This document shows positions 1 to 64,000 of a stretch of DNA of 64,000 bases, one piece after another. A program made the position numbers and the translations under genes. The DNA is from Patellaria atrata CBS 101060. Taxonomy: Eukaryota > Ascomycota > Dothideomycetes > Patellariales > Patellariaceae. Location: NCBI GenBank assembly GCA_010093705.1, contig MU006101.1, positions 409,614-473,613 of the forward strand, in the 5' to 3' direction. The first letter of the stretch is position 1. Every line of letters begins with the position of its first letter. The notes beneath the pieces are model-generated. The model worked only from the letters and a program-made list of their open reading frames with translations. It was not told the DNA's origin and made no database searches.

Positions 1-833
1 ATAGTGCTGATTGAGAGATCTTCAAGCGTCAGAAGATAGACCGCGACCGTGGGATTCTTTGCTCCAACCTTTGGATATCTGATATCCAACTCAAAAGGAT
101 ATGAAGGCGCATGTTTCTGGCCATGCATATAGTATGGAACGGTATATGTGGGAACACCTGTCTCGTTGAAGCTCAGATAGGCCAGATACTCGCCGTCAGG
201 AGAGTACCAGAGAGTGTATCGATCACCAAATATTTCCTCTTCGTACACCCAGTCTGGAACACCATTGAATAAATCTGGACCTCCATCTTCTGTGACGCGA
301 GTGACTTCACCACTATTCCAGATGTAGATGTCGTTTCCACGCACAAAAGCAATTTGGTCCTCTACAGGATTCCAAGTCGCATACTGGATGTCCCCCACTT
401 GGTCTGCAACAAGCGGTTCGGTCGTTCCCGTCTCGCGATCATAAATTAGGTAGTCGGCAAAGTAGGAATGACGGTATTGTTTGGTGTAATTTACGGAGAA
501 CAGAACTTTGCTCAGATCTGGCTTGATCCAGTATTCCCAGTAATCTGCTGGTAGCTGATCGGCTGGGACGAATGTTTCGTTTTCGCCTGTAACTATACTC
601 TCGAGCACCAATGCGCCTGCGGTTGAGACGTAGACGAACTGACCATCCTCTTCGGTAGCTGCCCAGTCAAAGGCAGCAGAAGATGCCCTGAAGACTCCCG
701 GGCTAGCTGTCGTCTGATTGTAGTCTAGGATCTTTGTGCCGTTACCCAGCGGTTGGTGAGGGACGCGTGGTGGTTCAATTGCACAAACCCCGCTTAGGAG
801 AAGTAGCGAAGACAGAACAACAGAAGACAACAT
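1..833 (-). CDS. dpp4: Secreted dipeptidyl peptidase IV, N-terminal part (cut by window edge)
   Basis: The minus-strand frame runs uninterrupted from an ATG at 833 to the left edge, giving 277 residues of a family that is usually about 770 long. Residues 1-18 form a signal peptide (MLSSVVLSSLLLLSGVCA). Many N-glycosylation sequons follow. The rest matches the beta-propeller of fungal DPP IV (S9B), including the run DWVYEEEIFGDRYTLWYSP, whose Glu pair is known in the family to bind the substrate N-terminus. The Ser-Asp-His triad lies off the window. The family releases X-Pro dipeptides from peptides outside the cell. The gene is divergent from MSH6, sharing an 880-bp spacer. Identity as DPP IV is firm; secreted rather than vacuolar is inferred from the cleavable leader. 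Confidence 0.93.
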   Translation of the reverse strand, partial: MLSSVVLSSLLLLSGVCAIEPPRVPHQPLGNGTKILDYNQTTASPGVFRASSAAFDWAATEEDGQFVYVSTAGALVLESIVTGENETFVPADQLPADYWEYWIKPDLSKVLFSVNYTKQYRHSYFADYLIYDRETGTTEPLVADQVGDIQYATWNPVEDQIAFVRGNDIYIWNSGEVTRVTEDGGPDLFNGVPDWVYEEEIFGDRYTLWYSPDGEYLAYLSFNETGVPTYTVPYYMHGQKHAPSYPFELDIRYPKVGAKNPTVAVYLLTLEDLSIST

Positions 834-981
834 GTCGACGAGAGAGAAAGGGAATCTACGAACGAACGGCTTCAAAGGAAATTAAGAGCTCTCAAGCTCT
901 CTTAAATGCGCAACAGACCTTGGGGGTAAATTGCCGGAAGCTCGTCATATCTCAGCGAGTTCGCACGATAGGTACAGGTTA

Positions 982-1021
982 GGTGCAGGTAGGTGCAGGT
1001 AGGTGCAGGTAGGTGCAGGTA
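982..1021. repeat. 10-bp tandem repeat, 4 copies
   Basis: The unit aggtgcaggt occurs four times without mismatch, preceded by a degenerate partial copy (aggtacaggt). It lies about 150 bp upstream of the dpp4 start codon, within its likely promoter or 5' UTR. Confidence 0.9.
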
Positions 1022-1326
1022 CCATAGACCTAGGTGCACAATAATCTGGACTAATAGAGGTGTTGTGAGTGGTGCTGGAAGTCCGAAGTGCTTGCCGCTT
1101 CCCAGAATCCGGGATGGTAATGGCAATCAAGTTCATCATGGCATAGGTGATCTATGGCGGTCTATCTGCATAGAGCAGGTCGTAACTCATATGGATATAC
1201 TAGTGATGCCGGGGTATGAACTCCGCATATCTCGATTAATAGAGTGGCAAGAGGAGTCCAAGATTGCTATAACGTCTTGATATGGCAGTTGACAAGAAAA
1301 CTCCAAGATATCAGGGACAGAAGACC

Positions 1327-1350
1327 AAGATATCAAGATATCAAGATATC
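1327..1350. repeat. 8-bp tandem repeat, 3 copies
   Basis: The unit aagatatc is repeated three times, with further isolated GATATC/AGATATC words just upstream near 1305. It contains GATA cores on both strands. Function unknown. Confidence 0.8.
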
Positions 1351-1713
1351 GCTCAATGAGTAAAAGGTAAGGTTGCCGATGATATCCCTCATGCAGCTCC
1401 CGTGAATCCGTGGTGCGCCTTAAACTACGGCTTCGGGAGCGCCTTCTCCTTGAAATTGGCCTCACAGCGATAACCGTTGCCAAGCTGCCGTTATCGGGCT
1501 CATAGCTTATCCGCAGCCATCCACGTGACCTAGCGCGTCAATTCAATGCTCGGGAAATCTCCGGAATCACTCCGGCATACGGAGCTACGCGGTACGCGTT
1601 CACGTCTTCTCAGACCAGGCGTGGCTTATCATCGTACAGGAGAATTTCTTGAGCTTCCCTCAGACGAGACATCACTTCCCCAACCCATTGCAAGCCCATC
1701 ACCATAGTCCACC

Positions 1714-4700
1714 ATGGTTAGAGGTCTCGAGGGAAACGAAATGTCTACTCCTAAACCACCTGCACTTAAGAAATCTTCTTCCTCCACCTCCAAATCGAGC
1801 AAAAACCAGCAATCGATTCTAGGATTCTTCCAAAAGAGAGACACTTCGGATACTCCTGGGCCCAATTCGTCTCCAGAAGAGAGTGTTCTCACAAGAAAGT
1901 CTCTCACACCAGCACTGAAAGCTTCAAAGCTTCCTCAAAAATCTGGTGTCAATTTGACACCAGTTCCTAGCAGTGATGCTATTGAGCCTTCCAGTCCGGT
2001 CTACAGCCGGGATGACACCCCTCAGGGGCGAAATAAAGAGAATGGTCTGCCATCATCAATTACGCCTGCAAGAGATGGTGCTGACGAGCTGCCCTTGAAA
2101 GAAGGCGTAGGTCCCGTTGCGCATAGCAATCCATCTCGAATGGTAGGTCCTTCCCCTGGCCGCTTTCCAAGCCAACGACTGACGCACGCCTAGATTAAGA
2201 AAACTGTCAACTATGCCGAAAGCGAAAGCGAAGACGAGGAGGTCCTCAGGTCCTTATCGATGAACAGGGCTAACGCTCGTCCCTCTAAACGTCGTAGGGT
2301 TAGCCTGGAAGATTCGGATGATGAGTTTGGCGTCGATGCTGATATGGAAGAGGCTATGGCTGATGAAGGTATGTAAAAGCAGGTATACCGGGGATACTAT
2401 CTACTAATCAATGCCTCTTCTAGATCTCGACGACTTTGTCGTTCCCGACGATTCAGATGAAGAGCCGGTTGCCCCAAAGAAGAGAAAGAGATTACAACAG
2501 AGAAGGTCTTCACCTCCGAAAGCTTCGTCACCGCCCCCTGCTCCCGTGTCTGATGACGACTTCGGGCTCTCGACTGCCTTGGGCTCTACAGCGCAGCAGT
2601 GGAACTATGATCCGGAAAACCTTCAGCGACTGAAGCCTCGGCCCGCTGAGACTTTCTCTAAGAAGTCCGATAGAAATTTCAAGGAGAAGGCGCACAAGTC
2701 AGAACCTTCGGATAGATACCCTTGGTTAGCGAACATCTTGGATGCGGATAGGCATCCGCCAGATCATCCAGACTATGATCCGCGGACGCTGTACGTCCCT
2801 CCAATGGCGTGGGCACAGTTCTCCCCTTTTGAGAAACAATACTGGGAGATTAAGCAGAAATTCTGGGACACTATCGTGTTTTTCAAAAAGGGAAAGTTCT
2901 ATGAACTCTATGAAAATGATGCCACTATTGGTCACCAGCTCTTCGACTTGAAACTTACTGACCGAGTTAACATGCGGATGGTGGGAGTTCCAGAAGCATC
3001 TCTTGACATGTGGGCAACCCAATTCGTAGCAAAGGGGTTCAAGATTGCTCGCGTAGACCAAATGGAATCAGCGTTGGCTAAAGAGATGAGGGAGCGAGAC
3101 GGCGATAAACCAACCGGGAAGAAAAAGGAAGAGAAGGTGATTCGCCGGGAACTTGCTGCTGTACTCACATCTGGTACTTTGGTCGACGGCGGAATGCTAC
3201 AAGATGACATGTCCACTTACTGTGTTGCAATCAAGGTCAGTAACCTCCTAATTTGCGTTTTCCGTAAGCTCATCCTCTACAGGAAATTGACCGAGACAAT
3301 CTTCCGGCACTTGGAATTGCTTTCGTTGATACCGCTACGGCTCAGTTCCATCTCACTGAGTTCACCGATGATTTGGACATGACGAAGTTCGAGACGTTCG
3401 TGGCGCAAACAAGGCCTGGCGAGTTGCTCCTTGAGAAGTCATGCATTTCTGCAAAAGCACTCCGCATCTTGAAGAACAATACCGGACCGACAACCATCTG
3501 GAACTACCTCAAGCCAGAAAAAGAGTTCTGGTCTGCTGACATAACTTGTCGTGAGATTGAAGTGAGTGATTACTTTGTATCGCCCGATCAAGATAACATC
3601 GAAGCTTGGCCAAAGGTTTTACGAGAAGCTCGCGAGAAAGAACTCACCATGTCAGCTTTCGGTGCATTGCTTCAGTATCTCAGGACCCTCAAGATTGAAA
3701 AGGACCTTGTGACACTTGGTAACTTTTCATGGTACGATCCTATTAGGAAAGCCACCAGTTTGGTCTTGGACGGTCAAAGCTTGATCAATCTTGAGATCTT
3801 CGCAAACAGTTTTGATGGTAGCACTGATGGTACGCTTTTTGCGATGTTGAACCGTTGTATTACCCCTTTCGGCAAACGCATGTTGCGTCAATGGGTATGC
3901 CATCCGTTGGCAGATGCAGTCAAGATCAACGCAAGATTAGACGCCGTTGATGCACTCAATGCCAGTACGAGTACGACGGACACTTTCACATCCTCCCTCA
4001 GTAAGTTGCCTGATCTTGAGAGGCTGATATCCCGTGTCCATGCTGGTAGATGCAAGGCGCAAGATTTTCTTAAGGTCCTTGAGGGGTTCGAACAGATCGA
4101 GTATACTATGAGCCTGCTCAATACTTTTGGTAACGGCAAAGGTGATGGAATAATTGGGCAACTCCTTTCTTCCATGCCAGACCTTTCCGGCTCGTTGAAG
4201 CATTGGAGAGACGCCTTTGACCGTACCAGAGCGAAAGAGGATGGCATATTAGTTCCTCAACGAGGTGTAGAGGAGGACTATGATGAGAGTCAAGATACCA
4301 TCGATGCTGTCCTTGCTAAACTAGAATCCCTTTTGAAACAAGTCCGGAGAGATCTTGGGTCAACCGCTATCTGCTTCCGGGACAATGGGAAAGAGATTTA
4401 TCAGCTCGAAATCCCGATTAAAGTCAAGGGGGTCCCTAAATCTTGGGACCAAATGTCTGCTACGGCTAAGGTCAAAAGGTACTACAGTCCTGAGCTTCGT
4501 AAGCTCGTCCGAGCTCTGCAGGAAGCTCAAGAAACCCATGGACAAATCGTCAAGGAGGTAGCTGGCCGATTCTACGCTCGGTTCGACGAGGACTATCCGG
4601 TTTGGCTTGCTGCTGTCAAGATAATCGCTCAACTGGACTGTCTCATAAGCTTAGCAAAAGCGTCCTCCTCTTTAGGGGAACCGAGTTGCAGGCCCACATT

Positions 4701-5597
4701 CGTCGACGACGACCGGACTGTCCTAGAGTTCGAAGAGTTACGTCATCCTTGTATGCTCACCAGTGTACAAGACTTCATCCCCAACGATATCAAACTCGGT
4801 GGAGACTCGCCTAACATCGACTTGCTCACCGGCGCCAACGCCGCGGGCAAGTCGACCATCCTACGAATGGTACAGTAACCCCCGTCAAGCCCAAAACCAT
4901 AACTAACACGTATCAACAGACCTGCATCGCCGTCATCCTCGCCCAAATCGGCTGCCACCTCCCCTGCACCTCCGCCCGCATCACCCCCATCGACCGCATC
5001 ATGTCCCGTCTCGGCGCCAACGACAACATCTTCGCTGCTCAATCCACCTTCTTCGTCGAGCTCGCCGAAACCAAAAAGATCCTCTCCGAAGCCACACCCC
5101 GCTCTCTCGTCATCCTCGACGAGCTCGGCCGTGGCACCTCAAGCTACGACGGTGTGGCTGTCGCGCAAGCGGTGCTGCATCACGTCGCTACGCATGTAGG
5201 CTGCATCGGCTTCTTCGCGACGCACTATCACAGCCTCGCCGCGGAGTTTGCCGGGCATCCCGAGATCAAGAACGCGACCATGGCGATCGATGTCGACGAG
5301 GCGGAGAAGCGCGTTACGTTTTTGTATAAGTTGATCGATGGGGTCGCCGAGGGCAGCTTCGGTATGCATTGTGCGGCTATGTGCGGTATCCCGTCTAGGG
5401 TTATTAGGGTCGCGGAGGTTGCGGCTAAGGAGTTCGAGCATACGTCACGGTTGAAGGAGAGTCTGGAGATGGCACGCGGGAGGAGCTATGTTCCCCTCGG
5501 TGTGCAGAGCGATGTTGCGTGGTTGTTGAGAGGGGTGGGCGAGGAGGTGGGGGAGAGGGGGTTGGAGGTGTTGAGGAGAGCTGTTGAGGCGTTGTGA
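1714..5597 (+). CDS. MSH6: DNA mismatch repair protein MSH6
   Basis: Five exons: 1714-2142, 2194-2368, 2424-3235, 3283-4869, 4920-5597, giving 1226 residues in one frame. The MutS-alpha subunit binds mismatches together with MSH2. The N-terminus has a PIP box (QSILGFFQK) for PCNA, then an acidic/basic linker with KKRKR. The mismatch-binding domain starts near residue 341 and carries the Phe-Tyr-Glu motif at about 360-362. The lever and clamp regions follow. The ATPase has Walker A GANAAGKST near 989, Walker B LVILDELGRG near 1066-1075, and a downstream ATHYH. Introns are 47-55 bp. The ATG at 1714 has a strong CCACCATGG context; ATG 1741 in frame is an equally plausible start. The final exon is markedly richer in GC than the rest (see findings). 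Confidence 0.96.
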
Positions 5598-6308
5598 GTT
5601 GGTATCGTCGCTGTTGTATTTGTATAACTATAGTGTGGCTTTTTGTGTCTGGTTTTGGGGATGGTAAGGGAACATGGGTATCTTCGTATCTTTGTATCCT
5701 TTTGTAAAAGCGAAGGAAGTTAGGAGTTGTTGTCGTATAGATATCTACTATCGATACCCCTTTTGCTTCTGTTTCTATCGTTCGGATATGGGTGTATGAT
5801 GAAACTTGGACCCTTAGAGTTAACGCACTACCGTGCGCTACACCCTTGTACATTTTCTCCCTCTGGACTGCAAGGGTTGAGCATATCAGATCCTTCGAGA
5901 ACCAGGACGGCAGAGTAGGGTTTGCGTGATAGTGGAAAGGTAGCATATCACGACCATACTACGACCTTCATCTAACCCATCAAACCCATCCAATCCATCA
6001 AACAATCACGAAACATAGTCACAGATGCAGAAAAGGGGGATGGTCAAGCACGATCACCCACAACTCAACTACACACACACGCACGCACAGGACTCATTTC
6101 AGAAACTCGTATTGAATCTACCGGTACCACACTCCATCCTGTGGACCCACGCGTCTACTCATCGTATCCCAACTCCAGAAAAAGCGCCAGAGCGAAAATA
6201 TTCCCAGAATTCCACCAGGTATGGAATCATTAATCACACGTAAACGGCAGCGAAACCACGCACCAAAAGCTCCAACTCGTGCCGTGAAGATCGGTTCTGA
6301 TAGAGGAA
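5598..6308. other. Convergent 3' region between MSH6 and the small basic protein gene
   Basis: No gene is seen. It holds 3' UTR sequence, a C-rich stretch at 5940-6130 and a short CA-rich run near 6070-6090. Confidence 0.6.
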
Positions 6309-6968
6309 TCAAATACCCTCTTCCTCCTCATTAACAAAGCCAAAGGCATTGATGAAGTCCTCATCAACATCGGGTTCAGTCTTAAACTTCGCCACGTCTT
6401 CCGGGTCGCCGAAAGGGGAGCTTGGGACCGAGGTCGTCACTTCGTTCTTAGCCTTCTTCGGCGCGGGTGTTTTGACGCTTACGGCTTTACGCTTCTTGCC
6501 GGCCTTGGGGGTCGCGTCCAGCTCGTCGTCATCATCTCCAGATGCGGTGTCAGCCCAGGCGTTGGCGGATTTGGTTCTCTTGGTGCGTTTAAAGGTAGAT
6601 TTAGGGGTGTAGTTTGTGCCGGTGGAGCCGTTTCCGTTGGTGGTGTTGCCGGTGGCTGTGGCGAGTTTGCGCTTGAGGCCGTTGAAGATGACGCGGGAGG
6701 TCTCTGCGTTTTTATAGCCGGAGAGTTGGGCGAGCTTTTCGTGGTCGATCTGGATGGGGTTAGTGTGTGAGGTAGGGAATGTGTAGAAGGGTGCTGGGGT
6801 TTAAGAGACGATGTGTAGTACGGGATGGTAGTGGGAAAGGGTGGACATGGGATGACTGGGGATGTGGAGGCTACTAACCTTTACAGGAGCATCGAAGCAC
6901 TGCCAGGCGTATGCGAGTAGTTGCATCTCGCGGTCGCTGAACGCGAGCTTTGCTTTGTTATCCGTCAT
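6309..6968 (-). CDS. Small basic nuclear-type protein, unknown function
   Basis: Two exons on the minus strand: 6968-6879 and 6749-6309. The 129-bp intron has a GTTAGT donor and CACACTAAC branch. The product is 176 residues. Residues 1-60 look like a compact helical domain (FSDREMQLLAYAWQCF and KIDHEKLAQLSGYKNAETS) of a kind common in small fungal nuclear proteins and reminiscent of Myb/SANT-like folds. The remainder is low-complexity with Lys/Arg clusters (FKRTKRTK, GKKRKAVSV) that could act as nuclear signals, ending in an acidic tail. Chromatin or DNA binding is inference only. It is convergent with MSH6. Confidence 0.75.
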
Positions 6969-8323
6969 GGTGGATGAAGGAGATATTTATGTTTTGCGTG
7001 ATATGTGACTCGGCGAAATCTTGACAATGTTAATAGAACACAAAATGAAATGGGCCCTGCAAGTGGAAATGGCGCAGCAGAGTGGAGCAATGTTAGATCA
7101 AGAGTAGCAAGTGTTTGTTCATAGGTTGACACAAACAAGGAATTGATTATGATTTGAACAGTGAAAAGTGGGATTCGTAACTTACAGGGAGCTATGGGAA
7201 TGTTGAATGAGTTTGTGGAACGAAGCAGAGAGTTTCGAGAAGAGTGTGGTAGAAGTAGAAAGAAGCATGGAAAGAATAACAGAATTCAGAAAATATAGGT
7301 GCTGGCGCGAACGCCAAGCAAACAGTGTTTGAAAGTGAAAGGTGATAAGGTGAAATATGACTTGTCACATTTTAGGTTGCGTTATGTACATGCATGTGAA
7401 ATACGATGTCGGATTCAATCTGAACTTGTTTGTAGCGTCTAGGTGATAGGGCATAAGAAACGCGAGATATTGTACCTCCTGAGACTTTACAAGAAGTTCG
7501 ACATAATAAGGGACACTACTTACTGATAGCTCAAGCCAGACTTCCAACTTCAATATACCGTGCTTGCTCATCGACGTATCTCTTCATAGTATCAAACTCA
7601 GTCTTTCCAGTCTATAGAGATATCAGAACCTTCTCTGCTCAAGCTCAAGTTCTCACGGGATAGTGATTCGAGTCTTACCGAAACCAGATATCGTATATGG
7701 GACTAAGAAACGATGAGTTTGTTTGATAGTAAGTATGGTCAAAGGAAACATACGAGTTCGTTCACACCTTTATTTCTCTCGAACTCGCCTCTTGCATACT
7801 CGTACATTTCATTACGAGTAGACGAATCAGGGATCCCTATTGACGCATTAGATTCCTATACCAAAAAAGGCGCGGGTTCCTCATACGATGAATTGTGCGA
7901 AGGATCTCTCTCCAAAGAGAAATAACTCTTTGCCTCTGCACAAACTACGCAATGGAGATTACTAAATGCTTGATGAAGGATATCCCTCCTTGTCCTTTAG
8001 AGATTTTGCATACATGGTCAAGACTAAGAAACTTCCGCCTTTCTCTTGATGGGTTTCCGGAACTAGCGGTGGCATAAGTACGACTGAAGAGACGCTGCAG
8101 TGGCACCAACAGTCCTCTTGAACGCAATTGCATGATGTATAAATTATGATTCTGAAAGTCTTGTGATAGAGTGTCAGGACGAAGGAGGATGTCTATGCAC
8201 ATGATGTCAATTTACGGTTGTCACCATCCTGATGGTCTGAGCTTTTCTCGTCGCGTCTCCCATTGTCCCTCTTCTTGATATATTTGGTAGCCAATATTAA
8301 TATATCTTGCAATTAACTTCAAC
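6969..8323. other. Intergenic region upstream of NAA40
   Basis: This divergent spacer has several short frames (longest 85 codons), none coding-like. It probably holds promoters and 5' UTRs of the two flanking genes. No repeat was recognised. Confidence 0.5.
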
Positions 8324-9106
8324 ATGGTAACACATTTGCACAAGGGCCAAAAACGTAAGGTACTTTTAGAGTTCACTCACAATTCTCCCACAAGTATCCC
8401 GAAGAAACGCGTGAAAGAGTCTGAAGAAACGATGACTGAATCCAGCTCTATACCCGCGTCGCTATCCTCTCATCTAGAGCACCTGAATAAACTCTCTCCG
8501 TCAACATTCGCGGAAAAATATCTACCACTGGACGATCCTCTCCTCACTTTTTCACCACTCACCGAACCGTCCACTACATATACCATAACTCTAGTCCGCT
8601 CCGCCCATCTCACGACAACCGATTTTACAACATGCTTCTCCCTCATTGAAGTAACTTCATCCGCTGCGTACAGAAATTCATCTCGGGGATGGCATCCTGG
8701 TCTCAAACAGGCTGAAATGAAAGAGACAGATATGCGTTATCTACTTGTGCGCCGGGCCTCTACTTCTCCGTCTTCCCCATCTCCTATTCTCGGGTTTCTG
8801 TCATTCCAATTGACCCCTGAGCCCCCAGATATTGTGCTCTACGTCTACGAGATACATCTTTCAGCATCGCTACGAGGTTGCGGGCTAGGGACGCATTTGA
8901 TGGGGGTAGCGGAAGAGCTAGCGCGGAGAACGGGCATGAGGAAGACGTTGTTGACGGTTTTCACAAGTAACATTCGCGGAGAGAAGTTCTACCGAAATTT
9001 GGGATATCAAGAAGACGATATTAGCCCGGCGTCGAGGGAGTTGAGAGGAGGGAAGGTGAAGAGGCCGGACTATATCATTCTATCAAAGGAGGTAGAGGGA
9101 CCCTGA
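8324..9106 (+). CDS. NAA40: N-alpha-acetyltransferase 40 (NatD), histone H4/H2A N-terminal acetyltransferase
   Basis: Single exon, 260 residues. The GNAT fold is recognisable from SRGWHPGLKQAEMKETDMRY (about 120-139), the acetyl-CoA loop RGCGLG at 184-189, and the beta-bulge segment LLTVFTSN before FYRNLGYQEDDISP. This combination is characteristic of NatD, which acetylates the first Ser of histones H4 and H2A co-translationally. The N-terminal extension is basic (KKRVKESEE) and poorly conserved, so the true start could be a later Met such as the one at residue 37. The first half is C-rich and the second half G-rich on the coding strand. Confidence 0.88.
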   Translation: MVTHLHKGQKRKVLLEFTHNSPTSIPKKRVKESEETMTESSSIPASLSSHLEHLNKLSPSTFAEKYLPLDDPLLTFSPLTEPSTTYTITLVRSAHLTTTDFTTCFSLIEVTSSAAYRNSSRGWHPGLKQAEMKETDMRYLLVRRASTSPSSPSPILGFLSFQLTPEPPDIVLYVYEIHLSASLRGCGLGTHLMGVAEELARRTGMRKTLLTVFTSNIRGEKFYRNLGYQEDDISPASRELRGGKVKRPDYIILSKEVEGP

Positions 9107-9362
9107 AGATTAATGTGACGAATACAATTCAAGAAGCGTATTCATAGTCCGTTGAGATTGTTTTGCAACATAGTTTTTTTTGGATTGCTACATAAAGTAT
9201 CCCACCCAAAAGAGAGGGATGACCCCTAAACAGGGCTGTATAAAAATACTAATTCAGGACTCGAAGCTGTTCTCTCATCTCTATCAATACCTCCTCTACG
9301 GCCGTTCTCGGACGTTATTCAGCATCTTCTAATCTGAAGATTTCGAGCCGAGATCACCAGTG

Positions 9363-11034
9363 TTAAGGTAAGAGATCGAACTCTTTATACTTTTCCTTCT
9401 CAACTTCATCTAGTTTTCCTTTGTATGCAGGGACTCCCCCAAAGTAGTAGACTAGCTGTCTAGGCTTTCCTGGTATATTGTCCCCAAAAAAGTAGCTGTT
9501 TGTCTCTTCGAGAAGAGTTCCTTTAAGGGTGCTTGTAGCGTGTGCGGACCATTCCTCTGTAGCATCATGTTGGGCTTCCACGTATTTCTTTCCCCTAGTT
9601 TTCATGTGCTCGAAGAGATTAACTAACCAGTCCCCTTGTAGCTGCGCGCATACAGGCCCATTACAGGTACCAGAAGGCGATTGTGGTCCATAGAGTGCGA
9701 ACAAGTTTGGAAAGCCTTCCATCGCCATACCTAAAAATGTTTTGGCTCCCGTTCGCCACTCCTCTCTCAAAGACTTTCCCTCTTTACCTCTGATGTCAAT
9801 CTGCGTCAGACTTCCTGTTGCTGCATCGAAGCCCGTTGCAAAAATCAGAACATCGAGATCACAGGAAGCCCCGGATTTCGTCTGTATTCCTGACGCAGTG
9901 ATGCTCTGTATTGGATCTTTTTGAATATCAATAATATCCACATGATCGTAGTTATAAGCCTCGAAGTAGGTTTGTTCCAATGGGACACGCTTCGTTCCAA
10001 AAGGATATGGTGAGGTTTTAGGGGCAAGAATACCAGCTTTCGCCTCATCCTTGATTCTTTTTCGAACACTATCTCTCCAGTATTCGTAGATGAGATCATT
10101 TGACTCTCGATCGAACATTCCATCAAAGTAGTTAGAACCCCAATAGCTGAAACCACCTTCTCCGTACAGACGATCAAACTCTTTCTTACGTTCTTCAGGA
10201 GAATCTTCTTTTGCCGGACGCATAATTGGGGCGCCATGATTACCGTCCCATTGAGTGAATCTATTTCGAAAGAATTCCTTCTTTTCCTCGACCGTCCTAC
10301 CATCGAATTCTGGATCGAACTCCCGTTGTTGCATAGGGGTAGCAAGCGCCGGGCTCCTCTGAAAGACAACCTAACACACCATTTAGTCTCATACGTAATC
10401 CCCAACCATCATCCACACTCACAAGACTCTTACACTCCCTCGCCACAGCCTGAACAACCTGCACCCCACTCGCCCCCGTCCCCACAACCCCGACCCTCTT
10501 CCCCCTCGTCATAATCCCCCCCTCCGGCCAAGCCGCCGTATGCGCCCACACCCCCTTAAACCCCTCCAACCCCTCTATCTCCGGCACATAAGCCTTCGCC
10601 GCATAACCCACCGCACACACCACAAACCTAGCCCTCCAGCACCTCCCATCCCTCGCCCGCACTACCCAGATCCCTTCCTTCTCGTCCCACCGTACCCCCT
10701 CCACCCACGTCCCGAACTCGCAATGCCGCCCCAGCCCGCCCAGTCGCCGCTCTGCAAACGCGAAGTACGCCTGGATCTCCTCGCGCGCGGGGAACCGCTG
10801 CGTCCATTTGAATCCCGCGTCCCCGTCCCAGAGCGATGGGATGTCGAGCTGGTAAGAGGGCACTTGGATGTCGACGCGCGCGCCGGGGTACGTGTTATGG
10901 TTCCAGATGCCGCCGAGGGAGGGTCCGGCGTCGAGGGCGCGGACGCGGTAGTTGAGGCCCAGGAGCCGGTGGAGGAGGTAGGTGCCGGCGAAGCCGGTAC
11001 CGATGATTAGGACGTCGAGGTCCGGGGGGGACAT
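9363..11034 (-). CDS. Baeyer-Villiger-type flavin monooxygenase
   Basis: Two exons on the minus strand, 11034-10423 and 10370-9363, with a 52-bp intron, giving 539 residues. The N-terminal FAD Rossmann motif GTGFAG is at 12-17. The type I BVMO fingerprint FKGVWAHTAAWP is at 159-170. The second, NADPH-binding motif GVVGTGASG is at 182-190, and ATGFDA follows in the C-terminal half. The enzyme should insert oxygen next to ketones using FAD and NADPH; the substrate is unknown. No signal peptide. Exon 1 is very GC-rich, exon 2 close to genome background, with an abrupt step near the intron. It is convergent with NAA40 only 256 bp away. Cyclohexanone- or cyclopentanone-monooxygenase-like annotation would be equally reasonable. 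Confidence 0.93.
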
Positions 11035-12490
11035 GGCGGTTTGCTATCGGTAGTGGAGTTGGGGTTTAGATGCGGGGAGACGTGGGTGGTGGGGTTGGAT
11101 TGTGGGGATGAGGAATTATATATTTGTTTAGGCCTCTCGTTGTATGGGGTGTGTTTTAACTCCCTTTGTTCTCATCATATGTTTTGAGGGATGATGACTT
11201 TGCGTCGGAGTTTTGGGTGCATGCTGCATGGTCATTCTTGTTTGACTGGGTTAGTCTTCGTTGTGATACTAGAGGATGAGCGGTGAAAGGTGGGTTGTAG
11301 AGGCGATTGGAGTTGAGCATTTCAGATCATGTCTTCCTCTGTTAATTAGCCCCTTTTATGTCGTCTTTCAGCTTACAGATCTTTAGAAGGTGGATAATCG
11401 CGTTATCTCTCGCCCTTCAATGATACTTGGTGTGATCCTTGTATAGACTATTTATGCTCATCCCTGCTATACTATCCGTTATCCCAAACCTTTCCTTTTA
11501 TATATGACTGGACGTCACTTTAGCGCTTCCCCATATCTGGCTGTTCAAAGCCTGCAGTAATGTGAAACTTGGTTCAGACAGAAAAGTTTTCTTTTTGGCA
11601 GTATCATCATCTGACTTCTATAGATTACCAAATCCCAAACGGGAATAGCACTGAAACTTCTCCGGAGTGCTCTAGTACCTAACGTAGTCTCCCTAATGCT
11701 CTTCATCCTGGGAAAGGAGATATCCCAACTCCTGGAAGTGTGACAATTGGGGAAGAGTCTTATATTGGTAGTGGGATTCCAACTTTGTTGAATCCATCAA
11801 ATTCCTCTGTATGTATTGATTTTGGAACTGAACCGTGTTCAAGTATTTTCTCCCCGACATACCGTACCCCTTTTTGGGTTTTTCGGGGAGTTTGACTCAG
11901 TCGGCATGAAAACATTTAAGGAGCCATTTAATTCTTATCTAGCAAAATGATTTCTTTCTTCAGCTTTCAAGTTCTCAAATATTTACTTTCGGTCCGGATG
12001 GTTTTTAATCAGGAATCATCCTCAGGTTGAAACTTCCTAGTCACCTTGGATGTGCTGTAGTCCGCCAGTTAACTCCTGATAAGTATGCGATTGATGTATG
12101 CGATTTATGTATGCATCTGCTTTCATAATGTGGGAACTTGGTCGTAAATTTGAGTCTTCCGCATATAGTGATATCGTACACCTTTCCAAGCAACCGGACA
12201 GCAATCATGAAATATCACGTTGAGGAATAGCATATAGCTTAAACCATTCCTGTAGAGACAACGCACAAGGGGATATCCCATTCGACTTCATTACATCAAT
12301 ACACCAGACAACCAAGTGCCTCGGCTTCATCGGAGGCGCCTCATACATAAGCCATCGGAGCGGAGATATCATCTTGAATCTGCACTGTCTGGGCATAAAT
12401 ATCGAGCTCAACCCTCTTTGTCTCTGTCTCCTTTCTTTCCTCCACAACATTCTCTCATTACTCACTTCCTCAATCTTGACTATTGAACAT
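11035..12490. other. Intergenic, upstream of the monooxygenase
   Basis: No gene can be supported. The left end is strongly G-rich on the + strand. The rest has average composition with no recognisable protein remnant. Confidence 0.5.
11116..11122 (-). promoter_or_regulatory. Possible TATA box of the monooxygenase gene
   Basis: The minus strand reads TATATAA 82-88 bp upstream of the ATG at 11034. Assigned by position only. Confidence 0.35.
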
Positions 12491-12537
12491 TGCAGATCTC
12501 CCCTCTTCCGTCACGACTAACAAACCCACACTCCGCT

Positions 12538-13200
12538 ATGCTCAAGGGCAAGATCGTGGGTTTCGGCCTCAGATTCCTATTCACTTTAGGGTCATCTGCC
12601 AACACTGATACCACAACCGGATCCACGGTTACCCATGAAGCCGTTCTAGCCTTCTTCAACATCCGCGTCTGGGAGTACATCTCTCACAGCTCAACCGTCC
12701 CATTCCACATCCACTAACACACTCCCAGCGACAACAAGCTCTACCCCGACCCCAACACCAACAACCCAACCCTCGGTTTCCTCGCCAAAACGGCACCTCC
12801 GCCGACATCGAGCTCTGGCGACATTTCTACCAGAACACCCTGCACGTCGAATTCAACGCCCACGAGAACGCAGACGGGACATACCACATCACCAACGGGA
12901 TGCGCCATCTCTGCTTGGCCGGCGGCAACACCGCACCCTACGGCCTCGACAAGTACCGCAACATCACGTTCCTGGCGGACCCCGAAGACGTGGGGTCGAC
13001 GGATATCGCTAAGGACTGGAGCATTCGTACTGATTACCTCGGCCGTCTTATCCTTGGGATTCCGGGGGAGCGATGATGGGTGCGGGAAATAAATGGGTTG
13101 CTCACTATGAGATTTATGTGTCGGATGATGGAATGGTTCATGATGGGATGACTTTTGCGCCCTGTGGTTGGTGTGATACGGAGGCGCTTTGTATGCAGTT
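12538..13200 (+). pseudogene. Decayed gene for an unrecognised secreted-type protein
   Basis: Coding-like sequence continues through different frames. From the ATG at 12538 the frame reads about 59 codons. A second frame resumes near 12790 with NGTSADIELWRHFYQNT and runs to a stop at 13074-13076. A third continues with KWVAHYEIYVSDDGMVHDG and CGWCDTEALC to about 13195. A frame change near 12780 is plausible because the preceding frame reads SDNKLYPDPNTNNPTLGF up to that point. I do not recognise the family. At least two frameshifts are needed unless unseen introns exist. The segment shows the left-C, right-G composition of the window's real genes, which supports a coding past. Confidence 0.5.
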
Positions 13201-14202
13201 TAAGTCTTTTTTTTTTTGAACTGTGAGGATCGGTGGTTCGTGATGACTGGGTGTTATCTAGATCTGTACTCTGGAACGGAAAGAGTTTTTGAGATTGTCC
13301 CGGCCCTGGGTTGAGGATTCTAGGAAAACTTTTAAGTCATCCATTTTATGTTCAGCTGCGGAATGAGCGATCTGAAGACGACTTTTGGGAATGTAAGATA
13401 TACATCCATAGGCTGGATAGGATGAAAAGAATCCTTGTAAACATATGTCTTTCCATATGAGATACGAGATTTCGGGAGAGATGACAGTTCCCTGTTGTAT
13501 TCCTCTCCTCCTGTACGCTCGCTTCTATCGTGATTGCGACTCGATGTACAGGAAAGTGAAAAACGCACGAATGATGCCCAACCGCATAAAGAGTTGACTA
13601 TACAGACAACCGAGGTGGTTCGAACTGCGGAATCAGTGATCTCCAAGCATTTGTTCGGATAAGTGTAAGGGGCTTGAGAAATGCTAACTGTGATAGGTAT
13701 CACGAAGACACCAAGGGCAATGGAGCAGAATATACATATTACGGAAGGGAACGAGGCTATACTAGTGAGTACAGTACAAGGTTTTAGTTATGGAATTTGC
13801 CTACCACATAGACGATATATATTTCTGGTACACCTCTTGACACGTGCTATCACCTGGTCATACTCGGCCACATGTTCCACTGTGTGCTTGGACTACCAAC
13901 ACTTTCTTCCGATAGAATATCCCTCTCTTTCTATACACTTGCTGGCCCAGTACTGTGGAGTTTTATCAATTGAAGCTCATCTAGAAAGAGCATAAGCCAA
14001 AGGCTTGGGTTCCGAAGAGAAGCGTATAGTAAGCCAGAAGTACCAGGGCAGGAAATTCCGCTTCAAAAAGCATCCACGCGCTTGCGAGGCTGTAGTAGTC
14101 ACTCCTCATCAACAGTGTGCACCGTTTGACTCAGAATCAACTGCGCTTGACTGTGGTGCACTGCTCACAATTTCCCCACGGCTAGGGAACGTGGTAGAAG
14201 AT
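13201..14202. other. Intergenic, downstream of the MFS gene
   Basis: No coding region is supported. Frames up to about 120 codons occur but lack coding character. There is a poly-T run near 13207-13217. Confidence 0.5.
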
Positions 14203-16147
14203 TCACCTACTCAACTTCTGTTCTCGAACGAACCACGCACTAACAGCTGCTCCACATACAAGCGCCATCTGCAACGCAAAGGCTGAGCGTAAACCTCTAG
14301 CATAACAATCCGCTACGACCGCCTTAAGGCTTGGTTCTAAAGCTTTGAAATAATCCAAACTCTGTCTGACATTTTCTGCGATCTTACCGGCGTCAGCGTT
14401 ACCCCTTAATTGGCTCTTGAGTTGGGACCTGAGCACTTGGTTGGTAACAGTGGCGGATAGAGATACTCCTACGACACTTCCTAGCGACCGAAACAAATAC
14501 GAACATGCCGTGGCGATGGCTTGGTCTTCTCGAGAGGAATTGGCGACTAAGATATCGTTAGTACATCCGATAAATTCGCCATGAATTCCGAATACCTACT
14601 TAGACCAATGAGGGACGAAGTAACGCCAATGCCGTTCGAAAACCCACAAACTATCATTCCTACAATCATCGCTAGCGAAAAGCGGATTATAATGCCAGAA
14701 AAGAGAAAAATGAGAATAACGCCTAACGTCAAACCAGAGTATGCGGCGACGGTGAGCCAATAATACTTCCCAGTCTTTGCCATATAGAATCCTCCAAATA
14801 GAGATCCGGACACACCAGCAATGATACTGGGTATGAGCTGGATCCCTGCCTGCGTTGAGCCGATATCATCTGTTACTTGCCAGAACAGGGGAATGTAGAA
14901 GATAGCAGCGAGCCAACCTGCGAAGGAGAAGAAGTTACATAGATAGAGAGCAACTAGGGATCGCTCAAATATGATGTGGCCAGGGGTAAACGGCTCTGAA
15001 GCAACTTTCATTTCCACGAAAATGAAAAGGAGGAATAGCGGGAGCGAGATAGCTAGGGGTATATATGCTGCTTGCGCTTTCCATCCCAAGTTACTTCCCC
15101 GATCCAGGCCGAGTAGAAGAGAAAAGACAGCGCAAATAAGGATTAAAGCTCCTGGGAAATCAATTCGACGAAGCTTACTCTTCCAATGACTATCACTTTT
15201 CCTCGGCAGATGGAGCGTTAACCCTACGGCAACAAATGCCACAAGACACAAAGGTGCTTGAAACAAAAAGGCCCATCGCCATCCTATGGAATCGGACATA
15301 ATACCTCCCATAGGAGCTCCCACCCCGGATCCGGTGGCATAAATAATGTTGATGTAGCCTTGCCATTTACCACGATCTCGTAGGGATACCACATCTGAGA
15401 GAAGAATAGAGACAACGGTGGTCATCCCACCCCCACCAATGCCTGCAAATGCACGAGCAGCGATCAATTGCTTCATATCTTTAGCCACCCCGCAACCAAT
15501 ACAACCCAATCCAAAAATTGTATATGCAAACAGTAGGCAGGCTTTTCTTCCGAATATATCTGAAAGTTTACCGTAAAGTGGTTGGAAGCTCGTCAGTGTG
15601 AGGAGATATCTATAAATTCTCAGTCAGTACTCGAGACATTTCCTAGTTTGCTAAAATATCTTACGCTGTTGCAATCCATGATGTAGTACTTAAAGCGTTG
15701 AGCTCTGTACCAATTTTTCCATAGCTTGAAACGATGATAGTCTGATCCGCGGATGCGAGAAAAACCTAGTTGAACTGAGCACAGGTCATACCGTACAAGA
15801 TCCTTGTACGCAATACTGACACCAACACCCAGCGCTGGGAATATATACTTCATCTGCTTCTTGACTTCCGGCATCCCTTCATACTGCGCGATTCGCTCCG
15901 GGATACTCCGCTGGTCTTCCGCATCCTCGTGGGTAGCTCCGTCAATTGCAGCATCGTGGTAGTCTCCATGAGGGTACGGAGCTTCCGGAGCTATACCTGC
16001 TCCAGGTTCGACCGATTGCGCCTCGATAAACTCTGCCGCAGAGGTGGTGGGGAGGAGTGTTGCAGTGTGGTTATTGCTCTCAGCAAGGAGAGGCGATGTT
16101 TCTGAGGGAGGGCTAGTAGAGCTCGCGTGTGCAGATACAACGGGCAT
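14203..16147 (-). CDS. MFS transporter, 14-TM (DHA2) type, related to vacuolar basic amino-acid carriers
   Basis: Four exons on the minus strand: 16147-15821, 15765-15665, 15609-14600, 14546-14203, giving 593 residues with introns of 53-55 bp. A hydrophilic N-terminus containing SETSPLLAES precedes the membrane domain, which opens with YIFPALGVGVFLASADQTI. MFS motif A is GKLSDIFGRKA; the antiporter motif C region reads GSGVGAPMGG, with Ala where Gly-Pro usually begins. The acidic dileucine-like SPLL and overall resemblance to S. pombe Fnx/yeast Vba proteins suggest a vacuolar amino-acid transporter; multidrug export is the alternative. No partner genes adjoin. Confidence 0.9.
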
Positions 16148-16650
16148 AGCGACTCGAATTAAGACTTCAGCGAATATCTAAGGGGAAAATTGGGTGAAGA
16201 ATTGACGTTCTTCACCGCAAGGATTCAGATATAAAACTCATGAAAGGTGTTGGTGTATGCAGACGAATGACAAGGGCAGCGTTAGAACCCAATGCGACAA
16301 TAACGGAAGCTCGGGCCAAGTCGGAGTGGAACCGGAATGAGTGGGCAAGGAACTCCGTATATTCCTCCAAAATCAATAAAAATATACGTCATTTTGCTAC
16401 GGAATCTAGGATCTCATTATAACAAATATGTAGAATACTTCTTGGAGAATGAAGTTGCTATGTGTATGTCTGTATTTACAGTAAACACGAGCTCTACAGT
16501 CTAACAAGCCACCAGAATGGACGGAATACGGTAATAACGATGCTTTCCACACTACGAGAGTATAGTGGAGCACAGGAGAAAGAGAAGGACGAGAAAGTGA
16601 AGACGAACAATAATGATAACGATAATACCGACACCATGCAGCTATCCCGC
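16148..16650. other. Spacer between two minus-strand genes
   Basis: This is upstream of the MFS gene and downstream of the membrane protein gene. Nothing recognisable apart from likely UTR and promoter sequence. Confidence 0.5.
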
Positions 16651-17457
16651 TCACACTAATTCTGTCACACTAGACAGTCCATAATCAGCATGATACAGCA
16701 GCCCACGATGGCCTGAACGCTGAATAAGCACACGAGAGCATTGCGATCCCAAATCCGGGAGGACTATACCACCTGACGTCAGTTGTTGCCGAAAGCATGG
16801 GACCAGGGTATCTAGGGGGGATGAGATAAATACCTGTGGCCACACTAAATGGTCCAGATGCTTCATCGCTTCCGTGATACCCTCATAAAATCTGCGCTGC
16901 TGATCCGCTTGCTGCGCTCCTTCGTTCGGCCGGTCCTTGTTGTACTTGAATGTGAAAGATTCTTTTGGTGGAAAGACTCCAGTCGTCTTATACCTATACA
17001 GCTCTCTCAATGTGCCATACACGTCCGGCCGCAGCATAGGATCATAGATGAAGTAGAACGCTACGAAGAAGCAGAGGCAGATCAGGACGTAGAACGCCAA
17101 GAGCATCTTCCAGAATCTGCTTGCATCTCCAACTGAAGAGTCCGGAGGGGTTCTATCATCTGGCGCTTTTATAGCGTCACCGGTCGTTGCGAAGTTGTCT
17201 TCGAACCGCGGGAAGAATTGAGGAGAGCCGTTCCTGTCAACGGGGAGACGCGAGGTGAAGAATCTGAAGAACAGAGGGGTGAAGCTGCGGGCGGGGTCTC
17301 CGGTGGAAGGAAAATAGGATGGTGGAGGAGTGGGTAGACGGGTGGTGGTTGAGGAGTTCGGAGGGTTGGAGTAACTGGGAGGGCTTAAAGTGGCAGGAGT
17401 AATAGTGGCATCGTCGAGGTCGACGGAAGAGAATGTTGCGGTGGAGCGAGTGACCAT
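16651..17457 (-). CDS. Single-pass membrane protein, unknown function
   Basis: An open minus-strand frame from ATG 17457 gives 268 residues; an upstream in-frame ATG at 17547 would add 30. The N-terminal half is Pro/Ser/Thr-rich. One clear membrane segment (LLAFYVLICLCFFVAFYFIY) is near residues 140-160, followed by a charged region with YRYKTTGVFPPKESFTF. The last 60 codons look random. A 61-bp intron (16833-16773, donor CAG/GTATTT, branch CTGAC, acceptor TCAG) would instead end the protein at a TAG at 16764 after ...WPQVV, giving 209 residues; I think this is at least as likely. No family recognised. Confidence 0.55.
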   Translation of the reverse strand: MVTRSTATFSSVDLDDATITPATLSPPSYSNPPNSSTTTRLPTPPPSYFPSTGDPARSFTPLFFRFFTSRLPVDRNGSPQFFPRFEDNFATTGDAIKAPDDRTPPDSSVGDASRFWKMLLAFYVLICLCFFVAFYFIYDPMLRPDVYGTLRELYRYKTTGVFPPKESFTFKYNKDRPNEGAQQADQQRRFYEGITEAMKHLDHLVWPQVFISSPLDTLVPCFRQQLTSGGIVLPDLGSQCSRVLIQRSGHRGLLYHADYGLSSVTELV

Positions 17458-20430
17458 GTTGTTTATTGTGATGATGTTTGAAATTTGCTGTGGTGGTAAG
17501 ATGGGATTGAAAATGGGAGGGAGTGAACTATTGGTGAGAAAGGGCATGATATATGCGAGCTTTAAGTGGGTTGTACCTTCTTTTGGTGGTATGAAAGTGT
17601 ACCTTGTTTACCTTTCGGAAGAAAGAGCTAAAGGGATGAGATGTTTTATCAGGAAAGCCTGATGGATTTCTCCTTCGCACTTGCCTATGAAACGAGAGCA
17701 ATGTCGCCTGTTGGTTAAGGAGAAATGAACTGGGATTTCAATTCTCACCGGCCATGGAGCAGTGCGTGCATCATTACTCCGTTGTATCAAAACCGGTTCA
17801 CAATCGGAAGTGCAGATGCTACCGCCGACTCAAGGAAGGAACAAAACAATATTCAAAAAGTCAAACACCACTTACCATGCTCCATACCTGACCCTCGTCC
17901 ATGGCGTGAACAAGTTCACTCATCGTCTACTGATTGGAGATGGGGAACTGGGTGTTAGTTTTACAGTGTTTCCAGTTGCAGTGATTAATACACGGGGGCT
18001 CATGTGTACGCGGGAAGCGGGTATTCGAATACTTAAGGGTATGAGGGCGCTTCCTTGGGGATGTCGAGACACAAAGTCTTCTGCAGGAGAAAAGTTCTAT
18101 CAAATCTGATTGTCAGTGTAGGCAGAGAATACTCGGATATTTCAGGACAAAGTAGGTCTACTGTCGTCTAAATAGGCGTAAAAAACTGATTTTCACTGGT
18201 GCAGAAAAACATTATGAGTAGAGAAACTATAAAACAGAAGGAGTATCCGCTGGAAATATTTAAGAGCGGGCAAGAATTCGTTGAATGGCTTGATTCGATC
18301 AATGATCCTGGCCATCAGGAATGGCTGACTTTGGACTGTTACATAATCCTTATCTACCATGAAAACGATTCCGGTTAGGTCCATCTCAGAAAGAGTCGTC
18401 GATTTTCCAAACATAGGAATACGATAGGGTTGTTTACAGATGTGGAAACAAGAGACAAAGACTATGCAATAACGACGCTGGCACCACACTCTAACAAATC
18501 GTGGCTAAATGGTTCGTTCGAGGAAATAATCACACGCAGAAGGGGAATCTTAAAGCCTCCACTAAAGGAATAGAGGATATACGAATGTGGATCAGGCCCG
18601 GGTGCGAAAAGGACGAGTTTAAGGATTGGTTGCGGAATACGTAGAAAACACTCCTCGAAAAAAGATATGGCCCAGGACAAGACTCTACGATTACTTTTAC
18701 TGTTGAGCCTGAGGTAAACCGCATCTGTAGGATTAAGGACGACATCGAAATAACTGCAATAGGAGGATGCTACGACAGTGCAATGATGGTCATCACTTCG
18801 GCCTAGACTCTATACCACGGTGTGGTACAGAGGTTTCTTAGATTTTGTTGTAGGGGAAGGAAAGGAATGTGTTCGGATTGAAAAATACTTACTGGATGGT
18901 TTTGTCGGACGAATGCCCGGGTCCAATGTCTTAGTTAACACATAGAACTAATATATCCAAATATCGGAAGCTTGCACCGTCATTTGGATGGTGCGGAGTA
19001 TTGTTCTGAATGGTTGTACTGACTATCAATGGAGCATATGAGTTTCGAGTATATACTTCAATACAGGACCATCGTTGAGTGAAGATGTAGTGTAAGTCCT
19101 TAGATGAACAAGCATGGTCGTAGTATGTTTAAGGGCTTAGTGTGGATTGTTATCTGTTGAGGTATCTCTGATATCGTGTTACGATTTCCCCAGCTCCTGA
19201 ATCTGGAAGTTGAGATCTGTTCTAGAACTATTTTGGGCAAGGCTGGACCAGGTGATGAAGCGAAGGGGGCTGAAAAGCTTGCTCAAACGACAACTTAATA
19301 CCATCACCGCAATAGCAGTGCCTGAGGGTAAGGTAATGACTCGAACACAGTAGAATGAAACTTAAACACTAGGTATTGTCAAGTCCTGCGATGTGACTCC
19401 GGTCCCGCTTTGTTCTTCTGCTGATTTCAATGCCACGACTCTAAACCGATGACTCGTGGACTAGATTTTTCACTAGCATCAGTAGGCTTGCTACCTGCTT
19501 TCTTTACCTCATCTTCTGGCCTTCGCCCTCCCTTTAAGTTTAAATAATCCTCTCTCTTGAGATACCCTTGAAGCAGTATCATACTGAGAGACATGACGCA
19601 TGCAAGCATGGTCTTCAACGACAAAGTCCTCACCAGCTTGCCGAATTCTTTTCACTTACTATACGGTCAACGAAGGTCCGATCATCCAGAACAGGTATTG
19701 ACTGAAGAGTTTCGGCTCCAACTGATAAGTCCAAAGAACGCTGCTCTTTACCTTCATCATGATCCGAAGTGTTATATCTGTCCCTTCATTTTCTGGCATC
19801 AACGAGGTCTTGTCCGATCTCTTGAGCTCCGGGTTTGCACGTCGTTTTTTCTTTTGACTGGTCTTCTGACGCTTATGAGTATTCCATAGGACTCGTCTTT
19901 TGCCGCTGGGAAGCTGCTTCAACCGTGACTGCCGCCTAAAGAGTCAACGGAATGTTAGTTTCGAACCACTACCGAGCAATATGCTGGCATACGAAACCTG
20001 CTTGTCATTCTAGAGATTGCGAACCTACGATTATCAATTGCGACACCGTTACGATTTTGTTGTTCAGTAGCTTTTGAGATGTGCTGTTTGGTCGCGGCGC
20101 CCGTTTGTTGACACGTGCCTCATATTAGCATATTCGCCCGCTTTATCAATGGGGAAGCTTACAGCTATTTCAAACATTCATAAGGTTTAATAGGTTATCA
20201 TGCTAATACATGTTACAAGATCTGGAATATGGGGTAAGAATGTTAGAATATGTGAGTTGAGGCTTATTGCGCTTTGTCTCATGCTCCGGAATACATTCAC
20301 CCACAGCTGTGCGGAAAACTCTATCAAGGAAAGTGCGATGCACTTTTTATACGATGAATTAATGATTGCCAAGCCCCTGAAACCTCCCATGTATTCATGG
20401 TTAGATGGCGGGATTTGTCCTTAAGAGAAC
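17458..20430. other. Gene-poor stretch of about 3 kb
   Basis: No gene is supported. Overlapping minus-strand frames at 18193-18745 have mild coding flavour but no recognisable family. The left end continues the G-rich 5' part of the membrane-protein gene. Confidence 0.45.
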
Positions 20431-20530
20431 ATGTTAGCTTAGCTTAAGCCTCCGCCTATGACCGCTGTCCCGCAAGTTCGAATCCCATCATCGAAACGTT
20501 AGTATGTGGTGACTCCTCATAAACTGGCTA
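20431..20530 (+). repeat. tRNA-derived SINE-like relic
   Basis: An A-box-like word (tagcttagctt from about 20435) is followed about 41 bp later by a B-box-like gttcgaatccc at 20476-20486, the spacing of an internal tRNA promoter. The arms do not fold into a functional tRNA. The B-box is followed by atcatcg, a word shared with the copies near 34640, 40820 and 45141. Confidence 0.45.
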
Positions 20531-20976
20531 CCTCCTGCGAGAACTTTCGGCTCCAGCCCAAGGATCCACCTAGGAGGAGATGGGTATACAGCGAGGTTTC
20601 ATTTTTTTTTTTGGGGGGTTTTTTCCTATTTTTACTTACTTGTAAGTTCACGTTAAGGGTGTATGTGTCTCATGAAGGCCAAGTTCTTAATTTATGCCTT
20701 CATCACCCACCCCAATAGTCATAAGCATATTTCTCGATTTACAAGATTGCGATGCGACGTAAAATAAGATTCGTACCTCGCTAGGTTCGAGCACGACGAC
20801 ATAAAACTTCACCACCATGTCAAAATTGGAAAGGATACTGGAGGGAAATGTTTTGGAGACTGCAGGTTTATCCAAACCCCAAGACATCTGATTCTGTCAG
20901 ACGTAAGGGTGCTGAAAATGATCAAGATAATCGCTCGATTGTTTAATGACTGTTCTAAAGAGCGTTTAAATACATT

Positions 20977-21058
20977 AGAACATGCAGGTTACAGCGTTTA
21001 TACCTACTAGGCAACTGAGAACATGCAGGCAACAGCGTTGATACCTACTAGGCAGCTG
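20977..21058 (+). repeat. 41-bp tandem duplication
   Basis: Two adjacent 41-bp copies (20977-21017 and 21018-21058) begin with agaacatgcagg and end in ggca(a/g)ctg. They differ at four positions. They lie just upstream of the recognisable LINE coding region and may mark its damaged 5' end or the target site. Confidence 0.8.
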
Positions 21059-21099
21059 TGTTAAAGGAATGATGCTAATAACTAGCGTAAGGCAGTAGG

Positions 21100-23923
21100 A
21101 GATATACTTGATTATCCTTTCCACCAAGATCTTCAGTCTAACAAGGGGACCCATACTTCAACACCAATAACCTCAGACATTTTCAATAGGCTATATAAGC
21201 TTCTATTTCAAGTTGGCTATCATCCCAGGATATGGAGGGAGGCGGTAGGAGTTGTGTTACCAAAGCCTAATACAGAAGACTACTCCATACTAAAGTTATA
21301 GGATTATTTCCTTACTCAACTGTTTAGGCAAGACTTTGGAAAAGATCATGGTAACAAGACTAGGATATCTAGCAAACACCACACACCTACTTTAGCACTC
21401 ACAGATGGGAGGAAGGCAGCAGCGCTCTACTATTGATGCAACGCTCTTACTACTAGAGTATATCCAAAGACAGAAGGCTGGCAAGTCAGGAAATAAGAAG
21501 GAGGTTACCTCAACATTACTATTAGATGTGAAAGGAGCTTTTGATTATATATCAAAGAATCAACTACTGTCCACCTGCAAGCAACTAGGACTCCCATATA
21601 GTCTCTACCAATGGATCTCATGCTTCTTAACTAATAGAAAGATGTAGCTAATATTTAATGGAGAAAGGCAAGAAATGCGCAGCATAAATGTTGGCATACC
21701 CTAAGGCTCACCAATCTCACCAATTCTCTTCTTAATCTACATTAGGAAGATCTGTAAGGATAGGAAATGGATCAATTTACTAACCTATATTGATGACTTT
21801 TCACTTATAGCAGTCTCAACATCTGCAAAGAAAAACTGCAAGCTGCTTGAACAGGCTGCCCAAGACCTAATCTTAATAGCCAAAGAACATGGTATACAAT
21901 TTGACATTGCAAAAACGGAACTCATCCACTTTCATAACAAGAGGACACCAATCCAGGACTCAATCTACCTCTTCAACCAAGTGGTCCAGCCAAAGCTAAT
22001 GGTTAGATGGCTTGGGATGTTCCTAGACTCAAAACTCACCTTCAAACAGCATGTAGAAGGAAAGATTAAGAGTGTAGAAAATGCAATATACAGGATCCAA
22101 AGGCTAGGAAACACACAGAGAGGTCTATCAATGCAAGCGGTGCGTAAGCTGTATATTGCATGCGTCAACTCAATAGCAGACTATGGAGTACCAGTGTGGT
22201 GGAACCCTAATCACAAGAACAGTCAGCAAGTTAGCAGATATCAAACCCTATAGAACAAGGCACTGAGAATGATTTTGGGTGCCTTTAAGACTTCTCCAAG
22301 CATGGCCATGGAGATTGAAGCAGGCTTACCTCCTCCAATCGTTAGATTCGAGAAGTTGTGCAACTCGTATGCTTTTAGAACTCTAAAGTTCCATAAGGAC
22401 CATCTAGTTAAGAGAGTTCTCGTGGAAGAGCTTAGAAGAGATGACTTAGATGCAACCCAAGACACCAACTTAGAAGCAGGCAATACCTCAATCAGTTGCA
22501 TTGCTAGACCAAACACGCAGCTCCTCTCCCTGTTGCAGAGAACCCAGGGCTTTGTGACCAACTGGAAGATGGAAAAGATTTCGGTATACAATACTCAACC
22601 TTGGAGGGCAAAACCAAATACGTTATTCATCATCTCCAGTGAGGATAAAGAAAAGGCATCAAAGGAACATGAAAAGCTAGTCAGAGACTTGGAAGGAGTT
22701 ATAAGGGATGGTCTAGTTAGTGTCTATTATACCGATGGATCTAAGGAAGGGAATAGAAATGCTGCAGGGGTATACCAGATAGGAAACAATCAGCGCATCC
22801 TGTTTGCCAGCAACTGGAACCTAGGAGACAGTGTTGAGATCATGGATGCAGAACTGTTTGCCATCCTTAAAGCACTTGAAAGAGAAAAGACCCAATGTGA
22901 GAAAGGACAATCCATTGCCAGAAAGCTGTGGGTATTTATGGACAGCCAAGCAGCACTTAAGAGGCTATAAAAGAATAGCCTTGATGGAGGACAAGAATTA
23001 AGTGTGCTAATAACTGACTTATGCAATACTCTTACCAATGAACAGGGCATGAAGATCACGTTTTGCTGGGTTCCTGGACACAAGAACATCTTTGGGAATG
23101 ATGTAGCAGATAAACTGGCTAAGAAAGGACTGGAACGCAAGCCTATAGGCACTTCATTCACTTCACTCAATCATATCAAACGAAAATGCAAAGAGAAGAT
23201 TCTATCTGATTGGAAAAAGAATTGGGAGTCTAATAGAAAGAAACAAGGGAAACATTATATGCGCATCTGTAGAGACCGGGTGCATTTCTCACTTAATATA
23301 CCTAAGTCCAATTTACAGAAAAAGATCCAAGCGGCCTACATCCAACTTAAGACTGGTATTGGATTCTTTAAGTCTTACTCTAAAGTGATTGGAAAAGATG
23401 AGGAAGGGAAGTGCTTTGGAGACTGCCAATCACTTCAAACACCAACACACCTTATCTTACATTGCTCTAACTACTCTAGAGATCGTAAAGAAATGAGAAA
23501 ACTACTCAGATCAGATCTAACAATGACAAAGCTTTTTTGCACAAAGTTAGGTAAACAAGTGTTACTAAAATATATAGAAAGAACTCAAATCTCTACTGCT
23601 AGATGGCTAATGCATGCAGGAGACGTAAATAGAGTAGAAGAGTAGATTCTACAAAAGATAACTAGATGTATGGCATAGAACTAGAAACCAAGAACCGATG
23701 GCAATGAGAAAGAATAGATGCTTCTACAATTTCCTTCAGATGAATTTTAGAGGTCTTAGCTTTCCTTTGTAAATAATATCAGTGGACTAAGCCACTAGAG
23801 ACTTCACTAAGCATATGAGGGCCCTGAAAAGGGATTTATGTATATAGGAAGTTGCGCCATAGCTTAAAGGCTGCATGCGCAGTATTGTCGGTAATGCAAT
23901 ACAATGGAATTAAAAAAAAAAAA
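21100..23923 (+). mobile_element. 5'-truncated LINE (Tad1/I-type non-LTR retrotransposon) with RT, RNase H and zinc knuckle
   Basis: Reverse transcriptase is recognisable from about 21175 (IFNRLYKLLFQVGYHP) through GGRQQRST, LLLDVKGAFDYI, GIP-GSPISPILF and the catalytic YIDD. RNase H follows with YTDGS, a MDAELFAI helix, VFMDSQAAL and HKNIFGNDVADKLA. A C-terminal knuckle is CFGDCQ...HLILHC. From 21405 to 23645 all is in one frame, interrupted by four stops at 21645, 21702, 22251 and 22968. Each stop is TAG or TAA where CAG or CAA would be expected. One upstream frame shift lies near 21290-21300. The 3' UTR is 23646-23911, then a 12-nt poly-A at 23912-23923. ORF1 and endonuclease are absent, so the copy is truncated and dead. 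No target-site duplication was found. Confidence 0.9.
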
Positions 23924-24370
23924 GTACAAATCGACGGCAGCATACGAAGTGAAAGAGGAGCACCAAGATTCTCATTCGACCCATGCTGTACCAATTGATC
24001 ATCAATCGAGCTATACCTCGCTTGATTCGTCTACTGGCACCGAGAAAATAGATAAGAACCACCCAAACCTCAATTCCTACGAAGACCGTTTTGAAGCCAA
24101 ACCTAAAACTATCATTGCAAACTCATCCCCAGCAGAACCGGTTCCCAACTTAAGTACAACCAAGGTATCATCTGCCAGTGCACTAAATCCAACGGTTCAC
24201 GCACCACCCTCTCCCCGTACAACGCCTGAAGTCGGCTATGGGGAATTTACTCCAGCTAAGATCAACCCAGCGTAAAATCCGTTCATTCTGGAATGAAACG
24301 GAAGGCGGATGCAGATGATAGTCCTACGCAAGATGCATCACCGCAGCCGCAGAAGAGGGGGTGCTCATGA
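23924..24370 (+). pseudogene. Stranded host coding fragment next to the LINE tail
   Basis: Immediately after the LINE poly-A, an open frame continues for about 117 codons of Ser/Thr/Pro-rich, disordered sequence (EPVPNLSTTKVSSASALNP; HAPPSPRTTPEVGYGEFTP). It hits a stop at 24273-24275. In the next frame it continues convincingly as SGMKRKADADDSPTQDASP and ends at a TGA at 24368-24370. The KRKAD-type basic patch suggests the C-terminus of a nuclear protein. There is no own start codon apart from one supplied by the LINE tail. I read this as the 3' remnant of a gene interrupted by the LINE, then frameshifted. Family unknown. Confidence 0.5.
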
Positions 24371-25289
24371 ACTTGGCAAGTTCATGGTAGTTATCCGACC
24401 AAACACATTTTTCACACAATTCCTAAACTATCATGCGGAACCATGATCATGATGTGCTTTCGAGAACTCGCCTTTACGTTTAGTATCAGTTTACCTGGAG
24501 GGGAATATGTTTATCTCTCCGTATCGCCGATCCATTCGTAGGTCAAAGCTCGAAGAAACGTTTTCAGGGTTCGTAATCTCATTATCTTTCCCTGGTTTAT
24601 TTTTTTTCTCTCCCATTCAGTATGGTGATATCTAGATTGAACTACTCAGGTGTCGGGAAAGTGGAGTATTCCGTTATTTAAGGTCTTGAAGGTAAAATGG
24701 TGAGGCGTTCAGGACAATTTTTCCTAGAGAGGAGCAAGCTAGGCTTCTATAAGAGATGGCATGGTATCAGAGATGACGCATTTTGCCGCGCTTCATATTC
24801 ACCATGACTTTTCGTTCTCTAGTGGTCAAGCGTTGGCCGTACTTGGTCGTATTCTCGACCTTGACCTAGCTTCGAATATTAATGAATGACCCATATTAAG
24901 ACACCCAATCTCTCAACTGTTCCTGTCGTCCTTCAGATTCTTAAACCATTACCGCTGTCTACATTCTTTCTCGGATTTGTGATTCCAGTACTTGCCCATG
25001 GACGTTCAAGGCTCCGAACTTAAGCACCCGCACCCCATGGCTCACTTGTGCGATAGTCCTTATCAACGTTTTATCGTGGCTCTTTCTCTAGGGAGAAGAT
25101 CATCTTCGATAAGGGCACAGTGGAAGGGGGGAGTTGAGAAACATCAATCAACCGGGTCATGAATCGGTAATTACTTGCTCCTTCAAAACTATATCACTGT
25201 GATTTCAACGATCCAGTTCCAGAGAATATCATACCATGAATAGAACTTCGCAAATCCTCATAATATCATATCATTGCTTTTTGTTGGTA
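24371..25289. other. Intergenic, downstream of amidase
   Basis: No gene or repeat recognised. It contains a T-rich run near 24596-24610. Confidence 0.5.
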
Positions 25290-27202
25290 TCATATTCCGG
25301 GCCGATCAATCATTTTAGAATCGAACACCCAGCCCGTCTCTTCCATGATGAAATCAAGCGCTTGTATCACCTTCTCATCTTCGTATCGCCGGCCGACCAG
25401 CTGAAGCGATATAGGGGCATCTCGGTACTTCTCAGGATCATCTGCGTTCCAACAAATCAGCTGAAATACAGAAAAACGGACGGTAAACGCTTACAAAGAT
25501 CATAGTTGTACCTGTCTTGCTCGTTCCGAGGAACATAGTCAAGATCCTTCGCATCTCGATCCGGATTCGATTTTGTAATCTGTAAGAATTAGTACGGCAT
25601 TCAAGACATTTACTCAAGAGAGGACGTATGCACAGGAAAGACAAGCGCCGGATAGTCGAGCAGATTCCACTGTGATGTGTAACCCCAATATCTCGAGCAA
25701 TCTAACGGCGGCGCAGCACCCGGTCCAACAGGGCAAAGTATGACATCGACCACATCACCATCTTTGCCGGTATCGTTCCAGATCTTGGCGTATGCTGCCT
25801 TGTATTGCTCACGGCGGACTGTTAATTTCCACACCTCGTCGATCGAACGGCGACGGGTGTGAGGATTTTCCTTGAGGATGAATTCGGAGAGAGGACGCAA
25901 GGGTTCTCCGGAAGATTCTAGGGCCGCCATTTCCTCGTCTCCGCCATCGCAGAAGTATAGAGAAGCCTATATCTATATAAGTGGATGCGTTGAATATCAG
26001 CATTTAACGAAGGGTCTTACTATGATTTCCCACGCGAGATCATGCTTATACGGCTTCCAGTTCACTACCGATATGTCCTCTGATTTTTTCATGCCATGTA
26101 CCATGGCCTGCAGAGCAGCGATGATGGGAGGGTGAGGTTTGACAATTCCGTCATCCCATAACACTGCAACTTTCAACCTTCTCTTCCCGTCCTCACGCCG
26201 CAACCAGTCCTTGGAATCTCGCCACTCGAACGGCAACAGGCTCGGTTCTGTCAGCCAGGGTCTTTGATCAATTAGAACTTTCATAAATAACTTGATACCC
26301 TCTAGCGAGGTACTCATGGGGCCAATGCAGGGGATAATCTGCTCTTCACCGAGCATTGCTGCTGACCATCCATACACGGGTAGCCTGTAGCTTGTGGGTT
26401 TTAGACCGAAAACCCCGTTGTTCGCCGCAGGGCTTCTGATACTCCCTCCGATATCTGTACCGATACCAAGACAACTACCCCGCAGTCCCAGCAATGCTCC
26501 TTCGCCTCCAGAGCTCCCTCCGCTCGTAAGCTCCCGGTTGAACGGGTTCACAGTCACACCATACAGGTTGCTCGAGGTCTCCAGGTGCATGAGTGTCTGG
26601 GGTTGGGTTGTCCGAACGTAGAACACAGCACCCGCGTTCCAAAGAAGACGTAGGATATGTGAATCTTCTTCCCCTACTCTCCCAACCCAGCCTACGAATC
26701 CAGCATTGATATCGAGACCTTTCATGGTCAGATGCTCCTTGACGCTTATGGGAAGGCCGTGTAAGGGGCCAATTGGTGTCTTATGCTCCGCGAAGTATCG
26801 ATCGAGATATTTCGCTCTTTCGAGAGCTCGCTGTGGTAGTAGTTCCGTGATACAGTTACACTGGACAATGTCAACGTCAATTTACTGAATTTCATATGAA
26901 CACAACGCTACGGAACTCACCAGTTTCTGTGCGAGACCAGCTCGCCGTAGAAACGCATTTGTGACGTTAAACGCTGACCATCTGCCTGTCCTAAGCTCTT
27001 CTAGAATCTCTTCCGGCGAGCTCTCAGTTATCTCGACCTCTTTGGTGGTCAGAAGTTCCCGTGGGATGTGAGTGACGTTGCGAGGCAACTCCGACGGAAC
27101 GTCTGGTATGGGAGGATCAATTGCTGCTATAGTCTCATCGCGGCGCTTCTGTGACGAGGCAGCGATCTCTTGCCATGCTTTCTTCGGTTCTTTCGCTGCC
27201 AT
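25290..27202 (-). CDS. Amidase-signature hydrolase (acetamidase-like)
   Basis: Five exons on the minus strand: 27202-26921, 26860-26021, 25966-25634, 25579-25495, 25441-25290, giving 563 residues. The catalytic Lys lies in ISVKEH (K135), the cis-Ser in GGSSGGE (S210), and the nucleophile Ser in GIGTDIGGSIR (S234). The Lys-Ser-Ser spacing (75 and 24) equals that of FAAH, so the active site looks intact. The C-terminus has YVPRNEQDRYNYDLYDPE and PISLQLVGRRYEDEKV, typical of fungal acetamidase/general amidases that release ammonia from amides. No signal peptide. The third intron uses a weak GTGCAT donor, chosen because it keeps frame and family length. Substrate unknown. Confidence 0.93.
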
Positions 27203-27787
27203 GGAGCTCTGTAGGTATTAATCTCGTGGTGTTCGTGATGGAGTCGGGTCCTGGAAGCTCGAAGAGCCAGAGAAGGGAACCATCATTCTTATAACGGTTT
27301 GGACGCAGGTAGGACATCATACAGGTGGGGTTTCGGCGTATACAGCTGCAGCTTGAACAGGCAGTCAGTTGCGTTCGGAGTGCAGTAAATTGACGATAAG
27401 ACTGCCAACTCCACTGCATCATCCCATCCAAAATGCAATCTAGGTGTAACGCACCGGCCGCTTAACGGTCCCCGCACACCGAGGAGGTTAAGGTAAAGTG
27501 ACAGGGGCCTTGGCATTAACAAGACGAGGAGTCAAGAACAAATGAGTTGTAATATTGACATTCCACAGCATAGCAGTATGGTCATCGCAGGCCTCTTAAT
27601 ACAGTCAAGAACGGAGACTAATATAAAACCATGTCAAGCCCTACCAATCCTTATCCTTTTTCCGTCCCTTCCTTTAACCGGAGGCCCAATCATCCAAAAC
27701 CAAAAGGGTATGAAGCTATAAAAAGAAGAAAATACACACCCGGAACATAAAAGATCAGAAAAATAAGAGGAACATCATGACAAGATT
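27203..27787. other. Spacer between amidase and the large unknown gene
   Basis: This holds the 5' region of the amidase and the 3' UTR of the next minus-strand gene. No further gene seen. Confidence 0.5.
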
Positions 27788-30750
27788 TCAAATATACGAT
27801 GAGACGATGTCATCGCCATCAAAATACGCCCCCCCTCGACCGCTCTTCTCCATTCTCTTCGGGCTCCTCATTGGCAATGCAGGTTGATGGAACGATTGCA
27901 TGCTTTCATATCTTGGAGGTTGTTGGTATCGCGTATTTTGTGATTGCTGCTGCTGCTGCTGCTGTTGTTGAGCTAGAGCTTGCAAGTACTGATTTCGGAC
28001 ACTCTCCATGCGCATTGTAGGGGACATGGCGCGCTCTCTATGATCCATTGGAATATTAGAATTCATGCTACGCTCGTGCTCGAGTCGAATGGTTTGAGCT
28101 AGACTCATCCCGTTCGCAGGGTAGTCAGGGGGAAGAGGGGGATGGTTACGCATTACTGGCGTGGAACCACGTTCTTGCTCTAATCGAACTGTCGTTCCCA
28201 GGCTGATATCGGTCGGTGCGTACTGGAACGGAGGACTGCCGTCTAGCTCGCTGAGCGCATCTCCGGAATCAACGTTAGAGGAACCCGACGCATCGAGCTC
28301 CTTTGGGCTTTCCGCACTCGCTGCGTGCTTCCACCGATCTTTGGCCTCCCAGCAGTAGCTACGCTTTTGCGGTGCACGGAGAGAGATAGCAGGTGCTCCA
28401 GTCCAAGGTCGGAAGCCATCGGGTATATCTAGACATAGTAAATAATTTACTCGGTCACGGTAGCGTACTCCAATGGTGTCGACGGATAATTTGGAAATGG
28501 TTTGAATGATGCCATATAGCAGGATCCAGCGCCCCATTCGTGCCTCTGCCCAAGACATGTCCGTTGGTAGGTCCACGGTCTTCTCATACCTAATAAATGC
28601 GTCGACGAAGGCATTTGCTACTGTAAGTTAGCATAAGTTTAGAGGTACACATCAGAGAAAAATGCTTACATTCGAAGGTGAGACCGGGTTTATTATTGTT
28701 GGTCGCACCGCTGAAAGCGATAGCAATCTCGAATTGCTCTTTCTGATCACGAACCGCTGCAGACTTTGCCTTGCCTCTTAAACCTCCAAAGAAAGACTTC
28801 TTCTCCTTCTGTTTTGGCGCTGGTATATGCGTCGATCGTGGTAAGAGAGGGTATGGTCCTGGAAGTCGCTCATGCATATTCCGGTTATCAAAACTCCCAA
28901 GCATATCAGTGATTGGTAGTCCTGGCATATCAGCATTGAAAGATTCGCCACTATGATTTTTATATGGCATTATTTCCCATTTTCGCGTGTGACGAGTCTC
29001 GTTAGCCTGCCAGTAGATGTTTCGATCGACCAGATATTCCCACATCGCGCCGAAATCTTCCTGTAAACGGGTAACAACTGATCTGTTCAACCATCTTCCG
29101 CTGTTCGTGCTACGTTCAGGGGGCCAGGCACCACAATCGTTACTATAATAGTCAACCAGAAACTTTCTGAACAGATCATAACTCTTATAGGCTGCATGAG
29201 ATTCGGAAATTCCCATTGTTGTCCATATATCTGAGAAATTCCAATTTTCAAGTAGGCGCTCCGCATCCAAAACTTTGAGTTGCAATTGATTGTATGCGTT
29301 TTCCAGGTTGTGTCGGGTCGTCAATGATAGACGTTTGAATTCCGGATAATCCTGCATGTTGCTGTTCATTATCCCAACGCTGTGGATAAATGCTTCCTTA
29401 TAGCCTTCGAGCCAACGAACATGTGGTAACTCGCACCAAGCCAGCAGACCAAGCGCTGCTCTACTATTTCCCCTGACATCATCAAGTCCTCGCTGTCTGA
29501 TATACTCGATGATTCTCTGAACGTTTCCCCTTCGCCGTGGATCGCCCTCGTTCAATTCATAGAAGGAATCCATCACACCGAGTAGACCAGAAAACATTTC
29601 GAATACGTCTCGTCCAACCACTGGTAAGGTGTAGAGAAGCGCTAAGAAATTACGGACTGCTAAATGATATAGATGCTTTTCAAAACTCGATGTTATATTG
29701 GCCGGCGCGCGAAACCATATCTCATGAGTGATCTCCGCCTCTTGACCGTACATTCCAGCAGAAGAAGCCTTATCACTGGCAGCGGCGCTCATGGGTGGCG
29801 TAGCTTCGTTCATTCCCCTCATCGCTTGGTGGTTGCTGGTCCGGCTTCCAGACGGCCGTAAAGAATTGTTAGCATAATTTCTAGGATATTGGGAAATTGA
29901 GCTCCCATTGTCACTCGAGAAGCTGGCTGGGGTCTCGGTCTCTTCTGCTAGATAGCCCAGATTCGACCTCGTGAGTGGCGCTCCAGGAGTTGGCGGGGGT
30001 GTAAGCTCATCGACCCTGTAAACCTCGCCATATTGCAACAGGTTGTTCAGAAATAGGGAACCAGCTCTCTCAAGTAGCTTTACGTGGACCCGCAAGGCAG
30101 GTTTTGGGTCTTCGTCATCTACCTCTTCACTGAAATAAACATTACAATCACCAGATGACATGCGCATGTCATGATCCTGGAAAATTGTTAACGATCTGTC
30201 ATAAGTATAATAGTTGAAAACTCACGTTGTCAAAGCCACGATAGGGAACAGGGGATTTATCACCCCCATACCAGAACATCATGCCGCTGGTCCTACGTGA
30301 CTGAGATACGTCGGACGTTGATTGAGTAGTCCGATCACTCATTTGTGACGGTTGGCCTACACGATTCGCTGGCGTACTCTTCGAAGGAACGCCACCACCC
30401 CTACCCCTTGGAGCAACAGTCTCCTTACCTGCTCGATTTTGATATCTTTCGTCTGGCTTGATTTTGGCAGCAGCGGTTTTTGGCCGGTGCTGCTCATTTC
30501 TACTTTGAGATGCATTTCGGGAATTGCTAGAAGAACCTTGCGAGCGAATAGTTGTTGAAAATGATGGTGTTCGTGTGAGAGTCTGAGACGACGATGGTCG
30601 TTGTAATGTACTGCTGGACCCCAAACTCCATCCGCTGGACGAAGTTGTGGATCTGATATCGTGAGAGTATTGCTTTGCAGCCTGCTTTTTCTCCGTCTTT
30701 TCAATGTTTTTCACAATAGCCTTGCGGCCTCGGGCTCCTCTTCCCGACAT
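27788..30750 (-). CDS. Large conserved fungal protein of unknown function
   Basis: Three exons on the minus strand: 30750-30226, 30176-28670, 28620-27788, with two 49-bp introns, giving 954 residues. Residues 1-175 are basic, Ser/Gln-rich and disordered, starting MSGRGARGRK. The folded core runs from DHDMRMSSGDCNVYF through a DEDPKPALRVH strand, a helical region (HLYHLAVRNFLALLYTLPVVGR; HAAYKSYDLFRKFLVDYYSND) to RYRDRVNYLLCLDIPDGFRPW. The tail has polyQ (nine Gln) and a Pro/Gln-rich segment. From memory this resembles the fungal-only DUF8004 type; no activity is known. No signal peptide or membrane segment, so cytosolic or nuclear. The polyQ codons are a CTG/TTG run at 27946-27972 on the + strand and may vary in length. 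Confidence 0.85.
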
Positions 30751-33143
30751 TTCAAATTGCGATTTCCCGTTCTGACTGTTTTACTAGTCGAGCTTTTATT
30801 TCCCAAGGGCACCTTTCAGAAAGGAATGAACTCAGTAGTAGTGGAATATTTTAGGTGATGATTAGTTAATATCTCATGTCCAGCATGGGATATTGACTTC
30901 GGGTCGAATCCGAATAGAAAAGGTTACACTAGGGCTAAATAAATAGAGTACAGTGCGCGATATGCTTTCCGGGATATACTGTAGCAGGAGTACCAGCTGG
31001 GTATGGTTCGCGCGTGTAGCTCTCGGATATAGTAAAAGTTTGATTGATAAAATCTCATACACATGCAAAAAGGAGAGAAGCCAAACGGCGAAGGTTGCGC
31101 ACCGCGTAGGAGGGGAATCAGACGCCTTTAATATCGAGGCAGGTAGACGGTCGAGGCTGAAGCCGGATTAGGCTCTGGCAAGGCTCAGCATAATGATATC
31201 GGTTGCTGTACGCTGTTCCACGAAGCCAAGCCTGCAGACAATCAATAAACGACGGCCTCTAGAAATAATCGGACAGGCTGTAAAGGTCAAGGGTCAAAGT
31301 ATCGTAGGGATCCACCAGGGGGTACCGAGCAAGGCTAAGAGCAATCTTTGGGTAAAAGACAGTGAATTTGCTTCCAGCATATCCTGCAAAGAGGACGACC
31401 GGGAAAGGAGGGTGTTGTCGGGTAGTCCCCTCGCTATAAAGGAAGAATAATTGAAGGCCATGTTTCTGGCGTTTCCCCCTTGCTGTTAGGACTTAAGAGG
31501 ATTGACGGCGCAGTTCCGCACTATCCTCTCCAACGGTTTGGGCTTGGGCCGGGCGAAGATAAGAGAGCAACGGCAGCCATTCCTCATACAGAGCACTTGT
31601 GCAATTTTGTACATCGATAGCCTGTCTCTGGCTTTAATTTTGCACTGATTTGCTCCGACTTATGCCAGTTTTCGTTTTTCCGGTCAGCCCTTGGCCTTAC
31701 AGGCCAATTTCCAAATGCAGAACATCCGAGCGAGATTTACCGCGTACTTGTACAGTAAAAGTTCAAAATAAAAACTTTGAACGACATATTCGGAATCGTG
31801 AATCTTCTAATAAGTGATTTTCAGATAAAGGTAAACAATTTCCGTATGAACGAAGTATTGACTTCAGGTAATAGTACAACTTGTGAGACTCATTCCGAAG
31901 GATTGGTGAATAAGGCGACTTGCCGCACGCCAAAAGCGACTGCATTGCATGCAAGAGTCAAGCGTTTTCTGCATCAAGCGACTCATGTGGATTGTGGAGA
32001 CAGAGTGGAGTCCTTGAAGTTCAACGTCCGGATGAATTTATCAGTAAGCACTTGCTAGCTTTAAAGACAGGCTATGATAACCGCTTCGTCCACGAATTCT
32101 GAAGAAAAGATTAACATCCATGCGGGACCATTATTAGGAATGAATTCGCAGAGTATGAATAATATGTCAACCACCAGAACTTTTGCTGTCTAAGGGGTAC
32201 GCATTGATGGCGCTGTGAAGGCACTCAAAGACAACTCAAATGATTCTTCTGCTAATCAACTTTGTGAAAAGTAGAGGATACTATCAACTTCAACACTTGG
32301 TCGTTTACTGATAGGATTCGTTTCATGATGTCTCAAAGGTCCGTTCATCCTTTTGCAAGGGTTTAAACTGCAAACTGTAGCGTATTGAAACGAAGAGGAA
32401 GCCACCGTCACATCACGTCCACTTTAGGACTGTACTGTAAGAGTAACTGTCAATGGTCAGTCTGTAAGGCGGGTTTGGTTGTCAATACCTGCGAGTCCAC
32501 CATGTCCAACGGACAATAACAAGTCACGTAGTACTCCGTACGCGAAAAAAGACGTAAGGTATCTCTTCGAGCTGAAAAAGGCTCATATCATATCGACTGG
32601 CGTGTGCCTATGGCGGGATTGAAGATGTGCGAGATTCAGCTGTGGATGCTAATCTTTTTGCTTTTTCGACCCATATCGTTGGTTTGATTTGGGTCAGGCC
32701 GAGAAGTTGAGGCCTTTTAGTGCCCTTAGTGGTCTCTACTAAGGCGCAAAGCACGCTATCGTGGCTACCCAGCCACCCGACGTCTCCTTAGTAACCCAAC
32801 CTCTCCCTAGCCACACACTTTACTCATGATATTATACCCATATATTCCGCCAGAGTACGTCATCTCGTTATACAAGAATATTTTACATTTCCCCTTTCTA
32901 TATATCTTTTCCCTTACATCCCTCTGGTGTTCTTGTCTGAAGCGCAAGTCTCATGGAATCGTGGTTGTAGCTTCCCCCGCCATTGCTACCCCACCACGTG
33001 CTGCAGGATCGTCGTCAGTTCAGCTCGATCTGACAGTCAAGTCCAACGTCGGCCAAACCCCGTGCTACAAGTACAAGACACTTTATTCCAACCGGAACCT
33101 CTTTAGGAACACTTGTTACTCGACTATATAATCCACCTGCGAC
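30751..33143. other. Intergenic, 2.4 kb, upstream of two divergent genes
   Basis: No gene supported; the frames present lack coding character. The right end (32700-33140) is C-rich and holds the promoter and leader of the MARVEL gene. Confidence 0.5.
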
Positions 33144-33823
33144 ATGGGAATTTCGGGCTTTCTCTTCATCTCATGGCGTCTCGCCGAGATAGTTACACTC
33201 ATCCCGACCCTCGGGATGATGGCCTACTTCGTCCACGGCTACATCGAGGCTAATCAACTACAACCAACCTCGATTCTTTTACTGTTCATAGCGTCTGTTC
33301 TCGCGGCAGCATGGGCTATCGCGACATTATTTGCATACGCAAAAGCACGGCATTCGGCCATGTTCGTTGCGACGGTTGATCTCTGCTTCGTCGGTCTCTT
33401 CATTGCTGCCGTCTACTACCTTCGGGGAATTGCACGCGCGGATTGCTCCAACTTTCGCAATGATCGGTTCTTTGCTTCCCTGGGTATCTTAGGATACTCG
33501 GGTACCATTTCCGGCTACAAACCATCATTCCATATCAACAAGCATTGCGCCATGTTGAAAGCCTGCTTTGCATTTGGAATCATGAATTGCATTTTCTTCT
33601 TCATCACATTCGCGAGTCACCCCTTTTCCTTCCATTTATATTCCATTAACTGACTTTTCAATAGCTGCTGGCTCTTCTGGTTCATCGTAACCACAGGAAG
33701 GACGATGTCGTCGTCAAGCGAGAGCGCCACGTAACCCGACATGGCCATCGCGGCAGCCGTGAATACCATTCTAGCAGTCCACGGCGCTCGCACCACAGCA
33801 GCCGCCGTCAATACTATGTTTGA
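33144..33823 (+). CDS. MARVEL-domain membrane protein, four TM
   Basis: Two exons, 33144-33611 and 33665-33823, giving 208 residues. Four hydrophobic segments fit the MARVEL fold: residues about 10-30, 42-65, 73-92 and 145-165. An extracellular loop contains two Cys. The cytoplasmic tail is basic and ends RRSHHSSRRQYYV, as in many fungal MARVEL proteins. The family organises membrane microdomains and vesicle contacts. The 53-bp intron begins GC (TTC/GCGAGT) and ends CAATAG with an AACTGAC branch. Only this non-canonical GC-AG splice joins FFFITF to LLALLVHRN in frame; the nearby GT at 33616 does not. Confidence 0.88.
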
Positions 33824-34561
33824 ACTAGTAATTCCGACAAGCGACGTTGCTATATAGGCGAGAAGACAAGATCGGGAAAGGTGTTCTGGTTTGTTATATG
33901 GATCAATCCTGTTGGACTATGGTTGATAAAGAACGGGCGTGTGTAAATGAACTTCTCCGTCGAGGGTTGATATATGCTTATCTCGAGATATCACTTTGAC
34001 CTTTTAAACCATATTGGAAGTCTCATCTATTTCTCATTATATGATATGATATGACGGAACGAATCTCACCTAGAATGGTTAGGACTGTACGAGCACAGTC
34101 TGATTTATTAGGAATGTATGTTATCTAACTTTTTCTTCTTTGATACCTAATTCAATTATCTCCTTGTTTAACTCGAAATGTACGGAGAATCATAGTTAAA
34201 CTTTTCGTATCTAATACTATCGTGGTATTCCTCGCATACTTACGTTCCCTCTTCAAAGTATCTTTGGCCCTACTGTACGGGAATAGTCACACGTGTTAGG
34301 TAGTCGAGCCGTACAACGAACTCCACCATTACAGTACAGGCTGCCGAGATGTCGTGGTTCTTCAGATTTACTAACCATTCGGTGCAGTAAATGTTAACCT
34401 AAGCAAGCATGGAAAGGCGGAGCATGCCAAATCTTGACAACGAGGAGATATGAGAAAGAAACTATTCTCCCGTACCAACAGCATCCCCTCAATACTTCCA
34501 GTAATTGGTGGTAAGGCAGCTGTCAAGGTACTTTGTAGATTTGAGGGGAAATATCGGCTAT

Positions 34562-34720
34562 AAAAGTGGATCGTCATTAGCTCATCTGGTAAAGGATAGT
34601 CTGAACACCTTTGCACGACCTGACTCAGGTTAGCCCGCGGAAACTAGGATCATCGTGGTTCTAATATCTTAAGTACCACCTTAGTGTATAACGACCGCAC
34701 CTCTCAGTCCCCTAACAATT
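34562..34720 (+). repeat. Dispersed SINE-like repeat, copy A
   Basis: It contains tagctcatctggtaaag, a good tRNA A-box and D-arm word, at 34578-34594. It shares with copy B the core 34627-34659 (aggttagcc-gcgg-aactaggatcatcgtgg, 31 of 33 positions) and a diverged right flank with tataacgaccgcacctct. Confidence 0.6.
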
Positions 34721-36411
34721 CTTACTTTCATCACTATTCATCTTAAGGTTGCCGACTCGATAAACTCATTGAGCGTAGGCGAGGAGCTCCTTCAATCAGT
34801 TCACCAACACTCAAGTGAATGAGCGATCCTGGAGGTTATACATGGAATGAGATGGCTAAGACCAGATGAATCTTCCAATAGAGCAATAGCTCCGGTTGCC
34901 ACAGTTCCCATCAGGGATTCCGTGGTTCTTATTCCAGTGGTTCGGTATCATTGAAGTGGATCGATCAATTGATATTGATATCCCTTACAACGGCCCTCTT
35001 TCTAGACGAACATCTTTCCTTTCCCCAAGCTCGAGAGAGCCGGAAGTCGCACTGTATGATTCGGTTTCGGAAAGCTGCCGTCGTACGGGAGTACATGTAC
35101 GAGGATTGGTCGACTGTTTGACCTTCACCGGAATGTCCAAACTCTGAAGGGAGTCCAATCGAGTTAGGGGGCTTGTTGATCCCTCACAACATATACCGTA
35201 AAATCTCATGCATTGTCTTCTGGAGTGTTCTGGTGAGCTTGTCCTCAGTTGGCTATTAGGCTACTCGTAGCTTAAATTTGAAAGAACAGCAGAGCGTTAG
35301 GACAACTACGAACAGACCAGGACCAGCTCAGGGCTAGGCCGTGACACTCTCGAGAGACGGTACATTAGATTTTACAGTATTGATCTGCAACATGCACCTC
35401 ATCCCCTATATCCGCCAAAGAAAAACATTCTGGCTGCTCCTTGCTCTTGCATGTAGTTGATTGGCTATGTGGTACAGCTCTTCGGAAGCCATCTTCGTTA
35501 CCTGATAGGTTGGTTAGCAGTCAGGTTACGAGACTTGAAGCCCAAGGTCCCGAAATGCGTTATAGCCCGAGGAACATAAGCATAGCAACCCGAAAAAAGC
35601 TAAGTCTACCGTCTACGCTCTATCAGTGGAATCCTACTCGAATTCTTTTTGTAGTAACCTTTAACGAATTGCATGACAACACATCAACCACATTATTCGG
35701 TTGGTTTGGAATCAACTGAAAATGTATTTAAAGCTTCAGATATATCACATTTGGTCCAAACTCTTTATGCTTGAAAAGATATCTCAGTTTATCCTGATAC
35801 AGATCCTTAGCGTATACCGTAAGCATCTAGGGGGATTCTTACATTGGAGATGACAGTTATCAAACAAGATTACTATTCTTAATATTGTCTTCCTCAATGT
35901 TCATTTCATAACATATAGGTACGTGAGGTTGACCTAACTCTTCCAAGGATTGTTTCTTCTGTTCCCCTTAATAACTGACAATTTCCTGAAAAGTGAACAC
36001 CGATGCCGTCTTGAACCTGTTCCAGAGCGACGTTTTATAGCTCAATGGATTTTACCTTGCGCCTAGAGATCTAAGAAGTGTAGAGACCGATCACTCTCAA
36101 TCCGTTATGCAATTCGAGAGCTTGTAAGAGTCATTTTACATCTCCGCATTTCGGGAGAGTAGCCATGATGAAACCACCAATTCCCCCAGCGGCCCATCGG
36201 ATAATAAATCAATATCTCTACTGTCTATTACCCGTACTAACAAATTGCTCCTTTTCTTCCATTACGGTGGCTGGCTCATCAAGAGTGTGGATACCTTGAA
36301 TCTCGGTTTTCTTCTTGTGGATACTGATATTCTGCCCGAGATATCTTGTTCCAGTCAAATGATACGGTAGAAGTAGACCTAATACGATTTTAAATAGGCT
36401 GACTAGGCAAA

Positions 36412-36429
36412 AACAACAACAACAACAAC
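36412..36429. repeat. (AAC)6 microsatellite
   Basis: Six uninterrupted aac units in the gene desert. Confidence 0.9.
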
Positions 36430-39400
36430 GAGCATTTCGGCATAAGTGCGAGGGATCACCACTGTAATGGATAAGGATATCCACATCTCGGATCAAGAAC
36501 GGAGGTAATCATCCATAAACATGATTCCATAATATAGACTAACTACATCGACAGATTCCTCGTTTGAAACTTGGGAGCGTATAGAGATATCGATCTACGT
36601 AGTTAACATCAGAATCTGGTTAACCAGAATCCACAATGGTTATGGTAGTAAACTCACCTTGTCTTATCAAAAGTCGAACGCAGACTAATATAAGATAGTA
36701 CTGGTTGCAGTATCATAACTGGGATTCTAAACGAGGTGCTGCACCTTCTTGGGGAGGCGGCATGTTTCCTTTTGGCATACGCGAGCTTGAGCCACCCCAA
36801 TACCAACCACCTGCCCACAGGGAGATCAGTCCAGCATTTTCCCCATACAAGCTCTCCACTATCCGACAGGAGACAAGTACGGTATTCAAATCTATGCAAA
36901 GGGGTACGGCATGTATACCATTCTTCCTATAACCTAGCTTTCTGCAACTGACGATTCCTTTTCAAGAAGTGCTATGATAATTTGTCATCAAAGCTTTACC
37001 CTACATCTCTAATCTGGGAATCTAATTTTATACAGGGTGTTAAGCATACGGTTATTTGTCCAAGTCTGAAAATATATGCGGAGATCCCGGCAACCACAGA
37101 TGTTTCCTTTCCGGTTCACTCCTGCACTAACTCCGGTCTACGGATCGACTTTCTCGCCACGTATTTCCTTCCAATTCTCGCTTCACATTGTCTCTACCAA
37201 CAACAATTTTCAATATTATCTAAAGTTTCGTCAAATCTGGTTGAAAGCGACCTCACCCGTTTTCACCCGTCTTCGCTGGCAAAAGATGATTCGCCGCTTT
37301 CTGAACCCTAAATATCGCAAAAGAGGGTTGACCGGGCCGTTACCTACTGGAGTGAGCTAAGATTCCGCCCTACAGCCGCGTCTCCGGACATTGAATCCAC
37401 TCGGACCTTATTTAAGCGGCGCAAACCTGCTTCTGCAGTTCCCATCTCATGGAAGTGAAGACGTGGTCAGTTATAAGGGGTGAATATCTAGTCCTTGATC
37501 ATAGTACGTCCTCGTGCTAGACCAATTTTATTTTCCCTCACTTCAGCATTCAAGGCTTCGCCTCATCCGGCTGACTTGTTGGACAGCTTTCACTCCGCCG
37601 ACAAAGGTGCACTAGAAGCCGAGAGCAACTTTTCCGAACATATATTGTATTGATTAGCCAGTAGATAGGTCGTCATTCGTACACGTCAGAGTGGATTCTG
37701 CCGTGAAAACACTGGCAACTCGGTTGCCTACAATACAACCCGTTGGGACGAGACAGCTCGGACTGAAATTCTCCTCTTTCCACCCTTTTGTCCAACCGTC
37801 CAAGACATTACACGGGACTACTGAGGCAGTACATGTTACTTCAAGTACCAAACAAGGTGCTCAATTTCCCGCCTCGCAAAATTTCGCTAACCGGCAGTCA
37901 AAAAGTACACTACATCTACAGATATCTCCCGTTGTTCGCCTCACTTCGGTTTATCCGCCTCAGCACCACCCGATCTAGAAGGGGAGAATGGCGTCCATGG
38001 CCCTTCGTCTTCTTGGAAAACGGCTAATTGGGAATGACGTGGCTGGTGGCCTAAAATCCCCCTGAGCTGCTGGAGAGACGTTGTGCGTTGTTCAAAAGGT
38101 GTTTCTGGCTCTGCTGAGCCCGTAGAGCCAGAGTCAGGGCCTTCTTCTTGGGCTACCCCTGAACGATCTTTATACTGGACAGTCTGCCCTGATCTCTGCT
38201 CGGTCTACGTTAGTAACTCTGAAGGAACACGAAGATCGATGCCCTACAGTGGCAGTGCTCACCTTGCCCTCCTTGCTGTTTGTTCCGCCATTCACTTCGG
38301 CTCCTACGCTACGATTACCGCCATCCACACAATTTTGTCTTCGGTTGTTACACTCTCGGTTCCTCTGCTCAGCCATAGTTCTGAGTGGTAATGGTATACA
38401 ATAGAAGACCGTGTAGGGAGATGTGCAGCAGGGTGTGCTCTTAGGGTCAACTCAAGATGAGAATTGTAAAGGGTCGGGAAGATGTCGTGAACTAAGATCG
38501 TTTGACAATAGTAAGGGTACGGCGCACACGGAAAATTGTTCCAAAGAAAGTGTACGAAAGCTGCTGAGTTTCCCCATCACAAAGAACCTGGGTACTAGGG
38601 AGATTTTATAATCACTTTCGGATAATCTCGCGTAACGGAGAAGCCGACTAGCTGGGCTCTCAACCCTTTGCCCTGACACGTATGGACTGTATCACTACGA
38701 CGAACAAAACGCCCCACAAAGCTTACTCCTAATGCCGTTTCTTTACCAATCGGCCAGGCCTTATTGTACGCTACCTCCAGTACTCCGCAATTGGCTTTGG
38801 CTTTTTGGTATAAGTGACTGTGTGATGAAGAGACGCTTGGTTCTATGAAACAAGTTGAACACACAACGACGGATAACGTACGCAGGGTATCCTTGCTCTG
38901 AGTATCTCCGAGTGTACTCTAGGGCTAATCAAAAGCGCCGATATCTATTCTATTGTGAACAACTAACGGTTGCATGAGCTAACTCAAAACGTTCTTCTAC
39001 GAGTATAACCAAATCATCGAAGAGGGGCTATTGCATTCCATTTTCAGTACCCGTGAGTAATGTATGTTCTTAGATTTTATTGGGTGTGTGTCTGCAATTC
39101 CTCATAACACTCTACTTTACTGTCAATCACTGCCGAAGCCGGGATGATGAAACACATCCGGTGTATCATAGTATCAAACGAGTATTCAACAACATAGACG
39201 TATTCTGGTCCGGTGAGTTTCCAACATCTATTACCATCGCTCGAACATAATTCGTTGAAAGCATCGTGATCAACTCGAACTCGGTGTATTTGGAATTTGG
39301 AGAATTGGTCAAATAGCTATAGATAGAATAAACGTCCATACCACCGGGTTGTCACACATCACCTCACGATAAAAGCTATCGATTTACGGGCCTTATCTAA

Positions 39401-40018
39401 CACCCCTAGAACTTCAGAATACTGTACGCTTGGTGAACTTTCTTCAGCTTCAGTTAACCAACATGTGCTTTTCGAGAGCTTGGATTACCAACGGTGATGT
39501 TGGTCTCCGGTTGTCTCCGGTTACACAAGAACTCGTTTGGCTATATACCACTGGCGTATTAGCTTTTCCGCGACCACGTTGAGCCCTTAAGCAAAGGTGG
39601 AAGCCCCCCGATGTCGATCGCTGCGTTTATTCCAGCATTTGATTCGAGGGAATCGATGCAGCGCTTCTTCCATCACCGCTAGTCGGCAGCATATTGATAG
39701 CTTACGTATACGACTTATCAGCTTTGATAATTACCACCATCTATAGCTTGTAACTGATGTTCTATCCACTTTGCCTAGCATATGCGAGGGTGTAGATTTC
39801 CTTCTGATCCACGGTACTTTTTGAGTTCTGTGCGCTACTCTTCTTGATTTCTCACTTGAATTGAAAAGTTTTTGAAGGATGTTGCTTTTCTTTTGGCTTT
39901 TGCTCTTTTAGGAGATTATGAAAATCCCGTTAAGGGGTACATATAGGACAGTTCTGATGTAAAGAACGATCTGAAGCGTCGAATATCGTTAAAACTCTAC
40001 CTCTTCGACGTCAGCTAA

Positions 40019-40285
40019 AGCCGCCAAGCTCGGGGAAACGCGGTTACTGATCCGCACCTGGAGAAGTTCCTCATTAAGAGGAAGATCGGGCGGGACCAGT
40101 TCGCTCGTATATTCAAAGATCTACTTGAGGGGATAGACGATCAGCGGCGCCCCTTTGATACCGATGGGGTGATACTGCGGTACGAAGCACACTGGGATAG
40201 GGGCATTCGCGTGCTCGGTGTCGCACAAGTACGGAACCCTGACATTCTGGAACTGTTGCGTGGGTTTGAATTGTCGTGTGTGTGA
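40019..40285 (+). pseudogene. Isolated coding-like island, unrecognised gene fragment
   Basis: Between a TAA at 40016-40018 and a TGA at 40283-40285 lie 88 codons of protein-like sequence: HLEKFLIKRKIGRDQFARIF, then DLLEGIDDQRRPFDTDGVIL and RYEAHWDRGIRVLGVAQVRN. There is no suitable start codon and no continuation in flanking frames. The segment is GC-richer than the surrounding desert. The charged, non-repetitive composition argues for a real protein fragment; I do not recognise the family. Confidence 0.4.
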
Positions 40286-40746
40286 CAGAGCACGAAGTGA
40301 TTGTTTAGTAGCGACATTGATATATGTAGTTATATATCGGTCTGTGCACTGGATCTTCCGCCTAGCGAGGATAGAGACCGGACTAGTAGAACAATCAATC
40401 CATAATCTACGGTCTTTAGCGTACTAGTTTTGATCACGTCTTCGTTTCAAAATTCAGCCAATCCAATATCGAGAAAGAGAACGTTCTGAATGAATAATTG
40501 GTTGTATCTTTGAGTTGAACCGTGCCTGTACTTTAGGATGCGCTAACCACCGTAAATTATTGCATGGTAGTGGAGGTATAATTAAAAGACGAGCTTAGAA
40601 CTAGAGAAGATAGGGAAACGTTTGACGGCAAGGCGTGAGTAAGATTTCTATATGTAGATGCGGTCTATTGGAAACGATAACATTGATAACCCGAGGCCCT
40701 CCTGAAATCCTCTGATAATCTTTAAATGATGGAGCAAGCTAAAACA

Positions 40747-40900
40747 TAAAAGGTGGATCGTGGCGAGCCCTATTTGGTAAGAAATGGTCTTGTATGACTC
40801 GGTGGAGGTTAGCCTGCGGGAACTAGGATCATCGTGGTCGACCGATATTTTCACTCGAGTTTATAACAACCACAACTCTTCTACCTCCTCCCGTCCTTTG
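40747..40900 (+). repeat. Dispersed SINE-like repeat, copy B
   Basis: It aligns with copy A from ggtggatcgt through the core at 40806-40838 to tataacaaccacaactct. An A-box-like tggcgagccctatttggtaag lies at 40761-40781. The gap between left and core blocks is about 8 bp shorter than in copy A. Confidence 0.6.
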
Positions 40901-43900
40901 CAACCTTCTTCCAGTGCAGGAAACTCCTCGAGCACGGTGATGATCCCCCATCAAAGACCACGACACCAGCGATTCCGCTGTAGCCCTTACCTTTCGACAA
41001 GACTTCTGGAACGAGTTCACCCTTTGGATAGGACAATAGCTTCAGCTGTAGAGTTCCTATCAAGACATCATGGTTCCTACTCCTGGTCTTAAAAGAACGG
41101 AACGACGTCGGCCAGCTTCACAACCTCTCCAAAGGATTCTTCTTACTCGGCATCCTCTTCCGATCCTGCATATTATGGAACCAGAAAGTTGTACGGCATG
41201 ATGCAGCTCAAGGAAACCCTGGTCGTACAGACGTGGATGTACTTATTCCAGTACGGAAATAAGGTTGAGGAGCGTTTCACCCGACGAAGCCTGATAAATG
41301 TTAATAGTTTGGACCAGTGACTGGAGGCGGATTATTACTTTCAATAACGTTGCTTCCTGCAACATTCAAACCATTAATTATATCCGTCAAGGAGATCTCT
41401 TTACACCCTCAAGACCTTGTATGCATATGATTGGATATCTACCTATTCGTTAATATTTCCCCTACCTGATAGGTTTGTCTGCAACCTGGTTCGATGACAG
41501 GACGTACGCGAACGTCTTGAGGGCTACGGTTGTAGATAATTTTGGTAAGTACTCAGGTCGCTATACTTGATTGGTATCTCAACTGAACCTCTTATTGGCT
41601 ATTAAACTTCTGATGGCGCATGACAACGCATTAGGTGCATACTCAGCATGAGTGCAGACGATATTTAAGTTCCCTCCGTACGTATGGGAATATAGACATG
41701 TTTTATATCATGTTCCTCCCGTACACATTTCAGCTTTAAGTCTTACCCTCGATCCTTGAATCATCTGGCCAGTATCTCAACGATCTGTTCCTCGGTAACT
41801 CAGGCCCTGATATCTTCTTTAGTACTATGCTCGAGTAAGGAGCTTTCTTTGGAGAGTCTCCATCCCAGTGTAGGCAAATGGAACCATCTTAGCTCTTGCA
41901 GTGGGAACTGTTTTCTTTACAGCTTGGGAACGGACCGAGCTTCTTATTACAATTCCTATTGGGCTTACGACATGGTCCAAGAATGGGGTGTCCGTAATCC
42001 CGCGAGATGTATATGATGTGCCAGTATTTCCATATTGCGATAACTCGGGACTTTGGAGCTATTATTTTGGCAGCGGAACTTGTAACGTTCGTTATAACTT
42101 CGCATTGATGAAGTACCTCCTTTAAGGGACTGTTGAATAGGTCGGTACTGGCACCGGAAAACAGATTGAGATCTCAGACCGAGTTTTCAATTGTCCCCAT
42201 ATACAGTTCGAGGTTCTAGTTCGTTGGGCGTTCGAGGTACGCTATGTGCGAAGCTTAGGAGTCTCTGTACTGACTTGCACTTGAGTCCCGTCATCGTACT
42301 TCCAATCTCCGGTGGTTATCTCAATTATGCCTATGGACTCGTCCTTTAAGTTAGTTCGGCTGCTTTCAACAGATATAAACGTATCTATAAGACTCTAGAA
42401 ATATTTACCGGTTAAGCTAACTTAAACTTAAAACTTGATATTAAGGTCTATGGTCCTTAATATACTTCCATGGCCTGGAATAAACCCTTTCGTTTGATGC
42501 ACCGAAGACGTCACCCATTTGAGCTTCGTGGAAATGTGAGAAACCTCTGATCAAGTCCGTGTGGGAACCTGTTTACCGAACTATATCTGAGAGTCTCACA
42601 AACTTGAGTCTTCTGCTCGATCTCAAGAAACTGATGAAAAGAGAGTCACTGCGATGTGTTAGTGCGGAGTTCCGAAAGATGCGTTGAATCCTTAGTGAGG
42701 CTCCCTTTTCTTTTGGGGTTATGCGAGCTTGAGTAGCACAAGCTTTAAGAACATCACTTTCCTACCCATGCAATGATTGATCAACAAGTTCACCTTACAA
42801 ATTTCGGCACAGTTGCATAAATTTTACTTCAGATTACTATCAAACTCTGATGCGTTTCTACCGACAAGTAGGAACATGTCTGTCTCTGCACAGTCTCGTT
42901 TCTCTGCTTGTTGTATCCTCCGGATATAGGAAATGCGTACAATTTGGCTATAGAACCCTATACAGTTTTTCGGTCCAGGAACCGGGCCAGATCGAACCTA
43001 TTTTCTTGCCCTCCTTAGCCCTTCAAAAAGTTCCACAGCCATCGTCGAGTCTGTAGCCATTGTATGACTACATCCCTGCTGCTCCCTACGCGACTTCAAG
43101 CAAGACTGCGTCGCAATAAGGATTTTTCAGTTTTGACAATACTAAATATCTCGCAACAAAAGTCAGGCAATTGGGTACGAAGACTCGCAACTTTGATAGA
43201 GTCATAATGCATCCTTGCTGGCGCCATAGGATTTATGGCCTTCATACGGCCACGCCCAATATCCAGTTAGCTGGGGTTGTCCTTGGGGTTCTTCATCTCT
43301 CACCGACATTCCATTCAGTGTCTGAATGTGCGCAGGCGTATCAAAAGCAGGGAAAGTTTAGCTTGCAGTTCTCTATTGCGACGATGGAAAACGTGGTCCA
43401 ATATATGGGAAGATAGTTCCGCGCTTTAAGGTATGATTGTTCCCTTACCATATAATCTATTGCTCTGGAGTGAAGAATACATGGCGTCGTAAGGCTAACT
43501 GTCAAGGCTTGGTCTCACTTTCGCAAGAGGTCTTATGATCTAATACCAGCCTTGAGATTAAAGAATTGTACGGTATCCTAGCCAACGAGATCCTATTCGC
43601 ACACGTTTCTATGCATGTGCTGCGGACCAAACTACAGTGGTTGCCTACAAGATAAAGAGTATTTGGTGCAAGAACTCACGAACCGTCGGATATCAACGCG
43701 GTCTCTATCCACTAATGCCAAAAGGTTACGCACCGCGACGGTTTTCAAGCACATGCAACGTAGATTCTTGTGTCCCCACTCCTCACGGGTCTCAAAAGGT
43801 TCAGCTGGAGCATGCAATATACGCAATGCATCTGCAGGCGCCGCTTATTGTTCGCGTTACTCTTTCTTATCCACCACAGCTCTAGACTGGGAGTATACCG

Positions 43901-45119
43901 ACCAAGGCCCATTTTCCTCCTTCATGAATTGATCCAGTTGGAAAGACGTTGTATGAGTTTTTGAAGGTATGATCCTCTTCTGGACACCTGTTGTTGGTTG
44001 CGTGGATGACGTGGAAATTTTCTGGGAAAATGTTGCGTGTTGCTGGGAAATCATCGTGGGTTGCCCTGATTCCGCATGAGCGGCATCAGAGGTTTCTCCA
44101 TCTTCCTCCTGCGAATCAATCTCAACAACAAGACTTTGTTCAGATCTCTATAGATCTATATGAGCAGACATCCTAAAAAAGTAGAAGAAAACACTTTTCC
44201 CCTGAATTACGCAGTCGGCTTACCTCGTTCCATTGTTCTCTCGTATCCTCTGTCCGTTCCACTCCTGGACTATCTCTGCCGTCATGTGAAGTAACCGGAT
44301 TCTGACTTGTACTATTTGGAAGTTCGCGCTCGCTCATTGTGTATGACACCTAGAATAGTGGAATGTTACTGGAGCAAAGAAGAAACGGTGTCCCATTAGT
44401 TTAGGAGAAGTTCCGCTGAATGGTTCAGGAAGATGCCGATACGAGTTACTGCTCCAGTGGACAATCACCCCAACTCAATTTATGATGGGAATAGAAACGA
44501 AGAAGATGTATGAAGTTGAATATTTCCTCTACCATCCTGAGGAGTTGGAGGATTATATACAATTCTGGCTCCATTCTAGACCCGATTGAGCCTTAGGAAC
44601 TGGGAACGATTCAGCACTCTTCGGGCGCCTCTGCATTATATCAACTGTTACCATTGGCAACCTTGATATCTCCCTCGAAGCATACTATTTTCGTCTAGTG
44701 GATTCTATTTCCTAAACATGGTATTCCTTCTGGCTGTTTTCGACGATACGACAATTTTAGTACAGATCACAATGTGCCCTTGAGACATGTTACTTGTTAA
44801 AACATCATTACCTATTATACCACATCTATAGCAAGGGCAATTGAAATCCATCATTAGGTTGCGCTACTCCTGTTAGACGTGCATATAACTCAAAATAGGG
44901 CTCTCTGGTGTATCAAACGGTAATGGTTAATCCCTAACCATATGTCGCCCAAAGCTAACTGTACAAATTTTCCACAGCTATGTCTAATTTCCGCAAAAAG
45001 TTACTGCATTATTTTACTGGTACCCAGTCAAAAGCGTACCACGTGCATGGCTTTAGTAAAGACAGATTCAGTTAGGTTCCGCTCCTCAGATACAGTGCTT
45101 TACTTGAAAAGCTGAAGGT

Positions 45120-45200
45120 GTGATGTCTCGGTCGCGGTTGGTTCGAATCATCGTTCAACGAAGGAGATAGTTTAAGGTAGTGTAACTCCTATATGACCCC
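45120..45200 (+). repeat. SINE-like relic, B-box part
   Basis: A near-perfect B-box ggttcgaatcatcg begins at 45140. The downstream sequence (aacgaagg...gtgtaactcct) resembles that after the B-box at 20476. The A-box half is not clear. Confidence 0.4.
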
Positions 45201-47360
45201 AGTCTGTTTAACTTTGTCAGAGGCTCCGGGTGGTCGATCTCTGTAACCTCTAGGTCTCGGCCCGAAGCTCGGAGAGCTGATTCGTCGGATGGATGAAATA
45301 TTCTTGATATCCGTGCCTTTTTAAACTCGGCAGAATATTTTAAAAATCTGACATGCGTACCTTGACTGTTTTCGACTGTTTGATAGAAATCATTGGCTCA
45401 CTCACAACAACACTCTTCCATGTCAATTGGTAAGTGTCTAAATCTAGGACACGTCGTAGTTCCCTGGTCAGCGAGCTTCTCTTTTTTACCTGCTTGATCA
45501 TTTGTGGTCGTGTCAATGTTCACCGGTCGAATGACACTGCACCTTTCGACCTCTTTACCGTAGCTGATCTGCGCAGTTCTAGTTGGAGTAGTCTCTAATA
45601 AATTGTAATAGACTAGAAAGCGGTTCGGCACGAACCACCTGGGGTCGATCAATGATCGCTGTAAATGTCCCGCCTCAATTCAGGCGTAGCAGACCGTACA
45701 TATTATTTCAGGAGTAAAAACAAGCGGCGCTTAATATCTCGTATTCATGATGAATCCGAAGATAGCCGTGCTTTGCCTCAGTCGACAGTGATGCACTCGA
45801 AGCTCAAGTAGCTCTCTTTTCGCTTTATTTTATTCCGGGGGTATGGAACTTGAGAGATACTATCATCTGCTGTTAGTGGCTAGAACTTTACAACGTTTGA
45901 CCTATTACACTTTAGAAGCACTGTCATCTGTTCTGAGTGGCTGACGCTCTTCCTCACCGCTCCACTCAGTAGGGATCAGATCAATCCTCTGCTCCATCTC
46001 TCAGTTTCCTTAGACCCATTGCCCCTTTCTTAAGAAAACTGAGAGAAGCCAACTGCACGCGGGGACCAGTTCAGACAAACCAACGGAAGTTCTTAACAAG
46101 ATACCGGTGTAGTTATACACAAACGTCGATAGAACTACTCACAAAGCGATATGATTAAGCTGGAGCGCCTTTCGTGGTGGCTTCGCTTACACAGTACGGA
46201 TATGGTGACGAAAAACGGTCCGCGTGCAGTCAGTGACGTGCAGCAATTGCGGTTCGCGATGGTGCTTGGTTGCTTGATGGATTATTCGCGCCCTCCCGCA
46301 AGGTAGGTTTAAACGTATTCTTCACGATGTTATCTTAAAGTCAGCCTGATGTTGATACAGGACCAGAGCTCGTGCAAAGTAGCTTGTTAGATGTTGAATG
46401 AGCGCGGATAAGGTTTGATTGACTGTCTGATACATACTTGCGGAGTAACACTACCTTAAGCTATGGAAATAGAGAATTATTTAGGCGAGCTTTGCCCGTC
46501 TAGAACTGAATTAGGTAGTTCTAGGACTATCTGATGGAGTACTGTTTGGTTCCACCCGACATTGCCAGCGACGAGATGTCGTTGAAAATTTTGATGAGGC
46601 TATACACGTACATGGCCTCCCCTTGATTCTCAAAGGGCAAAGCGTAAACCTAACGATCATTGACGAGGCTTTGATAAGTTTACATACTGCGAAGTCGGAC
46701 ATGTTGTCCCAGCCGGGCGCGCTTACCAACTGTACCACCTTCCATTCCAATTCTGGGTGGGGGGACGAGGGGACGTCCAGTGACGGCACCGCCGAGACTA
46801 AGCTAAAACCCCCTTAGTTCTATCGAGTCAGGTGCAGGGAACTTCAAGCTCTTTTTTCTTCATGACCTATTGCTCCCATTTTCTGCTTCGTGCTATTATT
46901 CATATCTGGATATAGTTAGCTAACAATAACAGAGAAATTACATATCTGATGACCATTAGCGCTTTCGAAATTTCCTTCTTTTAGGGGCGCTATATCGCGG
47001 CTGACAAGTTCGATGAGTATCCTTCCACCTTTATTTGTATCTGCATGCCATGGAAGGGGCCTGTGGTAACCCGGAGGTATAGCTGTACCTAGAGCTCTGG
47101 ATACAGCTCGAGCGCACACACATGGCAAAAGAAGCAAGCAACCAACCTCCCGGCATTGACGACATGCACAACACGAGTCGTCCCGCTCGTTCCCTGCCCC
47201 GGACGGCAATATCGACGGACTCCCAGTCCTGCATCATATACATCTTCATCGTCGTCGCAGCTGTGCAAAAATTTCCCGCGCCAAAGCTATCCAAACTCTC
47301 TAGCAAGTGTCCAGCCTAAGCTCATCGGTCATTTTTCGTCTGCTGTGTCGTCAGAGGCGG

Positions 47361-47403
47361 ATAGCTCCCTAGAGCTGGTGATGGTATCTTCGGATCAGAT
47401 AAA
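47361..47403 (+). promoter_or_regulatory. GATA cluster with SreA-type site upstream of siderophore transporter
   Basis: ATCAGATAA at 47395-47403 matches the SreA (iron-repressor GATA factor) consensus ATCWGATAA known from Aspergillus. Two more GATA cores lie within 35 bp, at 47361 (+) and 47386 (-). The site is 363 bp before the transporter start codon. Iron repression is inferred. Confidence 0.6.
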
Positions 47404-47765
47404 ATAAGATCGATCAGATTACGAATTTTAATCGTCGCATCCCACTCACTTCATCATCGTCCTCGACTCAGAGCTGTTTTTGGGACTGCTAATTCCGCAT
47501 CCTTGTCCTGGTCCAGTTTATTAGTGCTCTCCGTTTATCGCTTCACCCTTAGCTGCTGGGGATGAAGGGCAAATTTGCAACCCAAATTCGAATTTTTTTC
47601 GCGCTGGCGTCACTTGGCGTGACGGTCGTCCCCAGCACGTCCGCTGATCGTGTAATCTAATCAATCTCATAAAGCTACCCTTTCCCCTTCCCCCTGCTAC
47701 AGTACAATCCTCCTCCCAGATCTTTGATTGTGAGCTTGCAGCATTTCCCTTACGAGTAGGGAACC

Positions 47766-50070
47766 ATGTCTACTCTCGTTGACGAAAAGCCTCGAGAAGT
47801 TCCTGAGGAATCGGTGAACCATGTTGACGACGACGGCAAGCCTTTGCTCGGAACAAAATCGCCCGGTGTTCTACGCATTGAAGCACTTAATGCTCACACA
47901 ACCTTTGCCAATCGAATCTTCATATTTGTTGGCGTCTTTCTTATTGCTTACGCTTACAGCTTAGATGGTACTCTTCGGTATACATACCAGGTAAACCTAG
48001 TGATGACTTATTAATATCATTCTTACTGACCCACTTTAGCCTTATGCAACAGCTAGCTACGCACTTCATTCGCTTCTTGCTACCATTGGTGTGCTTCGTA
48101 GTGTTATAGCTGCTGCAGCTCAGGTACACTTCCGCTTGTTTTCATCTTTATCCCTAGGTACTAACGAGCTATCAGCCTACAGCTGCAAAGATAGCCGATG
48201 TATTTGGTAGAGTCGAGCTTGTCCTCGTTTCAATCTTCTTCTATGTCTTAGGTAGGACCTTTCTTAAGGATATATTTAGGCCAGTTACTAACCTAGCAAG
48301 GGACTATTATCGAAGCTTCGTCTCACGATGTCAAGTCGTTCTGTGCAGGAGCTGTGATATACCAGGTAGGTAGTAATCTTCCAACGTCAGAGACAATTCA
48401 GCTAACAAGTCCAGATTGGTTACACAAGTATTATTTTGTTGGTGGAGGTCATTATCGCTGATACGACTTCTCTTCGTTCTCGTCTACTCTTCTCCTATAT
48501 TCCCGCCTTACCCTTTATCGTACGTCTTCCTCATTATTGTCATAGTTTGAAACTAATAAGTCTCAGATCAACACATGGGTCAGCGGTGATGTCGGTTCAG
48601 CTGTCCTCGGTTCAACAAGCTGGCAATGGGGTATGTTCATAGCTATCTCAAGTCGTCACAAAAGAGATCACTAATTTTCATGTAGGCGTCGGGATGTGGT
48701 GTATCATCTATCCTGTTTGCGCTCTTCCTCTTATCGGTGGGCTCATGTGGGCCTCTCGTAGAGCGACGAAAGCTGGTGCTTTAGCGAACTACAAGACACC
48801 ATATCAGATATACGGTGGAAAGCGACTTCTCGTAGCTCTTTTCTGGCAACTTGACGTTATCGGTATCATTCTACTCATTGCTGTTTTTGCAATGATTCTG
48901 GTTCCATTCACCCTTGCAGGTGAGAATGGTCAGGATTGGAATCAAGCACATATCATCGCTCCTTTGGTCGTCGGGTTTCTATGTATTCCTGCATTCATAA
49001 TTTGGGAGACGAAAGCTGTGCATCCAATGGTTCCATTCCATGTAAGGATGCGCCCTTCGTGTGTAATTGATTTCAGCTAACCTTTCACAGCTACTTAAAG
49101 ATCGTGCAGTGTGGGGTGCTCTAGGTATCGCCGTAACGCTGAACTTTGGTATGTGACTATGAAATGTTAGAATTATATTTTCATTCTAACTTCTACAGCC
49201 TGGACTTGCCAAGCAGATTACCTCTTCACTGTTTTGATTGTTGCATTCGATGAGACAATCAAGTCTGCTACGCGAATTACCTCCCTATACAGGTATGTAG
49301 TTGTTGACCAGGAATATGAATCTGGATACTGACCAAGGGATAGCTTTGCTTCCGTCCTCACTGGTACTGCATTGGGCTTTATCGTGTTCAAGGTTCGTCG
49401 ACTAAAACCATTCATCATCTTTGGAACCTGTCTCTTCATGGTCGCATTTGGACTCCTTATTCACTACCGTGGTGGTACGGGTGGAAGTTCGCACTCCGGT
49501 ATTGTTGGTGCTCAGATCTTACTCGGTATCGCTGGTGGTATGTTCCCATATCCAGCACAGGCCAGCATTCAAGCTGCTACTAGGCATGAACGTAAGTAAA
49601 CAACATCCATCTGCTTTCGTTAAGAATCAGTATACTCATTATGACGTATTTTAGATGTTGCCGTTATTACTGGTCTCTACCTTGCTTCGTACAACATCGG
49701 TTCAGCGCTCGGAAACGCAGTCTCTGGTGCCATCTGGAGAGGTGTAGTGCCAGGGGAGTTGACACAAACCCTCGGAAACGCTACGTTTGCTGCAACCGTC
49801 TTCGGTGACCCTCTCACATTTGCCGCAACATATCCGGTTGGTACTCCAGAACGTACCGCGGTGATCGACTCGTTCAGACACGTCCAGAGATTACTAACCA
49901 TCACTGGTATCTGTCTCTGCACTCTTCTCATCAGCTTTGCATTTTGCCTCCGCAATCCTAAGTTGGGCAAGGAACAGAGTTTGCCGGATGCTGAGCTTCC
50001 AGGTGGTCCTGGTGGTCCGCCAGCTGATAAACGCACCTTCGCAGAGATGATTCGGTTCTGGAAGAAATAG
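47766..50070 (+). CDS. Siderophore-iron transporter (MFS, SIT/ARN family)
   Basis: Eleven exons: 47766-47990, 48040-48123, 48176-48251, 48301-48365, 48415-48519, 48567-48630, 48686-49041, 49091-49148, 49199-49292, 49344-49591, 49655-50070, giving 596 residues in frame. Introns are 47-63 bp. A polar N-terminus is followed by about 14 membrane segments. The SIT hallmark [19 protein letters not shown] is in exon 3, and [14 protein letters not shown] in exon 4. The extracellular loop near the C-terminus holds [14 protein letters not shown]. The protein should import ferric siderophores by proton symport at the plasma membrane; the specific siderophore cannot be told. No NRPS or hydroxylase genes adjoin. 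The upstream SreA-type site suggests induction in low iron. Confidence 0.94.
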
Positions 50071-51379
50071 GTCGATCGTTCTGGATCGAGACAATTCTCG
50101 CCCGAGCAGAACAAATTGTAAGACGTATCATTGAGATGGCGACGACGACTGATGAGGTCTTGTCTTTAAACGGGGCTTTTGTCATCCTTTAAACGTTTAT
50201 TTCGAGTTCCTGAAGCCGGAAAGGATTAATTAATTACTCACAATTCACTAGATACCACGCACTTCTTTGAATATAAGTCATTGTTATTAGCCTGAGTAGA
50301 GGGTTAAACATTCGATAGCAAAGTGATGCAGTCCGCTAGAGACTTACTTTCACCACTAGAAAACAGAAAACAGAAAGCTGATACCTAGGAGTCCGGGCAA
50401 TACCGAGTACCTGGTATGATGCTTGGGAAAATCAATAACTTAGCTTAGGATTCTCGAATAGAATATTTGAATATGATTCTTAACGACACGCAGGAAGGGG
50501 TTTAGCGTGCATAAGCAATCCTTCCATTTCATCATCTATTCCGGAACGCCAAGGGTTTCCGCCCCTTGAACCATTCAACGCCAAGCGTTTCCACAAGAAC
50601 TTGTATCTCACCGATTCTCTAACACGTTCTGGGCCTCGAAGGGATCGGGACAGAAACGTATGCAGTTCATAAATATTTCACGGATAGATCTGGAGACAAG
50701 AATGCTGAGGTCTTTTTTGACTTTGTTTAGTGTCTTAGCGGAGCGGGTGATGTCGTTGATCTCCAGTTGCTGCGCCTCTTCTATGGTAATCCTTTTTCAC
50801 TTAATCCGTGGCCAAGTATACCTTTTCTTCTTTCAGCTTCTTGTATGTCTGAATTGGGATGAGCAGCGCCTTTTTATTCCACATCGGATCTGTCAGATTT
50901 CCATCGTGCATCTACGGGTCGATGTACTTCCGTACCAAGCGGACTGGGCGATACTCGAAGACTTTCTTAACTGTGGATCATTCTTGGTTTCAACATCCCT
51001 TCTCCGTATCATCACACTTGGCCTTCAATCAAACGGGTTGTCTGGCATAGAATGAGATGAAGAGTTCAATGTTTAAGGCCCAAGTAGAGATATTGGCACA
51101 CTCCGGAAGTGAGCACGTTTACATCTCGTTCCAAGAACCAATGTAAAGATATCCAAGGCGTGGATGTGGATAATCTCCTTCGACGACGTAACTGGAGCTG
51201 TTAGAGATTCTTGTAGAACGGGTTTCGAAAGGTATAAGAAATAAGAAGTTTCCATATCCTAATTCTTTTCCATCTTTCAAAACTATCCTCCAATCTCTCA
51301 TTTCCACTATCAATCCATCAATCCATCTCCCACTTTCATCCCCTTATCCAAACATCCAAATCAAACCACAAAATCCAAA
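50071..51379. other. Intergenic, 1.3 kb
   Basis: No supported gene. A 131-codon frame at 50660-51055 is rejected as non-coding. The last 100 bp is a pyrimidine/C-rich leader of the CHRD gene, with a TATAAG word at 51233. Confidence 0.5.
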
Positions 51380-52003
51380 ATGCACCTCTCCTCCACCATC
51401 CTCGCCCTCCTCACCACCATCTCCCTCATAGCAGCAACGCCCCAATACTACGGCCACAGACTCCCCTTCGTCTACGAATTCGACAAAGTAATCGAAGTCA
51501 AAGCCGTCCCGCTGGAAGTCCGAAACGGCACGACGCCCGTCCCCGGCGAGCCCGGCGCATACGGCCTCTTCAACTTCGGCCTCAACATCGCCGAGGACAC
51601 GATTTGCTTTGTTCGTCCCCCCATTATCCCCTTTTATCCCCCTAAACCCACTAACCCGCGGCCCCCCTCCACAAAGAACATAACCCTCTTCGGTGTCTCC
51701 GGAGCCTACAAATCCCCCGCCCTAACCGCAACCCACATCCACGAAGCCGCGCGCGGGGCCTCGGGTCCACCTCGTCTTGCCTTCCCCAACCCTGTTGGCG
51801 ACGACCATCGGCGGGTTTCCGCGGGGTGTCTTAAGGGACCCTTCCTCACCGGCGTCAAGAATATGACGACGGGGATTGATACCGGGGAGGGTTTTACGAT
51901 TAAGAAGCTCGCGATGGGGATTGAGGGTTTTTTCGCGGATACGCATACGGAGGCTTTTCCGGTGGGAGCGGTGAGGGGTCAATTGGATGGGGGGAGTTGT
52001 TAG
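51380..52003 (+). CDS. Secreted CHRD-domain protein
   Basis: Two exons, 51380-51610 and 51677-52003, give 185 residues. The 66-bp intron has a GTTCGT donor and CACTAAC branch; it is a multiple of three, so the unspliced frame also stays open. Signal peptide at residues 1-19 (MHLSSTILALLTTISLIAA). The body has CHRD features: YGLFNFGLNIAEDTICF, then SPALTATHIHEAARGASGPP and a terminal AFPVGAVRGQL. The family is named from chordin and is common among fungal secreted proteins; its biochemical role is not established. The start is C-rich and the end G-rich. Confidence 0.87.
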   Translation: MHLSSTILALLTTISLIAATPQYYGHRLPFVYEFDKVIEVKAVPLEVRNGTTPVPGEPGAYGLFNFGLNIAEDTICFVRPPIIPFYPPKPTNPRPPSTKNITLFGVSGAYKSPALTATHIHEAARGASGPPRLAFPNPVGDDHRRVSAGCLKGPFLTGVKNMTTGIDTGEGFTIKKLAMGIEGFFADTHTEAFPVGAVRGQLDGGSC

Positions 52004-53045
52004 GGTGGTCGTGGGATAGTGAGACAGTAGGGAAACGCCGAGGGGATGCATGAGTGATGAGAGTAATGAAGAAGGACCGGGTCGATTGGGGATTGTACAT
52101 ATCATGAACTGCGACTTGAAATAGAGATGGTGGACTTAATCTAATGATTCAATTTTCTCTCTTCGCATCTTTTCCTCCTCTTTTCCCCAATCCCGCTTCC
52201 GGATTATCGATCGAGTGTCCCGGGCTTATTCTTTTCCTCCAGCTAGCCTCACTTGTCGCCCGTTTGGGCCTGGGTATATCGAATCCCTACGCAATCAAAC
52301 GTTTACAGTTATATAACTCTGCAATTGACAGCTATAACAGTTGCTTACACATACTGGACACCGAAAAAGCTGTGTTCTACTTTGTACGTTCTCTTCCCTC
52401 TATTATATCTACCGCCCCGCAACCGTTCCTGACCCCCATGCTTCCTCAGCCAAATAACCGGCACAGCTATCGAGATCTCTTTACCTTATCTCTCAATTCT
52501 GCAACCTGAATGCCATATCCATCTGCGATCTTGAACCCAGCACACCCGCAACGCTTGGCATGGCATGCATTACGACAACCCCGCTCCATTTCCTGTCCCA
52601 GCATCTGAATCCCGCATGCACCCCTCGCTCTCCAGTAACCATCTTTATACTCTAAACGCAGCTAGTTAACCAAGTTACAACTCACGAAAGCTACCTCTAC
52701 CTTATCTGACCTTAGTCACACATACTACGCTCAAGACGGCAGCTCACAACTTACCTTTCCTTACCTTGTCCGTATCGTACCTACTGTACCGTCCTCCCCC
52801 GCAGTTAGGTTCCACGGACATGGAGCGAGGATGCTACAGCACGCACCGTTATAGCCGTTACGGCTCCGCAAAAACAACTCATGGGAAATAACCCAAGTGG
52901 GCATAAATAGCTGCAATGCCCACCCGAGTGAGTGTGGGGGAAGCTGGGCTAAGGACTCGTCGTTCTTGTTCTAAGCTTACAAAAAGCTTACCTTACGCTA
53001 TTCGTGAGGTGGTGAACCCCCCCTCCCCCCCTCCTGGAGCAGAAA
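52004..53045. other. Intergenic, upstream of S10 carboxypeptidase
   Basis: No gene seen. A TATA-like cataaata at 52902-52909 lies 137 bp before the chosen start. An upstream in-frame ATG at 52916 opens the exon 2 frame through the intron but would not give a signal peptide, so it is not used. Confidence 0.5.
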
Positions 53046-55177
53046 ATGGTATCCCTCACAACAATCGGGTGGGGAATAATTGCGTTTTCTCGCCTCGTGA
53101 ACGCTCAATTCCCCCCTACACCGAAGGACGTGACGGTGCTGAACTCGCGCTTCGACGATGGTGTCTACATCTCGTACAAAGAGGTGTGTTCTCACCTCAC
53201 TTTGAATCCCCCGCACAACCAATCCCATCAACCCGATCAACCGACCCCAAGTCCACTGTAACCACCCCTAACACCCCGCAGCCCAACCTCTGCGAAACAA
53301 CCCCCGGCGTAAAGTCCTATGCCGGCTACGTGCACCTCCCCGCCGGAACCCTCGGCGACCTAAACGAAGCGCAAGAATACCCGATAAACACCTTCTTCTG
53401 GTTCTTCTCCGCGCGTCACGACCCCGCCAACGCGCCCCTCTCGATCTGGATGAACGGCGGCCCGGGCTCCTCCTCGATGCTCGGCCTCTTCGTCGAGAAC
53501 GGGCCGTGTTGGGTGAACCCAGACTCGAACTCCACGACTTCGAACCCGCTCTCCTGGAACGAGCACGTCAACATGCTGTACCTCGACCAGCCGGTGCAGG
53601 TAGGCCTGAGCTACGACACGCTGCAGAACGTGACCGTGGACGTCGTGAACGGGGTCGAGGTGGCTGATTTCAGCGCCACCGGGGTCCCCGAGCAGAACGC
53701 TACTTTCCTCGTCGGGACGTACTCCTCCTACAACGGCAACAACACTGCGGAGGGAAGTCGCAACGCGGCCCGGGCCCTGTGGCACTTCGCGCAGGTCTGG
53801 TTCCAGGAGTTCCCGGCGTACAAGCCGAACGACGATCGTGTGTCCATCGCTACCGAGTCGTACGGGGGACGGTACGGGCCGGCGTTTACTGCGTTTTTCC
53901 AACAGCAGAACGAACGGATCGAGAACGGGACGTGGACGGAGGTCGGGGAGATGTATTATATTCACCTGGATACGTTGTTGATCGTCAACGGGTGTATCGA
54001 TCGACAGGTGCAGTGGCCGTCGTACCCGCATATGGCGTTCAACAACACGTACGGCATCCAAACGGTCAACGAGACCGTCTATGAGGCCATGTTGGACGCG
54101 CTGAACCGACCAGGAGGATGTAGAGATAAGATAAACGACTGTCGTGCTGCCGCTGCCATCGGAGATCCATCTCAACGCGGCCTCAATGACACCGTCAACG
54201 AGATCTGCCAGGACGCCGAGACGTTCTGCTCGTCCGGAGTCCGGGACGGCTACCTCGACAACTCGGGCCGGAACTACTACGATATCACGATAATCGACCC
54301 GGACCCCTGGCCCGAGCCGTTCTACCGCGGCTATCTGAACCAGCCGCACGTGCAGCAAGCGTTAGGGGTGCCGCTGAACTGGTCGCAAAGCAACGGCGTC
54401 GTGGCACAGCAGTTCCGGGGAATCGGCGACTACCCGCGCGCCGGCTGGCTCGAGGACCTGGCATACCTCCTCGACGAGGGCATCAAGGTATCGCTGATGT
54501 ACGGCGACCGGGATTACGCCTGCAACTGGATCGGCGGGGAAGCAGTCTCCCTCGCTATAAACTGGTCCTCGACCGCGGACTTCCACGCCGCGGGCTACGC
54601 TGGCATCCAGACCAACGAGACGTACGTCGGCGGCCAGGTGCGGCAGTACGGCAACCTCAGCTTCACCCGCGTATTCCAGGCCGGCCACGAAGTCCCGTAT
54701 TATGCGCCGCAGACGGCATATGAGATTTTCAACCGCGTTCTCTTCAATAGGGACATCGCGACTGGGACTATCGACACGGCGGCGAACAGTACGTATCATA
54801 CGGAGGGGCCAGCGGATACGTGGGGGTTCACGGACGAGCCGCCGGAGCAGCCGCCGGGGCTGTGCTACGTCCTGGATCTCGAAGCGACGTGTAGGGAGGA
54901 CCAGTATCAGAGTATAGTTGACGGGTCTGCGTTGCTGCATCATTGGGTCCTCATGGACGCGAATACGACGAGATTGTTCCCGGATTTTGAGTTCGAGGGG
55001 AGCGCGAACGAGACGAGTGGGGCACCGAGCGGGACGGCGACGACCGCTGTTGGGACTGGGATGCCGAGTGAGACGGAGAGTGCGGAGCCTGTGTCAACGG
55101 GTGGTGCGGAGGGTTTGGAGCCGCGGTTGTCCGTTGTGGGGGTCGTGGTTGGTTTGGCTGGCTGGTTGGTATTGTAG
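53046..55177 (+). CDS. GPI-type serine carboxypeptidase, S10 family
   Basis: Two exons, 53046-53183 and 53282-55177, split by a 98-bp intron, give 677 residues. The start is chosen because it yields a signal peptide (residues 1-20, ending LVNA) and a mature N-terminus [16 protein letters not shown] typical of the family. The oxyanion segment is [10 protein letters not shown]. Catalytic Ser is S239 (TESYGGRY), Asp lies in [13 protein letters not shown] (about 455-457), and His is H515 (QAGHEVPY). A Ser/Thr-rich stalk precedes a hydrophobic C-terminus ([16 protein letters not shown]) suited to GPI attachment. It should trim C-terminal residues from peptides at the cell surface, like fungal carboxypeptidase S1/ScpA homologues. 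It complements the secreted DPP IV in peptide feeding. Confidence 0.94.
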
Positions 55178-55996
55178 GGTAGATAGGGGTTGGAATATGA
55201 CTATACACTTTGTGATGTTTCGGGGGTGCGATACATCTTTTATAACGCGCCATTCTCGGTGTATGGCTGCTGTTTCGATAGGGTCCTCAGTCCTTTGTAC
55301 GAAAGTATCCGAGTATTCGGCTTTCAGTTACAGTTGGGACGTACAGCACCTGAGCGTACACACCAATAACACTGCACAGATGGCTTGCTCGTAGAGAATG
55401 GTTGGGAGACACGATATCAGGAGTGTGTACAAAATAAGGCGACTGTATAGAATGAGTAGGTTGTGCAAGTTGACCAGACTGTACGAACTGGGTGGAGTAC
55501 AAACTTGAGAAGGGTATACAATTTTAAGCAGACCGTAGGGTACAACCTAGGTACTCCCTAGAAATTTGAGTATTATGTACGGGATGAGGATGCTAGAAAT
55601 TGAATATACTTTATAGAATAAGTAGACTGTCGGAAATGAGTAGACTGATGGCACGAATGAAGACCTTAGAAAGTATAACACGCTAGTATATATCAAAATG
55701 ATTGAGACGTACCGAATGATGAGAAAATAGACGTTGAAGAGTTTCTGCGGAATTAAAGGAGTACAACTTAAGGCGTACCGAATGGGTAACAGGTGCAAGA
55801 GTACGTAGACTGTTAAGGAGATAAATGCAGATATCAAATGTCAGAACAAGCATATAGCGATCGAGACCTGATACCGGCGAGGTAGGAAGAGATGAAGGAC
55901 TTCAACTGGTGATGATACCTTAAAAAAAAGTTATAACTTACCGAATATGGTACTGTAGATTTTTGCCTAAGGGTCAACCCCGCCTTCATTGTTTGT
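55178..55996. other. Convergent spacer between S10 peptidase and cutC
   Basis: No gene; it is dominated by a degenerate short repeat listed separately. Confidence 0.5.
55430..55950 (+). repeat. Degenerate ~20-bp tandem repeat
   Basis: Variants of gactgtacgaatgagtaga recur at least eight times, for example gactgtatagaatgagtag near 55441, gactgtacgaactgggtgg near 55480, agactgtcggaaatgagtag near 55625, and several taccgaatgagtag-like words from 55710 to 55945. Spacing is irregular. Purine-rich on the + strand. Confidence 0.5.
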
Positions 55997-56848
55997 TTAA
56001 GATGGCATGCTCCTCATAACGGTCACTCTATTCTTCAACTCAGGATACTTCTTGTCCCAGCATTCATCTGACTCCTTACCCGTCCCAAGCATTTCTTCGT
56101 CCATTTCGTCCACAATAGCTTTTAGCTTCCTTACCTCTTCGCCATCCGCATCCTCTCCCTCAATAATCGCACTCGAATGCCACCCAAACCTCTCACCCAA
56201 GACTCCAAACTTCTCCCTCAACTCGCGTAAATTCCCACTCCTAATCCCACCGCCCACTATCACTCTAACCCCTTTATTCCAACCGACCATACGATCCTCC
56301 TTTCCATCCGCCCTCTCCCTCAACACCTCCACCATACCACTGATCTTACCAACGCGTTCCTCCACACTCCCCATCCCCCCAGAAGTCAAAACACCCCTAA
56401 ACCCCACCTCCCCAATCACCCTCACCGCGCCCGCAAAATCCCGCGCAAAATCCACCGCGCGATGAAACGTACACGGCCGCTCGCCCGCCAGACCTACCAA
56501 TGTTTCATTCGCCACCCCATCAACACCCCCATCCGCCTTCAAGACCCCAAACACGAAACCCCTCACCACATCCAACGTCCTCAAGCGCCTAATATCCTCC
56601 TTCATACGGTCGAATTCCGCGGGGGTAGGCACGAACGCAGCCGCGGACATGGGCTCGACATCGGAAGGAGGAGGCGGCCGTATCATCACGTACACGGGTA
56701 TGTGGATGAGGCCTTGGAGTGCTTGGACCGCGGCGGGGGAGGGCGTCACGCCGCCGAGGGGGTAGGAGGTGCAGAACTCGATGCGGGAGGCGCCGGCTTC
56801 TTGGGCGGTGAGGGCGGAGGTGAGGGAGAAACAGGCGATTTCGAGCAT
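55997..56848 (-). CDS. cutC: CutC family protein (copper homeostasis)
   Basis: Single exon, 283 residues. Family features: MLEIACFSLTSALTAQEAGA with RIEFC near the N-terminus, GGVTPSPAAV, VYVMIRPP, FVFGVLKADGGVD, TFHRAVDFARD and GVLTSGGMGS, then IIVGGGI-type VIVGGGIRSGNLRE, building a TIM barrel. CutC proteins are linked to copper tolerance in bacteria and animals; the exact reaction is not settled. Length is slightly above the usual 240-270, with an acidic insert near the C-terminus (EGEDADGEEVRK). It is convergent with the S10 gene. The coding start is C-rich, then G-rich. Confidence 0.92.
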   Translation of the reverse strand: MLEIACFSLTSALTAQEAGASRIEFCTSYPLGGVTPSPAAVQALQGLIHIPVYVMIRPPPPSDVEPMSAAAFVPTPAEFDRMKEDIRRLRTLDVVRGFVFGVLKADGGVDGVANETLVGLAGERPCTFHRAVDFARDFAGAVRVIGEVGFRGVLTSGGMGSVEERVGKISGMVEVLRERADGKEDRMVGWNKGVRVIVGGGIRSGNLRELREKFGVLGERFGWHSSAIIEGEDADGEEVRKLKAIVDEMDEEMLGTGKESDECWDKKYPELKNRVTVMRSMPS

Positions 56849-57431
56849 TGTGAGGGATGGAGGGATGGGTCGGTCCTCCGGTAGGAGGCCCTTTTAGCGG
56901 GGTCGGGGTGATGTTGGGAGTTTGTTTGGATAAAATATGGCGGTTGGGTTGGGGTTGATGTTCCGGTGCTTGCGTCGGCCCCGGTGAGCGGCGCGGCAAG
57001 GATTCGGGACGTTTCACCTCACATACGGGCTTGGCAGATCCCGTTCTTACCAAGCTGGACCGCGGTTTCTCTGCACAATGTGATTCTGCGTAGGCTCGAG
57101 CCTCACTCCCGCGAGTAAAGATTCCCTCGGGGGTTTTTCATGGGGTATGTGGCGCCTTATGTTTTTGATTTTTCTTTCAACTATTTATTCTTTTCTCTTC
57201 TTTTTTTTTTATCCCTTTTTGATGTCATGGATGAGCTGCCCCGTAGTCCCCCTTTTTCTGGCTTTGATGTTAAGGATGGTACCCCGCAATGACGGCTTGA
57301 CAGGTTTATGAAAGATAATTGTATCTTAAACGTCAATTGTACATCAAAATGCTGTCAGATAATTTTCAAGTCGATCGATTCATGCTCTGTAGTTGTCGAT
57401 TGCCTCTAGATTGAAAGATACACAAACTATA
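56849..57431. other. Divergent promoter region between cutC and the Fe-type dehydrogenase
   Basis: No gene. The left part is G-rich on the + strand; a pyrimidine run (ctt then ten or more t) is at about 57195-57211. Confidence 0.5.
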
Positions 57432-58679
57432 ATGCCTTCAGAAACGTACCGCCTTGCCATCCCCTCGACCACCCATCCCTATATCTCCTATGGCCTTCCC
57501 TTCCCTGAGGCTTGCGCCAAACATGTCTCTAGCACTCTCAATGCCTCGCGCGTGTACATCATTGCATCCAAATCTCTCTCCATGAACACTGACGCCTTGG
57601 AACGGTTACGATCAGCGTTATCGGACAAGGTCGTTGGAGAACGCGTCGGTATGATACCGCATACGCTATGGTCCGAAGTCCTTCAGGTAGCGGAGGAGGT
57701 ACGCGATTGTAAAGCGGATCTCATAGTCACTCTTGGTGCGGGTAGTTTGACGGATGCTGCAAAGATCGTTGCTTTAGCCATCGCGAACAACGCATTTGAC
57801 TTCCCCTCTCTCCAAAGGCTCGCAAACTACAACTCCTCCAACCCATTAGATCCTTCTTCAATCAGAACCCCAACAGTCACAGCTATCAATATCCCCACCT
57901 CTCTCTCCGGAGGTGAGTATCAAGACCTCGCAGGCGGAACACATGACGAGACTTTCAATAAGCACGGCTTCAAACACCCAGACATGGGCGCCAAAGTTGT
58001 GATCCTAGACCCTAAGCTAGCAGCCACAACCCCAGCTCGGATATGGCTGAGCACCGGTATCCGTGCTGTCGATCACTGTGTGGAGACGATATGCTCGCCA
58101 GAGACGAATGATGAGGCTGATGAGGCAGCAGTGAAGGGACTAAAGCGACTGGTACCTGGGTTGCTGGTGTGTAAATACAGCGAGGGTAAGGAGGATGAGA
58201 AGGCAAGATTGGAGTGCATGTTAGGGGTCATTGATGCGATGGCGGCGGTGAAAAAGGGGGTTCCGTTAGGTGCGAGTCATGGAATCGGACATCAACTTGG
58301 TCCGTTGGGAGTCGGGCATGGGGAGACAAGCTGTATCCTTCTGCCGGCGGTGTGCAAGTTTAATATGAGGCATGCGGCAAAGGACAATTTAGTGCGCAAG
58401 CAGAGGACAGTTTCTGATGCACTGTGGGGATTAAAAGACGTTGTACAGGTGCTGGAGAGGAGGGGTTTGGAAAGAGAGCAGGCAGATTTGGGAGACCTCT
58501 TAGATGTCGTGATAAGCGAACTAGGTATGCCCAGGAGTTTAAAAGATGTGGGAGTCGGGAGGGAGAAGCTGGATGCGTTGGCAAGGAATAGTCTGGACGA
58601 CAAATGGTGTAAGACGAATGCGGTGCCCCTGACGGAGAAGAATCAAGTAATGGAAATTTTAGAAACTGTGCTTGAGTGA
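57432..58679 (+). CDS. Iron-type alcohol dehydrogenase / maleylacetate reductase-like
   Basis: Single exon, 415 residues from ATG 57432; ATG 57393 in frame would add 13. NAD-binding part: VYIIASKSLS, then DLIVTLGAGSLTDAAKIVAL and TVTAINIPTSLSGGEY. Fe-ADH domain: GIRAVDHCVETICSP, then SHGIGHQLGPLGVGHGETSC. Compared with lactaldehyde reductase FucO, three His ligand positions are present but the first Asp ligand aligns with Arg, as in metal-independent maleylacetate reductases; this alignment was done by eye. Reduction of maleylacetate in aromatic catabolism is the likeliest role. The 5' half is C-rich and the 3' half G-rich. Confidence 0.87.
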   Translation: MPSETYRLAIPSTTHPYISYGLPFPEACAKHVSSTLNASRVYIIASKSLSMNTDALERLRSALSDKVVGERVGMIPHTLWSEVLQVAEEVRDCKADLIVTLGAGSLTDAAKIVALAIANNAFDFPSLQRLANYNSSNPLDPSSIRTPTVTAINIPTSLSGGEYQDLAGGTHDETFNKHGFKHPDMGAKVVILDPKLAATTPARIWLSTGIRAVDHCVETICSPETNDEADEAAVKGLKRLVPGLLVCKYSEGKEDEKARLECMLGVIDAMAAVKKGVPLGASHGIGHQLGPLGVGHGETSCILLPAVCKFNMRHAAKDNLVRKQRTVSDALWGLKDVVQVLERRGLEREQADLGDLLDVVISELGMPRSLKDVGVGREKLDALARNSLDDKWCKTNAVPLTEKNQVMEILETVLE

Positions 58680-58962
58680 AAAGGGAAACGCACGCGCATG
58701 AACAATGTATACCGCTTGATTTTATATTCAATCTGCGTGTCTCGTATATCTCGTAATCTACTTTTAGTGATATCGAAGAGGAAGATGTACTCGGCGCGTA
58801 ATCTCGAACTCAGCTGCACGCGGCATATCCATGGATCTCCTAAATCTTGTAGAATGGCGTCCTACTAATTTCACGTCTGATTGGAATTCTCCAAAGTTGA
58901 AATACCTTTCATGGGCGATACGGTGGTTTAAACCTAGAGGTACGATATATAGGGCAAGATTA

Positions 58963-60592
58963 AGGGCACAGCACAGACTGCATATGCTCGACTTCGGCCC
59001 ATATGAATGGGCATGGATCCGTCTGCACACTCGCAACGAATAGCATCTTTCCTAGTACAATTCTAACCTGGTCCCAGTGGGTCAATTGCAAGGTCAGTGT
59101 CATTCTCACGATCCTTGCCGTGAACCATGCTCGGGACGGAGCGCCTTGGGATGCCATAGTGCCCATAAAAAATATCCATAAAAGTAACGGAGCCGCTCCA
59201 AGAAGTTCTTCATACTGTAGTAACACTTCCTTAAGTTCCTGGGCAAGCCGCTGAGGTCCGTGACGGGAAAGAGAAAGTCTCGAAGCACTTCTCGAATGTA
59301 GATAAGCCCACTGATTTTGTACCCAATTTTGAGAGCTCTTTGATCATGATCGGTAGCTGCACTTTCGTAGTACAAGAGATTCTGTTGAATAGAGTTCGTG
59401 CGTTCAACGAAGGATACAGGATCGAAACGACCTTTATTAGCCAGGGTATCGTGAAGTTCTTGGCAGTCTCATCAACTGCAGGAGGGCGGTTGTTGATCAC
59501 TTTGGCATTGAGCACGTCATTAGGAGATCCGAGAAGTATCTATGGTCTCGCATACTGAAAAATAACGGTGGAATGGCACCTTTTGAAGATAGAGACATCA
59601 AATCTGGTATTTTCGGCTTTGAGAGGAAATTAACGGCGCCCATGACATCGCAACTAACACGGCATTAGTATCTGTCAAAAGATTTCAAGTGGTAGACTTA
59701 CCATGAGATCTTCATCTGCAGGCCTATACTCAACTTCTCACAGCCGCCGCGCAATTCAATCATCCGTTGAACGCCGACCATGTGAATATCCCACTGATCA
59801 TTGTTGCCGGTGACAGCCTGTGACACTATCAACATCAATTATGCGGATAGGAATATTACTCACCCCAGCCATCGCCAGGCATGCTATTGAACTAATCGTG
59901 GAATCAGATATATCCGTTGTTAGCTTCTCTAATCTTTCGTTTAACAAGCGAATCGCACGAGACATAAATTTCGCAGGTTCCCTGGAGTCTGCGTTTTCCT
60001 GGCCCAGAGAGAGATATGTTGTAATCATGTACAAGCCGGCATGATAGAGCAAGTAGTCAGACATTTGAGCAAGGTATTCGACCGTTCTCAAGGGGGTATA
60101 AGACCAATAGACGTCGATGGGATGTATGGTACTACCTAATCCTACTATTTGTTCCACCAGTGATGCGTACAGTGCTGACTGCGGCTCTGACGAAAGAAAA
60201 CTTAGGTTTCCTACCTGGAGGACTTTGTTCTCAGTTTTGTTTAGCCTTGGATGAGTGACAAGCTCCTTGAAAACCTCTGACTTCCTCTTCTTTCTATTTC
60301 GAGCTGAATTCATTTGTACATGCGACCTCATGAGCCTAAGAACTTCCCGGTCTTTAGTTTCCGGGTTGCTGTCGTCGATAAAGGCATATCTTGAATCTGC
60401 TACTGGAAATACGAGACAGGGGGGTTGAGCCTTGCTACTGGGTCCTTCGGGGGACACAGTCGTCTCATCGAATGATGTCTCCTGGATCGGCTGGTTCACG
60501 CGGGTGGTATTCTTAGTTCTTCTATCAACTTTTTTTGCTCTAGAGCTTCTCGATACCAGTACGATAGGATCCACAGGAATTGACGGCATCAT
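58963..60592 (-). pseudogene. Fungal-specific transcription factor-like gene, frameshifted
   Basis: The first three exons look good: 60592-59864, 59817-59702 and from 59653 on, with 46- and 48-bp introns. They start MMPSIPVDPIVL, carry a basic patch (KKVDRRTKNTT), the family hallmark YAFIDDSNPETKDREVLRL and RSHVQMNSARNRKKRK, and continue with QWDIHMVGVQRMIELRGGC. The C-terminal half is still recognisable but sits in different frames: DCQELHDTLANKGRFDPVSF with RTNSIQQNLLYYE, then after another shift RLAQELKEVLLQYEELLGAA and LLLWIFFMGTMASQGAPSRA, ending at 58963. At least two frameshifts lie between about 59520 and 59240. There is no Zn2Cys6 finger in the N-terminus, as is common for this subclass. 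It sits beside the Fe-ADH and hydrolase genes and may once have controlled them. Confidence 0.75.
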
Positions 60593-61149
60593 TAGTTGGG
60601 TTGCCTTCGATCAAGTGAAGTAGTTGAACCGAGCTAAGGAGAACAGTGATGAGCAGAGGAAGAAAAGGGAAAGGATAACCTAAATAGGATGCAGGCAATT
60701 TGCTGTTAGAGATTTTTCCCTCCATACTCACATGGTGGAAGGACTTGCATAGTAATTTATACGGATCTCCCAAGGTCGTGTGGTGGTGACGAAGACGAGG
60801 TTCCTCATGTAATCATGCAGCCGAAGTCTGCTCATTGCTATTTCAAGTTAGACTTTCCTTTTCGGGAAATAGGTCAGTAGCAACTCCTTAGAATTTATAT
60901 GCCGGCTTCTCCTTTAACGGGTTTAGATATGGTCCAAAATCACGCAGGAATCACAGTGATCACTTCTGGTCATTGTTTGTAGAGGTACTATCTGAGCAAT
61001 CTGTAACGTTGATGCCTACAGGTTAGAGGGACAAAAAACAGAAATATTTAACAATGGAGACGAACGGTTACCAGAGAGGGTATTCGGCACCACGAGTGAG
61101 AATTGCAAGACTTTAACAATATTAATCCCAAAGGCGTGCATGATACAAG
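60593..61149. other. Divergent spacer upstream of the alpha/beta hydrolase
   Basis: No gene seen. It contains the 5' regions of the transcription-factor remnant and the hydrolase. Confidence 0.5.
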
Positions 61150-62037
61150 ATGAAAACAGAAATTATCTTCACGCATCAAATTGCGCCCACCGAGTTTGTG
61201 TTGCCAGATAATGGTATCAAGTACGCATATCAGCTTCTCAGCCTCCCAGACGGCATACCACTTTTTCTCCATACCCATTTCCGCAGCAACATGGACTTCT
61301 CGGACCCGGCCTTAATCGATACCCTCGGTGCTCGTCGTCCCGTCGTCTTATTTGACAGCGGCGGTGTTGGAAAGAGCACCGGTGAAGTCCCAGAGACTTT
61401 TCAAGGTTGGGCGGACCATCTCATCGCCTTCGTTCAGGCGTTAGGACTAGAGCAGATAGATCTCCTCGGATACTCCATGGGCGGTTGCGCAGCGCAGGTG
61501 GCACTCACCGCGCCGCATCTCATTCGAAAATTAATACTTGCCGGGACTATGCCGAGTCAAGGACCAGTCGACATTCCCGCTCGACCTGAGCCCATCGCCC
61601 TTCTAGCGTCTGCTAAGGTAGATGAAGAGTTTGAGATCGCTTTGGCGAAGAGTTTCTATAACTGGACTGATGAGGGAAGAGCAGCTGCGAAGGTATCCTG
61701 GGATCGTATACAGTTGCGTAGACATGACAGGGCGCCTTTTCTTGATCTGAAGAGCTCAGCCCAACAAAGAGCCGCGACATCGGATTGGAAGCAGAGAAAT
61801 CCGAATTATTCCTATGATCGGTTGGAAGAGTTGAAGATGCCCGTTCTAACTGCGAACGGAGATAATGATCTCTTGATTCCAACTGTGCATAGCTGGAACA
61901 TGATGGACAAGATTCGAAATGCGCAGTTAATCATCTATCCGGAAGCAGGGTATGGGTTCCTATTTCAATATGCAGAATTGTTTGCCAACCACGTGCATAC
62001 TTTCTTAGATGGTCATGGTATGAAAGCCTCGCTGTAA
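61150..62037 (+). CDS. Alpha/beta hydrolase with catalytic His replaced by Tyr
   Basis: Single exon, 295 residues, the usual length. Fold markers: NGIKYAYQLLSLPDGIPLFL, FDSGGVGKSTGEVPETF, nucleophile elbow GYSMGG (S109), and acid segment NGDNDLLIPT (D240 expected). The strand before the catalytic His reads LIIYPEAGYGFLFQYAELF, where relatives have S/A-G-H-G; codon 61951-61953 is TAT (Y268) instead of CAY. The frame is otherwise intact and well conserved, so it may be an early pseudogene, a pseudoenzyme or a re-purposed protein. No signal peptide. The family includes soluble hydrolases and haloperoxidase-like proteins; substrate unknown. Confidence 0.88.
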   Translation: MKTEIIFTHQIAPTEFVLPDNGIKYAYQLLSLPDGIPLFLHTHFRSNMDFSDPALIDTLGARRPVVLFDSGGVGKSTGEVPETFQGWADHLIAFVQALGLEQIDLLGYSMGGCAAQVALTAPHLIRKLILAGTMPSQGPVDIPARPEPIALLASAKVDEEFEIALAKSFYNWTDEGRAAAKVSWDRIQLRRHDRAPFLDLKSSAQQRAATSDWKQRNPNYSYDRLEELKMPVLTANGDNDLLIPTVHSWNMMDKIRNAQLIIYPEAGYGFLFQYAELFANHVHTFLDGHGMKASL

Positions 62038-62272
62038 TCGGTCGTAGTAGTTGGACTACCAAAGCTGAGGGGAAAACTGAATACAAAAAATAACATAGAT
62101 GAATGATAATCATCACATGATATCTGTCTTCTGTCATAAATCTCAAAATTCTCGTACACGTGGGGTATCTCAGCGACTTTAAGAATCAAAATACCGCCAT
62201 GTTCAGCTCGATACTTACGCCAACAGAAAATCAGTAGGAAATAGTCAGAATCGCATGCTCAGGAAGATAGTT

Positions 62273-63573
62273 TCACACGTCTTCCCGAATCTTCACCTCT
62301 GCAATCTTGGCCTCCTCGAGCTCCTTTTCATGTAGGCAAATATTTGCATACCGTTGAGGTAAAATACACCCAGGATGCATGTAGTCGAAACAAAACATGA
62401 ACAAAACGCCTGACAGCTGTAAGTCAGAAAGATTCAAAAACGTCTCCACAACCACTTACCAAGAATGGGGAGTACATCCAAAAACCAGAATGTCCACTCA
62501 TGCGATACTAAATAGTGTCCACGATGAGCAATCGCAAAGTCTCTCTGGGACTTTGTCCATCCGTCCGAGTAATATATCATGCGGTATACTGTTTGAACCT
62601 GCGGTGTAATGTTAAATAGATAACAGTTACAATTGGCTGAAGGAGATAGACATACCATAAGGAGGCACATAGAGACATTGCTCAACCAGAATACCCTACG
62701 CCATCGTGCATCGTAAGTACATGTTGGTGATGAGCTATTAGTCCATCCTCTGCTGATCCAAGCAAACCTGATCGTAAGTGCAGCAATGATGAAAAACGTT
62801 ATGAGTGGTAAGATGAGTCCAACGCTAATACAATGTGCCCCATGCCATAACGCATCCCACATTTGCCACGGTTCATCTATTGGCTTATCATAAGCTTCTT
62901 TATAGCGCATAACACCTACGAACTGGCCAATGGATGATCCAATATATATCAATGCAACGGGGATCGTTGAGCGTTGGACAGGGAACCAGATGCAGCGGAC
63001 GTGGCGTAACTCGTTGGGCGTGATCCACCATACAAGACGACGGAATGTCTGGAAGCATGCTACGGAGAGGAACAACGGCGAAACCCTTGATTATTCTTTC
63101 AGATTTGGCACCAGCTTTTCGGGATATGGAGCTTACAGCAATGAAAATTCCGCGAACGAGATCAGTGATGTGCTTGCCCTTTTTTGACTTCTCACATAAA
63201 ACGCTCTCGCCAGCAGGCCCGCGAACTGGACTAACAAAATCTCAGTAACATACATTATCATATTGGATTGTCAGAACTTACATATAGCTGCACCGAGCAC
63301 TGTGTACAGAAACCATGCTCTGCGTTTAAGATATTTATATGTGCAGAGTAACAGGGCGACTCCGGTTACAACACTTCCAAATATTGCAATCGGTAGCGAT
63401 GGCTCATAGAGGAAGACTCCAATCATCGTCATCGCTGTATAGATACTTAGTTTTTCTTATTCCCAGTGATTAAGACTGAACGTACGATTAACTTTGACCG
63501 GAACACCACCATCAGACTTCGAAGCGTCTGAATCAGAAAGACTTAGACCGCCAGAACTCGAACTTCCCGACAT
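62273..63573 (-). CDS. RTA1-like seven-TM membrane protein
   Basis: Six exons on the minus strand: 63573-63486, 63434-63282, 63230-63137, 63085-62656, 62598-62460, 62409-62273, giving 346 residues. Introns are 49-57 bp. The N-terminus is Ser/Asp-rich (MSGSSSSGGLSLSDSDASK). Membrane part: YEPSLPIAIFGSVVTGVALL, AIFQFAGLLARAFY, LLVSPLFLSVACFQTFRRLV, VALIYIGSSIGQFVGVM, and the C-terminal HEWTFWFLDVLPILGVLF, the RTA1 hallmark region. The tail is acidic/charged (EKELEEAKIAEVKIREDV). RTA1-like proteins are linked to lipid movement and resistance to 7-aminocholesterol and azoles. Exon joins were chosen by frame and family fit. The 3' end faces the hydrolase 235 bp away. Confidence 0.85.
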
Positions 63574-64000
63574 TGCGGCACTTGACAAACAGGATATCTA
63601 CTAAAGGAAATGAGGAAATCTTGATAGATAATATATTTCTCAGACTCGGAAAGTAAATAGGAACAGAACAGTAGATAAGATACTACGCGAGCATAGCAAA
63701 GAATTTAGAGACAACGGAAAGACTACTAAGATGTACCAAAATCTGGGGTCACCACGATGGTTATACCTTGAAGTCTAAATTCTCTTTAAAACCAAACTCA
63801 CTCTGGTATCAGATATCTCAAAGCCGAAGCAGAGAATTATTACCTATTCTGCAGGAAGGCTCTCCATGAAAGATAGACCTGCAACTGACTTGAGGTTTCA
63901 AGGAATGCAGGAGGTATGATCTTTAGCTGTGAAAGTTCTACATAACCCCTTCTCTGGAATCAAAAGAGTATCGCGAAGTAAGTCTCCGGTTCCTGCGCGA
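63574..64000. other. Upstream region of the RTA1-like gene to window edge
   Basis: Probable promoter and 5' UTR of the RTA1-like gene; no other gene visible. Confidence 0.45.

Follow-up and report, generated by a model that had tools for sequence, protein, structure and literature searches.

Within the last exon of a MSH6-like gene of Patellaria atrata CBS 101060, the + strand passes from C-rich to G-rich: positions 4921–4980 hold 32 C and 10 G, and positions 5521–5580 hold 38 G and 1 C. These counts come from a first-pass annotation of the same DNA and are exact; the name MSH6 is also taken from there, and in the present analysis the gene is MSH6-like with a MutS_V match. The annotation listed seven further pairs with the same C-left/G-right order. 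This raises the question of whether the order is a general property of GC-rich islands in this genome and, if so, whether the flip in each island marks a point in the DNA, such as a replication origin or a meiotic double-strand break, or belongs to the genes themselves.

The window is the whole stretch of DNA surrounding this exon, 64,000 nt long (contig MU006101.1, positions 409,614–473,613), from a 28.3-Mb genome in 46 contigs. The sample totalled 334 kb and was made up of the window, 10 kb to either side of it, 200 kb of a second contig (C2), and a further 50 kb drawn from four more contigs. Islands selected by GC alone (400-bp GC of at least 0.55, with skew ignored in the choice), skew profiles and fourfold-degenerate sites were analysed in the window and the C2 stretch alone (264 kb). 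Skewed segments were called using a three-state hidden Markov model (HMM; neutral, C-rich, G-rich) that was symmetric in its emissions and favoured neither order. Exons and introns were identified with home-made finders run without a check against annotation, and weak or misplaced exon calls are likely. Predicted exons make up 45% of the sampled sequence, exons below the score threshold being excluded from the counts, and the intron finder accepts GT-AG introns of 40–130 nt only (78 introns, median 54 nt).

Recurrence and anatomy of the islands

The seven further pairs, and the MSH6 island when split at position 5160, all go from negative GC skew in the left part to positive GC skew in the right. 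The earlier list was therefore right in its signs but selective, because a lone arm (17208–17573), a pair with widely spaced arms (52134–53592 and 54802–55230) and a C-G-C-G series (57435–58625) also occur in the window. One of the listed pairs (5940–6130/6580–6870) has the sign claimed but is weaker than the rest: its left side has a GC content of 0.46, and the segmentation calls only the G-rich side, at 6541–7270.

The preference for this order extends well beyond the window. Of 66 islands selected by GC alone, 53 have the C-left/G-right order (window 12 of 15, C2 stretch 41 of 51; binomial p = 7e-7), and skew changes greater than 0.3 across them run upward in 37 cases and downward in 2 (binomial p = 3e-9). 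In the 334 kb, the HMM found 27 isolated two-part blocks of C–G type and 2 of G–C type, with 61 C-to-G and 25 G-to-C junctions in all, and lone arms that were G-rich in 16 cases and C-rich in 7. With A and T left out of the segmentation, which removes any bias from GC content, isolated C–G blocks number 17, 18 and 17 at three settings, against 1, 2 and 5 of G–C type. Shuffling the 200 kb of C2 in 100-bp tiles abolishes the preference (C–G/G–C 10/11 and 8/7 in two shuffles). Genome-wide, the words CCACCC and CCCACC are followed 185–215 bp further on by their reverse complements 164 times (75 + 89), compared with 71 times (35 + 36) in the reverse order, where one count in each sum is the tool's backward control. 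The sign changes thus do not fall in random order: within the 264–334 kb the C-to-G sense is clearly preferred, and the recurrence that the first-pass annotation had reported is real and genome-wide.

The islands are compact. In C–G pairs the C-rich arm has a mean length of 398 bp and the G-rich arm 407 bp, the two lengths being uncorrelated, and local skews in the arms are 0.4–0.8. Mean skew is approximately zero past 500–750 bp from the flip (264 kb). GC content is maximal at the crossing, at 0.57 for C-to-G flips compared with 0.47 for G-to-C flips. Read outward, the G-rich arm of the 61 pairs has the composition A 0.222, C 0.158, G 0.385 and T 0.235, against A 0.269, C 0.231, G 0.231 and T 0.269 outside pairs, from which it follows that the asymmetry is almost wholly one of C versus G. 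A/T skew is nearly absent from the G-rich arm (61 pairs) and does not follow GC skew; the nine flips of the window, taken alone, have a slight A-left/T-right trend.

The 61 flips in 334 kb correspond to approximately one per 5.5 kb, and show no clustering at the 10 kb scale (variance/mean 1.04, p = 0.42). A search near the flips gave no clear centre motif: the enriched words, compared without a formal test, nearly all hold CG, as expected where a C-rich and a G-rich arm meet. The 7-mer CCGCAAC (either strand) lies within 100 bp of 12 of the 61 flip centres, compared with 1.75 expected from flanking controls, a value uncorrected for the number of words tried. No paralogous exon pairs of more than 40% identity, of use for timing substitutions, were found in the sampled sequence.

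Table 1. Skewed arms and associated features in the window (positions counted from its first base; C-rich and G-rich refer to the + strand unless coding strand is stated)
Feature	Position	Strand	Basis
C-rich arm: end of preceding exon, intron, first half of MSH6 last exon	4773–5242	+	HMM segment; MutS_V match 4920–5597 +; intron from sequence
G-rich arm: second half of MSH6 last exon, stop (ends 5597), about 80 bp beyond	5243–5678	+	HMM segment; sequence
G-rich (coding strand C-rich): 5′ part of predicted gene 6312–6974 and beyond	6541–7270	−	HMM segment; exon prediction
C-rich arm within 813-nt open frame, about 8291–9103	8442–8873	+	HMM segment; open frame
G-rich arm at the 3′ end of that 813-nt open frame (about 8291–9103)	8874–9068	+	HMM segment; open frame
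C-rich (coding strand G-rich): downstream half of open frame 10297–11043, gene presumably oxygenase-like	10354–10830	−	HMM segment
G-rich (coding strand C-rich): ATG region and upstream, gene of frame 10297–11043	10831–11317	−	HMM segment
C-rich arm, overlaps predicted plus exons 12535–12714 and 12786–13019	12407–12983	+	HMM segment; exon prediction
G-rich arm, right of the preceding arm	12984–13316	+	HMM segment
Lone G-rich arm: C-rich 5′ part of open frame 16807–17598	17208–17573	−	HMM segment; exon prediction
C-rich arm, 5′ part of gene with weak CHRD match (E 7.6e-4, under Pfam cut-off)	51252–51792	+	HMM segment
G-rich arm, 3′ end of weak-CHRD gene	51793–52133	+	HMM segment
C-rich arm upstream of and over 5′ end of serine carboxypeptidase gene, frame 52970–55114	52134–53592	+	Peptidase_S10 E 6e-81; HMM segment
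G-rich arm over 3′ end of serine carboxypeptidase gene	54802–55230	+	HMM segment; sequence
C-rich: G-rich body and 3′ end of CutC-family gene	56010–56607	−	CutC E 8.7e-34; HMM segment
G-rich: C-rich 5′ end and upstream region of CutC-family gene	56608–57008	−	HMM segment
Two successive C–G cycles in iron-alcohol-dehydrogenase gene: C 57435–57596, G to 57777, C to 58038, G to 58625	57435–58625	+	Fe-ADH match; HMM segments

The arms in the window are listed in Table 1, and their layout differs between genes. MSH6 carries both arms at its 3′ end, the C-rich arm lying just upstream of the G-rich one and far from the gene start. In the serine carboxypeptidase gene, 1.2 kb of GC-rich (about 0.6) and nearly unskewed DNA separates the two arms, and this layout speaks for gene ends over a single break point. 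Double C–G cycles resembling that of the iron-alcohol-dehydrogenase gene are also seen in genes near C2:1129046–1130281 and C2:1167472–1168674. Among other MutS-family loci, in a scan that left out MSH6 itself (L004), a C–G pair is present in three of seven (L003 1007–2220, L001 2510–3376 and L005 1–673), overlapping the MutS_V match in L003. Elsewhere in the window, the region from about 31000 to 50000 has few predicted exons and zero skewed segments called, and the 270 bp at 20895–21164 are 97% identical to approximately C2:1002283–1002551, perhaps as a repeated element.

Position relative to genes and codons

The first-pass annotation described the order as independent of gene direction and concluded that transcription could not explain it, which is a logical slip. 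A C-left/G-right pattern is its own reverse complement, and its presence in both plus- and minus-strand genes therefore excludes nothing: a transcript that is C-rich early and G-rich late will give C-left/G-right on either strand. Because occurrence on both strands is uninformative, linkage to genes must be judged from position.

C-to-G flips lie in predicted exons in 46 of 59 cases (40 of 54 and 28 of 38 at other settings), and G-to-C flips lie outside predicted exons in 29 of 35 (24 of 33 and 17 of 25), mostly at GC troughs. At 50 nt before the stop codon, the segmentation has the coding strand as G-rich in 28 genes, C-rich in 3 and neutral in 75 (n = 106); at 50 nt after the ATG it is C-rich in 11, G-rich in 1 and neutral in 66 (n = 78). 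For a strand-symmetric element, this stop/start bias is equivalent to saying that its centre lies inside genes. The skew at the 3′ end exceeds 0.3 at 29 of 105 gene ends and is below −0.3 at none (mean +0.17), and in windows internal to genes the corresponding figures are 1 and 7 of 99. Flip centres fall outside predicted exons in 12 of the 61 cases, at least one of these 12 being within an 813-nt open frame. In terminal exons, which contain 28 of the 61 centres, 18 are located 135–400 nt before the stop compared with 7.9 expected (p = 5e-5), the range having been set after inspecting the data. Enrichment near the ATG was not significant (9 of 21 against 6.2 expected, p = 0.13).

In genes chosen for a skewed end, the skew continues approximately 100 nt beyond the stop and 200 nt upstream of the ATG. 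It amounts to −0.37 in the 100 nt before the ATG (18 genes) and +0.32 in the 100 nt after the stop (28 genes), where the windows used to choose the genes extended 50 nt beyond the coding sequence. The 3′ ends of 102 genes comprise 28 that are strongly G-rich, 30 that are intermediate and 44 that are flat in both skew and GC; with so many intermediates, a division into two discrete gene classes is not supported. The 28 genes with a G-rich 3′ end are also C-rich further upstream, a property for which they were not selected: skew is −0.26, −0.19 and −0.21 in the 100-nt bins from 700 to 400 nt before the stop, and weaker, about −0.15, in the 15 such genes with exons of at least 900 nt. Between the C-rich upstream part and the G-rich 3′ end of the 28 genes, GC reaches a maximum of 0.57. 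The GC rise outside genes is small (0.47 compared with 0.45).

The 46 complete genes of at least 500 nt include 9 with a C-rich start, 13 with a G-rich stop and 5 with both, and within this set the GC content of the gene core correlates with the difference between 3′ and 5′ skew (rho = 0.53, p = 1.3e-4). Five exons contain two C-to-G flips, three of them being double cycles along a complete gene. A two-cycle model for long genes generally is not supported, the mid-gene reversal being non-significant in 19 genes of at least 1100 nt (p = 0.33).

The annotation also held that codon usage alone does not explain the pattern, and here we agree. Across 40 strong upward flips, fourfold sites change from −0.56 to +0.35 in plus-strand genes and from −0.34 to +0.52 in minus-strand genes, and non-coding bases change from −0.49 to +0.44; because these flips were picked by skew, the effect sizes are inflated, but the order preference is not. 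Of the 78 introns, the 4 inside C-rich arms have a skew of −0.59 and the 7 inside G-rich arms a skew of +0.44, with GC contents of 0.49 and 0.46 respectively, compared with 0.40 for the 67 introns outside arms. Fourfold sites, introns and intergenic DNA are thus all skewed, and codon choice as the cause is ruled out by the skewed introns and non-coding DNA. The skew change persists at both fourfold and non-coding sites in the 264–334 kb, where the annotation had suggested looking for its loss. Introns seem rarer in skewed genic sequence (11 in 40.8 kb, compared with 67 in 135.8 kb outside), and skewed splice sites may hamper their detection.

Gene ends, recombination and other readings

We think it probable that the islands are a strong form, concentrated in GC-rich genes, of the gene-end GC skew known from most fungi examined. 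They would then be GC-rich protein genes or gene ends in which the coding strand is C-rich 5′ and/or G-rich 3′, the skew continuing into flanking untranslated DNA. Where a gene is short, its arms would meet and resemble one island with a break point; in a longer gene they would lie at the ends, or one end alone would be affected, or the cycle would be repeated. Such a pattern could arise from strand-asymmetric mutation or repair that differs between the start and the end of a transcription unit, its main effect being on the orientation of C:G pairs, together with an AT-to-GC push that may act in the same genes. The position relative to predicted genes, the sign, the independence from codons, the flat A/T skew and the link to GC content are all direct observations.

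Transcription-linked asymmetry leads, given that the arms track gene ends and that many fungi share the phenomenon. We nevertheless name transcription rather than recombination as the driver only tentatively, at a little under an even chance. Counter to a general effect of transcription, the majority of gene ends carry no skewed state (neutral at 75 of 106 stops and 66 of 78 starts), and such an effect therefore needs a reason to strike some ends only. In addition, the genes with double cycles are unpredicted by a simple 5′-to-3′ ramp, and mutational strand asymmetry alone gives no explanation for GC being highest at the flip, the very point at which skew passes through zero.

A GC peak is part of what recombination would provide. 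Each flip could be a meiotic double-strand-break hotspot in or beside a gene, with biased conversion raising GC and strand-asymmetric heteroduplex repair giving the polarity, an explanation to which we give perhaps one chance in several. If the break lies at the flip, the heteroduplex on its left would hold the broken + strand, and a G/C heterozygote would give either G.G or C.C. G.G would be repaired efficiently, usually to the donor, and C.C, which is probably repaired poorly as in yeast, would exert less opposing pressure, giving a net drive on the + strand to C on the left and G on the right, which is the sign observed. The higher GC at the flips than at reverse flips (0.57 and 0.47) fits this scheme, as do the similar mean lengths of the arms (398 and 407 bp) and the absence of long-range skew, the nearly symmetric A/T, CpG and TpC that are not depleted, the restriction to a subset of genes with one flip per 5.5 kb or so, the GC-richer introns inside arms (0.46–0.49 against 0.40) and the one match to a SPO11-type domain in the genome. 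It fits less well that the centres are mostly in coding sequence, since yeast meiotic breaks usually occur in intergenic gaps, that the GC rise is so small outside genes, and that the flips have no clear centre motif and are unclustered at 10 kb. In the portions available of the relevant papers, yeast meiotic hotspots correlate with GC peaks (PMC5736917), and human break-linked mutagenesis appears opposite in sign to the islands: C>N and A>N are reported for the forward strand, which is the strand exposed to the left of the break (PMC7615360). The suggestion of the first-pass annotation that resected breaks may lie behind the islands meets this same difficulty, as the human observations, on our reading of them together, should deplete C on the left, where the islands are C-rich. 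That the flips preserve a fossil record of where recombination began at gene ends, with the GC peak coming from biased conversion and the polarity from unequal repair of G.G and C.C in two heteroduplex arms of opposite strandedness, strikes us as rather unlikely. If recombination were nonetheless the cause, break sites could be located from a single genome sequence, and the fungal 5′-C/3′-G skew would be a signature of recombination and not of transcription.

Replication and selection both appear far less probable. At an origin, forks leave the centre both ways, and the lagging-strand template on the right of the + strand would lose C and gain G. The C-to-G sense of the flips is, over a short range, the one expected at origins, as the annotation had remarked. 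One flip per 5.5 kb or so is dense for origins, the flip positions follow gene ends, and the skew falls to approximately zero within 500–750 bp instead of extending along the replicon; we therefore rate origins as a highly improbable source of the islands, even though G-biased leading strands yield the C-left/G-right sense (PMC3315797, in part) and human constitutive origins are described, in the available part of one report, as having a local GC rise and base-composition skews and as enriched in gene bodies (PMC9645720). Selection on the transcript or the DNA, either as C-avoidance late in transcripts, which McLean and Tirosh proposed for transcript 3′ ends (PMC3315797, in part), or as large-scale mRNA pairing of C-rich with G-rich arms, is also a very improbable cause, because introns and flanking non-coding DNA share the skew.

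Pairing of the arms and cytosine deamination were both rejected. In the first 30 of the 61 islands, the arms fold no better than after shuffling inside 30-bp windows (12 shuffles per island; mean z −0.30, sd 1.21), which speaks against hairpins between them. Cytosine deamination does not fit because C is lost without CpG or TpC preference and T is barely above A in the G-rich arm.

Comparison with known systems

Gene-end skew in fungi was described by McLean and Tirosh in 2011, and the following rests on the available part of their paper (PMC3315797). On average, in most of the unicellular fungi covered there, the coding strand is C-biased 5′ and G-biased 3′. The skew is present at fourfold sites and also at first and second codon positions, reaches into promoters and 3′ UTRs, and is accompanied by an A/T skew that stays flat from one end of the gene to the other; tested one by one, 33% of C. 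albicans genes show a significant change. McLean and Tirosh propose transcription-phase mutational pressure or C-avoidance at transcript 3′ ends. They also found GC skew to be negatively correlated with GC content, a measure that differs from the rho of 0.53 obtained here.

Islands of this type were said in the first-pass annotation not to be known. The average gene-end pattern is already in print (PMC3315797, in part), and to that extent the statement falls; break-point islands in fungal genes were not described among the matches listed from the open-access literature, and to that extent it stands. We are confident that the islands are tied to genes and of the known fungal kind. What is added here is their concentration in GC-rich genes and the GC peak at the flip.

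P. atrata displays a published average trend at the resolution of single genes, tied to those that are GC-rich. The GC maximum at the skew crossing separates mutational models, as it is not predicted by transcription asymmetry alone. In these genes codon and amino-acid content is distorted, with consequences for both gene finding and phylogenetics. A caution also follows: since C-left/G-right is self-reverse-complementary, meeting it in genes of either direction does not weigh against causes linked to genes.

Human systems, as far as the available text of each report goes, offer partial parallels. Human constitutive origins share the local GC rise and the change of skew at a point, and are often in gene bodies (PMC9645720); unlike them, P. 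atrata has a skew that ends by about 0.5–0.75 kb and is placed by gene ends. Around human meiotic hotspots, as in the islands, the asymmetry changes sign at a centre, over roughly 1–2 kb, but the sign appears to be opposite if the flip is the break site (PMC7615360). The fungal skew of McLean and Tirosh, again from part of their paper, shares with P. atrata the C-rich 5′ and G-rich 3′ ends, the presence at fourfold sites, the reach into promoters and 3′ UTRs, and the flat A/T skew. It differs in being mostly an average over all genes with a ramp-like form, whereas in P. atrata the skew is concentrated in a GC-rich subset, most gene ends are neutral, and GC is maximal at the crossing.
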